This document shows, piece after piece, positions 1 to 64,000 of a stretch of DNA of 64,000 nucleotides; positions within the stretch are counted from its first letter, which is position 1, and every line of letters starts with the position of its first letter. Under the pieces are notes generated by a model. That model had not been told where the DNA came from. It saw nothing but the letters and a program-made list of their open reading frames with translations, and did no database searches. Origin of the DNA: a virus; IMG/VR virus record IMGVR_UViG_3300050821_001428, positions 80,268 to 144,267 of that record; one strand, given 5' to 3'. The position numbers were made by a program, and so were the translations under genes.

Positions 1-765
1 TCTTCGCATATCGAAATATAAACTAGCAACAGCGTCCGAAGCGGGGAGAGCAGGACTCATCCAGTAATTCCCGATACCTCCGATATTTACCTGTGAAGCA
101 TTAATATTACTCACCGGGGTAGTTAGCACAACCGATCTATATGGATTATTCAAGAAATCCGTCCCGCTATCTCCCGCTAGACTTAATACCCTGAAATTAC
201 AGGATACGGGTTCGTTATCACTAGATAATGATGTTATCATATTTTGTGAGTATGGTGATGCTTCAAGATTCGTTACGATAAATCCTTGAATACGGTTATC
301 GTATCCGCCGGTTCCTAGATGGAAGAATGGGATATAATCGATATCCGTACACTCTAGCTGTATAATCCAGATATTATTGATCGTGTCTGTAGTCACCGGT
401 ATAGCCTGATCAAATATAATATCGAACCAGACCATACCGCTCTTAGATGCACCCTGGGTAGTGCCACTACCAACCTCGGTTATTTGGGATGTTACATTAC
501 CTACACCAAACACCGGTTGGGTAACGTATCCAATCGTCCAGTTAAAAGCCGCAGTAGTTGTATCTGTGATATGGGTTAATATTTGGAACCCACTAATATC
601 GGGGATACGTTGTTCGGCAGGGTTGGAGCCACGCGCATACCCATCTGGAAGCATGAAAGTTTGGCAAATTACACTGCTATCAGATGCATCCCATACGTGA
701 TCATAACCATAATTATAGTCAATGCTAATGCTAGAGTAGTCTCGACTTATGATATTCACATACAT
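1..765 (-). CDS. Structural (baseplate/fibre-region) protein, partial, runs off left edge
   Basis: An uninterrupted minus-strand frame starts with ATG at 763-765 and stays open to the window edge, giving about 255 residues. The ATG overlaps the TAA of the preceding gene by one base (TAATG), so translational coupling is likely. The N-terminus reads MYVNIISRDYSSISIDY. The rest is rich in Ser, Thr, Gly, Asn and aromatic residues, with alternating hydrophobic positions typical of beta-rich virion proteins. It follows the gpI-like wedge gene, so a baseplate or tail-fibre attachment role is inferred from position. No named domain was recognised. The C-terminus lies outside the window. Confidence 0.8.
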   Translation of the reverse strand, partial: MYVNIISRDYSSISIDYNYGYDHVWDASDSSVICQTFMLPDGYARGSNPAEQRIPDISGFQILTHITDTTTAAFNWTIGYVTQPVFGVGNVTSQITEVGSGTTQGASKSGMVWFDIIFDQAIPVTTDTINNIWIIQLECTDIDYIPFFHLGTGGYDNRIQGFIVTNLEASPYSQNMITSLSSDNEPVSCNFRVLSLAGDSGTDFLNNPYRSVVLTTPVSNINASQVNIGGIGNYWMSPALPASDAVASLYFDMRR

Positions 766-3002
766 TACGCGGCTGAGGTAAATGAAACCCCAAAACTGTT
801 CGCAACACGGCCTATACGCAGGTTTCTAACCTCGATGCTATAAGCCGCCTGATTGCTGCCGATTTGGAAAGGCTCGCCTTGCGATGTGCGGGTAAATCCG
901 ATACGGATATAGCGTGAATAAATCATAGTATCGAGTGCATTAGTAATCGGTAGATACACAATCGTCCATGGATTGGTGTTAGATGCAGAATAAGATAATG
1001 AAGTGACACTTGGCAAGATTGTCGATATCTCTGCATCTATAAACTCTCGACTATTTGGCTGATCTAGAGATTCATAAGCCACTGAAATAGAGTATGGTTT
1101 GTTAGTAGCTTCAAAACATATGAAATTCACTGGTTGTGTAGATCCAAGATCAATCTCAAGATAATCTGTACCGGTTGCCCGTTCATATGAAGACCAGAAA
1201 GGACCGCCAGTCAGCGAGTTGTAATTAACTCCGGGTAAGTTTAAATATGATGTTGGATAAGTATCATTAATCAGTGTCACCAAATCATTTGTCACCGTAG
1301 TTATCAGAGGTTGATTCGGTTGGATAGCCTCAGCATACATGGGCTGATATATCGTTGAGCTATCCTGATACTGGGATAGCATGGGATACAGCAGTTGTTG
1401 TACCTGATTAAATTTGCCTACATGGGTATCATAATATGAAGCCCAAAAGGGCTGAACGGATGCGGCTTGTGGTGTGTTATAATTAGGATCGACAAGCGCA
1501 CCCTCATTATACGCTACGATATCAAGGATATTGTGAAAATTAGTATACTGACTCTGATAGCCGCCAGACAATTGTGGCGCTTCATGCTCTATATCTGGTT
1601 CTATCCAATTGGTTATATTATCGGGGGATGGCCAATTAACAGCCGGGTTACCAGTCACATAAGGTTGTACCGTGACATAAGCCTGATCAGCGAAATAAGA
1701 GCTTGGTGATTGACGTGTGTATAAGCTCTGTCCATCAACGACAGATATTAGAGATGTTTGGGGACGAAGAATATCCACCGCCTCCAACATCAATGCCAGG
1801 TCAGCCTCGGCAAAATTAATCCCTAACCCATCGATATCTGTGCCCGCTATACCTACATCAACAATAGGGGTAGTCGCCGGGGTAAGGCCCGACGATCCGC
1901 TCGTTACATCGGCTATGGTCTTGATAACCAATGACCCAATACTGGTATTAGCAAGTTCCCCGGTAAAGATCACCTGGATAGGTTTATAAGGCAATGGACC
2001 ACCTAGACAAACTACATTTTGTAATCCGCCGATAATAGGCAGTACACCAAGTGCTTCACGTACTGTGTCAGCCGTGGCATTATAAGGGATTGGTGCTGTC
2101 TCAGCGCGACTAATAGATATTCCTCCGGTAAATGTGGCACCGGTTGTGTATACGGGGTTTGTAGTTATAGTGTGACTACCGAGGATAGCTGTGCATGTCC
2201 ACACGTTACTTGGATTACCGCCGTCGATATTTGGGCCATAAAACCAACCATTAGCTGAGAACAATTTGCTATTGGGGACAGTGACCGTACCATCAGCATT
2301 AAATGTCATAGATATTTTGGAGGTTACGAAAGGTGGCCCGATAGGAACAATGATTGTAAATTCCCCACTAGTAGGAATAGTCGAGAACTCAAATGTCTGT
2401 GCTACATTTTGAGGTATATTATTACGAGGTATGAGGACAACTTCATCTAAACTATCAGTAGATCCCAAATAAGGTAAGCGAAGGGGCGCATCTGTGTACT
2501 GATCGACTAATGCCTTGTAATTCTCTATTGCCTCGACGTTCTGCCCTAGTCCCGAGGATGCGGTTAGAGAAATACCTAAAACACTACCACCTGCGCGAAC
2601 CGCCTGAATCCATAAACGGGCGCGGTTGCGGAATGAGGCATCTGCTGCTAGTATTTGCGCCCTTTGTGCCACCGGTAAAAGTTGCGCCTGGGCGTCCCAC
2701 AAGTATGATTCCTCAGTTAGACGCTGAAAACCAAACGCACCTGTATATAAGGCATCTAGATTAGCATCTGTAATATTACCTGCTTCGGTCTGAAGACGTT
2801 CAAGAAAGTATGACTCTTCAAGTAGTCCGGCACCAGCCGGACCTAGCAATGCATACATCAGGATCGATAAATGCGAATCTACAGATTTGTTATAAACCGC
2901 ATCCGGGAAATTACTAAGGAATGTAGAACTATTCGAAGCCCCATTCAGCGCATCGATAAAGAAACTTTGGTCGATTATGTTCGTAAGAATCGGCGCAGAC
3001 AT
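765..3002 (-). CDS. Baseplate/tail structural protein following gpJ-like wedge (gpI-position)
   Basis: The 745-residue protein directly follows the J-like wedge gene, sharing one base with it (ATG at 3000-3002). This is where contractile phages normally encode gpI or a T4 gp7/gp8-like wedge component. Residues 1-170 are mostly helical and Ala/Leu-rich, with phrases such as LLEESYFLERLQTEAG. The middle and C-terminus turn beta-rich. A late stretch (EIDLGSTQPVNFICFEA) resembles a discoidin or galactose-binding jelly-roll core, which would suit carbohydrate contact. Function is inferred from gene order; I did not recognise a specific family. It acts in the virion tail tip. Confidence 0.75.
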   Translation of the reverse strand: MSAPILTNIIDQSFFIDALNGASNSSTFLSNFPDAVYNKSVDSHLSILMYALLGPAGAGLLEESYFLERLQTEAGNITDANLDALYTGAFGFQRLTEESYLWDAQAQLLPVAQRAQILAADASFRNRARLWIQAVRAGGSVLGISLTASSGLGQNVEAIENYKALVDQYTDAPLRLPYLGSTDSLDEVVLIPRNNIPQNVAQTFEFSTIPTSGEFTIIVPIGPPFVTSKISMTFNADGTVTVPNSKLFSANGWFYGPNIDGGNPSNVWTCTAILGSHTITTNPVYTTGATFTGGISISRAETAPIPYNATADTVREALGVLPIIGGLQNVVCLGGPLPYKPIQVIFTGELANTSIGSLVIKTIADVTSGSSGLTPATTPIVDVGIAGTDIDGLGINFAEADLALMLEAVDILRPQTSLISVVDGQSLYTRQSPSSYFADQAYVTVQPYVTGNPAVNWPSPDNITNWIEPDIEHEAPQLSGGYQSQYTNFHNILDIVAYNEGALVDPNYNTPQAASVQPFWASYYDTHVGKFNQVQQLLYPMLSQYQDSSTIYQPMYAEAIQPNQPLITTVTNDLVTLINDTYPTSYLNLPGVNYNSLTGGPFWSSYERATGTDYLEIDLGSTQPVNFICFEATNKPYSISVAYESLDQPNSREFIDAEISTILPSVTSLSYSASNTNPWTIVYLPITNALDTMIYSRYIRIGFTRTSQGEPFQIGSNQAAYSIEVRNLRIGRVANSFGVSFTSAA

Positions 3003-6000
3003 TAGTTGATTACTGGTCTATAAAATGTGTTCTCGGCGCGTGTCTGAGCAATCAAACCTGGCAACGTGTCGCCTGCAACCATACCCATTGGTAAGGCGGG
3101 AAGCTCGTCATCCATTAGAAAGAAATCGGTATTATATAGATATATACCCTGGGAAATAGTATTCAATACAGTAGGTACAACTGGCTGTGGGGGAGTAACA
3201 ACCCCGCCAGTTGTCAATATCCCTGACGGGACTCCACCAGCTATAGTGTTACACCCTGTAAACGTTGTGCTTGTTGTACCTGTATAAGAAATTACAGCGA
3301 TACCATTACCAGTCTCAACATTGATCGTTCCGGTCGTTGGATATGCGGGTGATACGGTAGTAGAGGCAACGTTTAGCACACCGGACCCGGTAAAGGTAGA
3401 TACATCAATATTATTAGATCCGGACGCCACGGTAGTCGCGGGAGTAGCGTAAGTAACCAGATATTGCGTGTATGGATTAAGAGTATCCGGAGATCGATAT
3501 AGCTGTGTGACTGTAACCCCATTTTGATATGGCAATGCAAAACTTTCTATTACCGTGTTGATTGCAGTTTGTATATCCGAAGCTGAGGCCGTGTAAGATA
3601 TAGGATTGGTTGTAAATGTCCCTAGCACGCTATCATTCCATGTTAATCTGTAATTATCGGTTGAACCGAAATTAGCCCCGGTGACCTGGAGGGTAAAGGA
3701 TGCTTTGTTAGCCGATGAGTATGGGGCATAACGGTCTGTTTGAACCCCAGCTAGAGGATTTCCGTTAATATCGGTTTCAATCACTCTAATCTGATTTGGT
3801 GGAGTAGGTAGGTCATTGCTCCAGCGTACATTTTGCACACCAGATACGGCACCAATCTGCTCCAAGATGCTAGATAGCTGTACAATCGTTCCAAAATACT
3901 GATTATTAAGATAATTAGATAAGGTTGACGTGATAGCTGACTGCACACCGGCAGCGCCAGCATTTTGTGCGTACATTAAGGTAACGTCAAATTTGAAATA
4001 ACGTATCTTAGCACCATGCGCCAGCACATCTGTAGTTACAGGAGATTGTGCGTCATAGGTCGCCTGCATATTGATGATATTCGCATCGTTGGAATAATTA
4101 TCTACTTCAATAGGAAGTTTACTCTGACCATAATTCATCACCGTAGATGTGCTATCCCCACCGGGTAGATATCCGGAGTTGTCGATAGGTGGTGTAGTTT
4201 GATTGTCGCCCCAGAATTGATAGGACCATTCAATACCATCCCGGCCTCTAATGCTATTAGCTAACTCATCGATTTCATGGACTAACCAATAATGTACGTC
4301 CAAGAAGAAGGTTGCGCCGTCTGGTCCTGTAATAGAAGCTGGTAAGCTTGTGATAGGGGGATTGAAAAGAGGGGTCCAGTGATTACCAATGTTAGGACGA
4401 CGCTCGGGTTCGCCATCTCTACGGAAATTATCTACATAAAACGGACTAGATGTCGTGTTAGTAAAGATTGCAGTCAGCGGGTTCGTGCTAGATGATGGGG
4501 GCATGAATACGCACGATGTCTGCTGGGGATTAGATCCATTGACGTATACATCAATACAGTTATTAAGATTAATATTTAGATTATTACGTGATGCCGTCGA
4601 GACATAGCGGAATTCAGACTGGATCACTTGGCCAGGGGTAAGGGTCTGCACGGTGATTAGATTATCTGCTGGGTTAACTATTTCTGAATTAGTTACCCAT
4701 TCCCCAGTAGTCGTATCAAATAGTCTTGTGTATTGGCCAGTAGCGACATCAATAACGCTATTGATATTAGTAAACGTGAAATTAGGACGTTCTTCCGTAT
4801 CGGTGGGAATTAGGTAGATCGGGTATCCAACAAATGTCTTAGCTGTTCCACCATACGTCGGGACTGTGTTACAACCCGTAAACTCCGGTGTATACTGACC
4901 GCCACTCGTATTGATATCGATGTTTGTATAAGTGACCGTGTACCAATTAAGATCACTAGCATATAGGTATAAAGATCCTGAGGTTGGGAAACCTGTGGTG
5001 GATTCTACCGGTATTGCGAAATTAGTCCCGTTTAGCGAAATCTCGCCCGTAGAAGGAGGGCCAGCCGCAGTAGTCACATGTTCGCGCAACGCATCTCCTT
5101 GTAGGAGAGGTGGGGTATTATATGTATAATCTACATCCTGTTGGTAGTAGTAGGTGCCCGTACCATTATCAGAAATAAATGTAGGAATAGAAGTGAAAAG
5201 ATTCTTTGCGTACGGAATATCGGATAGTGCCGTGGTCCATAAACCACCGGCACTTGCGCCAGCGGTCATCGCTTGAATATTCCCATTGATCAATTGGATA
5301 GAGCTATTAACAATCCCTGCATCATCGGCGTTAGGGACTTGGATATATTCGATAAATGTAGATTGTTGACCAATACATACAGCTTTGGTAGTAAATGCCC
5401 CTGCAAGAGCTACTGCTAGATATGAACTGGTTGTACCAGATAGGTTGCGCGCCCATGTGTTCTGGAAACGCGATTTAAAGATATCATCATCTTCCGGATC
5501 TAATCCATTTGTAATCGCCGTAGGATTAGATACCGATGAAACTCCTGCGGGGATTGTCCCTACAAACTGATTTAAGGCACCAGCAGGAACGTTTGTCGCA
5601 ACACCAGCGGTAACGGCCTGCACTGGTACAGGGGCGCTAGCGGTTTCGCCTTGGGCAATTGTTCCCGGGGAGGATGTAGAGTATTGTACGGTTGTCGGGC
5701 TATTAGTATTAACACCATTAGCTTGAATTACCAACCCTTGTGAGATAGTAATGTTAGTAGGGGCGGGGGATGGCCGTCTAAACACAACATAACCCTGGGC
5801 GGGCGTAGCCTTCTGGCGTTGCATACCAAAATTAGCTGTAAATTGATCAAGTTGGGAGCCGACCTTTGAGTTAATATTCAAGGCGTTAGATAGCCCCGTC
5901 ATGTTTACTTGGCTAGCGGCAAGCGTCTGGGCTACAGACGAGAACATCTTGTATTCTGGACTTCCAACCGCGCCACTAAAGCTAGGATCAAGCAAGCGGG

Positions 6001-6052
6001 CTTGTACTATCATCTGGTTTAGCCAGTCGTCTGCTGTTAATACGATAGACAT
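3002..6052 (-). CDS. Baseplate wedge protein, gpJ/gp6-like (baseplate J family)
   Basis: The 1016-residue protein has the baseplate J family pattern. There is an N-terminal helical segment, then GYVVFRRPSPAPTNITIS (near residue 85) and a strand ending TNVPAG. The phrase NGLDPEDDDIFKSRFQNTWA (near residue 185) corresponds to the family's 'GGtDpEsDeefr.R' motif. It forms the wedges of the contractile-tail baseplate. It is longer than simple P2 gpJ because of beta-rich insertions. One near the C-terminus (DNA about 3190-3435) closely resembles a segment of the 225-residue protein at 49760-50437. It abuts the gp25-like gene upstream, as in other contractile systems. Confidence 0.88.
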   Translation of the reverse strand: MSIVLTADDWLNQMIVQARLLDPSFSGAVGSPEYKMFSSVAQTLAASQVNMTGLSNALNINSKVGSQLDQFTANFGMQRQKATPAQGYVVFRRPSPAPTNITISQGLVIQANGVNTNSPTTVQYSTSSPGTIAQGETASAPVPVQAVTAGVATNVPAGALNQFVGTIPAGVSSVSNPTAITNGLDPEDDDIFKSRFQNTWARNLSGTTSSYLAVALAGAFTTKAVCIGQQSTFIEYIQVPNADDAGIVNSSIQLINGNIQAMTAGASAGGLWTTALSDIPYAKNLFTSIPTFISDNGTGTYYYQQDVDYTYNTPPLLQGDALREHVTTAAGPPSTGEISLNGTNFAIPVESTTGFPTSGSLYLYASDLNWYTVTYTNIDINTSGGQYTPEFTGCNTVPTYGGTAKTFVGYPIYLIPTDTEERPNFTFTNINSVIDVATGQYTRLFDTTTGEWVTNSEIVNPADNLITVQTLTPGQVIQSEFRYVSTASRNNLNINLNNCIDVYVNGSNPQQTSCVFMPPSSSTNPLTAIFTNTTSSPFYVDNFRRDGEPERRPNIGNHWTPLFNPPITSLPASITGPDGATFFLDVHYWLVHEIDELANSIRGRDGIEWSYQFWGDNQTTPPIDNSGYLPGGDSTSTVMNYGQSKLPIEVDNYSNDANIINMQATYDAQSPVTTDVLAHGAKIRYFKFDVTLMYAQNAGAAGVQSAITSTLSNYLNNQYFGTIVQLSSILEQIGAVSGVQNVRWSNDLPTPPNQIRVIETDINGNPLAGVQTDRYAPYSSANKASFTLQVTGANFGSTDNYRLTWNDSVLGTFTTNPISYTASASDIQTAINTVIESFALPYQNGVTVTQLYRSPDTLNPYTQYLVTYATPATTVASGSNNIDVSTFTGSGVLNVASTTVSPAYPTTGTINVETGNGIAVISYTGTTSTTFTGCNTIAGGVPSGILTTGGVVTPPQPVVPTVLNTISQGIYLYNTDFFLMDDELPALPMGMVAGDTLPGLIAQTRAENTFYRPVIN

Positions 6053-6514
6053 TTAGCCACCCACACTCGATGTTAGTAGTGATGTGCCAGAACCGGTTGT
6101 TAATGTCGCGGTCATATGTACCATTGTTTCTACTTGTTGAATATTAATATTTGAAACACCTAGTAATGCCTCACCAGCGGTCAGTGTGGAAGATCCGTAG
6201 GTCGAGAGATCATTCTGGTTACGTTGAACCTGTAGCATTTGATAGTTCTGACAAATACGTTGAATTTCAGCCTGAATCATAGCGGCTACATCCTGATCGT
6301 TATTACTACCAATTAATCCATGGTAAACATTACCATCGGCATCAATTCCGCCTTCGATGATAGACCCAAAATTAGGATCATTATAATCTGTACCTAGGGG
6401 TTCAAGAATGCAGCAAGACAGGTCTTGCACAAGTTTGTTTGCACCTGTTACGGTATTCAAACCCTTTGGGCCGTAGGAGATATCTCCATTAGATATTGCT
6501 AGTGACCAACTCAT
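6053..6514 (-). CDS. gp25/gpW-like baseplate wedge protein
   Basis: This 153-residue protein lies immediately before the J-like gene, the usual order for gpW/gp25 and gpJ. It has the family features: a short beta start (LAISNGDISYGPKGL), then a segment around KLVQDLSCCILEPLGTDYND. A conserved-looking FGSIIEGG follows, then a helix (DVAAMIQAEIQRICQNYQ) and a beta C-terminus. The length is close to typical gp25-like proteins. It joins wedge to hub and sheath, and in this family nucleates sheath assembly. Assignment rests on pattern and gene order. Confidence 0.78.
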   Translation of the reverse strand: MSWSLAISNGDISYGPKGLNTVTGANKLVQDLSCCILEPLGTDYNDPNFGSIIEGGIDADGNVYHGLIGSNNDQDVAAMIQAEIQRICQNYQMLQVQRNQNDLSTYGSSTLTAGEALLGVSNINIQQVETMVHMTATLTTGSGTSLLTSSVGG

Positions 6515-6544
6515 TCAATGATTACACTTGTGTAGTAGTAAAAA

Positions 6545-7468
6545 TCATGAACCGTGGACAATAAACCAATTGACAACGCTTACCGGAGGTAGAATATTCA
6601 TAGGGGTACTGCTACCCACCGAGGAAGTGATAGCCTCCCCGCCATAATGCGAGACACCGTTTAAGGGAGGTGAGTTGCTATCTCCCCCTAGCCAGATACT
6701 AGTTGTGTCACTACCATGGCTGATATCTAATCCGGTAGTATGCGTGTGGCTCGTTATCTCCGATGTTAGCTGTACATGAGATTGCTCTCCACCCGGGCCA
6801 TATACCGGTTCGTTACCAATATCCCAAGTAGTTCCGTGGTCAGCATCGCTAACACCAGCGCCCAAAGGTACACGTCCGGTAAGTTTAGGCACCCTTAGAC
6901 CACTTCCAGATTTATACGCCGGGTGAATATTAGCGAATAGATTAGGGTAATCTGTCTCGGCGTTAGGGTAGAACTGTCCATCGCATAATAGGGCACCTGG
7001 GTAAGTAGCCGTCGCAGCCGGGACTAACGCCCCTGGTCTAATTGGCATCAATTGTGTAACAACACCCGCATGAGAGTAAGCTAGATTTTCTCCGTTAAAA
7101 AATATCTCAAAGTCAACATTGTTGTTATCGGCGTCGGGGATACTACCAACGACCGCCACCTTACCCGTGTCTGAGTTTAGAACTAAATCACCTTGGTCGT
7201 AATCTGTAAAGGAATTCGCCGCAGCCGTCTGCTGGGGAAATAATCCATCCAAATACCAAGACCCGTTATATTGAATAACCATCCATGTTTCCCCAACCAC
7301 CGGCCAACGAAAAGCAGGGGAGATATTATATAAACAAATCTGGATGGCTTTACCGGATTTGATAGCGCCTTCGATGATAGGCGCGGGCGCTCCGATTGAC
7401 GTTGTAGCATTAGGATCAACCGTGGTTATTACGCATGTGTATCTAATTGTACCCGATTGTATAGCCAT
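6545..7468 (-). CDS. Tail spike/collar protein: OB-like N-terminus plus Phage Tail Collar domain
   Basis: Residues about 1-80 end in GETWMVIQYNGSWYLDG, resembling the OB-fold start of gpV/gp5-like spike proteins. Residues about 155-305 carry the Phage Tail Collar pattern. This is ALLCDGQFYPNAETDYPNLF, then VPKLTGRVPLGAG, then a GGEQSHVQLTSEITSHTHTT His-rich segment, ending NILPPVSVVNWFIVHGS. The 307-residue protein would therefore be a short central spike or receptor-contacting fibre. It lies between the hub/lysin gene and the gp25-like gene, the position of gpV in P2-like tails. A fusion of spike base and collar tip in one chain is the best reading. Confidence 0.82.
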   Translation of the reverse strand: MAIQSGTIRYTCVITTVDPNATTSIGAPAPIIEGAIKSGKAIQICLYNISPAFRWPVVGETWMVIQYNGSWYLDGLFPQQTAAANSFTDYDQGDLVLNSDTGKVAVVGSIPDADNNNVDFEIFFNGENLAYSHAGVVTQLMPIRPGALVPAATATYPGALLCDGQFYPNAETDYPNLFANIHPAYKSGSGLRVPKLTGRVPLGAGVSDADHGTTWDIGNEPVYGPGGEQSHVQLTSEITSHTHTTGLDISHGSDTTSIWLGGDSNSPPLNGVSHYGGEAITSSVGSSTPMNILPPVSVVNWFIVHGS

Positions 7469-7495
7469 ACTAATTATGTTACTGATCCGTAGATT

Positions 7496-10363
7496 TTAGC
7501 CCCGAATAATATGGTGGCCACCGCCGCCTTGCGCTGGCTTTTTCGGTGTTTTAGGAGGCTTAACTTGGGCATTGCCCGCATCCTGAACCGGCTCACCTAA
7601 GGCAGCAACCATATTAGGCGGTAGTCCGGTTTCACTAGAGGAAAACCCCTTCATGATACTCGGGGAATTAAGCTGTGCCGTTGTCGTGAAACCCGATGTG
7701 TAATCAAAAGTATGAGTTACTTGATTCACATACATCATCAACCCATGTGATGGGAATCCGATCTTCCCTCCCGGGAAGATTTCCGGCATAAAGGTAAAAT
7801 CAAAATGAGATTCAAACTGATTAGACCAAGCTTTCATGAAAAGCTGATAAGCCATAAACATTTCGAATACACCGGAGCGCACCATTGGATATTCTTGGAC
7901 ATAAGGTCTGGCCCCATATCTCTTAATGAAATTCAAAGCGTCTTTGGTTCCCATTACCTCACCGAGTCCAGATTGATCTGTACCATTTTCGATTAGACCC
8001 GGAGATTGAAATGCGTTAAACACTGTAATAGTACCGGCTGAGAATAACTCATTTAACATTGAGTCGTTGATAGGATATGTATTATCTCCGATTGCGTATA
8101 CATGGGTAGCTAGAGAATCATCTGAGATATTGATTGTACCGCTAGTAATTTCGATATCATCAACATACCAATAAGGATCATGGTGGCCCATTTCGCCAAA
8201 ATAATCTGGGTAAAACGCATAGAATGACCCATCGGGCAAGCTCATAAACTCACGCATAGATGCCTGGCATACCTGTTGGATAAATGGCAATAGCGATTGA
8301 TCATGCATCAGACCCTTGCCTTCTGAGCCTAACAAGATAGCGACGATAGAATCTTGAATTGAAGGGAAATCAAGACTCTGCGTAAATGCCTCGGCAGAGG
8401 TCTGACTAATCGTATTACCGCTATTACCACCTCCATCACTACCACCACCCGACGCATCGTTAATCGTCGTTGATCCCGCCGCTATATCCAATCTATATTG
8501 GGCATTAGGGGTAAGAAAGGATGCGGGAATATGATAAGGTTTATATCCTTGATCTGATCTAGCATACAATGGATTACTATCTCCCTTAGATAACCATCGT
8601 GGACCATTGCCAGGTGCGCTGCCATCCGCAGTACCCCAATAATACCCTTTGGTACCTCCAATACGCATAAAAATATGCTCCCCAGGATTATCCCAAATAG
8701 TTATTGACTGTGATGAGTTATCAACATTAGGTACTAATATCCCTTTCTCAATTAATGCATGAACAAGTCTTGAGTCGTTGGGCACCGAACCAGCAGGTAA
8801 TAATCCATCATACAATCCCGCCGCATATAATACAGCAGCAACCGATCCCGAACAATCATATCCCTTTCCGGGAGTCCCCCCGTTTTCTCCCGATGTGCCG
8901 ATAGACGGGACGCCGACTTTGGTATGACCTCCGCCCCAAATATACGGATATTTTTCGTTAGCAATAGCATTCGCGGCCTGTACTATCACATCGTAAGTAC
9001 TAGTAATGGTATCCCCTAGAGCGTTAACATTACCTAACCCATTGGAGTTCATGTATTTAGCTAATGGGCCTGAAAGAGTAAATTTCTTTGTTTTATCTGA
9101 TTTGGACGCTCCGGGTTTACTGCCATCCTTATTATTTGATGAAATTCCTTGTCCGTATTGCTTATATACTTGCTCAGCATGTTGCTGACGCCCTTTCAAA
9201 TTTAATGCCGCCTGGGTTGAGGGCGAATTTTTGGCCTGGCCGTCTTCAAATCCTATCAAAAATGTAAATGCTGCCTGGGATGGGGTACCGGCAGAATTCA
9301 GTTCTGCAATCAGAGCAGAAGACATGTGATTATATATATATAATATCTGACCATTTAGCGTGGTTGGATCTTGTCCATGGTTTTTGCACCACTGAATCAA
9401 ATCAGCATATAAACCGACTCCATTAGCATAGCTGTTGGTAAACTGGGCAATGCCGTAACCCACGCCCTTTTGTCCTAATTGGGCTGTAGTATCCCCTATT
9501 TGGACGGTGGTGGGGCTGAGTGTAGAATCTTCTACGAGAAAATTACCCATCATGCCAGAGGCTGCTATCTCGGTTAAACCAAGGCTTGTTAATCCATTGA
9601 AAATCTTCTGTGCATTGGTATTCCCCGTGAGCGAGGGATTCATGGCTCCGTTTCCTGAACCCTGTCCGTTAGCGCCGAGCATCATCGTAAATACCTGCTG
9701 TAGTTCTGTAGCCGCAGCGGCATCCAATGTATCCATCGCATTCATAAGCGTCAGGACACGATTAACGATACCATTAGCGCCTTGTGGCAATGGCTCGATC
9801 CAGATGTCGCCATCATCCCATTGGCCTACGTCGTACAACAATCCCCAGAGTAATCTGGAGATACTACCATCTTCCAGTTTTGCCTTATTCTGCTTAAGAT
9901 TTTTAGCATTAATACCTGACGCAGAGATAATTGAACCTTGTCCGGTATTGATCCATCCATACTTCTCAAAGAACGAAATCATAAATGGTAACGATGGATC
10001 AAAATATGAATATAACAAACGTTTCAAAGTACATGATGCTTGTAATTGGATAACGGCGGGCTGAAGTTGTAGATAAGGCGTCTGATCTAGATACCCTGTG
10101 AAGACCCTGACCGGAAATCCGGCGATACGCTCCATATAAATCGTAATGGGGTCTTGGGGATGGAACGCAATACCATTGCTAGGGGTAGTAAAAATCTTAT
10201 CCGGGTTACGCAATACCAAAGTAGCCGTAGACACCTGACCGATATTACGTTCGATTTCGCCAGATACAATAAATGGCGAAATATCTAGCGTTACATTCTG
10301 CGCGTTCTTAGTATAAGCATAAACTTTTGGTGAATAAACCAGGCGGTTAGGCATTACCGCCAC
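7496..10363 (-). CDS. Baseplate hub with two cell-wall hydrolase domains (tail lysin)
   Basis: The 955-residue protein has a gpD/gp27-like start and C-terminus around two inserted enzymatic domains. Residues about 255-405 resemble a phage tail lysozyme domain (GYGIAQFTNSYANG, then FTFLIGFEDG). Residues about 465-620 look like an NlpC/P60 peptidase: WGGGH at 476-480, a DCSG nucleophile Cys at 504, and EHIFMRIGG with His 563. A Ser/Asn/Gly/Lys-rich linker (405-430) separates them. The C-terminal third (YWYVDDIEITSGTINISDD onward) returns to hub-like sequence. It would digest peptidoglycan during DNA entry. The gene begins inside the end of the upstream gene (17-base overlap). Confidence 0.88.
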   Translation of the reverse strand: MAVMPNRLVYSPKVYAYTKNAQNVTLDISPFIVSGEIERNIGQVSTATLVLRNPDKIFTTPSNGIAFHPQDPITIYMERIAGFPVRVFTGYLDQTPYLQLQPAVIQLQASCTLKRLLYSYFDPSLPFMISFFEKYGWINTGQGSIISASGINAKNLKQNKAKLEDGSISRLLWGLLYDVGQWDDGDIWIEPLPQGANGIVNRVLTLMNAMDTLDAAAATELQQVFTMMLGANGQGSGNGAMNPSLTGNTNAQKIFNGLTSLGLTEIAASGMMGNFLVEDSTLSPTTVQIGDTTAQLGQKGVGYGIAQFTNSYANGVGLYADLIQWCKNHGQDPTTLNGQILYIYNHMSSALIAELNSAGTPSQAAFTFLIGFEDGQAKNSPSTQAALNLKGRQQHAEQVYKQYGQGISSNNKDGSKPGASKSDKTKKFTLSGPLAKYMNSNGLGNVNALGDTITSTYDVIVQAANAIANEKYPYIWGGGHTKVGVPSIGTSGENGGTPGKGYDCSGSVAAVLYAAGLYDGLLPAGSVPNDSRLVHALIEKGILVPNVDNSSQSITIWDNPGEHIFMRIGGTKGYYWGTADGSAPGNGPRWLSKGDSNPLYARSDQGYKPYHIPASFLTPNAQYRLDIAAGSTTINDASGGGSDGGGNSGNTISQTSAEAFTQSLDFPSIQDSIVAILLGSEGKGLMHDQSLLPFIQQVCQASMREFMSLPDGSFYAFYPDYFGEMGHHDPYWYVDDIEITSGTINISDDSLATHVYAIGDNTYPINDSMLNELFSAGTITVFNAFQSPGLIENGTDQSGLGEVMGTKDALNFIKRYGARPYVQEYPMVRSGVFEMFMAYQLFMKAWSNQFESHFDFTFMPEIFPGGKIGFPSHGLMMYVNQVTHTFDYTSGFTTTAQLNSPSIMKGFSSSETGLPPNMVAALGEPVQDAGNAQVKPPKTPKKPAQGGGGHHIIRG

Positions 10364-11267
10364 CTCCTAATGTTGAGATAACATTGTTAGTAGCGCCCGC
10401 AACCGACTGTAGAGTCTTAACGTTATTCTTTTCGTTCTGCTTAGTAAGCCAGTTTTGTGATTTAGTTCCGTGAAGCATAGCTAGCCATGTCTGGGTTGGT
10501 TTCTCAAATGCTTCTGATTCTGTGAATAACGGGCTACGAAGCATCTGAACGACAATGAAATGCGCCGTCCACGTTGGACGATGATTACCTGCTTGGTGAC
10601 TGCGGGATATGGTGTCTATATACCCCAGGCACATAATTTTGCCATGTCCGCCTACAATGTTCTGATTGTAAGCATGTGGAATTGGTTTTTCATTATTGAT
10701 TTCAAGCGTTACCTTGCGACCATCGGTACGCCCACCTTCCGGAACCGTACCGATACTACGCGCTAGATAAAATTGCACCAAATCTGGCGTTCCACTATGA
10801 TTGATCAATGCATTATGCTGAGACATGTGGATATATTCGGTCAGCGCCCCATAATGCGCTGTGCTATAACATTGCCCTTGAATAGTAAATGATGGTATAG
10901 TGATATTATGTGGATAAAAATCTCTAGTCTTCTGAGACTGAGCGGTCGTTCCTGAAATCCCTAAATCAATTTTAAGGTCATTAACGAATAATGGTACATA
11001 GTATTCGGAATTACAGAAATTAGCGTTAGCGTGTTTTAGGAGATTCCTCCAGCGGTTCTGATAGGCTACTTGGCTAGCCCTTGCATCATAACCGCTGTTC
11101 CAGTCTTGGGAAACCGGCGCGAGCTGACCGTTAGGCCATTGTTGGTATGTAAATCCCAACGCCCCCGGTCCTATAGTTGAAGCAAATTCCGATGAGGGAA
11201 GGGTATCATCCCAAAGCTTGATTGATGGGTTATTCCAGTTGTATGGTATCGCTGGTGGTTTAGCCAT
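10347..11267 (-). CDS. Tail/baseplate protein between tape measure and hub (second of pair)
   Basis: The 306-residue protein has no catalytic motif I can identify. It lies between the tape measure and hub genes, where contractile phages encode tail-tube-to-baseplate connectors (LysM or gp53-like proteins). The centre is beta-rich (HNITIPSFTIQGQCYSTAHY, LVQFYLARSIGTVPEGG) and the C-terminus is polar with a Gly-rich tail. Together with the preceding 274-residue gene it forms a tightly packed pair; both contain a beta-rich core followed by a polar tail. A structural connector role is inferred from order only. Confidence 0.7.
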   Translation of the reverse strand: MAKPPAIPYNWNNPSIKLWDDTLPSSEFASTIGPGALGFTYQQWPNGQLAPVSQDWNSGYDARASQVAYQNRWRNLLKHANANFCNSEYYVPLFVNDLKIDLGISGTTAQSQKTRDFYPHNITIPSFTIQGQCYSTAHYGALTEYIHMSQHNALINHSGTPDLVQFYLARSIGTVPEGGRTDGRKVTLEINNEKPIPHAYNQNIVGGHGKIMCLGYIDTISRSHQAGNHRPTWTAHFIVVQMLRSPLFTESEAFEKPTQTWLAMLHGTKSQNWLTKQNEKNNVKTLQSVAGATNNVISTLGGGGNA

Positions 11268-11269
11268 TA

Positions 11270-12094
11270 TTAACCCTTCTTAGGTTTGGTCGGAGTCTTT
11301 TTCTGTTGAAGCGAGTTATGAGTCGCATTTTGATTATTCTTACCAAAATTAGGCTGTGAGCCAACCGCACCAACTAAGCTGGAGAAATCACCCTTCATAT
11401 ACGCTGGGATAAGAGAACTATAATAATCGGCCCATTTAGATGCTTGTGCTTGGGCCGCTGAGTCGGACTGATCGCCAGACTGAAAGGGATTGGTATTCGG
11501 GTTGTTAGAATGAGGGCTAATATTACCGGTAAGGCTAAAGGTTCCAATCTGCTTGGCCGAACCGCCATCTAGGGTTGAGCTAATATCCTTGATAGCTGCT
11601 GCCTTTATGCCATCCTTAATCACAGATAAATCTGGTGAATCATCAATAATATGCGCTTGTAATTGCCATTGTGGGCCTACCATACCTGTTTGATAACCAA
11701 ACCCCGGGACTGATTTAGGATAAATAGCGAATTGCCAATTACGAGTTGGATATGAACAGATCATTGGCTCTAGATTATAAGATTCATTTGGCGTAGGAGA
11801 TTGAGCCTTACCTTGGGTTGCGATAATTAGGTATCTAGAGAAAAACTTATAAATATGCTCTAATTGTTTATATGTAGCACAAGTACCAGTCATCGTTAGA
11901 TCATCAATATATACAGATAAAATCTGCACAACTTCTCCACCATAAGTAGGATAAGTTTGGGTATTGAGTCCATATGCCCATTGAGCTTCATCAATACCGT
12001 TATCTATAGTTAATGATCCAAGATACTTATGCGAGAATCTTATAGTATTAGTAAACCCATGGTCCTTATTTTTATGTGGAGAAGCTGTTGTCAT
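11270..12094 (-). CDS. Tail/baseplate protein between tape measure and hub (first of pair)
   Basis: This 274-residue protein starts four bases after the tape measure gene ends and stops two bases before the next ATG, so the three are probably co-translated. The core is beta-rich (RFSHKYLGSLTIDNGID, EVVQILSVYIDDLTMTG). It is followed by a helix with aromatic residues (YKQLEHIYKFFSRYLII) and a disordered C-terminus with Asn, Gln, Ser and a final Lys/Pro-rich tail. Position suggests a baseplate hub or tube-initiator protein. No family is recognised with confidence. Confidence 0.7.
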   Translation of the reverse strand: MTTASPHKNKDHGFTNTIRFSHKYLGSLTIDNGIDEAQWAYGLNTQTYPTYGGEVVQILSVYIDDLTMTGTCATYKQLEHIYKFFSRYLIIATQGKAQSPTPNESYNLEPMICSYPTRNWQFAIYPKSVPGFGYQTGMVGPQWQLQAHIIDDSPDLSVIKDGIKAAAIKDISSTLDGGSAKQIGTFSLTGNISPHSNNPNTNPFQSGDQSDSAAQAQASKWADYYSSLIPAYMKGDFSSLVGAVGSQPNFGKNNQNATHNSLQQKKTPTKPKKG

Positions 12095-12097
12095 TGT

Positions 12098-14185
12098 TTA
12101 GTAGGCGTAGGACTGGGTGGCTGGATGATATGGCTGAGTACTTCCTGTTGGGTGATCATTCAACCCCGCCCAAGCCTTACGATGTATAACGTCGGACTGA
12201 TCGCCACCGACTTGGTTCTTCTTTATATTAATAGGCGTTCTTCCTGCATTAGACTCGCGCTTGCTTTGTGATGGTCCCTGCACAATCTGAAGAATCCTGG
12301 CGGCCTGAGGTGTTAAACCAACGGTTACGTTTGTCGCATTTATCTTGTTATCCTTGCCGCCACCGCCGATACCTGATAAATATCTATCTGTCTGATTTAG
12401 ACGATCTTTCCAATTCTTGTCATTACTTAGTTCCCGAATATGTTTAGCACTAATTCCTGCTTCGCGCAAGGCGGGGATGACCTGGGCATTCCAATCTCTG
12501 TTCAATGTTTCTCGGTTAGCACCTGTTACTTGTCCATGACCGGCCTTTCTAGCCACCTGGAAGGCGTCCCACATACCAATGCCATTGGTAGACGATCCTA
12601 ATACTTCCTCGGCAGCAGCGACATGGGAGTATCGAGTATCTTCGCCAAGCATACGTTGTACTACGGACTTACTAATACCTAACATTGAGGCTATCTGTGC
12701 GGCCTCCATCTCAGAACCATTGCGGGTTCTTAAAGACGTACCATCCTTACGTGAGTACGTATCGTAATTAATGCTCTTAAGACCTTGATTTAACATTCGG
12801 ACAGCTTGTAACGTCGTGCTAGTGAATTGCCCGCCACCCATGCTGCCAAGACCAGATGGCAAAACACCCTGACCGAGAGCTAGACCTTGTACAATTGGAG
12901 ATTGTGCCAATTGAGCAGCCACATGAGGGTCCAAGCCGGTAGCTTCTGTGAAGCCCGTTACCGTACCGATTGATTGCGCTAATCCTGATCCCATGTTTGC
13001 TAATGCCTGTGCCGAATCAGCTACAGAGCTACCAAATGTATTAACAGATTCTTTCGCAGCGCGAGCCTGGACATCCATATTGGAAAGAGCATCCGCTAAC
13101 TGGGAAGCTGATGTGCCACCATTACGTAGAGCCGGGTCAAATTGACCTAATGTTTCGGCAGACAAACCTGGCATTTTAGAAATCAAAGGCCCCATAAAAT
13201 TCTTAGCTATTGTTGTCGCATCTCCACCAGGGGTAGACCATGGTGTAGGCGCGACATTAGGGGCAAATCCTTGATTCAAAATAACATCAAGCATCGACTG
13301 TGCTTGATTGCTAGTCAGACCTTGACCCGTGCCAAAGTTGACTAGATCCCTGCCGGTAAGGTAGTTCTGTAATGCCAGAGCGCCCATACCGATGCCTTGA
13401 GCCTGGCTGATATCTCGCGTAAATAGTTGATGACCTAAAATAGCATTGCCACCCGCACCAGGGCCATATCCAAATGTCTGTCCGATAGTTGCCTGGGTAC
13501 CTAGCCAATCATCAATGTGACCAACGCCTTTTCCTACCGACGATAGAATTTGAGATGCACCTTGTGCTAACCCCGGCGTTAGAGTTCTATCACCAAATTT
13601 TATACCTTGCGCGACAAGATTATTATGGGCATCGTAGACCATTTGACCATAATTATCACTAGTTTTATCCTGATTCGTATAATCAATAAATTGATTGGTA
13701 AATCCCTGCCCGAAACCTCTACTTAGATTGCCTATCATCCCCGGGCTAGTGGCGTCCGTCATGTTCTGACCAACATTAGATGCCATATTTAGATTTTGTT
13801 GGAGATTATATGAACCCAAACGCCATCTGCGGTAAAACTGTGGTCCGCCCTCACCAATCTGAGCGGCGGCGATCACCTGACCGAGATTATCTCGGTCATC
13901 ATCAATATTTTTTGCTACAGTAGCCGGATCACTTACGGCAATATTCTTCTCGTTACCCAGACTAGGTATACTCGTCGGCATACTCTGTCTAGCTTGTCTA
14001 ATCGAAGCGGCAGCATCGGCAACATTGGTCGAGAATCCATTTGTTTGTATTGCCATTTGGACAGCCGAAGCAGAATCATAAGTACCAACGTTAGGCGACA
14101 CTCTCTGTTCCGTATAGAACTGATTTAGTTGTGAAATCTGCGTTGTTAAACTCTGCAACGCATTGACTAGCTGATCATCTGGCAT
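12098..14185 (-). CDS. Tape measure protein
   Basis: The 695-residue protein follows the frameshifted chaperone gene, the conserved place for the tape measure. It is rich in Ala, Gly, Gln and Ser with long predicted helices (LVNALQSLTTQISQLNQFY at the start) and Gly-rich middle regions. At about 0.15 nm per residue, the usual rule for tape measures, it would set a tail of roughly 100 nm. The C-terminus is basic and polar. No lysozyme or peptidase motif is visible here; the hydrolases are in the hub gene instead. The ATG at 14183-14185 has no strong ribosome binding site just upstream. Confidence 0.75.
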   Translation of the reverse strand: MPDDQLVNALQSLTTQISQLNQFYTEQRVSPNVGTYDSASAVQMAIQTNGFSTNVADAAASIRQARQSMPTSIPSLGNEKNIAVSDPATVAKNIDDDRDNLGQVIAAAQIGEGGPQFYRRWRLGSYNLQQNLNMASNVGQNMTDATSPGMIGNLSRGFGQGFTNQFIDYTNQDKTSDNYGQMVYDAHNNLVAQGIKFGDRTLTPGLAQGASQILSSVGKGVGHIDDWLGTQATIGQTFGYGPGAGGNAILGHQLFTRDISQAQGIGMGALALQNYLTGRDLVNFGTGQGLTSNQAQSMLDVILNQGFAPNVAPTPWSTPGGDATTIAKNFMGPLISKMPGLSAETLGQFDPALRNGGTSASQLADALSNMDVQARAAKESVNTFGSSVADSAQALANMGSGLAQSIGTVTGFTEATGLDPHVAAQLAQSPIVQGLALGQGVLPSGLGSMGGGQFTSTTLQAVRMLNQGLKSINYDTYSRKDGTSLRTRNGSEMEAAQIASMLGISKSVVQRMLGEDTRYSHVAAAEEVLGSSTNGIGMWDAFQVARKAGHGQVTGANRETLNRDWNAQVIPALREAGISAKHIRELSNDKNWKDRLNQTDRYLSGIGGGGKDNKINATNVTVGLTPQAARILQIVQGPSQSKRESNAGRTPINIKKNQVGGDQSDVIHRKAWAGLNDHPTGSTQPYHPATQSYAY

Positions 14186-14206
14186 ATCATATATTAAAGA
14201 TGCGCC

Positions 14207-14235
14207 TTGACAAAAAATCTCTCATGGCGTAACAT
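14207..14235 (+). promoter_or_regulatory. Sigma70-type promoter for small plus-strand membrane gene
   Basis: A perfect TTGACA (14207-14212), a 17-base spacer and TAACAT (14230-14235) lie on the plus strand. Expected transcription would begin about 6-7 bases on, at or next to the ATG at 14242, so the message would be leaderless. Confidence 0.6.
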
Positions 14236-14241
14236 ATAGAC

Positions 14242-14577
14242 ATGAGCAGATACGCTCCCCGTGATAAAGCAGTAGAACAATTATATCAAGAAATGAACCG
14301 ACCGAATCAGAGTCGAAGCGAAGACATCTTCGACTTTATCATTGCAGGCGGAATGATTCTGAGTATTATTCTGGTGCCGCCTTTTAATGTGATCTTTGGT
14401 CTGGCGCTTGTCGTTAATACCTTTCGGTGGGCATCTCAAAAGTTGAAAAGTCGAAAGGCGCGTCGTCTGGCAAGAAAGGCGCTGGTAAGAAAGGCGAGGC
14501 TAAAGGTTGAGGTTGATCAAATTCGCCAGGATCAGGCGCGGTTTGCTGTGGAACAAGAGCGTCTAAACCGTCCATAG
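14242..14577 (+). CDS. Small membrane protein, antisense to tail chaperone extension
   Basis: This 111-residue frame is on the opposite strand from its neighbours. Residues 30-56 form a hydrophobic segment (IIAGGMILSIILVPPFNVIF and onward). It is followed by a very basic, probably coiled C-terminus (SRKARRLARKALVRKARL). A strong promoter precedes it. The first 57 codons occupy the 228-base gap between the tape measure start and the end of the frameshifted chaperone product; the rest runs antisense to that product. Promoter and membrane segment argue that it is real, while the antisense overlap argues for caution. A membrane-associated early or regulatory role is possible but unproven. Confidence 0.5.
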   Translation: MSRYAPRDKAVEQLYQEMNRPNQSRSEDIFDFIIAGGMILSIILVPPFNVIFGLALVVNTFRWASQKLKSRKARRLARKALVRKARLKVEVDQIRQDQARFAVEQERLNRP

Positions 14578-15399
14578 CCTCCCATTCATCCATCATCGAC
14601 CATAGTTCGTTAAGGTCGCTGGGCTGATAGAAGTTCACACCACTTGGATCATCATCAACGGCGTCACTTGGCAACTGCTGTGGTTCGAATAAGCGTTGAT
14701 ATAGGTATGGGTCTACTACGCCAATAGACGTAGCAAAAATGCGCTGCTTGAAGTTCTCTTCGCGTTCAGCGACAACAGACTTGTCATCCCATCTCTGTAG
14801 ATGCGAGACTAGGATTCGTTGGAAGGTAGAGAGGGCGGGATACCCGTATTCATCGCGCCTGTCAAAGACTCCGATTCGTTCAAGATATCTTCCAAATCCT
14901 GCAAGAACGCTGGCTGCGGACTCGTCTGTTGAGATAAAAAATTTAGTTGCTCAACCGCCTTGGTCGCCTTGAGTTCCAGTATTTGATACTGATACCATAG
15001 ATATTCTATAGTAGGCTCGTACCAACCGTCGTCCTTATTACTAATGAAGTTTAGACGACCTTGAACAAAGTCTTCTATATTAGGTCCAATAGAATCGCAG
15101 AAATCGGACCTACCGTCAACGTGCGTCAACGCCGCTGCGACATGAGCATTACGCCAAATCTTGTCGGCTATTATAGTATTACGATAAGGCTGAATAACCT
15201 GGGCGATTGCATAATGGTATTCCGGACGCAATGTTTGCAATCCAAATGTGTGTCCTGATAATTTAACAGTTTCCGTGACACGACCTAGATATGCTACACC
15301 CTCGATTATATGCTGTACCGCAGGGGTGAATAGCCGAATAGGGTCTATCGTATCGTCTTGCTTCTGACCTTGACTTTGCTCTGGCGTTTTATCCGCCAT
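14414..15399 (-). CDS. Tail assembly chaperone, -1 frameshift extended form (gpG-T-like)
   Basis: Reading the minus strand in the -1 frame relative to the short form, there is no stop from about 14950 to the TAA/TAG/TGA-equivalent stop at 14414, more than 500 bases. A shift at 14935-14944 would join about 155 residues of the short form to about 173 new ones, a product near 328 residues. The added part is acidic and proline-rich (FDQPQPLASPFLPAPFLPDD near its end). No independent start codon with a good ribosome site was found at the top of the second frame, which favours frameshifting. This arrangement is conserved in tailed phages with long tails. Confidence 0.8.
14809..15399 (-). CDS. Tail assembly chaperone, short form (gpG-like)
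   Basis: The 196-residue protein lies between the tube and tape measure genes, as tail assembly chaperones do. It is acidic and mostly helical (YHYAIAQVIQPYRNTIIADK, YLWYQYQILELKATKAVEQL). A good ribosome binding site (AAGGAAAG) lies about nine bases before the ATG at 15397-15399. The short form binds the tape measure protein during tail assembly in this class. Near its end it contains a tandem slippery sequence that allows a -1 shift into a second long open frame (see the extended product). Confidence 0.85.
   Translation of the reverse strand: MADKTPEQSQGQKQDDTIDPIRLFTPAVQHIIEGVAYLGRVTETVKLSGHTFGLQTLRPEYHYAIAQVIQPYRNTIIADKIWRNAHVAAALTHVDGRSDFCDSIGPNIEDFVQGRLNFISNKDDGWYEPTIEYLWYQYQILELKATKAVEQLNFLSQQTSPQPAFLQDLEDILNESESLTGAMNTGIPPSLPSNES
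14935..14944 (-). promoter_or_regulatory. Programmed -1 frameshift site, tandem slippery heptamers
   Basis: On the minus strand the zero-frame codons read CTA AAT TTT TTA. Two overlapping heptamers are in phase: A AAT TTT (14938-14944) and T TTT TTA (14935-14941). Both fit X XXY YYZ, and the second is identical to the HIV gag-pol site. The downstream -1 frame is open for more than 500 bases. Confidence 0.82.
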
Positions 15400-15425
15400 A
15401 CTTGACTACTTTCCTTTGTTGATAT

Positions 15426-16112
15426 TTAAACGCCGTTACGAAGAGCTAAGGCTGAATTAGTAGAGCCTTGCCTCGTAGAATAAGTATAGTTAACCGTAAT
15501 TTGCTTTACGATTTCCAATGTGCCAACCTGAATAGTTTCATCGTCGCGCACATCGGTAATAGTGCAACCGTGATATTGAGTGTATCCAGATCTAGCGGGA
15601 CCACCTATGCCTTGCATATTAGGAATCTGACGAATATATTGTACGATACTCATTTGGGATGGTGTCGCTTGAGCCTGGGCAATTACCACATCTAGAATAT
15701 CTGAAGCATTTTTAAAGATACCGCCGCCAGTGACACTGGCAGATCCCTGACCGGTTCCTGTGGTATCTGCGCCGGGGATACTGCCATCCGCGTTCGGCGT
15801 GCCGTCACTCGCGCCGCCTCCATTACCTAAACGATCCCAAATCTTATCTACATTTTTATCGCTTTGGGACCATAGATCTAATAGGTTTAGTACCAGTGTA
15901 CCCGGGCCAGCAGCGACAGGGGTAAGAATCTCGACAACATATGGCTCGTCCATCGGTTGAATAAATGAGGGATTATTTACTAAACGTGGAGACTGATGCG
16001 AAACCTGCTGTGCGAAAGCAATCGGCATACCGCCGAATAAGAATACCGTGAAACCAGAACCACCACGACGAGTGTATCGTAGATTATTTTGTGGGAGTGT
16101 GTTATCCGCCAT
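15426..16112 (-). CDS. Tail tube protein
   Basis: The 228-residue protein immediately follows the sheath gene, the normal tube position. It starts LRYTRRGGSGFTVFLFGGM and contains beta strands flanking a long flexible Gly/Asp/Thr-rich loop (residues about 95-130). It ends in a strand-rich segment with HGCTITDVRDDETIQVGTLE and VKQITVNYTYSTRQG. This pattern of a beta-barrel core with loop suits tube subunits that polymerise inside the sheath. Identification is mainly by gene order, size and fold impression. Confidence 0.75.
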   Translation of the reverse strand: MADNTLPQNNLRYTRRGGSGFTVFLFGGMPIAFAQQVSHQSPRLVNNPSFIQPMDEPYVVEILTPVAAGPGTLVLNLLDLWSQSDKNVDKIWDRLGNGGGASDGTPNADGSIPGADTTGTGQGSASVTGGGIFKNASDILDVVIAQAQATPSQMSIVQYIRQIPNMQGIGGPARSGYTQYHGCTITDVRDDETIQVGTLEIVKQITVNYTYSTRQGSTNSALALRNGV

Positions 16113-16138
16113 TACTAGTTAATATTCCGATCTAGCAA

Positions 16139-17812
16139 TTAACTAATCGAAGTAGTTACTGTCCCGGTTGTTAGGTTCAAGCCAAATGTAATGTTAATGT
16201 AATTTAGTGGGAAGGCTGGTTGATAGCTAAACGATACACTGATCGTCGTTGGATTAAGACTAGTTAATGTCGCATTTGGTGCCGTGAACCCGACAATGAT
16301 CTTTGATCCCTGAAGGATCTGTAGGATACTATTGATAGTGGTTTCCACAATCATTGGTGAATTAGCGTTGGCTATGATCTGACCGATGATCTGATTATCT
16401 AGCGTCTGCTGGATGCTTTCGATCATTACGAACTGCGAGCGGACAACTGAAATTTCCTGACCAGATGAACCATCGGCAAGATCGACCGTAATACCCTGAC
16501 GGCAACGAATACCGTTATTTATATTCTCTAATACAAGTAGACCGTTAGCAGCGTCATTGTTTTTATCGGAAGGGGAACGGTTGTCAACGATAGATGAGAA
16601 TCCGCTGATGTATTGGCGGGTCAGGGCACTCGATGTTGCACGGGATACTAACGCTCCACCAATTGCAGCCGCAGCATACTGACCGCCGACCGTTATGGTT
16701 CCACCCTGAGCACCCGGTACATTGATATTGAAAGAGCTGGTATTTAGAAGGATACATTGCTTACTCAATGCGCCACCATAGTTGGAACGTAACGCGCTAG
16801 CATGAGTCCACAGCAGGCTATTTGGTGGTGACAGAGTACGTAGCTGCGCCGGGTTATAAGTACCATCTTCAGCTAAGACGGTCACCATGAAATCATTCTG
16901 TGAATTCTGATATGCGATATGTGCCTGAATCGATTCAAAAATCTCAAGGATCTGAGCGTTAGTCGTAACGCTTGCATTATCAAATCCGACTACAGGAATG
17001 ATAACATCCAAATTCGTAATAGAACGCAGAGTGTACAGTGTGTCACTCCAAGTCTGAGGGTTACCGATAGCTGTCGCCGTTGCTGGCTGCTGGGCACTTG
17101 TAGGATCACCCGGAGTTGCACGTTCAAATAAAGGCTGAAGGATAACTGACTGGGCACCATTCTGGAAAGCAAATGCTGCTGCTAGGGATAGCGGAGAATT
17201 GACGCCTGTGTATACAGTCAAACCATTGGATAGCGTATCGGTTGCCCATGCGTTACCAAATCGAGACTGAACCGCTCCAATGTCATACATGCGTATCGGA
17301 TTCCAATAATCGGTTGGCGTATACGTATAAGTGACGTTGACTAACTTAGGAACCCATGTGGTACCATCGTTGCTTGGATTAAAGGCACCACCTTGGATTG
17401 GGGTGAGCGTACCTGTTGAAGCAGAAGGGGTGATTGAGTTTACGCCACCATCGGGTGGGCCTTCACCAGATTGTACCGAGTAATCCCCAGGGACGCTACC
17501 GGTGTGCTGGATATAACCGGTACCGGGTGGAGTACCATAAGAAGGATTAATCGCATCCGTCATGCTCAAGACTTCAACAAGGACTGCATCATCATTAATT
17601 GACTCAATGGTCGGAAGCACCATCGGGGAACTATTGACACCGAAGAGAATCGTATCTGTAACGGTTATAGGAGATAGCCCGCTAGCCGAATTACCAGGGA
17701 CACCGACAAGGCATAGATTTGATCCAGAGATAACGTTAGGTGTGATCTGTTGAGTGGTGATTCCGGTGACGGTCACTCCGGGAGGTGTATAATTCGAATT
17801 AGAGACAGACAT
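16139..17812 (-). CDS. Contractile tail sheath protein
   Basis: The 557-residue protein has the features of phage sheath proteins. The N-terminus begins YTPPGVTVTGITTQQITPN, followed by a variable domain. A conserved-looking core includes NLDVIIPVVGFDNASVTTNA (mid-protein) and AAAIGGALVSRATSSALTRQ. The C-terminal domain contains INNGIRCRQGITVDLADGS and ends in strands (NPTTISVSFSYQPAFPLNYI). It polymerises around the tube and contracts to drive DNA injection. Length and order (sheath, tube, chaperone, tape measure) match other myoviruses, so this is the anchor for the contractile-tail assignment. Confidence 0.9.
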   Translation of the reverse strand: MSVSNSNYTPPGVTVTGITTQQITPNVISGSNLCLVGVPGNSASGLSPITVTDTILFGVNSSPMVLPTIESINDDAVLVEVLSMTDAINPSYGTPPGTGYIQHTGSVPGDYSVQSGEGPPDGGVNSITPSASTGTLTPIQGGAFNPSNDGTTWVPKLVNVTYTYTPTDYWNPIRMYDIGAVQSRFGNAWATDTLSNGLTVYTGVNSPLSLAAAFAFQNGAQSVILQPLFERATPGDPTSAQQPATATAIGNPQTWSDTLYTLRSITNLDVIIPVVGFDNASVTTNAQILEIFESIQAHIAYQNSQNDFMVTVLAEDGTYNPAQLRTLSPPNSLLWTHASALRSNYGGALSKQCILLNTSSFNINVPGAQGGTITVGGQYAAAAIGGALVSRATSSALTRQYISGFSSIVDNRSPSDKNNDAANGLLVLENINNGIRCRQGITVDLADGSSGQEISVVRSQFVMIESIQQTLDNQIIGQIIANANSPMIVETTINSILQILQGSKIIVGFTAPNATLTSLNPTTISVSFSYQPAFPLNYINITFGLNLTTGTVTTSIS

Positions 17813-17848
17813 TATAAGATCACTTTTTAAATTGTAGGAAAACGAGGT

Positions 17849-18634
17849 TTATATATCTGATTCGGCAGAAGCCGGACTGGTGAACTCATAGAAATCCGTA
17901 CCTACGTTGGTAGTCGGATCATTTAGTTGCAAACTCTCTGTAACCGTTAGATCAACAACCTCGATTAGTGATGACCCTCCGTAATTAGAATTAGCGTTAG
18001 GAGTGGCTGAGTATAAGTCTCCCATAATCTCTACGCTGTACCCGGCGCAATAAGCTAGCTTATCTTTGGCGTTCCAAGGGAGGGGGCTTTGTGTCTCTGA
18101 AATAGGGTAAATTCTGTCTGTATTTAGGAACGGCATATTGTAGTATCCGTAGGGAGTTTGATTCATATAGAAGTACAGACGCTGTATGAATTTATTACCC
18201 CATGGAGTAGCATCAGTGGTTGCTAGAATTTCCACCAAAGCGTCACGAACCAAACCAAGGTCAGTTGAGGACTGTGCATATGCTTCAAATACTATCTGGC
18301 CGTGATACAGACGATGATAATACTTCATAAAGACGCTCGGGTTCTGCGGATCGGGATCATATGGTGAGGGTAGCCATTCTTCATGGCCTACACCGGCATT
18401 AATATTATCTCGCTCTATATACTTAACCAAGACAGCAGGTAGCGTGTATTCATCCTGATTGAATGAAACAGCTACTTTGGTCGCATTAATACGCTTGGAT
18501 ATATGTGCGTCGAAGGCATCTTGCATAGACTCAGCCGCCCAACGCTTAATGAACGTAACATATTGCCATGATGAAGTCTGCAACACATAATTACGAGGTG
18601 GTTGATAGAATTCGGGATCGTGAGTAAAGCTCAT
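17849..18634 (-). CDS. Tail terminator/completion-like structural protein
   Basis: The 261-residue protein starts within the last four bases of its upstream neighbour (ATGA-type overlap) and precedes the sheath gene. The N-terminal half (FIKRWAAESMQDAFDAHISK, INATKVAVSFNQDEYTLPAV) has the helix-plus-strands look of tail terminator or neck proteins. The C-terminus is acidic and flexible. In comparable phages the gene just before the sheath encodes the protein that caps the tail and joins it to the neck. The role is inferred from position; no motif is diagnostic. Confidence 0.65.
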   Translation of the reverse strand: MSFTHDPEFYQPPRNYVLQTSSWQYVTFIKRWAAESMQDAFDAHISKRINATKVAVSFNQDEYTLPAVLVKYIERDNINAGVGHEEWLPSPYDPDPQNPSVFMKYYHRLYHGQIVFEAYAQSSTDLGLVRDALVEILATTDATPWGNKFIQRLYFYMNQTPYGYYNMPFLNTDRIYPISETQSPLPWNAKDKLAYCAGYSVEIMGDLYSATPNANSNYGGSSLIEVVDLTVTESLQLNDPTTNVGTDFYEFTSPASAESDI

Positions 18635-19398
18635 CTATCCACCTCTATGCTATACGCAATATCAAAATCCGGTATCTTGCTGATTTCACCAGCATATCCA
18701 ATAATCATGCGATTATTATTTGCTGTGATAGGGCCATCTCCAACGCCGCGAGCACCACGGCGATTGACACCATGCATACTGATTGGACTCATTTGTTTCA
18801 ATTGATAACGTTCGTAAGTTTCTGTGATACGGCCTTGATTATCTAATGCACACGTTATTAAGATATCATTATCACCAACCTCTGGATACCATGGCAGTTG
18901 TACAGTCGCCGTTTGCATACGTGTCAAAGCTCCCTGTTCGGATAATTTCCATTGATCTTCTGGGCGGTCGGGGAGGATGACATAAGTTAGGAAACCGGGA
19001 CCATACCCACGATACTTAGGGGCAGGGACAAACCAAGGGAACGGCTGTTCATTTGATTCGATAATTGTAAAGATATCGGGGTTGTCTGGGTCTTCTGATC
19101 CAAACCACTCTCCTGGTTGAGTCTCTATCGAGCAGATACCAATACCATGTGAAAGTACATCACCCCAATACTCAGATTGTCCCATAACATAATCAAAAGT
19201 AGCAACCTTCTGAGCAATCCCATCGGTAACATCCCTTGTCGTGTACATCTTTTTTATCAATACTGGCGTACCAATATATTGATAAACATCTGCCGATGTA
19301 CGCCGTAAATCCCTAACCTCCCAAGGAACCCCCGGTGTATTAGCCAATGTTATAGATGTTACGTCAGTATACTGCGGGGGGTTCAGAGGCATATTCAA
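18631..19398 (-). CDS. Head-tail connector/neck-region structural protein
   Basis: This 255-residue protein is beta-rich, with Trp and Pro clusters such as PFPWFVPAPKYRGYGPGFLT and ATVQLPWYPEVGDNDILITC. It overlaps the start of the next gene by four bases, so the two products are probably made in equal amounts. It lies upstream of the terminator-like and sheath genes and downstream of a connector-like gene. A neck or head-closure role is the most economical inference. No named family is recognised. Confidence 0.62.
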   Translation of the reverse strand: MNMPLNPPQYTDVTSITLANTPGVPWEVRDLRRTSADVYQYIGTPVLIKKMYTTRDVTDGIAQKVATFDYVMGQSEYWGDVLSHGIGICSIETQPGEWFGSEDPDNPDIFTIIESNEQPFPWFVPAPKYRGYGPGFLTYVILPDRPEDQWKLSEQGALTRMQTATVQLPWYPEVGDNDILITCALDNQGRITETYERYQLKQMSPISMHGVNRRGARGVGDGPITANNNRMIIGYAGEISKIPDFDIAYSIEVDR

Positions 19399-19454
19399 CC
19401 ATTATGCTCTGGGAATTAGGTAATCTGTGATACAGGCTCCCAGGCATGTTGTAT

Positions 19455-19778
19455 CTAATGAAGTCCAATCCTCACGGAATACCAATGTCCATGTACCCGT
19501 TGGTCCATGTGGTTGGGAACAGCAACTGGCGCTCTAGAGGGGCCAGTGGGACCAACGGGTAACGCCAAAGCAGCCTGTAACTCACTTAGAGCATCAGCAA
19601 CGTATACCTGTGCGTCACTTACGGTAGTCGCAGCTTTAATCAAACTAGCCTTACCGCCCTTATTGATCATTACCTCCTGAGCATTGTGAATGGAGTTTGC
19701 TATCGATGTTAGATATGTTTGAATGCTCGTAATATACGTTTGGGCGACGGTAAGATCTATTTGTAATGAATTAGCCAT
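19455..19778 (-). CDS. Small helical protein with collagen-like remnant at C-terminus
   Basis: The 107-residue product begins with a helical, Ile/Thr-rich segment (DLTVAQTYITSIQTYLTSIA) followed by an Ala-rich helix. At residues 75-81 it has PVGPTGPS, a short collagen-like phrase as in the fibre gene at 24949-30276. It then ends in an unrelated tail (RVHGHWYSVRIGLH). The collagen phrase lies on a 12-base inverted repeat. It may be the worn remainder of a longer fibre-like protein. Function is unknown; a virion accessory role is suggested by its neighbours. Confidence 0.6.
   Translation of the reverse strand: MANSLQIDLTVAQTYITSIQTYLTSIANSIHNAQEVMINKGGKASLIKAATTVSDAQVYVADALSELQAALALPVGPTGPSRAPVAVPNHMDQRVHGHWYSVRIGLH
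19495..19560. repeat. 12-base perfect inverted repeat with inner palindrome
   Basis: ACCCGTTGGTCC at 19495-19506 is matched by GGACCAACGGGT at 19549-19560. Between them an inner ACTGGC/GCCAGT pair could extend the structure. It lies in the C-terminal codons of a small gene, so it may act in the RNA or mark a past rearrangement. Confidence 0.6.
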
Positions 19779-19787
19779 AAAGTTAAA

Positions 19788-20186
19788 TTACTTATGCGCA
19801 GGATGGTATAATGTATTTAGATTAGTAACGGATATACAGTTAACAGGGCCAATCTGCTTAGCAATCGATCTAATTTCTTTAATAGATGCATCGGCTTGGG
19901 TCACCGATATCAGATGCTTGTGCTCCTGCGCCCTAACCTCTGGGATAAACCCCAATGTGATATTTTTCAGAGAAACACGGAGCTTATTGCCTCGTTTACA
20001 TTGTTGGACGAGAACTGATTGTGTGTTCGTCTTTAAACGGTGGAAAATCTCCTGTGTTAACATCTTCTGGTTATGATTTTCCATATTAGAATGGGCACGC
20101 TCCTGATGAAGAGTGTAAATAACCACCGCCGTAAGCATTGCGTAGGCTACTACGTGCCAATTTATCTTGCTAAATAAATTACGCAA
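19788..20186 (-). CDS. Single-pass membrane protein with soluble C-terminal domain
   Basis: This 132-residue protein has a short basic N-terminus, then a hydrophobic segment at residues about 11-26 (VVAYAMLTAVVIYTLHQ) and a polar, partly helical remainder ending in a small beta/alpha segment. The topology (short cytoplasmic start, one membrane span, outside domain) resembles spanin-like or superinfection-related phage proteins, but no motif proves it. It lies between structural genes on the minus strand. Function unknown. Confidence 0.6.
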   Translation of the reverse strand: MRNLFSKINWHVVAYAMLTAVVIYTLHQERAHSNMENHNQKMLTQEIFHRLKTNTQSVLVQQCKRGNKLRVSLKNITLGFIPEVRAQEHKHLISVTQADASIKEIRSIAKQIGPVNCISVTNLNTLYHPAHK

Positions 20187-20236
20187 TTTGATATAACCTC
20201 CTATATATTAGACACACCGATTTGTTAGTTATATAA

Positions 20237-21331
20237 CTAAAAACCTCGATATACGCCCCGAGTTGAATAGTTCGAATAGGGATATAAACGCCCTGCTTTG
20301 GATAGAGTAAGTAATGCAGAGTGGCCCAGGCGAAGTTCGGTTCTCTTCATGAGGCGAACAGCAGCGATATAGTCCTCGTATTCAATTTGATAGATCTGCC
20401 CCCACGCTTGTTGATAACGAGTACGGTCAGCCCAAACCAACTGTCCCTGTCCGGTTGGGGTGAAGATTTCCGTATAAGAACGCATGAGGTGGCGGATAGT
20501 CAATACTAATACGCCCTTTGTTAGCAGGGGCATATTGGGATTCGGTACAGCACCGGCATGTGCTGTAAAATTGTCAATAGTGTAATTAGTAGGAGGCATC
20601 TGCACGTTGATATCGAACAGAGCTTCGGGGATAAACCGGGAGATTTTCTCCTTGTCGAAATGATTCAAAGTACGGTCGCGCAGCCACGGACCTCCTTCAT
20701 TAGAATCAAACACATCTTCAAGGCGCATCCAGACCGAATCGGTAATCTGATCTATCGCTGTCGGCTCAGGTAGATTAAAGGGATCAACTACCGTAAACGA
20801 TGTAATAACCGAACGCTTCTCGCCTGTAACGAGGTTGAATTGTGCAGTAGCTATATAAGGGCCAATAGCTTGGGTTTCTGTCCATAATAGGGTAGCTTCT
20901 CCGCTATCAAGGATCGTGCCTCTATCGGAGATCGTCGTTAAAAATGTACCAGGGGTATTGAATGCAATTACGGCACCATTAGTTCCGCCCGATACACCGG
21001 TAATCTTAGTACCGTTAACGCCTGTATAAGTGAATTCTTCAACACCGATACTATCCTGAATAAATACGGTTCCTGACGATGGTATATCCTCTAAGGACTG
21101 AAAATTAATTTCGGTCACCGGTAGAGTATAAGAAACCCCACCATCCGTCATCTGTAGTACGGTCGGTGTTTGTACGGTATAGTTGACCCCAGTGACTTGA
21201 TCGGCGGTTACTGGCTGTCCGTTGATTTCAAGATTACAAAGCAGATTAAGACTATCTCCTTGAAATACCGAACCTAAGTATGAATTATATACGCCAAGAC
21301 TCAATTTAAACACCACCATATAGGAATGCAA
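20237..21331 (-). CDS. Head-tail adaptor-like protein with beta N-terminal domain
   Basis: The 364-residue protein has two parts. Residues about 10-180 are beta-rich and contain a segment (VFIQDSIGVEEFTYTGVNGT) that resembles repeated FTG-type modules in other virion proteins here. The C-terminal half is helical (RDRTLNHFDKEKISRFIPEA, then RTRYQQAWGQIYQIEYEDYI) and looks like a head-tail adaptor. The true start may be the Met at residue 5 (MVVFKLSLG). The first bases overlap the divergent gene's longest reading frame. It is the first gene of the tail operon, consistent with a neck component. Confidence 0.65.
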   Translation of the reverse strand: MHSYMVVFKLSLGVYNSYLGSVFQGDSLNLLCNLEINGQPVTADQVTGVNYTVQTPTVLQMTDGGVSYTLPVTEINFQSLEDIPSSGTVFIQDSIGVEEFTYTGVNGTKITGVSGGTNGAVIAFNTPGTFLTTISDRGTILDSGEATLLWTETQAIGPYIATAQFNLVTGEKRSVITSFTVVDPFNLPEPTAIDQITDSVWMRLEDVFDSNEGGPWLRDRTLNHFDKEKISRFIPEALFDINVQMPPTNYTIDNFTAHAGAVPNPNMPLLTKGVLVLTIRHLMRSYTEIFTPTGQGQLVWADRTRYQQAWGQIYQIEYEDYIAAVRLMKRTELRLGHSALLTLSKAGRLYPYSNYSTRGVYRGF

Positions 21332-21913
21332 TCAAGGTCACTAGCACCAGTAAACAAGATATGTAGAGAACAAGCATCATCTATTATCGATCTGCTAGAA
21401 TGTATTCATATGAACGTAGAATATAAAGCCGTACTGATTTACAATTACTCGGACGGGGGATTCGTGGGCTACGGAATCCAGGGGTTAAATAAACTTCAGA
21501 GTACCAACATTTGGACCGAAGGAGAAGAAGTCGATCTTTTTAATAGGTTGCAAGCCCTAAACGAATCCAACGATATCAAATCATGCTGGCCACATCCTCA
21601 AGATCCGGATGTGGTGTCGCTACTAGACGATCATAACTTCCACCCAATCGAATATACCGTTACTGACGTTATTGATAAGGATCGTTCCACCTTGGTATAT
21701 GAGCAGATTGAAGATCGAGATATAACAGGAATCACAACTGGTAAATTTGTAGACGGAGATATTGATTTGTCCCGCAGCGATGTGGTATATAAATCAATTC
21801 AGATTCCTAAGAATCCATCGGATATGAAGATGCGCCTTCAAGATGCAATGGAAACTATTGCTAGACGTAGGGTTGCGAATAGTCAAGCTAGACGTGCTAG
21901 ACTAGAGATATGA
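21326..21913 (+). CDS. Unknown protein upstream of phosphoesterase
   Basis: The longest frame encodes 195 residues, but the more likely start is the ATG at 21410 (MNVEYKAVLIYNY), giving about 167 residues. It removes overlap with the divergent gene and lies 8 bases after a TAGAAT box. The N-terminal half has a compact alternating pattern (YSDGGFVGYGIQGLNK), and the C-terminus is an Arg/Ala-rich helix (ETIARRRVANSQARRARLEI). It overlaps the next ATG by four bases. No family is recognised. The coupling suggests it works with the phosphoesterase. Confidence 0.72.
   Translation: MQSRSLAPVNKICREQASSIIDLLECIHMNVEYKAVLIYNYSDGGFVGYGIQGLNKLQSTNIWTEGEEVDLFNRLQALNESNDIKSCWPHPQDPDVVSLLDDHNFHPIEYTVTDVIDKDRSTLVYEQIEDRDITGITTGKFVDGDIDLSRSDVVYKSIQIPKNPSDMKMRLQDAMETIARRRVANSQARRARLEI
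21396..21401 (+). promoter_or_regulatory. Candidate -10 box of leaderless type
   Basis: TAGAAT sits eight bases before the ATG at 21410. No convincing -35 hexamer is seen 16-18 bases upstream. It is listed because two other plus-strand genes here have the same close -10-to-ATG spacing. Confidence 0.3.
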
Positions 21914-22698
21914 GCGATTCATTCCTAATAGGTGATGTTCAGGGCCAAGATGCCCTACTTAAGCGACTCTTGATCCAAGAGGGCTTAATGAGCGAGGCCG
22001 GTGAACGGCTCCGTCCAGAAGTCACTGTGATCCAACTCGGTGACCTGGGACATTTTGCAAGATATCATATGGGTAGTGATCGTATCGATCCAGAAAACGA
22101 TGAGGCTTGCTTCAAGCTGCTTGAGGATGGAGTGATCGACTTGATGCTTTGGGGCAATCATGATCGTCCTATCATGTGCCACCTAAGCATAGACAATATC
22201 TTTGGTGGATACCTAGCGCCGTCACTAGATTTCGTTCATAAAGTTCAGGGACTTAGAGCACAGGGTAAGATCAAACTTGCTCAATCTATTGACGGATTCT
22301 TACTAACCCACGCGGGCTTACATTCTCATTGGGAGCATATGGATATCACTGATCCAGAGGATATCGCTGGCATACTAAATTCATATGACGAATTCCACTT
22401 CGATGGCGCATCGTCCGTACATAGAGAGGTCGAACAGTTTATCGACACGATTGGACCAACACGCGGAGGCCGGGACAAATTTGGTGGCATCTTGTGGCGC
22501 GATAATAATGATGAGCCTTTATGGAATGGTGTACGCCAAATCTATGGCCACTCGGCATATGAAACAGTACAGACGCAACCCTCACGAAGTGAGGTTTCAT
22601 ATTGCCTCGATGTGAGTAAATACGATCGTATTGGTGGGATTTGGCTACCAAGCGAAAAGATCGTCACAATCGGGTTAGATGATGTTACCCTCGACTAG
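21910..22698 (+). CDS. ApaH/PPP-like metallophosphoesterase
   Basis: The 262-residue protein has the calcineurin-like motif series in order. These are GDVQG at residues 8-12 (the form seen in many ApaH proteins), LGDLG at 43-47, GNHD at 82-85, LTHAG with His 134, and YGHSAY near residue 217. These residues bind two metals. Family members hydrolyse diadenosine tetraphosphate, remove NAD or Np4 caps from RNA, or dephosphorylate proteins. Here it could act on alarmones or capped transcripts during infection. The substrate cannot be told from sequence. It is translationally coupled to the gene before it. Confidence 0.85.
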   Translation: MSDSFLIGDVQGQDALLKRLLIQEGLMSEAGERLRPEVTVIQLGDLGHFARYHMGSDRIDPENDEACFKLLEDGVIDLMLWGNHDRPIMCHLSIDNIFGGYLAPSLDFVHKVQGLRAQGKIKLAQSIDGFLLTHAGLHSHWEHMDITDPEDIAGILNSYDEFHFDGASSVHREVEQFIDTIGPTRGGRDKFGGILWRDNNDEPLWNGVRQIYGHSAYETVQTQPSRSEVSYCLDVSKYDRIGGIWLPSEKIVTIGLDDVTLD

Positions 22699-22828
22699 AA
22701 TCGTGCTGGTTGTCGTAGCTTGTACATCTTTTGCCTTACTAGGCATTGTAAATCTATTTACTGGCGATACTAATGCAGGTATCGCTAGCATTTTGCTAGC
22801 GATAGCAAATGCTTTATTGCTACTTTAA
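22682..22828 (+). CDS. 48-residue two-span membrane protein
   Basis: An ATG inside the last codons of the phosphoesterase gene opens a 48-codon frame. It has two hydrophobic segments (VLVVVACTSFALLGIVNLF and ASILLAIANALLLL) split by a short polar turn (TGDTNAG). The last nine bases overlap the convergent gene's end. An 11-base perfect inverted repeat lies in the second segment. Size and topology fit a small holin or antiholin-like or other phage membrane peptide, but nothing proves it. Confidence 0.55.
   Translation: MLPSTRIVLVVVACTSFALLGIVNLFTGDTNAGIASILLAIANALLLL
22780..22804. terminator. Perfect 11-base stem, 3-base loop between convergent operons
   Basis: TATCGCTAGCA, loop TTT, TGCTAGCGATA. 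It lies near the end of the plus-strand cassette, just before the 3' end of the minus-strand gene at 22820. The following plus-strand bases are only mildly T-rich, so termination is likely but unproven. Confidence 0.5.
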
Positions 22829-23140
22829 CCTATATGGCTGATATAGGTCGTTAGTACGATCTGATGATAACGAGTCTGGGGACCAATACACTTCTGTTAG
22901 CGTATTAGAAGTATCTACTTCCCAATAGTAATCATTTAAATCAGATTGCACCTGTACTTGTTGCCCAGATATATCGGTCGGTTGATATATATACCCCATA
23001 ATAGGATACGTATTGTAACCCGCTTCGATCCCTAAGGTAGTAGTCGTTGTATTTTCGACCACCCATTGTTTTTCAATTGAAATATCAAGGCTAGGTGCTA
23101 CATTCTCTGTAATATTGATATTTGTATTATGAGTAGGCAT
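22820..23140 (-). CDS. Small virion-region protein, unknown
   Basis: The 106-residue protein is Thr/Asn-rich at the start, then Tyr, Gln and Asp-rich, with beta-type spacing (QQVQVQSDLNDYYWEVDTSN, TEVYWSPDSLSSD). It closes the minus-strand fibre operon and converges with the phosphoesterase cassette. No domain is recognised. A minor structural role is inferred from neighbours. Confidence 0.65.
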   Translation of the reverse strand: MPTHNTNINITENVAPSLDISIEKQWVVENTTTTTLGIEAGYNTYPIMGYIYQPTDISGQQVQVQSDLNDYYWEVDTSNTLTEVYWSPDSLSSDRTNDLYQPYRLK

Positions 23141-23149
23141 TGCTAATCG

Positions 23150-23779
23150 TTACTGATTTAAGAATTCCCAAGATAATACAAGGGTATCTCCCTCTGTCAA
23201 CCCAAGTGGAGCAAAATTAGCCTTAGCAAATAGATTACCACCTGTTACAGTAGAAACACCCGGAGGATTTCCTTGGGTAACAGGATCATTAGTAACTAGC
23301 GTAGATAATGCCGTAGTACCCTTCTGTGCCCGCACAACCGTTAGAGTAGTCGTACCCGAACCGGCTGTGACTTGCATAACCTCAGTGCGTATCTGGATAT
23401 ATCCGCCATTTCCGGGGGTTAAAGGAGTATTAGTGACGACTTGAGTACCGCTAAATGATCCAATTACAGTCGATGACGATTGTAGTACACCGACAAGGGG
23501 TACCGTAAATACATCGGAGATACCAGCTTCGGAGATAGTAATAGAACCACTTGGTTGAATCGTACCTGTAATCTTTAGAGTATCATTAGTCGTAACTGTC
23601 GTAACAGCCGATGCAGTGGCTAGAACCCGAGGCCCAGCTTCTTTGAACAAGGCGATATCAGTAGCCGCAGACGTTAGGGCAAGCGGATTACTACCTGAAG
23701 ATAGATAGTAGGAAATTGGACTGCCAGCCATTATGCTGACCGCCATCGACTTTCCTGTATTCGTTAATACATAAGCCAT
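23150..23779 (-). CDS. Beta-rich virion protein
   Basis: The 209-residue protein is strongly beta-type: MAYVLTNTGKSMAVSIMAG at the start, then Thr/Val/Ser-rich strands, and a GGYIQIRTEVMQVTAGSGTT segment. That segment resembles the 'G-I-Y-TG-FTG' modules in other structural proteins in the window. It ends TEGDTLVLSWEFLNQ. It sits between the glycosyltransferase gene and a small unknown gene, so a fibre-associated or tail accessory role is inferred. No named family is recognised. Confidence 0.7.
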   Translation of the reverse strand: MAYVLTNTGKSMAVSIMAGSPISYYLSSGSNPLALTSAATDIALFKEAGPRVLATASAVTTVTTNDTLKITGTIQPSGSITISEAGISDVFTVPLVGVLQSSSTVIGSFSGTQVVTNTPLTPGNGGYIQIRTEVMQVTAGSGTTTLTVVRAQKGTTALSTLVTNDPVTQGNPPGVSTVTGGNLFAKANFAPLGLTEGDTLVLSWEFLNQ

Positions 23780-23787
23780 TACATTTA

Positions 23788-24846
23788 TTATGCCGATGGT
23801 ACTTCATAGAAACCTTGGCCAAATAATGTTTGCAAATGTCTGAAATATTTATCATATTCAGGGCCAATCGCTGCTAGCGAAAATCTTTGTATTGTTTCGG
23901 TACGAAAAATAGTCCGATGAAGAGATGTTAGCTGCTGTGCCTCAGCGACTGCGTTACAGAATGATGCAATCGAATTACAACGCCATTTTGGAGATATGTT
24001 CTCTGCAAATGCCCCCCAATTAGTTGTAATTGCTGGCGTACCCATAAACAAGGATTCAATAGTCACACCGCCAAACGGTTCGATATATAGTGTAGGGGCT
24101 AATAGGGCAATTGCTCCACCCATTAATTTCGAACGTTCCTGAGGTCCGACAACGCCATGATATTCAACCCAATTAGGTAGAGGGTAATTGCCTGACCCAG
24201 CTATATGTAGTGGTAATCCGGTACGTTCAGCTACTTCAAGAACAATTTGTAATCCCTTGCGTTCGATGAGTCTGCCTACATAAAGAAGATAATTACGATC
24301 ATTAGACATGTATTTTGATGGAAATTCGCACTTATCGAAATAGTTCGGGATTACCGTATCATAAAAACGTCCATTCAGATCATGGGCATCATTGATTTGA
24401 CTTCCATAAACCGAATGCATCCAAGCAAAAGATTCAAATACATGGTGTGTATCCGGAATAATCCCCGAATATCCAATGCCGAATTCGCAAACTATATGAT
24501 TAGGAAATGCTTCCTTAATTGGTAGCTGCGCCCGTCCACCAATAAGACAGATGATATCGTGTTGTTCGATGCGATCTTTAATCAACATGATAGATTTATC
24601 ATTAAAGCGTTTGAAAATACGGTTATCGGGATTAAATTCGGGTATAAATCCATCGAGATATTTCTCATCGGTAACGGCTAGGTATTCCGTGCATCTAGCT
24701 TCGTTTTCAACACCGGCATAAAGGTAAACTTCATGCCCTTGGTCCATCATCATGTCACAGAATTTCTTGACTTTTTGTGTATACGCGCACCATGAATATT
24801 CAGCAGTAGTGCAAGTATGAGGTAAGCTAGGGATATGAAGGCGCAT
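23788..24846 (-). CDS. GT4-family glycosyltransferase
   Basis: The 352-residue protein shows a GT-B glycosyltransferase pattern. LLYVGRLIERKGLQ (187-200) opens the nucleotide-sugar domain, LHIAGSG follows, and EPFGGVTIE at 256-264 is the EX7E motif typical of GT4. It would transfer a sugar from a nucleotide donor to an acceptor. It lies next to the collagen-like fibre gene and in the same direction, so glycosylation of the fibre is a reasonable inference. Modification of host wall glycans or of phage DNA are alternatives. No membrane segment is visible. Confidence 0.85.
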   Translation of the reverse strand: MRLHIPSLPHTCTTAEYSWCAYTQKVKKFCDMMMDQGHEVYLYAGVENEARCTEYLAVTDEKYLDGFIPEFNPDNRIFKRFNDKSIMLIKDRIEQHDIICLIGGRAQLPIKEAFPNHIVCEFGIGYSGIIPDTHHVFESFAWMHSVYGSQINDAHDLNGRFYDTVIPNYFDKCEFPSKYMSNDRNYLLYVGRLIERKGLQIVLEVAERTGLPLHIAGSGNYPLPNWVEYHGVVGPQERSKLMGGAIALLAPTLYIEPFGGVTIESLFMGTPAITTNWGAFAENISPKWRCNSIASFCNAVAEAQQLTSLHRTIFRTETIQRFSLAAIGPEYDKYFRHLQTLFGQGFYEVPSA

Positions 24847-24948
24847 AGCTTATATTATATCATACTAAAAGAAAAATCCACCGGGATCGAATCGAACCTA
24901 CTGATTAGCGATACGCCGTAGTGCCGCGCGATTTGTTGCGACTAGGTA

Positions 24949-27900
24949 TTATGAGAGGGCAGTCCAATATGGGACCGATGTGGCCACAAATGCGGCTAGG
25001 TTTGCTGGCATCGAGGTGGTCCGGCCTGTGTCGGCTGAGGCGAAGCGCGAGTTTGCGAGCGACAGTCCTGCGTTTGGGGTGCCTACGGAAGTCGTTCCGA
25101 CCTTGAATGTCGGGAGTGTGGTTCCGTTGGCGAAGAATGCGACGATATATAGGCCGGACGTGAGGTTCGTCTGTTGCGTGGTGAGCGCCATTGTTTGCAA
25201 GCCGCCGGAAGACCAGTTTGTCGATTGGTCAGCGGTCGCGGACAGCAAGGTGCCGGAGGGGCTGTAGAGCGCCGCGAAACACTGCCCTGCTGTAAGTCCC
25301 GATCCTGCGCCGTTGATGGCCAAGAGGATGTTACTCACAGTTGTCGCAGCGGGAACCTTCACCTTCATGCAGTACACGGTTCCCGCTGCGGGCGGAACCT
25401 GTGATGCGTTGTAGGAAGCGGGATCTCCTGTCCACGTAATCAGTCCTTGGTCAGATGCACACCACAACGCGCTTGTGCTTACCACCGATGGCGGTAGCTC
25501 GGCTGTCTTCAATAAGCCCCCAGCATCTAGTCCAGCGTACCCGTTAGCTACATCTTTCTGGGAAGTCTGTTGGATACTTGACGGCGCATAAGTGAACTGG
25601 GAGAATGTTACGGCGTCTGTACCAACAGTATTAACTGTGGAAGTGACAACCCAACTTGTAGAGGCGTTTGCAGTACCGTTAATTACAGGGATCGCGCCCG
25701 TGTTATTGATATCTGATGGTTGATCGAAATCAAGAACCCTGGTTAAGATATAAGGCAGAATCCCAGTACCAAGCTGCGTGATGTTATAGATGCCATTCTG
25801 GAATGCAGAAGCCTGGTTCTTTACAAGCAATCGCTGATTCAGAGTAGGTGTATACCCATCTATTGTAAGTACAGCATTAGCCCCAGCCGTCAGTGTAGCT
25901 CCTATACCTGCTGCACCATTTGAGTAAGTTGGCGTATTAGGCAACACTCCTGTCGTGGCAGCTTGGACCGCGACGGCGGGGTTCACTCCAGCAATAGCGT
26001 TATTAACAGCAGTAGTTACAAAAGCATCGGTGGCTATCTTAGTAGAGTTATCGCCAGCGGTTTGCGTAGGAGCAGTGGGCGAGCCTGTTAATGCTGGTGA
26101 AGCTGAAGGAGCAGCACCTGTAATTTGGGCTACTGTATAGTCGCCAGTAGTAGCTACTACTGTACCCGAACGGCCAAAGACCGATGATACTGTACCAGCA
26201 GCCTGTTGCCATTCGGTACCATCATAAATTAATGAGACAACGGTAGTTGTATTAGCTACGACTGGAACCGCAGAAGTGATATTATAGCTAGTGCCCCATG
26301 TGACTGCATATGGAGTAGACCCCTGCTGAATAATAAAGGTCATTCGCATTCCCTGATATAACCAAGTACCAGAAGTAAATACGCCACCGCTGTAGGCATT
26401 GGCAATAGTAGTTGCGCCAGTTAAATAAAGCTCACTTGTGGCACCATAATACGGATTTGGATTATAAGTCCCAGAAACTCCACCATTAGCTTGGTTGCTC
26501 CAAGGACTGTACCCATAACCTTGTTGGTTGAAACTAAGATCAAGACCTGCTGGTGCCGCAGACGTAGCAGTAAGAGGAGGCATAAGCGTCGTGCCATTAT
26601 TGAGCGTCCCAAAGTATTGTAGGTCAATCTTACCATTTGCATTTACACTATTTAGGTGTAATGCAGCAGCCTGCTTATTAAGATTCGCGCCGCGGTCCCA
26701 GGAGACGCTGCCGGTGATCGAGAACGCGGGGTTGTTGCCGGTGCCGTCGACGTCGAAGCCGGCGTAGGACCCGACTGGTGTTCCGCCTGTGGTGCCGTTG
26801 GCGGTGCCGTTGTTGTTGTTGGAGTCGGCGACGCAGCTGGCGAGGCTGATGCCGCCGGTGCTGCGGATGTAGAACCCGGAGCGGCCGCAGTCCTGCGCGA
26901 TGCAGCTCGCGAGGGTTGAGAGTGATGCCCAGTTGCCGGCGGGGTCGGTGGTCCGGAATCCGTTCCCGAAGCCGTTGGCGTAGCTGTAGGTGATGCCGCT
27001 TCCGCCGTCCCATGGGTTTGGTGGGGAGCTGACGGTCTTCGCTACCGCGTTCTGGCCGGCGCTGTTGCCGCTGGTCAGCGCGGTGCCGCAGAACCAGGCT
27101 TTGCAGTTCGCGACGGTAACGGAGTCGCCGATGATGAACCCGTCGAGGCCGTTGGGTCCGACGTCGCACCCGCTGAGGTGGTCGTCTTGGCTGGTGATGA
27201 TCCCGAACCCTTGGCAGCGGAACGCCTGACAGTCGGTGATCGCGCACACGCCGTTGCCCCAGGAGACGATCCCGTCACCGGTGAAGTTCTGCACCACCAC
27301 ATTATTGATTTCATGTCGTGCGTCAAGGTACTCGTAACCGCTTGAAGGACTAGGGTTTTGAAATACAATTCCACAATTATAAAAGCTTGTACCAGTAACT
27401 CCAGAACCATCAATAAGCATATCTCTAACACCGCACATTGAGGCGCTTGTGCCGCTAACTCCTTCATTTTGTTCATTAGTGATGAAATTAGCATACTGTG
27501 TCCCACTGTTCATGTATAAACGCGTAGCACCAGCGCCAGCGCCAGCCAGAGTCACACGTTCTGGAAGTACGATTCCTGCATTGCAGTACCAATCACCATA
27601 AGGAATAAATACAGTTCCAGACTGTCCTGTAATCGTGCTAGGGGTAACGGCGGCGATAGCATTGGTGATAGCCGTAGTGACATTAGCACCTCTAACAGCG
27701 CCATAGTCCATAATATTAGCATATAGAGATGTATGAGAAGTCAACAATCGCGCATACCACTTGCTCTCAGAAGGCAAGTACGTCATCTGAACATGATCTA
27801 GTGCATTATTTACCGTCGATAATGTTGGGTTATTTTCCCATACAACATTAGATGGCCATGTCGCAGTCCCGGCGGCTCCAGATGAAGGCTGCGTAATATA

Positions 27901-30276
27901 GAGATCAATCTTGGCAGCCAGCCCAGTTGGCGCGTTATTAAATGTTAATGTTGTATTTCCATTTCCAAGCTGAAAAGATGTGATGTCCCCATCAAAGTAG
28001 ATATTACCTAGATATAAATTTCCTCCAGATCCACCCCCGGTTAATGTTCCTAACTCGGTATAGAGGGAAGTTAAGCCTGCCTGAGCCATCTGCGAGTGCC
28101 CTACCGTTGGCAATGAAATAAATCCAGAAAAGGTTAAGTTATTTGAAATAAGAAGATTAACCGGATTCTGCCAGTCAAGGTGAAAGATTAGGCGTCCATT
28201 AGCATAAATCCCTGAGGTTCCTGACCCCATAGAAATTGGAATAGCTGCCTTAGTGATAGGTGAAGCTGTTCCTGTTTCAAAAGTGATATCTAATGTACTG
28301 TCATCAATAATCGAACCACCGCTACCGGTAACGTCCATCCCAATAGCATAACTGGTATTAGTACCACTCGACGCTATATTGAAATTACCTCGTCCCTTAA
28401 TCTCGCAACCATAAAGACTTGCGCTATTCTGGAGAGAGATACCATTTTGATTTGCACCAGCTACAATAATAAAATCATAGTTGCTGTAATCCCAACTAGA
28501 TGTATCAAAGGTAACAGCATTACCATTGCTTATGAGGCTAATGCTGGTCCATTCACCCTGTTCACTGTACCCGCTAACATTCTTCAATAAGGCTCCTGTG
28601 CCAGCAAAACCATATATTGATATGTCATTATTACGGGCGGCCGTCATATCGCCAAAATAGAAACCTACTGGCGTACCGCTGGCACTATAACCTAGAATAC
28701 TATATCCACCAAATCGCCCTGCGTGTCCGCTAGGGTTCCATGTTCCAGGTAGAGCCTTAATCGCTATTCCACTACCAACATAGTTAATAGTTGTATGAGG
28801 TGATCCTTGCCCGATAATACCCTGATTATATCCAAATGATAGAATATCCCCAGTAGTACCCCATTTATATATTCCCTCTCCCAGAACAATCAGGTATCCG
28901 TTACTTCCTTGGGCAGTCTGTAGTGAACGGATAAGTGTTGTTTGATCTGTAGTTCCTGTAGGATCGCCACCATGAGCATCGAGATAAATCAGGTTTAGAC
29001 TAGGACCAACTGGCCCAGTAGCACCGGTTGGTCCCGTAACTCCAGCGGCTCCCGCCGTACCCGTTGGGCCTGTTGATCCTGTTATACCCACTAAACCGGC
29101 CAGCGAGAATTGCCAGGTAGAAATTGTACCGGCACCGTTCACATTTGTACTAGTTACCGTTATAACACTGCCAGCTATACTTGTGATGACACCTTCAATC
29201 CAGTTGGTTGTGCTAGCCGTGTTGATAACGCGAACACGGTCGCCAACAATATAAGCCCCGACACCGGATACGGTGAATGCGGGGGTAGCAGCACCAATAG
29301 TAATAGTAGTAGTACTTGTAGTATTACCATATCCTAAGCCATTAGCTCCGGTAGCTCCCGTTGGTCCCGTTGGTCCTGTGACACCTGTCGGACCAGTTGG
29401 TCCTGTAAGACCTTGAATACCCTGAGGTCCGGTAGCTCCAGTAGCACCGGTTGGTCCCGTAACTCCAGCTTGTCCAGCAGCATACACGTATCCCGAGTTG
29501 TCTGACCAAACTATAATTCCTTGATTTGGCTGTAGCGTAAGATTACTATTTAATCCGTTTAGAGGTAATCCGTTAGGATTTACAGTCAATGACGAATTGT
29601 GGATATTAATGATGGTGACTAGCCAAGGTGGAGATGGCGAGACAGATGGGAGAATAGCGTCTAGATTAGTGCCATTAAAAACAAATTCAGTACCATTATC
29701 GGAGTCGAGAATCGTATAGCTAACGGTCTTCGTAATCGCACTACCAAATCCTAAACCGCTATCTCCTGTCACACCTGTAGGCCCGGTTGAACCAGAAGGT
29801 CCGGCAACGCCCGTAGGTCCAGTGGAACCGCTCGGTCCAGTTAGACCTTGAATACCTGTAGGCCCGGTTGAACCGCTCGGGCCGGTAACACCGGTTGGAC
29901 CTGTGGCACCCGAAGCGCCAGAAGCGCCAGAAGGTCCGGCGATACCTGTCGCACCGGTTGGACCTGTAACACCAGTAGCACCTGTGGGTCCACTGACACC
30001 TGTAGGGCCGCTAGCACCTGTAGGACCGGTTACACCTGATGGTCCGGTTGGGCCACCTGATGGTCCGGTTGGGCCTGATGGACCTGTTGGTCCTGTGGCA
30101 CCGGGGGAGCCAATCTGATAAGGCAGGCTGCTATAAACGGTAACACCGTCACCAATCTTCCATTTATGTGTATCCCATTCAACCCCCGGTTCGCCTTCAG
30201 CGAGCACAGGATTGACAGTCGCCCAATTAGCAGCGGTGTCATTACGTAATTGAATACGAATTAGCTCATCGGTCAT
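24949..30276 (-). CDS. Giant tail fibre: Mtd-like N-terminus, collagen-like repeats, two pectate-lyase-like beta-helix regions
   Basis: The 1775-residue protein begins with [20 protein letters not shown] and [15 protein letters not shown], typical of the virion-attachment domain in many fibres. Three Gly-X-Y blocks follow (residues about 56-174, 267-310, 395-425), with GPTGATGP-type triplets. After them come two pectate-lyase-like segments: [20 protein letters not shown], and [20 protein letters not shown] with [14 protein letters not shown] Cys-containing helix region precedes a C-terminal tip ending [13 protein letters not shown]. The role is host recognition and perhaps glycan cleavage. 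Two parts are far more GC-rich than the rest, suggesting domain replacement. Its start overlaps the stop of the upstream gene by four bases. Confidence 0.88.
24955..25460 (-). other. GC-rich island at fibre C-terminal tip
   Basis: The last about 165 codons of the fibre (from [20 protein letters not shown] to the end) are GC-rich. They look like secreted-protein jelly-roll sequence, while the codons just upstream return to moderate GC. The receptor-binding tip may have been exchanged. Confidence 0.6.
26687..27300 (-). other. GC-rich island within fibre gene (beta-helix core)
   Basis: Base composition changes sharply inside one reading frame. The line 26701-26760 has 41 G or C of 60, against 26 of 60 at 27901-27960 in the same gene. 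The encoded segment holds repeated 'NC...CG..GF' beta-helix rungs. The edges lie near 26687 and 27300, and the frame is preserved. This suggests in-frame acquisition from a high-GC donor. Confidence 0.7.
29000..29100 (-). repeat. Collagen-like Gly-X-Y block 3
   Basis: A third, shorter block ([20 protein letters not shown]) just before the first pectate-lyase-like region of the fibre. Confidence 0.8.
29345..29480 (-). repeat. Collagen-like Gly-X-Y block 2
   Basis: A second run of Gly-X-Y triplets ([20 protein letters not shown] and onward) between two beta-rich spacers of the giant fibre. It shares triplet vocabulary with block 1, consistent with duplication. Confidence 0.85.
29755..30111 (-). 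repeat. Collagen-like Gly-X-Y block 1
   Basis: About 119 residues of near-continuous Gly-X-Y triplets, mainly GPT, GPS, GAT, GVT and GAS. Such blocks form trimeric collagen-like shafts in phage fibres. There is one GG interruption near residue 74. Confidence 0.9.
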
Positions 30277-30731
30277 GCGCCGCCGCCGTTAAGGTCGGTA
30301 TTAAAAATTGAGAATGCATTACCACCATTTATTACATTAGTGGGCGGGGGATTTCCTATATATAATTCGGTATTAGCATTGATAATTGAGCCAAATAACA
30401 ATGGTACAGAGGTTGCCTCAGGCGGGGTCACTAGGAATTGATAATTAGCTGGGCCTAGAAGCGCTGTTGTATCGTTAGCAATTAGTATTAAATCGATAAT
30501 ACCATTAGTAGGATCGACACCATCGCCACCAAAGAAGATACCACTGTGACCTGTGGTGCCTAAATGATATGTAATTACCGCGCCATTAGTGTCGGTGACA
30601 ATCCATTGTGCCGTATAGTTAGTGAGGTCTACGGGATTGGTCGAACCGGATGGACCTTGAATATATTGAAAGCGGAAATCAAATAGTACACCGGGTATGT
30701 ATTTTAATAGGTGGTTGGCGGGCAGGATCAT
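30273..30731 (-). CDS. Fibre-associated baseplate-attachment protein
   Basis: The 152-residue protein is beta-rich. Its phrases ([59 protein letters not shown]) resemble the N-terminal domain of BppU-like upper-baseplate proteins that carry fibres. Its stop overlaps the fibre start by four bases, so the two are coupled. It probably anchors or templates the giant fibre. Family assignment is tentative. Confidence 0.68.
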
Positions 30732-30752
30732 TACTACCTATTAAAACCAAAG

Positions 30753-30777
30753 AAAGCGGCTATTTAGTAGCCGCTTT
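30753..30777 (-). terminator. 10-base stem, 5-base loop hairpin
   Basis: AAAGCGGCTA, loop, TAGCCGCTTT. On the minus strand it is followed by a T-rich stretch (TTTCTTTGGTTTTAA), as for an intrinsic terminator. It overlaps the last codons of a 33-residue frame and precedes the fibre operon by about 22 bases. Confidence 0.65.
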
Positions 30778-30861
30778 GATTGGTTCTATTTTTTCTACAG
30801 TTCCGTCCTTACGAATGACCTGTATCTTGAGTGTGGCCGTTACTGGCCGTTTGATTTCCAT
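30760..30861 (-). CDS. 33-residue basic peptide
   Basis: ATG at 30859-30861 directly follows the stop of the 160-residue gene. The frame gives 33 residues (MEIKRPVTATLKIQVIRKDG, then TVEKIEPIKAATK) and ends TAG at 30760. The pattern of alternating strands with KDGT turn looks like a small beta hairpin and has reasonable amino-acid composition. The stop lies inside the terminator hairpin. It may be a real small gene or a chance frame. Confidence 0.45.
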   Translation of the reverse strand: MEIKRPVTATLKIQVIRKDGTVEKIEPIKAATK

Positions 30862-31344
30862 TTATACGCGGTGTACATGCCCCTCGGCTACTGGCGACTG
30901 ATGATTCTTGAATCGGTCAGCCCACTCCTGAGTCGTGTTAACTGCCTCAGCAACAGCATCTTTAGCATCGACAACGGCCTGATCAGCAACTTCCGCAGCA
31001 ACTTCTGTTACATCCTTGACAGCTTCGCCAGTTAACACGGTGGCGTCGGCCTGTGCTTCTGTTACAATAGCTCCCGGGTTACCTTCTGTAATATCAGCAG
31101 GGGCACCTACGGCAATAGTCTCTGCATCCTTGACAGCTTCATCGGCAACCTTAGTTGCATCAGTTTCGACCGTCTTAACGTCAGCCTCAACCTGTGGCTT
31201 AACGTCCTTAGCAACCTTTGCTACTACAGCCTTTGCATCAGTTTCGACCGCTGCACCAACCTTTTCTACTTCAGTTTCTACTTTCTTGACTTCAGTTTCG
31301 ATAGCCGCTTCAACAGCCTGTATATCTTTCTTTACATTTGCCAT
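30862..31344 (-). CDS. Amphipathic repeat (LEA/apolipoprotein-like) protein
   Basis: The 160-residue protein is almost wholly Ala, Val, Glu, Asp, Lys and Thr in a loose repeat (VEKVGAAVETDAKAVVAKVA, VKDVTEVAAEVADQAVVDAK). This predicts long amphipathic helices or an unfolded, highly soluble chain. The end is His-rich (FKNHQSPVAEGHVHRV). Similar proteins act as chaperone-like or membrane-contacting helices, but no specific role can be given. An opposite-strand frame of 113 codons is a shadow of this bias. Confidence 0.7.
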   Translation of the reverse strand: MANVKKDIQAVEAAIETEVKKVETEVEKVGAAVETDAKAVVAKVAKDVKPQVEADVKTVETDATKVADEAVKDAETIAVGAPADITEGNPGAIVTEAQADATVLTGEAVKDVTEVAAEVADQAVVDAKDAVAEAVNTTQEWADRFKNHQSPVAEGHVHRV

Positions 31345-31405
31345 ATTGATTCCTTAAATTAGTGAATATTTCACTTATTACCTTGATGAATATAATCCTT
31401 ATTAA

Positions 31406-32383
31406 CTACGTACGTTGCGTAGGTGCAACCGTTACGGTCATATTTCCCAAACCAGCGGCTGGGCCTTCAAGACCCTTACGACGCGCAATATCATCCTGAA
31501 TACGGTTGATCGCTAGAGGATCAAACGAGATAGAAGCTGGGTTACCTCCGGTCGGGATAAACTGAGAAGATGATTGATCTGACTGATTTCCTCTGTTTAG
31601 TCCTGCGCCAAGATTGCCAGCACGGTTGAATTGCTTATCGTCTACACGACCCTGCTGAACGCTCTGATCAATCGTCGCAACGGTAATACCCTGAGAGTTG
31701 TACTCAGCTTCAATCTTGATAACCGGATTCTCTGCTACATTACGTCCATTATCGCGGAGTATCTTATACTCATTGCTGAGGATCTGGGTCGGTGTATGAA
31801 CACGGGTATTCATATTACGAGTTTGCTTCTCGATAATAATCTGAGCTTCACCGGCGGGGATTACTTCGATAAATCCCATGTTTAGGTTAGTTATTAGAAC
31901 CGTGTCAAGTGCATCTTCTTCTCTGATCGGGTGCATATCACCAGGAACGCCCCTCGGCTTTAGTTCAATACGGCGAGGGCGATGATTACTATTCCCTTGC
32001 TGACTATCTAGGCGCAAGTTAAATGGGTTATTCATCATATTACGGATATAAGCTGGCCCGGTTGCATTAAGATGGGCGACACGCTCATTTAGCTTGTCTT
32101 GCGCCGACTGAATTGCAGCTTCCTGCTCTTCGATCTGCTTCGATTGAACATTAGTAATCCAATCTTCAACAGGGATACGAATAGGATCAGGAATCGGAGC
32201 ACCGACATTCTTCAGAGTCCAGTAGCTATCTACTAGAGCTTGACGATGGGATGCATCTTCTGGTAATGAGATTTCGTAGCCTACAGGTTCGACCTGAGGT
32301 TCTATAGCCTTGGGCTTAGAGGTACGCGGGGTAGTAGTTTTACGCTGCGTTGTCTTTGTGGCAGCAGTAGTGGGAGTAGCCAT
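31406..32383 (-). CDS. Virion-region protein with Thr/Lys-rich disordered start
   Basis: The 325-residue protein starts with about 35 residues rich in Thr, Lys and Pro. It then has a helical segment (RQALVDSYWTLKNVGAPIPD), a coiled stretch (EEQEAAIQSAQDKLNERVAH) and a basic beta part (NHRPRRIELKPRGVPGDMHP). The C-terminus is Asn/Gly/Ser-rich. It is the most upstream gene of the minus fibre operon. A ribosome site (AAGAAAG) precedes the ATG at 32381-32383. No family is recognised; a structural role is likely from context. Confidence 0.65.
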   Translation of the reverse strand: MATPTTAATKTTQRKTTTPRTSKPKAIEPQVEPVGYEISLPEDASHRQALVDSYWTLKNVGAPIPDPIRIPVEDWITNVQSKQIEEQEAAIQSAQDKLNERVAHLNATGPAYIRNMMNNPFNLRLDSQQGNSNHRPRRIELKPRGVPGDMHPIREEDALDTVLITNLNMGFIEVIPAGEAQIIIEKQTRNMNTRVHTPTQILSNEYKILRDNGRNVAENPVIKIEAEYNSQGITVATIDQSVQQGRVDDKQFNRAGNLGAGLNRGNQSDQSSSQFIPTGGNPASISFDPLAINRIQDDIARRKGLEGPAAGLGNMTVTVAPTQRT

Positions 32384-32539
32384 AATTTCTTTCTTGTCGA
32401 TATATTACTGAACTTTTTACTATTTGTGGTTGTGAGCCACAGACTTTCCTAACTTTTATGTATAGGACTTATAGGATTTAGTAGGTCTGTATCGTAACTA
32501 ATAGTAAATAGCGATTTGATTTGAAAAGGAAAGATTGAT
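32384..32539. promoter_or_regulatory. Divergent intergenic region
   Basis: The 156 bases between divergent genes must hold promoters for both sides, but no strong hexamer pair is seen. TATAGG-like boxes near 32460-32475 and a small GTGG/CCAC hairpin near 32426-32440 are visible. AAAAGGAAAG just before 32540 is the ribosome site for the plus-strand gene. Confidence 0.4.
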
Positions 32540-33331
32540 ATGGAAACTCATATTACACAGGCTGATCGGGCCGCAATGGTATCGTTTGGCGAATATCTTA
32601 TTCAGCATAATGGCCTGATTCATTATGCTGAAGAAAGACCAATGCAGTTGTGGTCCGAAGCTGAAGTTAAGACTAGATTTTCTAAAGGCGAGTCTATTAC
32701 TATGGACTGTTCTTGGGCAGTTACCGAAATCTGTTATGCCTGTGGGCTTTTAAGTCCTAGCGGCCCAGGTTTTGGATACGACGGGTATGGTAATACGCAA
32801 ACTATGCTAAACTATCTGCCTCATATCACCGATTGGAACGAAGTCCACGCCGGTACGATCATTATTTTCGGTGGTCCAATGAATCTGCAACATGCTGTTA
32901 TGGTTCTTGAACCCAACGGTGACAATCCAGTAGTTTTCTCCCACGGTACAGAGGCTGGACCAGTTCGTACAACTCTTGCATACGAGGCCACAGGGCATCG
33001 CGGACAGCCTATTATCCCGTTAGCAATCGCGGGACTAGGTACTACGCCCGTTGATACATATCATTATTTATGGTTTGATGATGCAAGAGTTCAATTAGCT
33101 AATGATACGAATAGTGAACGTGCAGTAGTTGAAAACTATGATATAGCTAGATTAAAACCCGTAAGTAATGTTCAGCAATTAAAAAAGATTAAAGAGAATC
33201 TAAATTATTTAATTGCTCGTATTGAGACTAATATGAAGACCTCACATGATCCCCATGGCAAGCTATATCATCGCGCTTGGAGATTAGCGCAGCTAAAGGA
33301 ACGCGCTGCGGGTCGTCAGGTGGTGTCATAA
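32540..33331 (+). CDS. NlpC/P60-like cysteine peptidase, probable endolysin
   Basis: The 263-residue protein has a DCSWAVTEICYACGL segment with candidate nucleophile Cys 57. A HAGTIIIFGG turn and QHAVMVLE with His 118 follow, the order seen in NlpC/P60-type peptidoglycan peptidases. The C-terminus (residues about 195-263) is a basic helical extension that could bind the wall. No signal peptide is visible, so a holin would be needed for export. It starts a plus-strand cassette and is followed after six bases by a second peptidase-like gene. Amidase or endopeptidase activity cannot be separated by sequence. Confidence 0.75.
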   Translation: METHITQADRAAMVSFGEYLIQHNGLIHYAEERPMQLWSEAEVKTRFSKGESITMDCSWAVTEICYACGLLSPSGPGFGYDGYGNTQTMLNYLPHITDWNEVHAGTIIIFGGPMNLQHAVMVLEPNGDNPVVFSHGTEAGPVRTTLAYEATGHRGQPIIPLAIAGLGTTPVDTYHYLWFDDARVQLANDTNSERAVVENYDIARLKPVSNVQQLKKIKENLNYLIARIETNMKTSHDPHGKLYHRAWRLAQLKERAAGRQVVS

Positions 33332-33337
33332 CATCTT

Positions 33338-34180
33338 ATGACTGAACCAATGCTAAAGACCGGAAAACGCCCCGCCCAGTATCACCCCGAGCTAACAAGA
33401 CTAGTTGATATTAAAACCTCAATTGGGCTAGCGACACCTATTTATAAATCCAGCTTTGGTTATGGAAATGATTTTCATAACGGTCCTACTGGGTGGAAGA
33501 TATTAGGCAACGGACCTCCCGATGATAATTCAATCCCTCAAGCGGATGCCGCTGCTTTACAAGGCGCGGGAGATTGCGCATGGGCTGGATCCGCGCATGA
33601 AACTATGCTATTATGCAAGAATGCACGCCGCCCAGTGCCCAAGTTCACTGGCCTAAATATTCTACAGCAGTATTCCGCATATTCGGGTTATGATTTGGTC
33701 ACGGGTGCTAATGATAATGGGTCTGATGTCGTAGAAGTTCTCAAATGGCGTCAGACTAAAGGTTTAGTAGACGCTAGCGGCGGTATCCACAAGATTGGAG
33801 TCTTTGTATCATTGGAAGTAGGTAATCTCACCGAATTATGGGAGGCGCTATACTACTTTGATACCGTAGGTTTGGGTATAAATTTCCCCGAGAGCGCTAT
33901 GACCCAGCTAAATCAAGGTCAGATATGGTCTGTCGTATCTGGCGCACAGATTGAAGGAGGACATTATATACCACTAGTCGGTCGCCCAACAGCAAATACA
34001 TGGACTTGTATAACATGGGGTCAGAGACAGATTATGACTGAACAATTTGTTACTACATATATGGATGAAGCATATTGTTATATAACTTTAGAGCGTTACA
34101 ATGCCGTAACCGGAGAGACACCTCAAGGCGTGAAGGATTACGATCTTGAGAAGTACCTGTATTCCCTACCAAAGCAGTGA
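33338..34180 (+). CDS. Papain-like cysteine peptidase, possible second lysis enzyme
   Basis: The 280-residue protein contains GAGDCAWAGSAHETMLLC with candidate catalytic Cys 80 and, later, IEGGHYIPLVGR with His 209 followed by a WGQRQIMT strand. This Cys-His order matches C39/papain-like folds found in phage and actinobacterial proteins. It is placed directly after the NlpC/P60-like gene, so both may act in lysis, or this one may process a protein. No transmembrane segment or signal peptide is seen. Confidence 0.65.
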   Translation: MTEPMLKTGKRPAQYHPELTRLVDIKTSIGLATPIYKSSFGYGNDFHNGPTGWKILGNGPPDDNSIPQADAAALQGAGDCAWAGSAHETMLLCKNARRPVPKFTGLNILQQYSAYSGYDLVTGANDNGSDVVEVLKWRQTKGLVDASGGIHKIGVFVSLEVGNLTELWEALYYFDTVGLGINFPESAMTQLNQGQIWSVVSGAQIEGGHYIPLVGRPTANTWTCITWGQRQIMTEQFVTTYMDEAYCYITLERYNAVTGETPQGVKDYDLEKYLYSLPKQ

Positions 34181-34200
34181 TACCTTGTTACGAAGATTCA

Positions 34201-34209
34201 TGGTATACT
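34201..34209 (+). promoter_or_regulatory. Extended -10 promoter before MoxR operon
   Basis: TGGTATACT matches the extended -10 form TGnTATAAT at five of six core positions. Transcription from here would place the hairpin at 34238-34265 in the leader of the MoxR gene. Confidence 0.45.
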
Positions 34210-34237
34210 AGGATAGATTGAGCATCACAAGAGCATT

Positions 34238-34265
34238 GAAAGCCTCCAAGAAATTGGAGGCTTTC
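34238..34265 (+). terminator. 12-base perfect stem with GAAA tetraloop
   Basis: GAAAGCCTCCAA, loop GAAA, TTGGAGGCTTTC. No T tract follows, so it may be a terminator of the U-less type, an RNA-stability element, or a leader structure for the next gene. A similar GAAA-capped stem is at 40871-40910. Confidence 0.55.
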
Positions 34266-34281
34266 GTGTATACTGTGATGA

Positions 34282-35625
34282 GTGGAGCCATTATCATCCC
34301 AACCACCATCCTATATCACCAAGAAGATGCTACCGGGAGCGCTACCGGTAAAGAACCAGGCCGCCAAAATGGGAGTTGATCCGAGATCCGCGCAAGTTGG
34401 CCTTGCATCGGGTCGTTCGTTGCTACCGCCGTGGCCCCCCGGGTCGCCGGTGCAGAAGAATAACGTGACCTGGCAATGGGGGGACGAACTATCTGAGATA
34501 TCTCAGATAGTTACTAATATCAATCAAACCCTTGAAGAAACCGATAACATGAGTATCAGTGTTGCACAACTAAAGACATATATCAAGACGGATCTAAACG
34601 TCTTGATAGTTGGTCCCGCCGGGACAGGTAAGACCGCTATGCTTCAGGAAGCATGTGAGGGCCTTGGATTACGAATGAAATACTATCACGCAGCTACTTT
34701 GGACCCATTCGCAGACCTTATAGGAATCCCGGTGCCCGATCAGGAAACAAAGACCGTTGAGTATTATCGCCCACATGACGTGGATAACGCAGAGGTTATT
34801 TTCTGCGATGAGCTAAACCGCGCGTCTACGCAGACGACCAACGCTATCTTCGAAATGATTCAGTTCCGTTCAATTAACGGTGAGCCTCTACCTAAGCTGC
34901 GATGCGTAGTAGCTGCTATGAATCCAGTCGAGGATGCATACGATACCGACGAATTAGATATCGCTCTTCTAGACCGGTTCGATGTATATCTAAACGCCCC
35001 GGCGCAGGTTCATGCGGAATATTTTATCAAGAAGTATGGTCGGGATTACGCTAGGGTCGGTATTGAGATTTTCAATGAATATCAGGCTGATTATAATGCC
35101 CCGCAGCGTAGTAAGGATAACAAGCCAATAGGCTACTTTTCCCCACGTCGCTTGGATAAGTTAATGGATATTTTCCAGAAGTTTCCGACACCCCAGACGG
35201 TTAGTGTGGTGCTACCTCATAATGTCATCTTAAACAATAAGATGATAGCGAATAAATTCAATATTGCTCTTGGTAATCAACCCGCTCCTTCTCCTGAGAA
35301 ATCCAAGGAAGAAACCCACACAGAATTCTTGGATCAATATTACCAGAGCGATATTAGCTATAGACGTAATATCAAGCAAGCACCCAAATTGGTAGAGGCT
35401 TATAAGTGGGTAGTAGCTAAGAGAGATCAATCCATGGCTGCGAGTATCCGTGATCACCTTGCCGTCGATCTAAATCAGCAGGTTGGTGTTGATAAGATTG
35501 TTGGTAACTTTAAACTAATTATTCAGGATTTTGACGATAAACAACTGGAGATACTTATGAACAAGTGGAATTATACCAAGATGCGTAAGTTTAGTCAATC
35601 CTCTATGAATTGGTCGGGTTGGTAA
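34282..35625 (+). CDS. MoxR-type AAA+ ATPase
   Basis: The 447-residue protein has Walker A GPAGTGKT (111-118), Walker B VIFCDE (172-177) and sensor-1 AAMNP (211-215). An arginine-finger segment LLDRFDVYL follows, then a C-terminal lid. MoxR ATPases work as chaperones with VWA-domain partners, and the next gene is such a partner, 10 bases on. The predicted GTG start (34282) gives about 60 extra disordered residues; the ATG at 34327 is an alternative. A likely role is remodelling or metal-dependent maturation of a host or phage complex. Confidence 0.87.
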   Translation: MEPLSSQPPSYITKKMLPGALPVKNQAAKMGVDPRSAQVGLASGRSLLPPWPPGSPVQKNNVTWQWGDELSEISQIVTNINQTLEETDNMSISVAQLKTYIKTDLNVLIVGPAGTGKTAMLQEACEGLGLRMKYYHAATLDPFADLIGIPVPDQETKTVEYYRPHDVDNAEVIFCDELNRASTQTTNAIFEMIQFRSINGEPLPKLRCVVAAMNPVEDAYDTDELDIALLDRFDVYLNAPAQVHAEYFIKKYGRDYARVGIEIFNEYQADYNAPQRSKDNKPIGYFSPRRLDKLMDIFQKFPTPQTVSVVLPHNVILNNKMIANKFNIALGNQPAPSPEKSKEETHTEFLDQYYQSDISYRRNIKQAPKLVEAYKWVVAKRDQSMAASIRDHLAVDLNQQVGVDKIVGNFKLIIQDFDDKQLEILMNKWNYTKMRKFSQSSMNWSGW

Positions 35626-35635
35626 AGTAAAAATC

Positions 35636-36940
35636 ATGTTTGGATCCCCTGAACTTAAAAAGTACAGAGAAGCCATCAAAGAGTTACTATGGATTCACCC
35701 AGCGGTTGGATCAGTAGCACGATCAATGGGTGAACCTATTTTCACTCATGATGAACCGACGGCGTTTTTAGAGTTAGATGATAATAAAGAAATTCGCTTC
35801 AATTTTAATCCAGAATTTATTCTAGATACAGATATAGAAATAGTCTCTGCGGTGATTGCTCATGAGTCGTATCATTTGGTTCTTGATCATTTTCAGGAAT
35901 TGGTAGACAAGGTAATATTCCCCAATACCAAGACTCTAGTAATTGCTCAGGAGATTATCGTAAATGATACTATTGAAAATATCTATCATATGACTCTTCC
36001 CGACTTCGTTTATCGAGGTTTGCAAACTCTAGGCGAGGATTGTTCACAGTACACATCCAAGCAGGTATATGATAAGTTACTTGAAGATCAAGATGAGAAT
36101 CAAGATCAGAACGGCGGTCAAGGTAAGGACGAGCACGGATGCGGCGGACTTCATAATAGTGACGGAATATCAGATGAAGATGCTAAAACTGCCAAGGGTA
36201 TACAGGATGCGTTTAATGATCTCATTGATGATATTGCCAAATCAGAGGGTAAAACACCAGATGAGGTAAAAAACGATCTTCTAAATGACCACGGCGGAGG
36301 ATTTTCAATAGGTAATTTACAGGGAGATCGTGATGGTGCGCTTAGCCGCGAGCGGCTAAATTGGAAGCACCTGTTAGCCCAGATCAATCCTAAGATCATG
36401 GATTCAGGGTCACCTAAACGTCGTACGGAGAGCAATTGGATGAAGCCAAATCGTCGTATGGTTGCCATATATCCAAAGGTAATTGTACCTGTATCACAAC
36501 CAAAGGAGAAATCTTCTGACAACGATAATGGTGATATGATTCCTTCCTTCGTAATCGCCTTAGACCTATCAGGTAGTATTCCTCTGACATTAGTCGATAC
36601 GCTACAAGGGTTTCTAGAAGATATTCCAAGTGATCTGATTAATGCTTTCCCTTGCACTTGGAGTAGTCATTTAGTGCCATTTGACCCTGAGACTCGAAAA
36701 ATCTGTAGACGCGACGGAACGTCTATTAGCAGGGTATCTCGATATGTCAATGAGGTTAAATCTGAGACAGGGAGAGATCCATACGTCCTTGTAATTACGG
36801 ATGGTCAAATTTATGGAGATTTTACTAGGCCCGGAAAGCAATGGTACTGGATGGCTATCAATGCTAACTCTGTAAGTCAATGTCAGAAACATGCAGATAA
36901 ACCTGAATATGTGTATAATATTGAGGATTTCACAAATTAA
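35636..36940 (+). CDS. VWA-domain partner of MoxR with HExxH motif
   Basis: The 434-residue protein has two parts. Near the N-terminus AVIAHESYHLVLDHF contains HExxH (His 76, Glu 77, His 80), as in the metallopeptidase-like domain of DUF2201-type proteins. A long acidic, Gln/Gly-rich linker follows (about 150-230). The C-terminus is a VWA domain with MIDAS DLSGS (Asp 310, Ser 312, Ser 314) and a later VLVITDGQIYGD. MoxR/VWA pairs remodel target complexes, and the HExxH suggests zinc binding and possibly proteolysis. It is co-directional with the ATPase. Confidence 0.85.
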   Translation: MFGSPELKKYREAIKELLWIHPAVGSVARSMGEPIFTHDEPTAFLELDDNKEIRFNFNPEFILDTDIEIVSAVIAHESYHLVLDHFQELVDKVIFPNTKTLVIAQEIIVNDTIENIYHMTLPDFVYRGLQTLGEDCSQYTSKQVYDKLLEDQDENQDQNGGQGKDEHGCGGLHNSDGISDEDAKTAKGIQDAFNDLIDDIAKSEGKTPDEVKNDLLNDHGGGFSIGNLQGDRDGALSRERLNWKHLLAQINPKIMDSGSPKRRTESNWMKPNRRMVAIYPKVIVPVSQPKEKSSDNDNGDMIPSFVIALDLSGSIPLTLVDTLQGFLEDIPSDLINAFPCTWSSHLVPFDPETRKICRRDGTSISRVSRYVNEVKSETGRDPYVLVITDGQIYGDFTRPGKQWYWMAINANSVSQCQKHADKPEYVYNIEDFTN

Positions 36941-36956
36941 CAAGGAAAACTAATCA

Positions 36957-37133
36957 ATGATGCAAATTCTACCCAATTGGACCGTTACTTATAAGCAAAT
37001 CGATGGTGGTGAGGAACAATTAATTGTACCAAACGGCGATTTAGAAGCAATTGTACGTATCTTTAAATATAGTGGAATAAAATACTTTTTCGTTCATGAG
37101 CAGGAGCTAGATAATATTCGGTCTATTGTATGA
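36957..37133 (+). CDS. Small protein, 58 residues, unknown
   Basis: ATG at 36957 with AAGGAAAA about 11 bases upstream opens 58 codons (MMQILPNWTVTYKQIDGGEE and onward). The frame ends by overlapping the next gene's ATG (ATGA). The sequence has a compact alpha/beta look, with LEAIVRIFKYSGIKYFFVHE, and no low complexity. It is probably real, since spacing and overlap are typical of phage operons. No family is recognised. Confidence 0.62.
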   Translation: MMQILPNWTVTYKQIDGGEEQLIVPNGDLEAIVRIFKYSGIKYFFVHEQELDNIRSIV

Positions 37134-37441
37134 TGTATAGAAGGAAATTAAATAGTGTAAAGCGTAGAAAAAGACTAGTGACAATAGGTGAGCGTGACGG
37201 TTGGATTTGCCAACTGTGTCATGGCGAAGTAGACCGTCTAGATAGCGTAAATCATAAAAACAATGTCGGAGAGCATCGTGCTAGTCTGGATCACATCAAT
37301 CCATTATGCTTAGGTGGTAACGATGATAATAACAATGTACGTTTAGCACACCAAAGCTGTAATAATTATATAATCGGTGATAATGTGGAACCTTATCAAC
37401 CGTTTGATAAAACACCCCTATTTGGTATCGATCAAGAATGA
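37130..37441 (+). CDS. HNH endonuclease
   Basis: The 103-residue protein has a basic N-terminus and an HNH core. CQLCH forms the first zinc pair. Then come LDHINPLCLGGNDDNNNVRL (His and Asn of HNH) and HQSCN for the closing zinc pair. It could nick or cut DNA, with possible roles in homing, packaging or host DNA degradation. It starts by ATGA overlap with the small gene before it and precedes a second, fused HNH gene. Confidence 0.85.
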   Translation: MMYRRKLNSVKRRKRLVTIGERDGWICQLCHGEVDRLDSVNHKNNVGEHRASLDHINPLCLGGNDDNNNVRLAHQSCNNYIIGDNVEPYQPFDKTPLFGIDQE

Positions 37442-37494
37442 CTTATGATTGATCATCATAAGATATTAGGTATCTTATAAAATTGCTCTACTTA

Positions 37495-37503
37495 TGCTAT
37501 AAT
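37495..37503 (+). promoter_or_regulatory. Extended -10 promoter, leaderless type
   Basis: TGCTATAAT is a perfect extended -10 element. The HNH-Mom gene's ATG follows after six bases (37510), so transcription would start at or next to the start codon. No good -35 is seen at standard spacing, as usual for extended -10 promoters. Confidence 0.65.
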
Positions 37504-37509
37504 GAATGA

Positions 37510-38958
37510 ATGCAGTTTTGTGCATATCATCAAATAGAGCATCTAGAAGGGGATTTCAACGCCACCCAACTCAAGCGCAAGAATAGTGCTTGGTGTCGCA
37601 AGGCTCTAGCTGAAAATAAACGCCTAAAGACCCATGGATTAGAGTCCAACTCTAAGGCCAAAGGAAAGGGCGGAAGACCCAATTGGTATACCCTTGAGGA
37701 TTTAGAGAAGATTCAAAAATGGCTTCAAGAGGGTAAATCTTATAGCTGGATCGGAAGGCAATATAACCCCGATAGACAAGCTGCGGTTATATCCAAATTG
37801 GCGCAAGAACAAGGATGGCAAAGCCAAGACGCCCTAAAACTTCAGACAAAGTTTGTTGAACCGGAAAGCAAGGTTTGCACCTGGTGTCATGAAGAAAAAC
37901 CCATTGAAAAGTTTCCTTTAAGATCAGATAGGGAAGATAATAATGGCATTTCTCGCTATGAAGCAAAATGTCATATTTGTCGTAGATTAGTAGTCCCAGA
38001 ACGACAAGCGTATAATCGTAATTATCATCAGATTAATGCAGATGCTATTCGCCAAAATAAACGCGATTATCGTAAACGTCATCCCGAGACTCATAGGAGA
38101 GCGAGTCATGTTAGGCGTGCTACTAAGAATGCCACCCGCGTAGAAGCCTACGATGAACGCCAAATATGGGAATCTTATGATGGATTATGCTATGTGTGTC
38201 AGAAGTCCGTAGATTTCAATAAGCGTGGACACGAAGGCGATTCTTTTACATTAGAACATATTGTTCCTATAAAAAAGAAAGGGCCAACTTCATATAATAA
38301 TTTAGCCGTATCACACAAACGTTGTAATTCTAGTAAGAAACGTTTGATAGTTCCTGATGTATTCGCTGAGGACAATTATTCGGTAAAAGAAATGATAGAT
38401 AAATCCGAAGCATATCGTCTATCTTTAGAAAAACATTATCTACATCGGAAACGATCATTTAGTTATGTATATGGGTTGTATAGGCATGATCAATTGATGG
38501 GATTTGTGGGATTTAGTTCGCCAACTTCGAATCGTATCTCGAAATCAGTATGCCCTGATGATACGCGCCTAGTCATTGAATTAAGTCGTTTATGGATAGA
38601 TCCTCAAGCTGCCGTTAATGCTGGATCGTGGCTAATATCTCGGGCATTAAAAATGCTCCCTCCGTATATTGTAATTTCATATGCAGATTCGGCTATCCAA
38701 GATACTAGACATACTAAACCACGCAATCATAATGGCCTGGTTTACCAGGCAACTAATTTCTATTTTGCTGGTAAAACCAAACCCTCGCATGAATACGTTG
38801 CTAATAATAGTAGATCGGTAACTAAGGATACACCTGGTGCTATCAAGCAAGAAGTATCCTCTAAATATCGCTACTGGACTTTGACCGGTAGCAAAAGAGA
38901 TAAAAAGAATCTTTTCCGATTATGTAATTGGCCTATACTGGACCCGAAAGATTCCTAA
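37510..38958 (+). CDS. Fusion protein: zinc motif, HTH, zinc ribbon, HNH nuclease and Mom-like acyltransferase domain
   Basis: The 482-residue protein has five visible parts. Residues 1-30 hold a Cys/His motif (MQFCAYHQIEHLEGDF). Residues 58-105 look like an HTH (EDLEKIQKWLQEGKSYSWIG). Residues 123-158 are a zinc ribbon (CTWCHEEKP, CHICRR). Residues 227-275 are HNH (CYVC, FTLEHIVPIKKKG, HKRCN). Residues 320-425 match the Mom family pattern: ELSRLWIDPQ, then YIVISYADSA, then GLVYQATNFYFAG. Mom makes a hypermodified adenine in phage Mu DNA. A nuclease joined to a modifier would be a single-chain DNA discrimination device. The HNH calls are firm; the Mom-like call is from pattern memory. Confidence 0.78.
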   Translation: MQFCAYHQIEHLEGDFNATQLKRKNSAWCRKALAENKRLKTHGLESNSKAKGKGGRPNWYTLEDLEKIQKWLQEGKSYSWIGRQYNPDRQAAVISKLAQEQGWQSQDALKLQTKFVEPESKVCTWCHEEKPIEKFPLRSDREDNNGISRYEAKCHICRRLVVPERQAYNRNYHQINADAIRQNKRDYRKRHPETHRRASHVRRATKNATRVEAYDERQIWESYDGLCYVCQKSVDFNKRGHEGDSFTLEHIVPIKKKGPTSYNNLAVSHKRCNSSKKRLIVPDVFAEDNYSVKEMIDKSEAYRLSLEKHYLHRKRSFSYVYGLYRHDQLMGFVGFSSPTSNRISKSVCPDDTRLVIELSRLWIDPQAAVNAGSWLISRALKMLPPYIVISYADSAIQDTRHTKPRNHNGLVYQATNFYFAGKTKPSHEYVANNSRSVTKDTPGAIKQEVSSKYRYWTLTGSKRDKKNLFRLCNWPILDPKDS

Positions 38959-38961
38959 AGA

Positions 38962-38989
38962 AAAAGGGCACCCAATTGGGTGCCCTTTT
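38962..38989. terminator. Bidirectional terminator
   Basis: AAAAGGGCACCC, loop AATT, GGGTGCCCTTTT. It is a perfect 12-base GC-rich stem with A and T tracts on both sides. It separates the convergent HNH-Mom gene and major capsid gene, so it can stop transcription from both sides. Confidence 0.9.
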
Positions 38990-39011
38990 CATTACTATGA
39001 TAGCTTTTAGA

Positions 39012-40100
39012 TTATAGCTGCCACTGAACAGGAGCACCTGTGGATAGACCACCGATGTCTAGCTTGCTCGGAGCCGCTGTCGAATCACTCTTTAGAACTC
39101 TTGCGATACCACGGGGGTTCAATACAAGCATTCCGATAAGTTCATCGAGTACCCATCCCTTGTAGAACTGCTCTACAAGGTGATTCTCTTCAACGTCTAG
39201 CGAGTACATGACTGGCATAACGCCGACGAACTCTGGCTCTGCGGTTAGGAAGACCTCGCCCTGAGGAACGATGATCGAACGTTGAATCTGGAACTCACCG
39301 AACGATGTGATCTTACCACCTGCAAACACCTCATCCTTGAACTTGAAGCCTGTAACATTCAGATCCCATGTGTAAAGGTCACGAATATCAACCGGGTGTG
39401 CTAGCACGCGGCGAGCCTCAAGCTGGTTGATTTCGATCTGCGATACAGCGGAGTAGAAGTCCGATGGCTCTAGTGGGTTACCTGCGCCTAGAAGAACGGT
39501 ATGCTCATTAGGAGCAACCGATGGACCGGCTGCGATACCAGAAGCAATACCACCCGTAGGTGCTAGACCAACTGTGCTACCCGACTGCAATGTCGAGCCA
39601 AGATTCACAATCGCCTGCTCTAGAAGAAGAATTAGACGAGCGTCCTCCTGCTTCTGAATTGCCTGACGAGTTTCATCCTGAGCATACTCAACCGCATTTA
39701 CACGTAGGAAGTAAAGGTCTTCCTTACGAATACGTGGGAAGGATGCGATACGGAATAGCTGTGGGAAAGCCTGCTTGCCTTCGAATGGAGTGATCTTGAC
39801 TTCAGCGTCAGTGCTGTTAAGCACGTAAGCTTGACCAAGGTCATCCAGAATATCATAAGGCATAAGTGGGCCACGCTCTAGAGTATCTTCCACAAGGACA
39901 TTACGTACAATACCCTCATAACGAAGACGGATCTGGATAGGACCAATCATTCCCTGACCAATTCGACGTAGAGCATTCTGCTTGTCGGCTAGAATAGCTT
40001 CCAAACGTGCTGACTTCTGCGTCTTGGAAAGCTTCGGAGAACCCGATAGCTTCATTTCATAATCTGCGGAACTAACCGCTTGTCTTGTAAATTCTGACAT
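39012..40100 (-). CDS. Major capsid protein
   Basis: The 362-residue protein has the HK97-type outline. The basic helical N-terminus includes NALRRIGQGMIGPIQIRLRY. The P-domain-like part carries LPYDILDD-type and FEGKQAFPQLFRIASFPRIR phrases and a long helix (EYAQDETRQAIQKQEDARLI). The C-terminal beta part includes GEFQIQRSIIVPQGEVFLTA and FVGVMPVMYSLDVEENH. It is the last gene of the capsid operon and is followed by a strong terminator, as for a highly expressed gene. A separate promoter probably lies upstream of the decoration gene. Confidence 0.8.
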   Translation of the reverse strand: MSEFTRQAVSSADYEMKLSGSPKLSKTQKSARLEAILADKQNALRRIGQGMIGPIQIRLRYEGIVRNVLVEDTLERGPLMPYDILDDLGQAYVLNSTDAEVKITPFEGKQAFPQLFRIASFPRIRKEDLYFLRVNAVEYAQDETRQAIQKQEDARLILLLEQAIVNLGSTLQSGSTVGLAPTGGIASGIAAGPSVAPNEHTVLLGAGNPLEPSDFYSAVSQIEINQLEARRVLAHPVDIRDLYTWDLNVTGFKFKDEVFAGGKITSFGEFQIQRSIIVPQGEVFLTAEPEFVGVMPVMYSLDVEENHLVEQFYKGWVLDELIGMLVLNPRGIARVLKSDSTAAPSKLDIGGLSTGAPVQWQL

Positions 40101-40113
40101 AGTTATTATTTCC

Positions 40114-40713
40114 TTAGATCACTAGCTGGATTGTTAGAGCAGCATTGCTTTTACGTTCAATAACTCTTGCTACTGGAACGGAGCTAGTTGCTGCGGTACC
40201 GCCATCCGTGGTTAGAAGGCTTAGACGGCCATCTGTACCCGCGTAAAGTAGAACCTGCGAACCTGCACCCGCCGCTGCAATCTTCGCTGCTAGACCGGCA
40301 TCATTCCAAGCTGGAGCCAAAAGGTCATAGACTGAATCCGGACCCATCCATACGGAGATTTGATTATTCTGGCCTAGACCATCGAACGTTCCGCCGATCC
40401 ACTGACCTAGTAGACCCCAAGGCTGTACGCCTGCGGCACCGTTAGCTACTACTGCATTTGAGTTTTGATTCTTAACCATAACAGTTCCGGGAACAATGGA
40501 ACCATCATAAGTAAATGCGTTGGCGCTACGACTTAGCGGAGTCGTGTCGGTGCTAACAGGGACACGAATCGAGCCATCCGAATTTCTCAAAGACGGATCA
40601 AGGTAGGCCGCATAAGGGAAACCTTGTGTCTGTGCATAAGCAGGTCTAATTAGACGCTTTTGAGCCGTGATCGAGATATTGGTAGCTGCACCGGGTGAGT
40701 ATATGGTCTGCAT
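40114..40713 (-). CDS. Capsid decoration-like protein
   Basis: The 199-residue protein is beta-rich (VPVSTDTTPLSRSANAFTYD, IVPGTVMVKNQNSNAVVANG). It precedes the major capsid gene, the usual place for a decoration protein. Ala/Gly-rich phrases (LAAKIAAAGAGSQVLLYAGT) and a VIERKSNAALTIQLVI ending fit a small trimeric surface protein. A stabilising role on the capsid surface is inferred from order and size. Confidence 0.7.
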   Translation of the reverse strand: MQTIYSPGAATNISITAQKRLIRPAYAQTQGFPYAAYLDPSLRNSDGSIRVPVSTDTTPLSRSANAFTYDGSIVPGTVMVKNQNSNAVVANGAAGVQPWGLLGQWIGGTFDGLGQNNQISVWMGPDSVYDLLAPAWNDAGLAAKIAAAGAGSQVLLYAGTDGRLSLLTTDGGTAATSSVPVARVIERKSNAALTIQLVI

Positions 40714-40830
40714 ATTTGTATATCAACCTTTGGTGTATTGTGCTCAAAAGCCCTAATCTACAGGGATTTTGAAACCATTTCAATTATTGTTTAGAGGGAG
40801 AAATATCAAAAAATAGTATGAGTAAGAAAA

Positions 40831-40836
40831 ATTATA
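40831..40836 (-). promoter_or_regulatory. Candidate -10 box for capsid/decoration genes
   Basis: A perfect TATAAT on the minus strand (ATTATA on plus) lies downstream of the 18-base hairpin and about 118 bases before the decoration gene start. The -35 region is weak. It would let the capsid genes be transcribed apart from the protease gene. Confidence 0.45.
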
Positions 40837-40870
40837 AGATATTCTTGGGGATTATGATAGTAATCAAAAC

Positions 40871-40910
40871 ACAAAGGGTCAGTGTAGAGAAATCTACACT
40901 GACCCTTTGT
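40871..40910 (-). terminator. 18-base perfect stem with GAAA tetraloop
   Basis: ACAAAGGGTCAGTGTAGA, loop GAAA, TCTACACTGACCCTTTGT. The minus-strand continuation (TGTTTTGATTA) is T-rich. It lies after the protease gene and before the decoration gene. It is exceptionally long for a terminator and may also be an RNA processing site. The 238-base gap 40714-40951 holds no other supported gene. Confidence 0.65.
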
Positions 40911-40951
40911 AAGATATTCACGGCTCAATTACCAAATTACCGTATGATTAC

Positions 40952-41992
40952 TTACCTACCGAAAATAGCGGAATCCAATACATAGTCATCCATAGGAGCA
41001 TTGCTCGCAGCCGTGTGATCATTCGCTACGCGAGTGAAACCATTAGGTGCTGAGCTAAACTTGCCGAACATAGACGGAACCTTAGTTAGACCAGCGGTGC
41101 GGTGCTGTGCAATCTTAGCCAGACCAGCAGTCTTAACCTTACTTAATGATTCAATCTGTGCTAATACTACAGTTTCATCAGTATTATCGAGAGTAGCAAT
41201 ACGATTGAACTTTGCATCAACCGGGGATAAACCTAATTCAATTTCTAGTTCTGCTAGCTTGATAGATGAGATACGCACAGAGCCGGTGTGAAGCTTCACG
41301 TCAGGCGTAGGTACTCCACCAAACTCCATCTTATCCTTGGTGGTAGGATCTTGCTGCTTCAGTACGCCATTTCCGTCAGTACCGCTCCAAGTTGTTGTCG
41401 GACCAGAGTTATTGGCGGGAGTAGTCTGATGCTCAAGTAGATTGACGCGCTTATACGAGTCAGTCGCCACCGAATCAGTGGGCTGAACTCCCTGAACCGC
41501 TGAACCTCCCTGGGCAACAGGCTTGTTACCCTGCTGTTCATTCTGTTCTAACGTGTTATCGTCGTAAGAATAACGAGCTTGTGCATATGCATCTTGTGCC
41601 TGCTTGACAGCGGCATAATAAGCATTTGCAGCCTTTACTCCATCTTCGGTTGCTGGGAACGGGTCGCTGGTCACCGGATCAGTAATACCCTTTGCGGTAC
41701 CATCCGAATCGCCAAAGGTCTTAGTTGGACCAGAATCTTCAGTTGTCTTATCGGTATTGAAACCGGAATCATCGCTCTTTGGATCAGCGGTCGTAAGGGT
41801 TTCGGTCTTATCAGGCTCGACACCCTCGACACCCGTACCACCAATACCGGTTACATCAATTTGCTTCTGTGCAGTCGAAGCTGCTTCGTTTGATGCTTCA
41901 TCGAAACCACCAACACCGACAACATCAATGCGCTCCTTAGCGGAGGTGCCGTCAGGCGGGGTAGCTCCATCAGCAATCTTGGTATTACTCAT
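40952..41992 (-). CDS. Nested scaffold product from internal start
   Basis: Codon 977 of the protease gene is ATG (41990-41992) preceded by AGGAG with a five-base spacer, the best ribosome site seen in the operon. It begins MSNTKIADGATPPDG and would give 346 residues. The product is acidic and Thr/Asp/Gly-rich in the first half and helical later (YYAAVKQAQDAYAQARYSYD). This is the arrangement known in phage lambda, where scaffold Nu3 is made inside protease gene C. Scaffold function is inferred. Confidence 0.7.
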   Translation of the reverse strand: MSNTKIADGATPPDGTSAKERIDVVGVGGFDEASNEAASTAQKQIDVTGIGGTGVEGVEPDKTETLTTADPKSDDSGFNTDKTTEDSGPTKTFGDSDGTAKGITDPVTSDPFPATEDGVKAANAYYAAVKQAQDAYAQARYSYDDNTLEQNEQQGNKPVAQGGSAVQGVQPTDSVATDSYKRVNLLEHQTTPANNSGPTTTWSGTDGNGVLKQQDPTTKDKMEFGGVPTPDVKLHTGSVRISSIKLAELEIELGLSPVDAKFNRIATLDNTDETVVLAQIESLSKVKTAGLAKIAQHRTAGLTKVPSMFGKFSSAPNGFTRVANDHTAASNAPMDDYVLDSAIFGR

Positions 41993-44920
41993 AGATTCTC
42001 CTAAATGATTATGATTGTGATTGCGTTGTGCAGTTGCCATTAGACGTTGTGCAGTCAGCATTGCTGAGGTAATAGGCGTTCTCTGATCATTCAGAATAAC
42101 CTGATTACTTGGTTGATTGGTTACAATAGTATTAGGCTGCAAAACAGGGTTTTCAACCTTGTTAATTCTTGCAGCGGTCTTTTCTGTTACTAATGGAGTC
42201 CAACTCATTCTATTATTTACATTGGCGGTGGGTTGCTGTTTATTAGGCATTTGTCCGATTGGTGCCTGAGTTTGTGGACCAGCAGCAGTTTCTTCTTGAG
42301 TCTTCATCTCGTCACGAATTTGTTGTGCCTTTTGTAGATCGGGGTTGTCAAAATCCTTAGGACTTTGGACAAACCCACACACATCACAAGTTTCACCTTC
42401 CATTTGCGCCCCACAATTATGCACTAAAGCGCCCTCTACAACATATGTATGATCTACATCAACCTCTAGATTGTAAACATATCCATCATATGGTATTTCT
42501 TGAATCGAAGAAATCTTAGAAAGATTATATCCGCCAAATGCCCATTTGTTTTTGCCATACTTGGTTGAATAATCACAATTTGGATTAACTTTATAAGCAT
42601 TTTCTACCTGATACGTTATCTTTTTATTCAATGGGTATGTGGTAGTAATTGAAGGCTTATAACAATTAATACGATTACCATACTCTGCCACTTGTAGAGC
42701 TAATGTTCTTGATGTCTGCTTAAGGTTACCCTTTTTATCATGGCCATCTCCATTTAATACTCCTTCAATAATATATTGAATTTTATTATCAGGTAAGAGC
42801 ATTAATTCAGCCGGTATGATCTTATTATGAGAATGTTTACCAATCCAAGCAGGGAACCACCTAGCCAACACAGTGCTACCTACTACTACCCATATACTAT
42901 TAGGCTTATTAGGAACGGTGTAGAGCGTAGGATGATATCCTAATTCAGTAAATATCCTTATTAGACGATCTTGATATTCTGTTTCCTTACGATGTAAAGC
43001 GAAATTAATCTCTCGTTTATTATTGCTACCCTCGGCTATATACATACCAATAGCCCATAAGAAATCTGGAGTTAATTCAAACTCGGTTGGTCCTAAAGTA
43101 CGAGATCCAGATTTAATACCGATTTTACCTCGATAAATTTGACTTGCTATATGGCGCGAAACACCCGTAAGTTCCCCGATACGTTTCCATCCCAAATGAT
43201 CTACCTCACGCAACATCTTAATTTGAGGCTTGATATCAGAATAATCTACATATTCGTTACCCCTAAATTGCTCCGGTACAGATACAGTTGTGATATCACG
43301 AACAATGCTAGGACCAACATGCACCAAATAATTCTGATTTGTTAAAGACGATGCAGACTGGAAATGTAAATGATGATTTTCTTCAAATGACTGTGATTTG
43401 TCGCAGACGCCGGGGGCGCACTTTTGATGATGATCACCTGTTTGAGCAAGAGTATAAAATGGGTGATCAGGAGTAGCAATAACAGGTTGAGTAAATAAGC
43501 CAGAATCAATTTTGATGGCATTACCCGTAAATTTATTCTCCATCACATTGAGGACGGGATGGAAATGACCATCTCCGGTTAATACCTTGGTACCCATCTT
43601 AATCATCTCAATAGGTTCATACCCATTTTCAGTGCGTACCAATGTACCGGGTGCAAAGCAAATAGGACAGATATGTTCATCTCTCAATGTGTCGATATCG
43701 TCTGGGGCATGTACCTTCATTGACTGTGGAAGCTCGTTTTCGGAAGTATGTACGTGTGACCAACGAGGGTCATTCTGAGTGACTTGATTAGGAATCGCTT
43801 CAGGACCACCATGTAGTTCCTGATCGTAGATACCACCGGGAGGGGTTGGACGTGCAGGAGATGGAGAACCAATCGGTAATCCATTTTCATCTACTTCTTC
43901 ATTCTGCTTCATGAAGTATGGTAGCTGAACGCCCTGTTCGTCCAAATGAGGAACACCTTGATTATACTGGCCATAACTCGGATCTTCAAACTCCTGATAT
44001 GTCCCGTCAATACCTTGTGTATGTGGGGCAAATTTGTCACGGTCGTCAGGATGTATGATCCCTGGACCATTCGGATCATATTGACCCTCAGCTACAGGAT
44101 TATAATAGTTATTATCCCATCTACCACCATCTCGACCCGAAGCAATAATTTCCTTAGTTAAAGCTGTCTCGTCTGCTGGATTAAAGACACCGGAGATTTC
44201 AAAAAATTGAACACCACCAACATTTTCATAACTCTTCTTTTTGATCTTCTGACCAGAAGCGGTCTTATAATCATGTTCATGACCCTTAAGCTTCACATGT
44301 GAGCAGAATTCAGCAGCAGTATGCGCTTTATTGCCACAATGTGAACATGTAGAGAATTCACAATTACAACCCATAGAGAAACCGTCAATATGACCTAGCT
44401 TTACTGCATTAGCAAACTTAGGATAGCTCTTGGCATCAATCTCTAGCAGTAATTCAATCTCACAAGCAGGTAGATGTGAAGAATCTACTTCTCTAGATGA
44501 CCAATATGGATCAAGGTCGGCCGTTTTAGCATCTAAGACACGGAACTTAGAATCAACAATCATACCTCTAGTCTTCTTTGGATCACCGTTATTGTGATCG
44601 ACAAAGATAGGCTTATTCATAAAGGTAGCAAAGCCATACTTCTGATTACCGTTAGAAGCTTCTAGTGTGAAACCGTCTGTCGAATGGTGCTTTGCTAGAA
44701 TGTCAGGAGATCCAGCTAACTCTACCGTAGGCCAGCCGTCATGATTCTGATTTATGCGCGAACTGATAGAACGGATTCTTACATACAGAAAATCATCGTC
44801 TGTACGGAAGTCGTTATATTCCGACATCTTATTTAGGGAAGCGGTGTAGATGCGATCCTTAGATCCCTTGAGGTCTAAAACGTCGGCAATCTCGGCTGAT
44901 GCATATTTGGTCAGGCTCAT
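40952..44920 (-). CDS. Capsid maturation protease plus scaffold, interrupted by an intein
   Basis: The 1322-codon gene has four parts. Residues 1-260 match the capsid maturation protease pattern of actinobacterial phages: IRSISSRINQNHDGWP, then MNKPIFVDHNNGDPKKTRGM, then GHIDGFSMGCNCEFSTCSHC and FFEISGVFNPADETA. Residues 260-420 are a flexible Pro/Gly/Asn-rich linker. Residues 421-835 are an intein. Residues 836-1322 carry the rest of a zinc ribbon and an acidic Thr/Asp/Ala-rich scaffold-like C-terminus. Splicing would join CPI to CGAQ, restoring CPIC-CDVC. An internal start at codon 977 can make the scaffold alone. The protease fold is known; the gene plan is inferred. Confidence 0.82.
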   Translation of the reverse strand: MSLTKYASAEIADVLDLKGSKDRIYTASLNKMSEYNDFRTDDDFLYVRIRSISSRINQNHDGWPTVELAGSPDILAKHHSTDGFTLEASNGNQKYGFATFMNKPIFVDHNNGDPKKTRGMIVDSKFRVLDAKTADLDPYWSSREVDSSHLPACEIELLLEIDAKSYPKFANAVKLGHIDGFSMGCNCEFSTCSHCGNKAHTAAEFCSHVKLKGHEHDYKTASGQKIKKKSYENVGGVQFFEISGVFNPADETALTKEIIASGRDGGRWDNNYYNPVAEGQYDPNGPGIIHPDDRDKFAPHTQGIDGTYQEFEDPSYGQYNQGVPHLDEQGVQLPYFMKQNEEVDENGLPIGSPSPARPTPPGGIYDQELHGGPEAIPNQVTQNDPRWSHVHTSENELPQSMKVHAPDDIDTLRDEHICPICFAPGTLVRTENGYEPIEMIKMGTKVLTGDGHFHPVLNVMENKFTGNAIKIDSGLFTQPVIATPDHPFYTLAQTGDHHQKCAPGVCDKSQSFEENHHLHFQSASSLTNQNYLVHVGPSIVRDITTVSVPEQFRGNEYVDYSDIKPQIKMLREVDHLGWKRIGELTGVSRHIASQIYRGKIGIKSGSRTLGPTEFELTPDFLWAIGMYIAEGSNNKREINFALHRKETEYQDRLIRIFTELGYHPTLYTVPNKPNSIWVVVGSTVLARWFPAWIGKHSHNKIIPAELMLLPDNKIQYIIEGVLNGDGHDKKGNLKQTSRTLALQVAEYGNRINCYKPSITTTYPLNKKITYQVENAYKVNPNCDYSTKYGKNKWAFGGYNLSKISSIQEIPYDGYVYNLEVDVDHTYVVEGALVHNCGAQMEGETCDVCGFVQSPKDFDNPDLQKAQQIRDEMKTQEETAAGPQTQAPIGQMPNKQQPTANVNNRMSWTPLVTEKTAARINKVENPVLQPNTIVTNQPSNQVILNDQRTPITSAMLTAQRLMATAQRNHNHNHLGESMSNTKIADGATPPDGTSAKERIDVVGVGGFDEASNEAASTAQKQIDVTGIGGTGVEGVEPDKTETLTTADPKSDDSGFNTDKTTEDSGPTKTFGDSDGTAKGITDPVTSDPFPATEDGVKAANAYYAAVKQAQDAYAQARYSYDDNTLEQNEQQGNKPVAQGGSAVQGVQPTDSVATDSYKRVNLLEHQTTPANNSGPTTTWSGTDGNGVLKQQDPTTKDKMEFGGVPTPDVKLHTGSVRISSIKLAELEIELGLSPVDAKFNRIATLDNTDETVVLAQIESLSKVKTAGLAKIAQHRTAGLTKVPSMFGKFSSAPNGFTRVANDHTAASNAPMDDYVLDSAIFGR
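42416..43660 (-). mobile_element. Intein with LAGLIDADG homing endonuclease (415 residues)
   Basis: Residue 421 is Cys1 in CFAPGTLVRTENGYEPIE (block A). Block B-like IATPDHPFYT lies near 481. Two LAGLIDADG motifs follow: LWAIGMYIAEGS (Glu 630) and IIEGVLNGDGH (Asp 725). The end is YNLEVDVDHTYVVEGALVHN with His 834, Asn 835 and a following Cys +1 (836). All catalytic splicing positions are present, so protein splicing should be active. Between the splicing and endonuclease parts is an HTH-like segment (RIGELTGVSRHIASQIYRG). The element is encoded in frame and needs no nucleotide excision. Confidence 0.9.
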
Positions 44921-44987
44921 TTATCTATTACCTTTACTACGAATGCATTGTTTTAAAGCCATATCGTATATTAATATGAAGGAAATC

Positions 44988-45170
44988 CTAGTTATCTTCT
45001 AAAAGATTAACTAGGACTGCCTCCTGATCATAAGTTATGCTTTTGAGTAAGGAAATAGCAGAACGCTCTTGACGTTCGTCAAGGCCCATAGCCTCGATCG
45101 CGCCAGCTAACCGACCGCGCAAGCGATTCATGCTATTATGTATCTCCTGCTCAAGCTCTTCGGAAGGCAT
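44988..45170 (-). CDS. Small helical protein, 60 residues
   Basis: The frame has a good ribosome site (GAGGG, about four bases before ATG) and follows the upstream gene by ten bases. The product is a charged amphipathic helix pair (EELEQEIHNSMNRLRGRLAG, ERQERSAISLLKSITYDQEA). It is placed between capsid genes and could be an assembly cofactor. Function is unknown. Confidence 0.7.
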   Translation of the reverse strand: MPSEELEQEIHNSMNRLRGRLAGAIEAMGLDERQERSAISLLKSITYDQEAVLVNLLEDN

Positions 45171-45180
45171 ATTACCCTCT

Positions 45181-46071
45181 TTAGTGCATTGAAATTACAG
45201 CACGCGCTATGCGCTCACCGGCTGGGTCAATAGCTTCTTCAAGCTGTGCTACTCGATATCCGCCACCAAGCTCGTTAGTTAAGGATACAAGCTCCGCATG
45301 AACATCACTAATTGGACGATTACCAATATGCTGTTCTGTAGGAATAGAAGCAACCTTACCTGCGACATGCTTCCATGGATGATTTTCACGTACATGGGAG
45401 AATGCAGGCGCTCCAATTGGAGTGCCGCCAGGAGGAACCTCGCCAGGCTTCAAAGCCTTTTCGTGGATAATGTGCTGATCGCCAGGGGCACCATGAGCGG
45501 AGCCACCATCTGGGCCAGCCGATCCACCAATGCCAGGAGGCGGTGGTGGAACGTTATCAGGACCACCGGGACCGAGAGGGGGCATACCGCCACTCGGGTC
45601 AGATGGGTCACCGCCAAGAGCATCTGATGGATTAGGAATACCAAGACCCTGGAAGAGAGCATCAAGCATTTGAATAATCTGCTCTTCCTTACCGCCCTTG
45701 CCATCCTTACCCTTAGATTTGTCACCCTCAGAGTCTCCTTCGGATGGAGGACCTTCTAGACCTTCTGTATCCTCAGGGCTTTCGCCCTCTGGGGATGGTG
45801 GACCTTCGGACTCGGGAGCAGTGTCATTTGGACCTTCGCTCTTTGGACCTGGGGCTTCTTCGGCTTGATCAGCAGGACCACCAAACGGTGAATCTGCATT
45901 AACTACTATTGCAGCTACCCAACGCCCCTCAAGCTGCTCAAGCGCATATGCAGCACCATTGGCAATCTTAGGACCAAACTTCTTGTTCTGGCGTAGTCCG
46001 GCCTCTGCTGCCTCGCGGGTAAATTCGCTGACTAGTGGACCTGGGACAAATTCTACGGAGTTTCCTGACAT
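45181..46071 (-). CDS. Head-region protein with long Pro/Gly/Glu-rich disordered segment
   Basis: The 296-residue protein has a folded start (FTREAAEAGLRQNKKFGPKI, LEQLEGRWVAAIVVNADSPF). A disordered stretch of about 130 residues rich in Pro, Gly, Glu, Asp and Ser follows (residues 65-200), then a C-terminal folded part (HVRENHPWKHVAGKVASIPT, ELGGGYRVAQLEEAID). The disordered region suggests a linker or scaffold role. It belongs to the capsid operon. No family is recognised. Confidence 0.66.
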   Translation of the reverse strand: MSGNSVEFVPGPLVSEFTREAAEAGLRQNKKFGPKIANGAAYALEQLEGRWVAAIVVNADSPFGGPADQAEEAPGPKSEGPNDTAPESEGPPSPEGESPEDTEGLEGPPSEGDSEGDKSKGKDGKGGKEEQIIQMLDALFQGLGIPNPSDALGGDPSDPSGGMPPLGPGGPDNVPPPPPGIGGSAGPDGGSAHGAPGDQHIIHEKALKPGEVPPGGTPIGAPAFSHVRENHPWKHVAGKVASIPTEQHIGNRPISDVHAELVSLTNELGGGYRVAQLEEAIDPAGERIARAVISMH

Positions 46072-46097
46072 ATCAAATCTTATCCTATTGTAAATCG

Positions 46098-46361
46098 TTA
46101 TTTATTAGTCTTAGGCGAGAAAGGATTATAACTTCCGGGTAAATTCACTACCACCGGGCCAACTTCGCCATAGTTTCCATAGCGATTGTTATCTTCGTCC
46201 TTACTTAAACCTTGACGCTCTTCAGTTAGGGTAAAATGGCGTGGTTGCGCATAGCTCTGATTACCACTACATAATCCACATTCGGGTGCTGGACCACCAT
46301 CACGGCCACAAATCGAACATTCTATATTAGAAGGTTCATTTGACTTGACTTGATCAGACAT
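46098..46361 (-). CDS. Small zinc-ribbon protein
   Basis: The 87-residue protein holds one four-Cys zinc ribbon (CSICGRDGGPAPECGLC at residues 15-31) and a disordered polar remainder ending in Pro/Asn/Lys. It lies between the giant multi-ribbon gene and the Pro/Gly-rich gene, so it joins a run of zinc-binding proteins in the head operon. Its role is unknown. Confidence 0.68.
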   Translation of the reverse strand: MSDQVKSNEPSNIECSICGRDGGPAPECGLCSGNQSYAQPRHFTLTEERQGLSKDEDNNRYGNYGEVGPVVVNLPGSYNPFSPKTNK

Positions 46362-46411
46362 ACTTTACTTTCCTTTTGATTGGGGTTTACTCGTTAATAT
46401 ACGGGAAAAGC

Positions 46412-49400
46412 CTAAAGGCCAAGAACAAGGTGTGAGTCAGGTACGTCCATCCCATTACCCTTGCGACGAGAGATATATTCTTCGTCCACGCGGTAATGAG
46501 TGTTATTCAGATCCAGTTGATCAAAATTACGTGCATGACCATGTTCATCAATCAGTGCCCGCTTCTCAGATTGACTGAAATTCTTACCGGCATTATGTTC
46601 CATCATTCCGCGTATAGATTGATTAGTTTCTAATCTTTCACGAATCTCAGCTAAACGTGGATCACGGGTTGCGATCTCTCTGATATTTCTAGAAGCACCA
46701 GAAGTATCTCGCGCTTCACGATGTGCGGCCATCTCAGCGGCGAAACTATCGTCGTCGCCATTCATTAACCAATCTAATTGTGAATTACCCTGATGTGAAC
46801 CATAGTCATTATCTTTGGTTTCCCATACAGCCGAGCATCGATAACACTCATGCATAGTCGTCGTAGGTGATGACATAAAATCGTTAGTATCATCACTGCC
46901 GCACTTATGACATGAACCATCATTGTTGTGAGCCGACGTTACACTATCATTAGGATACATATTTGTAGCCTCATCGGTGGTCGGTTCTGGGATTACATTG
47001 GCATTATCTAATGAGTGATTACCATGAGGTATCTCGTTATTGAAAGCTGCGCTGTTGGTAGCCGGTTCAAATGAATACTTACCGTTTTGTAGATCGCCTG
47101 GGCTAATTCTGAAATCAGCACTTGTACCGGCTAACTGGAGTTGTAACTCTCCGGGCTTCTTAGCAACTACTGTAACCTCATCTGGGACAGGTACGCCAGC
47201 GGTATATAATGAATACTGATCGCCCTCTTGAATTGGATGACCATTTGTATCTACCCAAGTACGCTGAGGATCTAGTGCCGGATTAGTTAGTGCTACCAAC
47301 CTCATTTGGCTTTGGCGGGCATTCTTTTCATGTAGCGGGAAATCGCGCTGACAACTATGACAATGACCATGCTTATGATCATCCTCGCCATCTCCACCAT
47401 CTAGGATTGAAGTAGTTGCCGAATCACAATAAGGGCAGCGATTAACAAGATTATTAGCATCGCCTGTATTAGCAATAACACCAGTATTAGATGGTAATTG
47501 TTTAATGTAACTCAATGTATATTGTGGGCCATAATGGGTCAACATATCATCAATCTGATGCTGTACCGCCATCGGTAGGTTACGACGTAGGTCAGCAATT
47601 GACCTTAATACACTCATGTCACTGAAAGCCGACATTGGTTGCATTGGCTGTCCGCCACCACCACCGGGTTGTGAGGGGTCTATAACAGGCATCGCACCAG
47701 GAGCCGATGGCATAGCACCAGGCGGCGCAGGTTGGGATTGACCAGGATCAATAAGCGGTGCAGTTGGCTGAGGATTCTGTTGAATTTCATTCATTAACCA
47801 GCCAAAGTTTTCAGGATGTTGATAAAGTTGCTGAATTAGTCCTTGTTGGCCATTTTGAGTTAGATACTGCGAAGCAGCTTCGAACTGCTCGGGGGTCTGT
47901 GGACCTTGATGACTTGCAGTAATCTGCTGTGGCATTGGCATCTGATTAGTAGGGAATCCTGCGCCTGCTGCTGGGAAACCACATTGTGGACATGTACCAT
48001 CGCCGTTAATAGTGCCTCCGCAATTAGGGCATGACTGTGGCTTGGCAAGTGATGGGTGTATATCGGAACCGGGCATAGCGCCTTGGCCTAGATTAGACGC
48101 AGGGGTTGGCACCGGGGCTAGAGGTACAGTCGCTAAACGAGACTGTGTTCGCTGATCTTTTCCCTTACCGTGCTGTTGAATAATAATTTCCATCATCTTT
48201 GGGCCATCCGGGTGTTCATTATTACGGTAGCCAGGATTTTCAGATTCTAATCTTTTATCTAGATCCTGAAGAATTGGATCATCGTCACCCGTAATACCAT
48301 TAGTGATATAATGAAGTAATAATGGCAGTACCCCTTGCATATGTTGAATAGCGGGTGAGTTAGGACCGAATCCATAACCCGGTGTTGCATCTCTTACGCC
48401 ATCCTCACCCGAAGCGCCAGAATCTTCATTATTTGGATTTTCGTGGTTAGATGGCGACTTATCACCATCATTAAATTCTTTCTGATCTTGCTCTTCCGGA
48501 TCATCGTGCTGTTCATCTACCGACTTGACTGAACCCGGGGTTTCTAGATCGGCTGTCTTTGCGGCTAATAATGCTGGAATATCGGCAGAATCAAATGAAC
48601 CAATGAGTTGATTGACAGGAGTCTGAGTTGGGAACATGCCACCGCCGGTTGCTCCACCACCCCCATTACCCCCAAACATGTTTGACGCCGCGTCTTGCGC
48701 TACGCCCTTTGCTGCACCACCGACTGCATGATTCATAAGAGTAGACGCAGCGCCACCAAGTAGAGAACCGTCAACAACACCGGCAGCCGCGTCAGCAGCA
48801 GGATTAAGTCCTAACTCACCAATAGCTAGTCCATTGGTGCCTAGTGCAAGAGCACCTTTGCCAATATCCTGAAGGATTCCTCCTAGACCAGCTACATGTT
48901 CATCGCTCCATAAAAGAGCATAAGGTTCTGTATTCAACGTTTCTCTACTATGAGTAGTGGTGTAATTATTCATATTTGTCGTTATATTAAATGTTTGATA
49001 TAATCCACCTGCATGCATCGGGCCTAAATTATTACGATCAATTTGATGTGTCACATCATCGGGTGAAATATTCTTAATACCCATTACGCCGTCATCACCT
49101 AGATTTGGTGCATATACAACACCCTTACCCCGACATGCTGGGCAACCTTGTCCAAAACACCCCGGACAGGTCATCTCGCCGGACGGACGCTGCCATTTAT
49201 AGTACATATCGGCGGGACCTTCTGGCAAACGCTCTTCGGCCTGTTTAACATGTGAATGTGTATATCCATCATATCCGTGAGTATCCGCATGAGGGCTTGG
49301 TTCACCATCTTGGCCTACAATAGTTCCTTCTGATAATGGGAATCCCGCTTGCCCTCTAGCTAGATCAGGATTATTACCTTGATTTGGAGCCATTGTTCCA

Positions 49401-49759
49401 GGCTCGCGTCTAATAGGAATACCAAATTGATCAATTTCCTGAGTATCCAGACCCGGAGCTTCGATATTACTTGTATATCCCAATCCCATTAGAGCAGCAA
49501 TAATAGAACCCTCACCTAGAGGATTACCACCCGTATCAGGTCCACCACCGGCCGGTGGCATATCCTTCATAATATTATCACCTGATAGATCATCGTGAAC
49601 AGGTGATGGTTGGGTACGGAAGAATCTCTTACCACCGCATTCCGAACAAGCCGATCCTGCGACATCACCAGCAGGGTCTAAGTCAAAATGTGCCGAACAA
49701 TCCCCACAAGTTACACCAATACCCGGGGACTGATTAAAAGCGTCAATACCATCAGGCAT
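46412..49759 (-). CDS. Giant head-region protein with about five zinc ribbons
   Basis: The 1115-residue protein has Cys pairs in order: CGDC/CSEC (near residues 18-41), CPGC/CPAC (DnaJ-like), CPNC/CPQC (near 575-590), CPYC/CHSC (near 775-800) and CHKC/CYRC (near 965-990). Between them are Gly/Pro/Gln/Met-rich disordered stretches and a Gly/Ala-rich middle (GSLLGGAASTLMNHAVGGAA). The C-terminus (about 1030-1115) is basic, polar and helical. It is the largest gene of the capsid operon. I do not recognise the family; a portal role is possible but nothing in the sequence supports it. Confidence 0.72.
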   Translation of the reverse strand: MPDGIDAFNQSPGIGVTCGDCSAHFDLDPAGDVAGSACSECGGKRFFRTQPSPVHDDLSGDNIMKDMPPAGGGPDTGGNPLGEGSIIAALMGLGYTSNIEAPGLDTQEIDQFGIPIRREPGTMAPNQGNNPDLARGQAGFPLSEGTIVGQDGEPSPHADTHGYDGYTHSHVKQAEERLPEGPADMYYKWQRPSGEMTCPGCFGQGCPACRGKGVVYAPNLGDDGVMGIKNISPDDVTHQIDRNNLGPMHAGGLYQTFNITTNMNNYTTTHSRETLNTEPYALLWSDEHVAGLGGILQDIGKGALALGTNGLAIGELGLNPAADAAAGVVDGSLLGGAASTLMNHAVGGAAKGVAQDAASNMFGGNGGGGATGGGMFPTQTPVNQLIGSFDSADIPALLAAKTADLETPGSVKSVDEQHDDPEEQDQKEFNDGDKSPSNHENPNNEDSGASGEDGVRDATPGYGFGPNSPAIQHMQGVLPLLLHYITNGITGDDDPILQDLDKRLESENPGYRNNEHPDGPKMMEIIIQQHGKGKDQRTQSRLATVPLAPVPTPASNLGQGAMPGSDIHPSLAKPQSCPNCGGTINGDGTCPQCGFPAAGAGFPTNQMPMPQQITASHQGPQTPEQFEAASQYLTQNGQQGLIQQLYQHPENFGWLMNEIQQNPQPTAPLIDPGQSQPAPPGAMPSAPGAMPVIDPSQPGGGGGQPMQPMSAFSDMSVLRSIADLRRNLPMAVQHQIDDMLTHYGPQYTLSYIKQLPSNTGVIANTGDANNLVNRCPYCDSATTSILDGGDGEDDHKHGHCHSCQRDFPLHEKNARQSQMRLVALTNPALDPQRTWVDTNGHPIQEGDQYSLYTAGVPVPDEVTVVAKKPGELQLQLAGTSADFRISPGDLQNGKYSFEPATNSAAFNNEIPHGNHSLDNANVIPEPTTDEATNMYPNDSVTSAHNNDGSCHKCGSDDTNDFMSSPTTTMHECYRCSAVWETKDNDYGSHQGNSQLDWLMNGDDDSFAAEMAAHREARDTSGASRNIREIATRDPRLAEIRERLETNQSIRGMMEHNAGKNFSQSEKRALIDEHGHARNFDQLDLNNTHYRVDEEYISRRKGNGMDVPDSHLVLGL

Positions 49760-50437
49760 TTATGCCGCCTGACGACCGTTACCGAATACTCTCATGTGGA
49801 AACGGAATACACCTTGTGTCGTTGATCCATTAGAGTAAAGGAAAGATACATAAGGAGCTATCGTTTCTTGATCAATCCCAGAATTGACTGTGTTAGCGAC
49901 TACTGCGAATGTATTAGCAAGATCCCAGTTCACTCCGTCAAAAGATTGCAAGATAGCTAGAGTACCGGCTTGGTCTGAGAAGATCGATCCTGTTAAGCGA
50001 CTAGCAACTCCTGTACAGATATAGTAATCCTGGGTCGCGCTTGTAACTGCGGCTCCAGTAGCCAACGTACCGGGCTGGCCAGAAACATAAGTAACGCCGG
50101 TAAAGGTTGTACTGGTAATACCTTGATATGCCAGAAGTGCTATGCCGGTAGATGTCGCTACGACCAAAAATCCGTCAGTATTAGCTGGGGTTAAACCTGA
50201 GCCTGAATTTTTTACATATTGCCAGACATTTTGTGTTGACGAGCTTAATAGGTTAATTGCCGATGTACTTGCAACATTCAGAGTTTGTGTGCCGGTGAAT
50301 GTAGTGACATTCACTCCATTAGACGCAGAAGCAACGGTTGTGCTTTGAACACCAGTGAGAAATTCTTGCTGATTCGCTATTAACAGCGGTTGGGCTGTAG
50401 GACTTTGGGCTGAATCATATGCGAAAGTTGTAGACAT
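49760..50437 (-). CDS. Beta-rich capsid-operon protein sharing a module with the gpJ-like wedge
   Basis: The 225-residue protein is Thr/Ser/Val/Gly-rich. Residues about 30-130 (NVTTFTGTQTLNVASTSAIN, then GIALLAYQGITSTTFTG) match, with conserved order, a C-terminal insertion in the baseplate J-like protein (STFTGSGVLNVASTTV, GIAVISYTGTTSTTFTG). The final part (IFSDQAGTLAILQSFDGVNW) resembles beta-sandwich domains of decoration or fibre proteins. It is the first gene of the capsid operon on this strand. A decoration or head-fibre role is inferred. Confidence 0.7.
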   Translation of the reverse strand: MSTTFAYDSAQSPTAQPLLIANQQEFLTGVQSTTVASASNGVNVTTFTGTQTLNVASTSAINLLSSSTQNVWQYVKNSGSGLTPANTDGFLVVATSTGIALLAYQGITSTTFTGVTYVSGQPGTLATGAAVTSATQDYYICTGVASRLTGSIFSDQAGTLAILQSFDGVNWDLANTFAVVANTVNSGIDQETIAPYVSFLYSNGSTTQGVFRFHMRVFGNGRQAA

Positions 50438-50484
50438 CCTATTGTTTATCTTTCTGGGAGAAGCTAAAAGTAATAGGTAGTATT

Positions 50485-52614
50485 ATGTCCTTACCTTTAC
50501 CATATCCTAGTAAGCCACCTAGTAGTCAAGTACCACCTACAGCACCAAGCGGTGTGGGTGCTTCATCCGGCACGATTGCCGTAGCGGACGGAAATGGTGG
50601 ATGGAATGTCCGAAATTTGCTACCTGCTGACGTTGGCATTAATTTAACTACTACTATATTACCCGCAGATATTGGTGCTGCCGCTCAAACGGATCTGTTA
50701 ACCCATACTACAAATACTAGTAACCCTCACTCGACGACCGCCGCGCAGGTAGGAATCAACTCATCTATGTTAACTGCACTCACGGCGTTGGCTGCTGGAA
50801 CCTACTCGGGTGGATCTGGTGGTGGTGGCCTGGCGAGTGGCCTGCTTTATGGTGATGGTTCAGATGGTGTTGTTACGTTCGACGGGACCACGACTTTCAG
50901 CTTCGCAACCTTATCGGGATCGACCTATACGTTGACACGCGATATTAACCTGTCAGGCGGCTCTGTAATCAACTCAGGTGTTACGATTGAAGTTGCCTGT
51001 AGTCGAATCTTCTGCATCGGATTACTTACTAATAATGGAACTATCCAGTCCAACGGTATTACAGCAACGGGACAGCCAGCGGTTTCTTATAATCTTGCGG
51101 GCAACCTAACATCCCTCGGGCATCCCGGTAACGGTGGCGCTGGAGGAAACAAGGTAAACGGCTCCGCTGGTGGAGCAGGAGCAGGAGCAGGAGCAGGTGG
51201 TATCGGTGGAGTAACGGGTGCCAACACGCCCGGGGCGTCAGGAGCAAGTGCAGCAATAACTTTGCCTCACACATCTAATGTCGCACTTGGTGCTGTAATG
51301 GCCGTAGGAGTTTGGACACCATTCGGTCGCGGTGGAGGTGGAGGCGGAGGCTGCGGCGATAGCTCTAACACCGGTGGTGCTGGAGGTACCGGTGCGGGCC
51401 TCGTACTAATCACTGCTCAATCATTTATCAATAACGGTGTTATGCAGGCAATCGGAGGTAACGGTGCTCCGGGCACGGCTGGTAACGCATCGGGCGGAGG
51501 CGGAGGCGGAGGCGGTAGCATCGTCGTCGTTTCAGCAGCTTCAATTACAGGTAGTGGTTCAGTTACCTGTGCTGGCGGAACTGGTGGTTTAAAGGCAGCG
51601 GGCGGCACCGGCAACAACGGGGCTGCTGGGGCTGCCGGACCCGGCCTGACGAACATCGTTCTACCGCTTGACACCGTGACTGGTAACCCATACACATGGG
51701 CCTATGGTGACGGTAGCGACGGAGTTGTGACCTTCGACGGTACCACAACGAATGCTTTCTCATCACTCAGCGGTAGTACCTACACGTTGACCCGCGATGT
51801 ATTCCTTGCCAGTGGTTCAATTATCAACTCGGGCGTGACGGTAGTGCAGGGCTCCTATAACAGCACCCTCGCTAACCCGCAAGCATTCCGTATCTTCTGC
51901 AAGGGAACGCTGACCAACAACGGCACGATCAGCAACAACGGTGCTCCCGGATCGGTCACGAACTCCTACCTTGGAAGCGCAGTCAATCAGGGCACTGTCT
52001 CCGGGCCAAGTCGAGGCGGTCCAGGGGCAAGCGGCTCGGGTACCCCCGGGTTCACAGGCTCAGGTTCGTTTGGTGGTGGTGCTGGTGGTGGTGGTGGTAA
52101 GGGTTCAAGTGCCGCATCACAGAGCAACGCAACAGGAGGTAGCGGTGGTGGTTCATTTGGTACCACTGGCAGCATCCCTCGTAGTGCTCTCGCCACCATC
52201 GGCTCTTGCATGGAGGGCGGCAGTTGGCAGATGTTCGGTCAAGGCGGTTCTGGTGGTGGTGGTACCGCTGATGGTACTAATGTTGCAGGATCAGGCGGTC
52301 AAGGCGGCGGTCTGGTACTTATTGCGGCAGTTATCTTTATAAACAACGGCGTTATCCAAGCTCTTGGTGGTAACGGTGGTTCTCCAGTTACAGGAACATG
52401 CGGTGCCGGTGGAGGTGGTGGAGGTGGAATGATCTTAATGATCACAACCGCTGCGGTTACAGGAACCGGCTCAACCAGCACTGCCGGGGGTACCGGGGGT
52501 ATGGGAACGAACACCGCTGCTGGGCACGGTCAGATCACCACGAATGTTGCTTCATCCACGACGGACGGCAATAACGCGGGCACTGGTGCAGTCCTTAATC
52601 TATTGGTGGCATAA
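50485..52614 (+). CDS. Glycine-rich adhesin or tail-fibre tip with tandem duplicated domain
   Basis: The 709-residue protein starts with a Pro/Ser-rich linker. It then has two similar domains of about 285 residues. Each opens YGDGSDGVVTFDGTTT, followed by SGSTYTLTRD and an INSGVT strand, and ends in dense glycine tracts. Runs such as GGNGAPGTAGNASGGGGGGG suggest polyglycine-II sandwiches like those in phage receptor-binding adhesins. It is on the opposite strand from most structural genes. GC rises strongly in the second half (43 of 60 at 51601-51660), pointing to foreign input. A host-recognition role is likely. Confidence 0.75.
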   Translation: MSLPLPYPSKPPSSQVPPTAPSGVGASSGTIAVADGNGGWNVRNLLPADVGINLTTTILPADIGAAAQTDLLTHTTNTSNPHSTTAAQVGINSSMLTALTALAAGTYSGGSGGGGLASGLLYGDGSDGVVTFDGTTTFSFATLSGSTYTLTRDINLSGGSVINSGVTIEVACSRIFCIGLLTNNGTIQSNGITATGQPAVSYNLAGNLTSLGHPGNGGAGGNKVNGSAGGAGAGAGAGGIGGVTGANTPGASGASAAITLPHTSNVALGAVMAVGVWTPFGRGGGGGGGCGDSSNTGGAGGTGAGLVLITAQSFINNGVMQAIGGNGAPGTAGNASGGGGGGGGSIVVVSAASITGSGSVTCAGGTGGLKAAGGTGNNGAAGAAGPGLTNIVLPLDTVTGNPYTWAYGDGSDGVVTFDGTTTNAFSSLSGSTYTLTRDVFLASGSIINSGVTVVQGSYNSTLANPQAFRIFCKGTLTNNGTISNNGAPGSVTNSYLGSAVNQGTVSGPSRGGPGASGSGTPGFTGSGSFGGGAGGGGGKGSSAASQSNATGGSGGGSFGTTGSIPRSALATIGSCMEGGSWQMFGQGGSGGGGTADGTNVAGSGGQGGGLVLIAAVIFINNGVIQALGGNGGSPVTGTCGAGGGGGGGMILMITTAAVTGTGSTSTAGGTGGMGTNTAAGHGQITTNVASSTTDGNNAGTGAVLNLLVA
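50848..52614 (+). repeat. Two-copy tandem domain duplication in adhesin
   Basis: Copy 1 starts at 50848 and copy 2 at 51703, with the same opening phrase YGDGSDGVVTFDGTTT. Third codon positions differ widely while the protein stays alike, so the copies are old or came from different sources. Confidence 0.78.
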
Positions 52615-53690
52615 TGGCGCTCGCATCATTTAGTCCGCGCTCAATCTGGCGCACGGCGTTGGCAGATAACGCTCCTTTGGTTACCGGAGGTTCAAGCCAA
52701 GTACAAGGTCTGATTAATCAAATCCGGTCAAGCAAGACTCCACAATCAAGCCCCATCTGGAGTGCATTCTTCAATCCGCCATTTACTACCGCTTTAAGTC
52801 AGTCGTCTTACGGTATTCCGGTGTGGGTAGTTCCTACGGGACAAGCAACCCAGAAGGTACAACTTATCGTCAATGGTATTCCTCAGACGAATAGTCACCC
52901 TCTACAGGCTGCATGGAATAATGTGCCGCTACCAACTGGTATTTCACAGCTAGAGGCAAATGGTAGCGACGGGTCTTGCGTCGTATGGCGACCGTCCACA
53001 GATGAGCTATGGGAGTTCTGGCACTTCATTGATGACAACACCGGGATTACCCCGAATGGACCCTCGGCAGTATGGGGCGGGTATATCGAGAAGGTATCAG
53101 AGCATCCTGGCTACTATGTCGGTACCCCTGAGACAAACAACCTAAGCTGGGGCGTTCGTGCAGCGGGTTTCTCCGCGCTCGGTGGCCTTATTCGTGTCGA
53201 TGAGGTTAACGCGGGTCTTATTCCACACGCTCTTGTGTGTAGCCTCGGGCTGACACTGAATACGCTCGCTCCTGCACAGCGATCCGACTCATCAATATCA
53301 CCAACTAATTTGGGGTTCTTCGGGCCGTCTACCCTGTCTATTCTTGATGCTAATGCTGTTTCCGAGGGTGCGTTGTTTCGCTTCCCGCCCGGTGCAACGC
53401 CAAGCAATCTCACAACGATTCAGGCAATACTCTACAACGCAATCCGTGACTATGGTATGTATATTGGCGATACCGGCGACTGTATGTCTATCTACGCCGA
53501 AGATACACGCACGTTCGGGACGGGCTACACGGATAGTACGGCGCAGGTTAATGCTACTATGCCTATCTCTGCCGATATATATGCATTACCCTGGGAATCA
53601 ATTGAACAAGTCGCGTGGACGAATTCGGTCCCAACCGGCAAGAAACTCTGCCACTACCAGGGGTCCGTGGCGCTAATCACGGCATACTGA
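52614..53690 (+). CDS. Actinobacterial-type secreted-protein-like domain, possible fibre enzyme
   Basis: The 358-residue protein begins one base after the previous stop (TAATG). Its core (GVRAAGFSALGGLIRVDEVN, then IPHALVCSLGLTLN, then AIRDYGMYIGDTGD) resembles a family of actinobacterial secreted proteins of unclear function, often near carbohydrate-active domains. Aromatic phrases (ELWEFWHFIDD) could bind glycans. It is GC-rich relative to its right-hand neighbours. It is probably part of the adhesin and perhaps acquired from a host. No catalytic residues can be named. Confidence 0.66.
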   Translation: MALASFSPRSIWRTALADNAPLVTGGSSQVQGLINQIRSSKTPQSSPIWSAFFNPPFTTALSQSSYGIPVWVVPTGQATQKVQLIVNGIPQTNSHPLQAAWNNVPLPTGISQLEANGSDGSCVVWRPSTDELWEFWHFIDDNTGITPNGPSAVWGGYIEKVSEHPGYYVGTPETNNLSWGVRAAGFSALGGLIRVDEVNAGLIPHALVCSLGLTLNTLAPAQRSDSSISPTNLGFFGPSTLSILDANAVSEGALFRFPPGATPSNLTTIQAILYNAIRDYGMYIGDTGDCMSIYAEDTRTFGTGYTDSTAQVNATMPISADIYALPWESIEQVAWTNSVPTGKKLCHYQGSVALITAY

Positions 53691-53726
53691 TCCAGCTATT
53701 GGGAAGCTATGATATGATTACACCAT

Positions 53727-54311
53727 ATGAACTATGGAGCCGTGATCTTAGATCCTCAATATGATCTCCTTGATGGAGGTAGTATTAATGCGTTAAATGC
53801 TGGTACGGCATTACAAAATATCGTAAAGTTAACTGCTGATGCTGATCTAGTAGTAGTTACTAGGGATCTACATCCCGATAATCACTTTTCTTTTAAAGAC
53901 GAGCCTTTATTCCAAGACGGATCATGGCCCGTCCATTGTGTAGAAGGCACCAAGGGTGCTAAGGTATTTCCTGCAATTCGTAAGCGGGCCGATTATATTA
54001 TATCCAAAGGTATGAGTCCTGTACCGCCAGATGCTTATTCGGCATTCTCAGCTAAGAAACTACGCCCTTTGGAAGACCTGATTGATATACTACGTAGACA
54101 TCCGGTAGATCGTCTTATAATAGCAGGATTTCTATTAGAGATAGGTGTCAAGTACACGGCTTTTGATGCTAATGCAATCGGTCATTGGACAGAAGTCATA
54201 GTACCGCTAGAAGCATGTGGTACTCTGTTAGATGCAGCCGGGATAGCAGAGGCGATAACACCTATGCGAAAGGCCGGAATCAAAATAGTCGATCATTTTA
54301 TCAACGAATAA
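53727..54311 (+). CDS. Nicotinamidase/isochorismatase-fold protein lacking the catalytic cysteine
   Basis: The 194-residue protein keeps most PncA features. These are LDPQYD with Asp 9, DLHPDNHFSF (Asp 47, His 49, His 53 for metal), WPVHCVEGTKGA, and KGMSPVPPDAYSAF with Lys 94. In the catalytic loop the family has a Cys ('G.atd.CV..Ta.da'), but here it reads IAGFLLEIGVKYTAFDA with Gly at about residue 140. It is therefore probably not a nicotinamidase and may bind NAD-related ligands or act as a decoy. It lies upstream of nucleotide-metabolism genes. The missing Cys is visible; the role is inferred. Confidence 0.82.
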   Translation: MNYGAVILDPQYDLLDGGSINALNAGTALQNIVKLTADADLVVVTRDLHPDNHFSFKDEPLFQDGSWPVHCVEGTKGAKVFPAIRKRADYIISKGMSPVPPDAYSAFSAKKLRPLEDLIDILRRHPVDRLIIAGFLLEIGVKYTAFDANAIGHWTEVIVPLEACGTLLDAAGIAEAITPMRKAGIKIVDHFINE

Positions 54312-54318
54312 CTAAATT

Positions 54319-54645
54319 ATGAATATTTCAATATCGCTAGTAATGAGTTTATCGCCAGATCCACAGTGGCTTATTTATAGGTCGCGTCAAGATACGCAGT
54401 CTGACGACCAACACATCCTTACAGAGACACAAGCCGAGCGCATTGCTACAGCGATCGATTTTACAATGGGAGTAGACCCAACAGATCCTGATGCATTGAT
54501 CCATGTTGTTAACAATGCCAACAGGATGATGTATAATGCACTTGAGCGTCAATTACAGGAGGCTGAGAGGCAAGCTGCTAAAATCAGTAGCCTCAGAGAA
54601 CGCCTCAGTCAACTAACCATAGAAAGCAATGAACAAGAACAGTAG
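54319..54645 (+). CDS. Small protein with C-terminal coiled coil
   Basis: The 108-residue protein starts with a beta-like segment (ISISLVMSLSPDPQWLIYRS), then a helix containing ETQAERIATAIDFTMG. It ends in a coil (YNALERQLQEAERQAAKISS and LRERLSQLTIES). It follows the previous gene by seven bases. No family is recognised. Confidence 0.68.
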   Translation: MNISISLVMSLSPDPQWLIYRSRQDTQSDDQHILTETQAERIATAIDFTMGVDPTDPDALIHVVNNANRMMYNALERQLQEAERQAAKISSLRERLSQLTIESNEQEQ

Positions 54646-54877
54646 TGTATGCCCTATCTGTGATATGGATTGGTCTAATCACGGACTAGGAGGAAGTTGT
54701 TTAGTTACCCAACAAAATACAAGAGATAATGGCAAATTCAAAGAACTCAACTCGCAGGAAAAGAAAGTACGCCGATCCGCGCAAGATGACTACAGAGCGC
54801 AATCGTACCTTGACGAAGACTCGCCACGAACTAAGAACAGTTCGCATGGCCGAAAGAACTCTTTCCTTGATTGGTAA
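54629..54877 (+). CDS. Short zinc-motif frame overlapping the next gene
   Basis: This 82-residue frame begins with SSVCPICDMDWSNHGLGG and SCLV (a CxxC plus one later Cys). The second half overlaps the 112-residue gene at 54729 by 149 bases in another frame and is low in hydrophobics. The CPIC start looks meaningful, but the overlap makes the C-terminal half doubtful. Confidence 0.4.
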   Translation: MNKNSSVCPICDMDWSNHGLGGSCLVTQQNTRDNGKFKELNSQEKKVRRSAQDDYRAQSYLDEDSPRTKNSSHGRKNSFLDW

Positions 54878-55067
54878 GTCTGTATACTTCCGCTCACAAG
54901 GAAATCGTAAGCCTAGCGTCGGGACCGTAGTAGAGGTTATTACTAAGGGTGATGAGGCTTATCCTACAGACGCTAAGCGTAATGTAGGTACGTATCTCAA
55001 GATCAAGGACTCTTCTGGGATGCTACATATTAAGGCACGGTACCGTGTCAAGCCGGTAGGAGCATAA
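54729..55067 (+). CDS. Basic protein with KOW/SH3-like C-terminus
   Basis: The 112-residue protein has a very basic N-terminus (STRRKRKYADPRKMTTERNR) and a strand-rich second half (IGKSVYFRSQGNRKPSVGTV, YLKIKDSSGMLHIKARYRVK). It looks like a small SH3/KOW-like barrel. Nucleic-acid or protein binding is plausible. It is followed immediately by the next ATG, a clean operon join. Confidence 0.72.
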   Translation: MANSKNSTRRKRKYADPRKMTTERNRTLTKTRHELRTVRMAERTLSLIGKSVYFRSQGNRKPSVGTVVEVITKGDEAYPTDAKRNVGTYLKIKDSSGMLHIKARYRVKPVGA

Positions 55068-55379
55068 ATGCAATTTGATACTACTATAACCCCGCTACAA
55101 TTTAATATAGCGGTTTCAGAAGAAGATAATCATCTAGAATTCGTAGTTGTTTCCGGGACGCTATTGAATATGGGAGGCGGACAAGCTCTGCCCGTTCCTA
55201 TCGGTATCTATCGACTGCCTTTCCCAACCAAGGAATCGGCTAAGGAATTCCATACACAACTCGGTAAGGCAATTGAAGCAATGCCTGATGATACGCCCCA
55301 GAGCGATATTATGATCGCAAATAGTATCGGTCAAGTTAATGACTTGGCGAAGCAAATGGACAAAATTATAGTTAAGTAA
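55068..55379 (+). CDS. Unknown small protein upstream of dCTP deaminase
   Basis: The 103-residue protein has a beta start (QFDTTITPLQFNIAVSEEDN, LEFVVVSGTLLNMGGGQALP) and a helical end (SAKEFHTQLGKAIEAMPDDT, QVNDLAKQMDKIIVK). The stop shares one base with the next ATG (TAATG). Its codon use is like its neighbours. No family is recognised. Confidence 0.72.
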   Translation: MQFDTTITPLQFNIAVSEEDNHLEFVVVSGTLLNMGGGQALPVPIGIYRLPFPTKESAKEFHTQLGKAIEAMPDDTPQSDIMIANSIGQVNDLAKQMDKIIVK

Positions 55380-55924
55380 TGTTAAGCGATTTTGATATAT
55401 TTCTACGTGGGGGAGAATTGGTTGAATCGTTTAATCATGAGATGGTTCAACCAGCTTCTATTGATCTACGTTTAGCTGAAAAGATCCTTATACCAACTGC
55501 AACAAATTACGTAAAAGAATGCAGCCCAATTGATCCTTTGCAACTTGACGTAGACTATACCACCGAATATCTCGATAAGCCATGGGCTATTCCACCCGGA
55601 GGGTTTATCCTCGGCTCTACCGTAGAGAAGGTTACAATGCCTCAGGACATCGTAGGTTGCGTCGAGGGTAAATCTTCTTTGGCCCGCCTGGGTCTGTTTA
55701 TCCATATCACTGCGGGCTTCATCGACCCTGGATTTCATGGTAATATCACCTTAGAGATTTATAACGTCAATCCTAGACCGATTATATTACGTAAGGATAT
55801 GAAGATTTGTCAGATTGCTTTTACAGCACTCGATAATCAATGCTTATATCCATACGGCCATGAAAGATTGAATAGTAAATATCAAGGACAAACAGGAGTT
55901 ACCGGGAGTCGTTATGAGTTATAA
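55379..55924 (+). CDS. dcd: dCTP deaminase (possibly bifunctional DCD-DUT)
   Basis: The 181-residue protein has the Dcd signature: MVQPASIDLRL (about 22-32), EGKSSLARLGLFIHITAGFI (96-115), PGFHGNITLEIYN with catalytic Glu 125, and a C-terminal KYQGQTGVTGSR lid. Dcd converts dCTP to dUTP; in mycobacteria and methanogens the homologous enzyme also gives dUMP. With ThyX next door it would feed dTMP synthesis. It overlaps the ThyX start by 11 bases, so expression is coupled. Confidence 0.9.
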   Translation: MLSDFDIFLRGGELVESFNHEMVQPASIDLRLAEKILIPTATNYVKECSPIDPLQLDVDYTTEYLDKPWAIPPGGFILGSTVEKVTMPQDIVGCVEGKSSLARLGLFIHITAGFIDPGFHGNITLEIYNVNPRPIILRKDMKICQIAFTALDNQCLYPYGHERLNSKYQGQTGVTGSRYEL

Positions 55925-56816
55925 ATGTGAGATTTTAGCAGATAGTATCTCTGACCACGGAGATAGATTGACTACCTTTCTTGTTGAGTATCCCAGGATA
56001 GTATTATCCGAAACAAATACGCATCGTATGCTTTCTAAGAACACGGCTAGTAGTCGCGCTATCCCGGTCGCTAAGCAGATTGCCAAGGTTAGGGATGATC
56101 CATTTATTCCAACCGTCTTTGGTAAGAATCAAAAAGGCATGGTGGCCGAAGTTGATCTCACCCTTGATGATTCTGATAACGCCGAATTGATCTGGAATGA
56201 TGCACTATATGAGGCGGTACATTATGCGCAGTCACTAGACTATGTTGGAGTACATAAGCAGCTAGCTAATCGGATCATTGAGCCTTATACGTGGATTACG
56301 CAAATTATCACGGGTACAGATTGGAGTAATTTTTTTAAGCTACGCTGTGCCCCTGACGCACAACCAGAGATGCAAACGATTGCAATGATGATGCAGGAAG
56401 CGTATACAACGCATACACCCCAAGACCTACCTGAAAACGGTTGGCATCTTCCTTTGGTCACTCATCTAGATCAAAAGCCTTTTGAGGCTCGGTATAAAGA
56501 GATTGAGTATCTTAAACAATTATCTATCGGTCGATGTGCCAGAGTGAGTTATCTCACGCATGATGGTAAGCGTAATCCTGAGGCCGATATTGCTCTTTAC
56601 GAACGTTTATGGGCATCTGGGCACTTATCCCCCTTTGAACATGTCGCTAGACCATTTGGTGATGATGAGTGGGAAACCATCACAGCGATTCGTAATGAAA
56701 CCACTAATACTCATATTTATGGAGCATTTATTAAGCAAGCATTAAATGGTATGGAGTACGTGGGTAATCTACATGGTTGGATATCAGAGAGGATGGCGCT
56801 TGAATGCCATATTTAA
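55914..56816 (+). CDS. thyX: Flavin-dependent thymidylate synthase
   Basis: The 300-residue protein shows ThyX signatures. ETNTHRMLSKNTASSRAIP corresponds to the family 'RHR..S.NE.S.R' motif. WSNFFKLRCAPDAQPEMQTI matches the later conserved 'FF.LR....AQ.Ei' block. RVSYLTHDGKR and GHLSPFEHVARP are also typical. It methylates dUMP to dTMP using FAD, NADPH and methylenetetrahydrofolate. The length is a little over the bacterial norm of 230-270. It is coupled to dcd upstream, and the next gene starts inside its end. Confidence 0.9.
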   Translation: MSYKCEILADSISDHGDRLTTFLVEYPRIVLSETNTHRMLSKNTASSRAIPVAKQIAKVRDDPFIPTVFGKNQKGMVAEVDLTLDDSDNAELIWNDALYEAVHYAQSLDYVGVHKQLANRIIEPYTWITQIITGTDWSNFFKLRCAPDAQPEMQTIAMMMQEAYTTHTPQDLPENGWHLPLVTHLDQKPFEARYKEIEYLKQLSIGRCARVSYLTHDGKRNPEADIALYERLWASGHLSPFEHVARPFGDDEWETITAIRNETTNTHIYGAFIKQALNGMEYVGNLHGWISERMALECHI

Positions 56817-57076
56817 CAGAGTCAATGAAGTCACAAGCCGACGCCAATCCGCTATTTGGACGTGGTGATCCCGGTGTACTGAACTATCGTATCACTAAGA
56901 CTATTATTGAATGGCTTGATAAGGAGCCACGGTATTCAGATTATAACGCAGCTATTGGTGCCCTTGAATGTGCTAAGCTAGAGATGGTACGGAGATCTCT
57001 TAGTCCCTATGAAGATAAAGCTATTGAACGCAATGGCGATGTTTATCCATATTGGTTAGTACCTACCAATGATTAA
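56804..57076 (+). CDS. Conserved small actinophage protein
   Basis: The 90-residue protein contains ANPLFGRGDPGVLNYRITKT and ALECAKLEMVRRS and ends GDVYPYWLVP. I recognise this as a widely conserved small phage protein of unknown function, usually beside nucleotide-metabolism genes. It starts 13 bases inside the ThyX gene end. Its function is unknown; it is likely an early gene. Confidence 0.82.
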   Translation: MPYLTESMKSQADANPLFGRGDPGVLNYRITKTIIEWLDKEPRYSDYNAAIGALECAKLEMVRRSLSPYEDKAIERNGDVYPYWLVPTND

Positions 57077-57084
57077 TAGGTGAT

Positions 57085-57513
57085 ATGTGGCATGATATTA
57101 CTAATTACTTTATAAATTTCTTTCATTATATGTATATACCTCATGGTGCTCCTTTTTATCAGGGTAATATTTGGGGAAATGCATTTGTTATCGCCGTTAT
57201 TGCTCCCTTGGGGTACATATGGTCTAAAACAGAGTCTTTCCCATTGAAACCTATTCAACATGGTTTAAAACATCTACATGACAAGGTAGACGGATTACAT
57301 GCACGTCACGATGCACATGATGAAATTCAAGCTAAGATTGTGGCCAGCTTGGAATTACTACATGAGAAACACGATGTGCTATATAATAGTCTTCATAAGC
57401 GCCTGGATCACCGTGATAACGTATTGAAGGAAGTGAAGGAGAGTTTATCCCCTCCAATGCCTCCTTTACCTTCTGGGTCACATACGGATCAGCTTCCGTT
57501 AGATCAGAATTAA
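57085..57513 (+). CDS. Membrane-anchored coiled-coil protein, possible holin-like
   Basis: The 142-residue protein has an aromatic N-terminal segment (NYFINFFHYMYIPHG) and a hydrophobic span (GNAFVIAVIAPLGYIW). It continues with a His-rich coiled coil (KHLHDKVDGLHARHDAHDEI, LHEKHDVLYNSLHKRLDHRD) and a Pro-rich tail. Topology fits a tail or holin-related membrane protein, but one span makes a classical holin less likely. Its 3' end overlaps the convergent gene at 57332 by 182 bases. Confidence 0.66.
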   Translation: MWHDITNYFINFFHYMYIPHGAPFYQGNIWGNAFVIAVIAPLGYIWSKTESFPLKPIQHGLKHLHDKVDGLHARHDAHDEIQAKIVASLELLHEKHDVLYNSLHKRLDHRDNVLKEVKESLSPPMPPLPSGSHTDQLPLDQN

Positions 57514-57721
57514 AGATACGATAGCCATTTTGTATAGGTAACGCATAACCATCTATTCGTTCTGGGTGATGAATCTCAATATCAGAATGATGGGGGTAAT
57601 CGGCAGGATGTTTACCAGCCGCATCTAATATATGAACTTTAGATGTAGAAGGGTCGAAAGACCAAAGGTGCTGAAATGGTTTGATTTGGTTTTTTTGTGA
57701 ACTTTGGATGGTAGAAGTCAT
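57332..57721 (-). CDS. Small minus-strand protein convergent with membrane gene
   Basis: The 129-residue protein has a coherent folded pattern (HLWSFDPSTSKVHILDAAGK, IEIHHPERIDGYALPIQNGY, RIFNSDLTEADPYVTQKVKE). It has its own promoter (TGGTATAAT, 57752-57760) and a strong GGAGA ribosome site 7-8 bases before ATG. These favour a real gene despite the 182-base overlap with the plus-strand membrane gene. I do not know its family. Antisense transcription through the overlap could regulate both. Confidence 0.68.
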   Translation of the reverse strand: MTSTIQSSQKNQIKPFQHLWSFDPSTSKVHILDAAGKHPADYPHHSDIEIHHPERIDGYALPIQNGYRIFNSDLTEADPYVTQKVKEALEGINSPSLPSIRYHGDPGAYEDYYIAHRVSHVVIPSWPQS

Positions 57722-57751
57722 TGGCTATTCTCCATTCGTAATATAACAATT

Positions 57752-57760
57752 ATTATACCA
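57752..57760 (-). promoter_or_regulatory. Extended -10 promoter for minus-strand gene
   Basis: On the minus strand TGGTATAAT is a perfect extended -10 element, about 30 bases before the ATG. It is the only minus-strand promoter in the right-hand cassette and backs the call of the 129-residue gene. Confidence 0.6.
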
Positions 57761-57781
57761 TGCATGACTTAATTAAAGACA

Positions 57782-60700
57782 ATGATAGTAAATCCAAAAT
57801 TTAGCATCAGTTTATCAGAGATACATGATGAAATTTGTCATCGCGGTTGGGAGATCATTAAATGCAAGTATGATAAGAAGACAGATCGTTATACCGCTCA
57901 TGCAAAGAACGAGTTAGATCAAGAGGTTGAAGCTTTTGGCAAGAATCCGAAGCAGGCTCTTGCAAATCTTCTAAATAATGTAGCTTATGAACATGCGAAG
58001 GGGATTCAAAGACTCGCACGTTGGAAGCAAACGTTCGAAGGGCAATTACTACAAATTGCTGAGGCATACTCTAAGGCTCCTGCCTACGAGAAGAAGGCTG
58101 CTGCTGCGTTTCTAGAACTTTCCGCCGAATGCGAATCTCGCGCTAAGGTTATACGTCAGCATATTCAGGTGACTACGGTCAATAATCCCGAACCATATCC
58201 GACTTCCGACAAGATGTATGACGATGTGCGTAAACGTCGCAAACTTGAGGTCAGCGCAGTAGCAGCGGATAATCATCCTATCTGGACAAGAGAACAAGTA
58301 GTTGACTATCGTATTTGCATTGACGTTCTAGGATTCACGGCGGCTAACGCTAATTGGGGTTGGGAAGGTACAAATTATGCGTTTGGTGCTTTTGCCGCAT
58401 TGTTGCCAGAGCTAGCCCAGGAAGCACTCTTTAGCGAGCTTGTAGGACAGACGGCATATGCAACTTATTATCGTGCCTATGGCCCAGCCAAGATTTGCCT
58501 TTTGACTAAGTTTATCGAAAAAGCGATGAGGGAAGAAAATCCTCATCGTGGTTTCCGTGGTATCCATCCCTCCCAGATGTTATTGCCTAGCGAGACTCCA
58601 GAGGCGAAGCAAAAAACTGCTGGTATTGCCAAGAAAACTAAGCCAAACGCCGATGGTTCGATGCCCTTTGACATTAATGATGGCTGGTCATCAACTCTAG
58701 AGAATATTCCAACTGTTCACTATCCGACTGAATTTAGCGACTTCTTTAATCTACGCGGCGCAAGCGATGTTTTAGATGGTCTACATACTGATTGGGCCGA
58801 AACTATTCACGATAATTCTGATAGTGCGCATATACGTCAAGAATGGCGTACATATAAGTTAGATGACCCTGAAGGAGCCTTACGTATTAAGCACGCTGTG
58901 GCGAATGCCATCAAGGGTGCATTATTACTAGAAGATAATACGCTAGGTCATGGGGCCGTTCAATATCAAGCTCTTCTTCACAAGGTGTCTGATGATCCAG
59001 AAGAGCTTATCAAAACGCTTAATGGGGCACGTTCTGAATGGAACGTTGAGCGTTTTGGTGAACATACTTCAGAAGAGCATCGCCCTTGGGCTATTGCTGA
59101 TGCTAAATCTGGCCAAATTCCCATGTTTGCATTAGCAAACTTGATTTATGAAAAGAATCCAGATATGAAGTTGATGGATGCTCATAAAGAAGCACAACGC
59201 ACTATCCATCAGATGTTAAGTCGATTCCATGAACAGGCCAAGGCTGAAGAAAATACAGATAATATACCAAAAGATGAGGCTGGCTGGCAGACCGAATCCA
59301 AGGCTATTGAAAAGCTCATGAAGTGGTTAGATATAACCACCGGTTCGCACGGTAAGTTTGATCATTGGATGGTCCCTGGACAACATGTGTCGGCTATCGA
59401 TCCTATTAAGCCGCATAAATATGACCCTGGCTACGATCAGTACGATAATCATAAAGTATTTAACCTTCAACGCTTCCCGGCGATACATGGCAAGCATATC
59501 CAAACAATTTCTAAGTTAATCAAAAGCCTTGATCAAATCGTAGAAGAGGCGTTAATTGACGTTCATAATCATGACGGCAAGGGGCACCATTTCCGTGCAT
59601 TTATAATGCACTTGGTTGATATTGATCCTAAGACCGTAGGTGTTATGTGGCTATTACTCGCTCCGTATACGTCGCAGCTTTCAATGATTGATGAAGAAAT
59701 GGCTGGTGCCCTTGGTCATCATGCGGAAGGTCGCGCTGCAAGGAATTATTTTCTTCATGAAAGAGAATTAATTGCTCACCGTGACGGTATGGGTCTAGCT
59801 CATATACCTTTGGGGCATTTTAATCTTGCGCTTAAAGGAGGCCACGTCGCAGGTGGGTCTAAGCAATCATCCGAAAACGACAAACACGATCATCAGGACT
59901 TAAGTAGCTTGCGTATTGAGAATCCTACGCCCGCCTGGAAGGTTAAACTAAAATCCCCCGGTGATCTTTTATATAACTTCTCTTTAACTCCCGATGTTGT
60001 CAAGCCTATTCAAGAGCATTGGAATAACACGGTAGCTACACAATTTGCGCCAGATGAGACTCCTACCAAGAGCCATCGTCCTGGCTTTATGATGATCGCT
60101 ACCAATCCTATTGAACGCAAGATGGCATCTAAGATGCAGGAATATCGCAACCTTGGTATGAGTGTGCAGGACGTATGGAATAAGATAGATGAACCAAGTG
60201 ATATAATTGACAAATGGACAAAAAATACAAACGATCTGACACAGAAGAATTTATCAAACAGTTGGAAAACAGCGGCAGAGATTTGGGAATCCTCACCAAT
60301 CACCCCGAATGGCCACACTATCGCTCACATAGAAAATGCTCCATCAATCAATTCGACCCAGGCCCCCTATCTGATGACGAGTGGATCAACGAATTTATCG
60401 AATGGTTACGTGAGCGCAGTGCATCCAACCTGGCTGAATCAATGGATTCAGCATAACGGACCATATTTAACCCATTATACCCCCAACCCTAATACCGTTC
60501 AGGATATATATCGTAATGGACTCATCCCAGCTTCGCAACTAGATCAAGATCAAAAATTTTATAGTGGAAAGTTAACTTCTAGACCTGATCATGTATATCT
60601 TCAGGGATCTATTCCGGCCCCAAACTTTTCAAATAATTATGTTGCTGTGGATTTACGTAAATTAGATCCGTCTAATCTCAATCCAGATGAGGATTCCTTA

Positions 60701-61888
60701 TTACATACCAATCACCCATTTGATGATATACCATATGGTAATGGACGTACCCCTGTAAATTTCCCTTACCAAAGTTATGGTCATTGGGCACATCAATATA
60801 ATCTAGCGCATCCAAAACATACAAGTTGGAGTTTAAATTCAATAGGTACTGTTGCACATCAAGGTATGATTACTCCAGATCAATTAACTCCAATGGCGCA
60901 AGTATATACTGATTTGCAACAAAATTGGCCACATGTATTATCCAATTATGGTCCCACCCATCGAGTACCTTACAATTCACGGTGGGATGATCTTGGCACT
61001 AAAGAATCTGCGCAACCGGGCTGGACAGACTTTTACCACGCTACACCACGCGCTAATAGAGAATCAATTCAAAATCTTGGTTTGATGGGCGAAAATGGCT
61101 CATCGCCATGGGGTGACACGACACGAAGTTGGGGGCAGCCTTATGGTAACTATTTCTTTGATAATCCAAATGATGCTGTGACATATGCAAATTCAGCGTA
61201 TAATCGGTTCAAGCGCGATGGGGCTGATGACTATGAGCGTCAGTATACTCAGGCCGAGCCGCCTCAGGGTTGGGGTAATCTAAATGATGATGAATATGAT
61301 CAATGGCATGAAGATAATCCTCCTACACAGAGAACAGAAGATCCTGAAGGCTGGGATGTTTGGAAGGTAAATACCCGAGGATTGAATATCAATCGTGACC
61401 CCGAAGCAAACCTAGTATCTCCTCGCAGTCCTCAGGATATTCATCCCGATATGAATAATAGCGATGCTCCGTGGGATGAGCAATTGGAAGATGCAATTAA
61501 TATGTATGGCGGTAGTCCTAATCGTTATTATACACAAGATCATATAGAACCGGAACGTGTACAGCTACATCAGCATATTCCAATGTGGCAAAACCATGAC
61601 GATGACGAATACGAATACGAATACGAATATGAGACACATCACCCGATGCATTGGGATGAGGCGCTGCTACATAGGCCAAAGTTCCCTGCACATAGCTCTA
61701 TTAAGACAGCCGATAAACTACACGATTTCTTAATGAATCCAAAGAGTCGTCCTGATACCAATTTAAATCCACATTGGAATCCCGACACACATAAGTACGA
61801 GAATGAGCTATATCAATCATCACCGCAATCGGTACCCCAACAGTTACCACAACCTATACAACCAGTACCGGGAGGGGCTTGGAGCTAA
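57782..61888 (+). CDS. Giant protein with two ADP-ribosyltransferase-like C-terminal domains
   Basis: The 1368-residue protein has an N-terminal dsRBD-like segment (about 5-65) and a long helical middle. It contains conserved-looking phrases GFTAANANWGWEGTNYAFGA and HNHDGKGHHFRAFIMHLVD. Two C-terminal domains look like the ART/Tpt1/DarT fold. At about 895-1035 LTHYTPNPNTVQDIYRNGLI is followed by YVAVDLRKLDPSNLNPDEDS. At about 1084-1270 DFYHATPRANRESIQNLGLM leads to GNYFFDNPNDAVTYAN and DVWKVNTRGLNINRDPE. T4 Alt and ModA are phage precedents for injected ARTs. A short acidic (EY) repeat precedes the C-terminus. Catalytic activity is inferred only. Confidence 0.75.
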   Translation: MIVNPKFSISLSEIHDEICHRGWEIIKCKYDKKTDRYTAHAKNELDQEVEAFGKNPKQALANLLNNVAYEHAKGIQRLARWKQTFEGQLLQIAEAYSKAPAYEKKAAAAFLELSAECESRAKVIRQHIQVTTVNNPEPYPTSDKMYDDVRKRRKLEVSAVAADNHPIWTREQVVDYRICIDVLGFTAANANWGWEGTNYAFGAFAALLPELAQEALFSELVGQTAYATYYRAYGPAKICLLTKFIEKAMREENPHRGFRGIHPSQMLLPSETPEAKQKTAGIAKKTKPNADGSMPFDINDGWSSTLENIPTVHYPTEFSDFFNLRGASDVLDGLHTDWAETIHDNSDSAHIRQEWRTYKLDDPEGALRIKHAVANAIKGALLLEDNTLGHGAVQYQALLHKVSDDPEELIKTLNGARSEWNVERFGEHTSEEHRPWAIADAKSGQIPMFALANLIYEKNPDMKLMDAHKEAQRTIHQMLSRFHEQAKAEENTDNIPKDEAGWQTESKAIEKLMKWLDITTGSHGKFDHWMVPGQHVSAIDPIKPHKYDPGYDQYDNHKVFNLQRFPAIHGKHIQTISKLIKSLDQIVEEALIDVHNHDGKGHHFRAFIMHLVDIDPKTVGVMWLLLAPYTSQLSMIDEEMAGALGHHAEGRAARNYFLHERELIAHRDGMGLAHIPLGHFNLALKGGHVAGGSKQSSENDKHDHQDLSSLRIENPTPAWKVKLKSPGDLLYNFSLTPDVVKPIQEHWNNTVATQFAPDETPTKSHRPGFMMIATNPIERKMASKMQEYRNLGMSVQDVWNKIDEPSDIIDKWTKNTNDLTQKNLSNSWKTAAEIWESSPITPNGHTIAHIENAPSINSTQAPYLMTSGSTNLSNGYVSAVHPTWLNQWIQHNGPYLTHYTPNPNTVQDIYRNGLIPASQLDQDQKFYSGKLTSRPDHVYLQGSIPAPNFSNNYVAVDLRKLDPSNLNPDEDSLLHTNHPFDDIPYGNGRTPVNFPYQSYGHWAHQYNLAHPKHTSWSLNSIGTVAHQGMITPDQLTPMAQVYTDLQQNWPHVLSNYGPTHRVPYNSRWDDLGTKESAQPGWTDFYHATPRANRESIQNLGLMGENGSSPWGDTTRSWGQPYGNYFFDNPNDAVTYANSAYNRFKRDGADDYERQYTQAEPPQGWGNLNDDEYDQWHEDNPPTQRTEDPEGWDVWKVNTRGLNINRDPEANLVSPRSPQDIHPDMNNSDAPWDEQLEDAINMYGGSPNRYYTQDHIEPERVQLHQHIPMWQNHDDDEYEYEYEYETHHPMHWDEALLHRPKFPAHSSIKTADKLHDFLMNPKSRPDTNLNPHWNPDTHKYENELYQSSPQSVPQQLPQPIQPVPGGAWS

Positions 61889-62049
61889 TGCATTATCATT
61901 GGAAGACAGGACAACCTTGTAATTGTGGTTTTCATAAGCCAGTAGCAAACGAAGCACAATGGATTACGCCAGAATATACACCAAGAGGTGATGACAGCCG
62001 TGAAATTGTAGGACAGCGGCGGGATAATACAGATGAATCAGATAACTAG
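61888..62049 (+). CDS. 53-residue Cys/His peptide between effector genes
   Basis: ATG at 61888 shares a base with the previous stop (TAATG). The 53-codon frame begins MHYHWKTGQPCNCGFHKPVA, with CNC and several His that could bind a metal. It ends by overlapping the start of the next gene by 17 bases, as in tight phage operons. It may be real; function is unknown. Confidence 0.58.
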   Translation: MHYHWKTGQPCNCGFHKPVANEAQWITPEYTPRGDDSREIVGQRRDNTDESDN

Positions 62050-63850
62050 TATGTCGGCTGATGAACTGCATGTGTCTCTTAAGGTACCACGTTATGCAGC
62101 TAAGGAGATATTTAGATGGGCCAGAGAACAGCAATGGCCCGAAGGCACCCAGCTTGAAGATTTTAATGAGTATCACTGCACGCTGCTCTACTCGCCAAAT
62201 GGATATCAATATTGGTCAGATGCCTGGTTTATTCCAAAGCTTGAAGTCTTAGAAGCACAGGTAGTAGGATTTGATAACTTTGGTGACGGCGAGGGGGAAC
62301 AGGTAGCTTATGTATTACGTCTACATGGTGAGGATCTTCAAGCCGAGGCGGAGAAGCTTCAATCGGAAGCTAGTCACGTCGGGGTCATCGACAATTTTCT
62401 AGGCGCTTATAAGCCACATATTACCATAGGTTACGGGCCAGTTAAGGTCAATGTTACACCGCCTGATATGTTATTAGATTTAGGTCCGGTAGAAGTCTCG
62501 CCACCGCGTCTAGAACTAACAGATACACCATCATTAGAAGGTATCGCCAAGGATTTACACCAAGAATATCAAGACGGTACATCGCCAACTGAAATTGTCA
62601 TGTATGCAGCAAATCGCCTCAATGTCGCAGGGTTCCCTGACGACGATATCACTATACAGGCAGCCCTAGAGTCTTGGCAGATCCTTTACCCTGAAGATGT
62701 TATTTTACAGCATACGGCGGAATGGGCTTGGAATTCTGGCTTTGAACATTTAATAGATCAATATTCACCTCATGGACTTTCATGTCTTTATGACGAAACC
62801 CCAAATATGATTGATATCTCACATATAGAGGTAGATCCTGCTCGTCGTAATACGGGAATTGGGTCTAAATTCATGGAAGCCGCCCATCAATATGCCCAGA
62901 GTGTTGGTAAGCAACTGAATATCTCAAGGGTGGACAATGCCCCATTCTTTAATAAATTTCCATTTTTACAGCAACAAGACGCTAAGACATTCGTTACCGC
63001 ATCGATATGGGATGAGACTAACAATTGGCGACCAAGCTCTCTTATAGCCGCACAGCATAGTAGTCAAAATATAATGCCTAATGATCATTCGTATTATCAT
63101 GCGGCTTTAAACCAATTTACACCAAATCCGAATAGTGGTGTCCATAAATCATTTATTAATACAGAAACACCTAATCAGCTTTATATCAAGCCAGAACAAC
63201 CAGATGACTATCATCGCGATTCTCCGATTAAAGAGCGTGGAGCATTTATATTAGGTAACGCTATGGGCATGAATGTGCCACAAGCAGTGGTTAGACCTGT
63301 GGTAATACCACAACATCAGTTGTATGCAACAAGTCGTGAGGCATTTCAAAAGAGAAACCCGCGACATCATCCGGATAAACCCATTAGAGCGTATGCGTCG
63401 GTACATCATGGCGTTCCTAATAGCCAGACATTGGAAGATTATCTATATGACCAGGGTATTTATAGTCACGAACTGCAATCACAGTGGATGGCTACGCAAC
63501 CCGAGGAACGTCGTAAGACGTTATTATTTGACCAAGTTATTGGTAATCAAGACAGACATAGTGGTAATCTATTAATAGATAATAATAATCAGTGGCATCA
63601 GATCGATCATGGAGGGGCATTCAGAAATGTGACCGATGATGGAGCAGATCATTTCTTTTTTAATAAAGATTTTTATGATCAACCACTAACGAATGAAGAA
63701 CGTCAGCGAGTACAAGCCGCGCGTCAGGCTATTGACAATCCCAAACATTCTGCTATATTTAGTCATCCCGACCTACATCCAAAGGTCTTAAATCAGCGCA
63801 TTAATACGCTGCTCAATACAGGGAAATTTATCACACCACCCGTATCATAA
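62033..63850 (+). CDS. Three-domain protein: 2H phosphoesterase, GNAT and HipA/PI3K-like kinase
   Basis: The 605-residue protein has three parts. Residues 40-140 carry the two HxT motifs of 2H phosphoesterases: HCTLLY (His 48, Thr 50) and HITIGYG (His 129, Thr 131). Residues about 225-315 look like GNAT, with IEVDPARRNTGIGSKFME. Residues about 380-600 hold kinase-like motifs: YIKPEQ (Lys 386), IGNQDRHSGNLLID (Asp 507, Asn 512) and QIDHGGAF (Asp 525). 2H enzymes of phages such as Acb1 cleave cyclic-nucleotide defence signals; HipA-type kinases modify host targets. The motifs are visible; substrates are unknown. The alternative start at 62051 would drop six residues. Confidence 0.75.
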   Translation: MNQITSMSADELHVSLKVPRYAAKEIFRWAREQQWPEGTQLEDFNEYHCTLLYSPNGYQYWSDAWFIPKLEVLEAQVVGFDNFGDGEGEQVAYVLRLHGEDLQAEAEKLQSEASHVGVIDNFLGAYKPHITIGYGPVKVNVTPPDMLLDLGPVEVSPPRLELTDTPSLEGIAKDLHQEYQDGTSPTEIVMYAANRLNVAGFPDDDITIQAALESWQILYPEDVILQHTAEWAWNSGFEHLIDQYSPHGLSCLYDETPNMIDISHIEVDPARRNTGIGSKFMEAAHQYAQSVGKQLNISRVDNAPFFNKFPFLQQQDAKTFVTASIWDETNNWRPSSLIAAQHSSQNIMPNDHSYYHAALNQFTPNPNSGVHKSFINTETPNQLYIKPEQPDDYHRDSPIKERGAFILGNAMGMNVPQAVVRPVVIPQHQLYATSREAFQKRNPRHHPDKPIRAYASVHHGVPNSQTLEDYLYDQGIYSHELQSQWMATQPEERRKTLLFDQVIGNQDRHSGNLLIDNNNQWHQIDHGGAFRNVTDDGADHFFFNKDFYDQPLTNEERQRVQAARQAIDNPKHSAIFSHPDLHPKVLNQRINTLLNTGKFITPPVS

Positions 63851-63878
63851 TCCATGGATATAGTAACACGAAAGTAAC

Positions 63879-64000
63879 ATGAAACATACCCATATTCATA
63901 ATAACAATCATGAGGGGATCTTGTGGGTCGATGAGAATGGCGACCTTCAAGCCGGTGACAGGTATGCAAAGATGCATATGGACACGTTAAGCAGGTCTGG
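63879..64000 (+). CDS. Unknown protein, partial, runs off right edge
   Basis: ATG at 63879 opens a frame that stays open to the window end (about 40 codons): MKHTHIHNNNHEGILWVDEN, then GDLQAGDRYAKMHMDTLSR. It is His/Asn-rich at the start. Its position 29 bases after the previous stop fits the same operon. No family can be given from this fragment. Confidence 0.6.
   Translation, partial: MKHTHIHNNNHEGILWVDENGDLQAGDRYAKMHMDTLSRS

Follow-up and report, generated by a model that had tools for sequence, protein, structure and literature searches.

Nicotinamidase genes have already been recorded in phages, for example in a table of PMC10607447. The metal ligands of MtPncA are Asp49, His51, His57 and His71 (PMC3025910), and the oxyanion/cis-peptide position is naturally occupied by Cys133, whose C133A variant is still active, which indicates that some change is tolerated there (PMC3581539). 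A site formed by Asp-Lys-Gly, without a Cys, is that of PhzD, an isochorismatase (PMC5353710). The rebuilding of NAD+ by phages has been described as NARP1 (PMC12774641), NARP2 is mentioned in PMC12043709 and PMC12028318, and a role against Thoeris has been proposed for the NAMPT of cluster L mycobacteriophages (PMC12363180). Among the open-licence PMC papers listed in our searches, we found no report of Cys-less phage nicotinamidases. Here we analyze a nicotinamidase-like gene that carries Gly at the position of the catalytic Cys; it is located in the window, that is, the whole 64,000-nucleotide stretch of viral DNA examined in this work.

The window encodes a nicotinamidase-like protein with glycine at the catalytic cysteine position

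The open reading frame and the codons of its active-site positions are the following:

53727..54311, plus strand: nicotinamidase-like open reading frame, 194 amino acids, ATG start, Cys to Gly at residue 140
53751..53753, plus strand: codon of Asp9, the catalytic Asp position, kept (alignment)
53865..53885, plus strand: codons of residues 47-53, with the metal ligands Asp47, His49 and His53, kept in the window (alignment)
53934..53936, plus strand: codon of His70, the metal ligand in WPVHC, kept in the window (alignment)
54006..54008, plus strand: codon of Lys94, kept (alignment)
54132..54134, plus strand: codon of Leu136, which takes the place of the usual Ala at the oxyanion/cis-peptide position (alignment)
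54144..54146, plus strand: codon of Gly140 (GGT), where the catalytic Cys is expected (phmmer alignment, codon read-out)

This frame has no internal stops. Its product matched the isochorismatase domain PF00857 of Pfam (E 7e-15), and the best NCBI curated model was the nicotinamidase PRK11609 (E 2e-21), with a score of 76.6 bits that is under the cut-off of 174 bits, so the curated family score was not reached. The best solved relatives detected by phmmer were the nicotinamidases 1ilw, 2wt9 and 3pl1. The AlphaFold2 model obtained from an input of 14 aligned sequences had a pLDDT of 83.1 and a pTM of 0.84; the blocks spanning 131-150, which contain residue 140, averaged 90 and 94, and the weak stretches corresponded to blocks 51-70, 101-120 and 161-170 (averages of 61-69) and to the last residues (39). 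When this model was used as the query, Foldseek returned M. tuberculosis PncA in first place (3pl1, E 2.6e-14, TM 0.80), and VIA-align superposed the model on this enzyme over 180 residues with a Z of 22.3 and an rmsd of 2.7. A profile made from the six sequences of the group described below matched 24 solved sequences at E ≤0.001, with nicotinamidases on top. The earlier note had proposed a nicotinamidase fold for 53727-54311, and the Pfam match, PRK11609, the solved relatives and the predicted structure bear this out; the predicted fold is of the isochorismatase-like hydrolase type and is nearest to nicotinamidases.

The same note had stated that Asp9, Lys94 and the metal His residues are retained and that Gly occupies the position of the catalytic Cys, and it had suggested an alignment with PncA as a check. 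In the four phmmer alignments inspected, the Gly of LLEIGVKYTAFDA (residue 140, codon GGT) sits on the catalytic Cys of the solved nicotinamidases 1ilw, 2wt9, 3pl1 and 3r2j, and Asp9, Lys94, His49, His53 and His70 are all in place, in agreement with both statements. The Asp-Lys-Cys triad is incomplete, given that Gly140 replaces the Cys next to the conserved Asp9 and Lys94, and the set of metal ligands (Asp47, His49, His53 and His70) is full. Residue 14 is Leu, and the 11 outgroup rows with a letter at this position all have Phe. The presence of a displaced catalytic Cys was considered and rejected: by alignment, Cys71 and the Cys of EACGT fall at or beside a Cys shared with the Cys140-bearing homologues, which suggests that neither of them is a displaced nucleophile.

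With Asp9, Lys94 and Gly140 the window protein carries the same set as PhzD. It could thus be a repurposed Cys-free hydrolase that uses these three residues as PhzD does, perhaps with the retained metal activating water, and that acts on another substrate. This precedent makes it the chief rival explanation for the window's own protein, and the conservation of Asp9, Lys94 and all the metal ligands, together with the alignment of PhzD (1nf9) at Z 16.8, fits with it. Nevertheless, the solved sequences matched by the profile are headed by nicotinamidases and none of the 24 bears the name PhzD or EntB, an absence that by itself excludes nothing. Membership in the PhzD/EntB families was not adopted; among the families listed by VIA-align, nicotinamidases rank higher (Z 22.3 for PncA vs 16.8 for 1nf9).

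The gene occupies a fixed locus in six related records

The window protein's own peptides matched six stretches in IMG/VR, none of which was a relative, in a search from which its own or very near records were possibly left out. Seven of 50,697 phage records matched the protein, all of them distantly (below 33% identity); no DNA similarity to these 50,697 records was found for the last 24 kb of the window, and none of the 25 records reached via dCTP deaminase and ThyX had a nicotinamidase-like gene. The use of the major head protein (39012-40100, PHROG 2522) as a query led to 78 loci, and a search with the window protein in 50 head-protein-linked records yielded six matches at E ≤0.01. One of these, in record G054 (36 residues, E 0.0048, containing a stop), was discarded as chance; it was absent when a profile was used. 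The six-sequence profile, run against 48 records, again recovered that of the window and the five relatives, and a collection-wide profile scan returned the same five relatives besides the window and no others. The group considered from here on has six members, the window and the capsid-related IMG/VR records G026, G027, G028, G030 and G034.

In the five relatives the gene is oriented rightward and is flanked by a match of the leftward frame 46412-49759 and, at the opposite side, by dCTP deaminase. The corresponding features of the window are:

46412..49759, minus strand: leftward open reading frame flanking the locus, matched by similarity in 5 of 5 relatives
49760..50437: open reading frame matched in 4 of 5 relatives
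50485..52614 and 52614..53690, plus strand: two rightward open reading frames between 46412-49759 and the nicotinamidase-like gene in the window
54319..54645, plus strand: small downstream open reading frame of 108 amino acids, with similar frames in 2 of 5 relatives
55379..55924, plus strand: dCTP deaminase (PHROG 1663, E 2e-50), a neighbour in 5 of 5 relatives

When 38 capsid-related records were searched for dCTP deaminase, the five strong matches (E ≤6e-40) were exactly those of the five gene-bearing records, and four weaker ones (E 1e-11 to 4e-4) came from records without the nicotinamidase-like gene. In the head-protein tree, G029, G031, G033 and G057 group with G030 and G034; protein and profile searches did not find the nicotinamidase-like gene in these four records, whose contigs seem to end before the locus, judging from the spacing of approximately 10-14 kb observed elsewhere.

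Among isolates, the head protein is nearest to that of Myrna-type mycobacteriophages (54% identity), and 196 of its 214 matching records are Mycobacterium phages; for this reason an actinobacterial host is likely. Among the phage records matched by the nicotinamidase-like protein there were no mycobacteriophages, not even when a Cys-bearing orthologue was the query and the threshold was relaxed to E 1 (14 records).

Other genes of the window were also inspected. The product of 37510-38958 (482 amino acids) combines an HNH/endonuclease VII-like region with a Mom-like region of the DNA modification type. The 605-residue protein encoded by 62033-63850 has an N-terminal Acb1-like (anti-CBASS) match (E 1e-7, above the cut-off), followed by weak GNAT and HipA-like matches, and Acb1-like matches are present in four of the six group records, two of them above the cut-off. 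A giant neighbour, 57782-61888, encodes a 1368-residue protein in which two stretches, by eye, resemble what we take to be KptA/ADP-ribosyltransferase motifs. An enzyme of the ADP-ribosyltransferase type would release nicotinamide. This assignment was not adopted, as it had by-eye motifs and no Pfam match, and the last 527 residues of the protein showed no solved relative in the PDB (best E 0.7). No tRNA was found in the 64-kb window.

The catalytic site is altered throughout the group

Read in the order window, G026, G027, G028, G030 and G034, residue 140 is Gly, Val, a gap, Asp, Cys and Cys; residue 94 is Lys, Arg, Val, Arg, Lys and Lys; residue 9 is Asp, Asp, Asn, Asp, Asp and Asp; and residue 47 is Asp, Asp, Asn, Thr, Asn and Asn. 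Residue 70 is His in the window and G028, Asn in G030 and G034, and missing or Tyr in G026 and G027, in whose gapped loops the alignment is uncertain; G027 has a gap at residue 140 in the two alignments, which give different letters for its metal loop. The stretch with the remaining metal ligands is absent from G026. The two Cys bearers, G030 and G034, have lost metal ligands (D47N and H70N) and keep Asp-Lys-Cys, so from their residues they could be metal-free hydrolases. None of the six members has the complete seven-residue site, and the full set of metal ligands, absent from the five relatives, is found within the group in the window protein only.

These differences bear on the repurposed hydrolase. 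Its proposed residues vary among the orthologues, three of which have Asp, Val or a gap at position 140 and two a Cys; three show Arg or Val at position 94, and one has Asn at position 9. This indicates that a shared Asp-Lys-Gly chemistry is not conserved, and we consider such an enzyme rather unlikely. They also bear on the reliability of Gly140 itself. The codons GGT (Gly) and TGT (Cys) are one base apart and GGT is known from a single contig, so Gly140 alone is weak evidence; an artefact of sequencing or assembly, or a private mutation, in a phage that really has the Cys would be in keeping with this and with the intact state of the six other site residues. However, three other records are also Cys-less, with codons that are two bases from a Cys codon (GAT and GTC) or with a gap, and Leu136 and Leu14 of the window depart from the enzyme consensus as well, which makes this explanation very improbable.

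As a yardstick, we used the best 80 of 81 viral loci found when the query was an alignment that combined nine enzyme-type sequences with two from the group; two of these 80 loci are G030 and G034, which leaves 78 outside loci. In these 78 loci (from the best 80 of 81), Cys140 was present in 77, with Ser in the remaining one, and Lys94 and His70 were present in all. Position 136 is Ala in 74 of the 78 and in the 12 outgroup rows, and it is replaced in all six group members. Given that one of the search patterns includes the Cys, the count was repeated with the 63 outside loci that match the Cys-free pattern: 62 have Cys140 and one has Ser, compared with two of six in the group (Fisher p 8e-5, for rows that are not independent). 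Asp47 together with His70 was found in the 26 outside loci that match the Cys pattern. Eight of eight aligned bacterial homologues, fetched with a pattern without Cys, have Cys140; a ninth bacterial match (L134), which is partial, was omitted from the alignment. Nearly all the sampled viral nicotinamidase-like loci keep a complete site. The window protein has lost its nucleophile within a site that is altered across the whole group, and for this reason the idea that it is not a working nicotinamidase is well supported; nicotinamide hydrolysis by this protein is, from its residues, very probably absent.

Three entries from these searches deserve a separate mention. The Ser-bearing locus, L199:1501-2019, is a viral nicotinamidase-like sequence outside the group that keeps the six other site residues. 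'Acinetobacter phage MD-2021a' (L027) looks like host DNA around pncA, with purC, dapA and hpd as neighbours, and 'Salmonella phage S.Kent' (L031) also looks like host DNA, with an ordinary Cys-bearing PncA on a 1.9-kb contig.

The gene evolves fast and its reading frame is open in all members

The retention of site residues (21 of 42 cells) does not differ significantly from that of other outgroup-conserved residues (147 of 270; p 0.62), which indicates that there is no preferential loss of the site. The site is under no special constraint, unlike that of an enzyme, and a targeted loss is not supported. The columns kept in all six members include 11 of the 45 other outgroup-conserved columns and none of the seven site columns.

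The nicotinamidase-like gene evolves fast with open frames. In the same 15 pairs, the mean identity of its product is 40%, lower than that of dCTP deaminase (52%) and of the head protein (87%). This divergence, the alteration of different site residues in different members and the absence of a special constraint on the site columns are all compatible with a decaying passenger, that is, a nicotinamidase that was acquired, is idle in these phages and is on its way to being lost. In contrast, the six frames are open, the gene is present in every relative with a strong dCTP deaminase match (five), and in 15 of 15 pairs codon position 3 is the most changed and position 2 the least, with one tie between positions 1 and 2. 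In addition, 10 columns are invariant over 14 phage and bacterial rows, and the most reduced member, G026, in which most of the metal loop is gone, is predicted to adopt a confident fold (pLDDT 89.6, pTM 0.88) with PncA still as its first structural match. The open frames, the fixed position, the kept C-terminal residues and the codon-position bias make simple decay less likely, and we judge it to be unlikely; the protein has probably been retained by selection acting at the protein level.

The 11 columns kept in all six members correspond to Y104, F107, L118, L122, G134, V141, T144, A145, D147, G152 and G184. They persist in the members with the most altered pockets, G026 and G027, whereas no site residue is kept throughout, a pattern that would suit interference with a host enzyme, either PncA or another one, through mixed subunits or the capture of a partner and without a small-molecule ligand. 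However, these columns were picked as shared with true enzymes and may represent the fold core, and this interference is in our opinion quite improbable.

In a tree of 18 rows, five of the six members group together (92/84) with the Cys bearers innermost, and G027, which is very long-branched, is placed outside the group beside a bacterial row (77/71). A single clade of six was not rejected (p-AU 0.405, and 0.768 with 94 rows), and with the 94 rows, constraining the six to one clade gave a better score than the unconstrained search. In the tree of the head protein (the window and 13 records), G030 and G034 belong to a supported subgroup and the four Cys-less records are outside it. If the ancestor had the Cys, the simplest reading is that it was lost several times to different residues; one loss followed by a later regain could also have been the history.

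NAD-related genes of the relatives and the proposed role of the protein

In G027 (L156:1536-3967 and L162), a NAMPT gene (PF18127 and PF04095, both above the cut-off) adjoins an NMNAT-Nudix-like gene, whose product is Nudix by Pfam and has an NMNAT part according to NCBIfam matches below their cut-offs; the same record has a NadR-like match with 40% identity. In G028 (L157:236-1886), PnuC (above the cut-off) adjoins a NadR-like protein (TIGR01526, E 2e-56, below the cut-off). NAD+-making genes are present in these two of the six orthologue-bearing records, both of which have Cys-less orthologues. The window's 144,267-base record, which may be incomplete, showed no similarity to NAMPT, NMNAT-Nudix, NadR or PnuC; the absence of a family match alone is weak, given that the NMNAT-like gene of G027 escaped the search with PF01467. 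Among 20 records searched, NAMPT was found in G027 and in the outer relatives G047 (L159, 55% identity) and G055 (L160, 51%), the latter two without a nicotinamidase-like gene, and NadR in G027, G028 and, weakly, G055 (E 1e-3); neither of them was found in the window's record, G026, G030 or G034.

The earlier note had suggested two possible roles for the protein, the binding of a product of NAD breakdown or the inhibition of a defence based on NAD. This suggestion is made more plausible, rather than demonstrated by computation, by the NAD+ synthesis genes of G027 and G028. Our best explanation, which we advance tentatively, is that the window protein is a phage pseudo-nicotinamidase that works as a binder in the NAD economy. 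That it acts by binding may well be the case, and a target within NAD metabolism or defence is possible. The protein would be a descendant of PncA with a PncA-like modelled fold that has lost the Cys-dependent hydrolysis of nicotinamide. The old pocket or the conserved C-terminal half may bind a small molecule derived from nicotinamide or NAD, or a host protein of the NAD economy; this binding would spare nicotinamide or NAD for the phage, or blunt an NAD-based defence. A more far-reaching proposal, which we regard as doubtful, is that of a new class in which nicotinamidases became non-hydrolysing binders at a fixed locus of an actinobacteriophage-like lineage, with sites that erode independently. 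Such binders would act as sponges for, or antagonists of, a defence signal derived from NAD, or would shield nicotinamide for phage NAD+ synthesis. A gene that is kept when its chemistry is dropped would suggest that the fold has a second role in infection, and the NAD+-making enzymes of the relatives would be the setting of that role. The two Cys-bearing and four Cys-less orthologues represent a natural series that could be used to tell binding, catalysis and anti-defence effects apart.

Comparison with known systems

The window protein shares with PncA (EC 3.5.1.19; PF00857; PRK11609) the predicted fold, the length, Asp9, Lys94, the metal ligands, and the YSAF and TAxDA motifs. It differs from PncA in having Gly instead of the catalytic Cys and Leu instead of the Ala of the oxyanion loop, and in scoring under the curated cut-off; its orthologues also change the Lys, the metal ligands or the Asp. 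Like PhzD, it has Gly in place of the Cys, conserves the Asp and the Lys, and is predicted to have the superfamily fold; unlike PhzD, it is nearest to nicotinamidases and keeps the metal ligands, and the Gly varies in its orthologues. With NARP1 and NARP2 it would have in common the NAD economy of the infection, given that G027 and G028 carry NAMPT, NMNAT-Nudix-like, NadR-like and PnuC genes, but the window protein differs from all of these enzymes, which were searched for in the window's record and not detected. The sponges Tad1, Tad2 and Acb2 belong to families that we presume to be unrelated to the window protein. The likeness to these sponges would lie in the proposed mode of action, binding without hydrolysis (PMC12043709).
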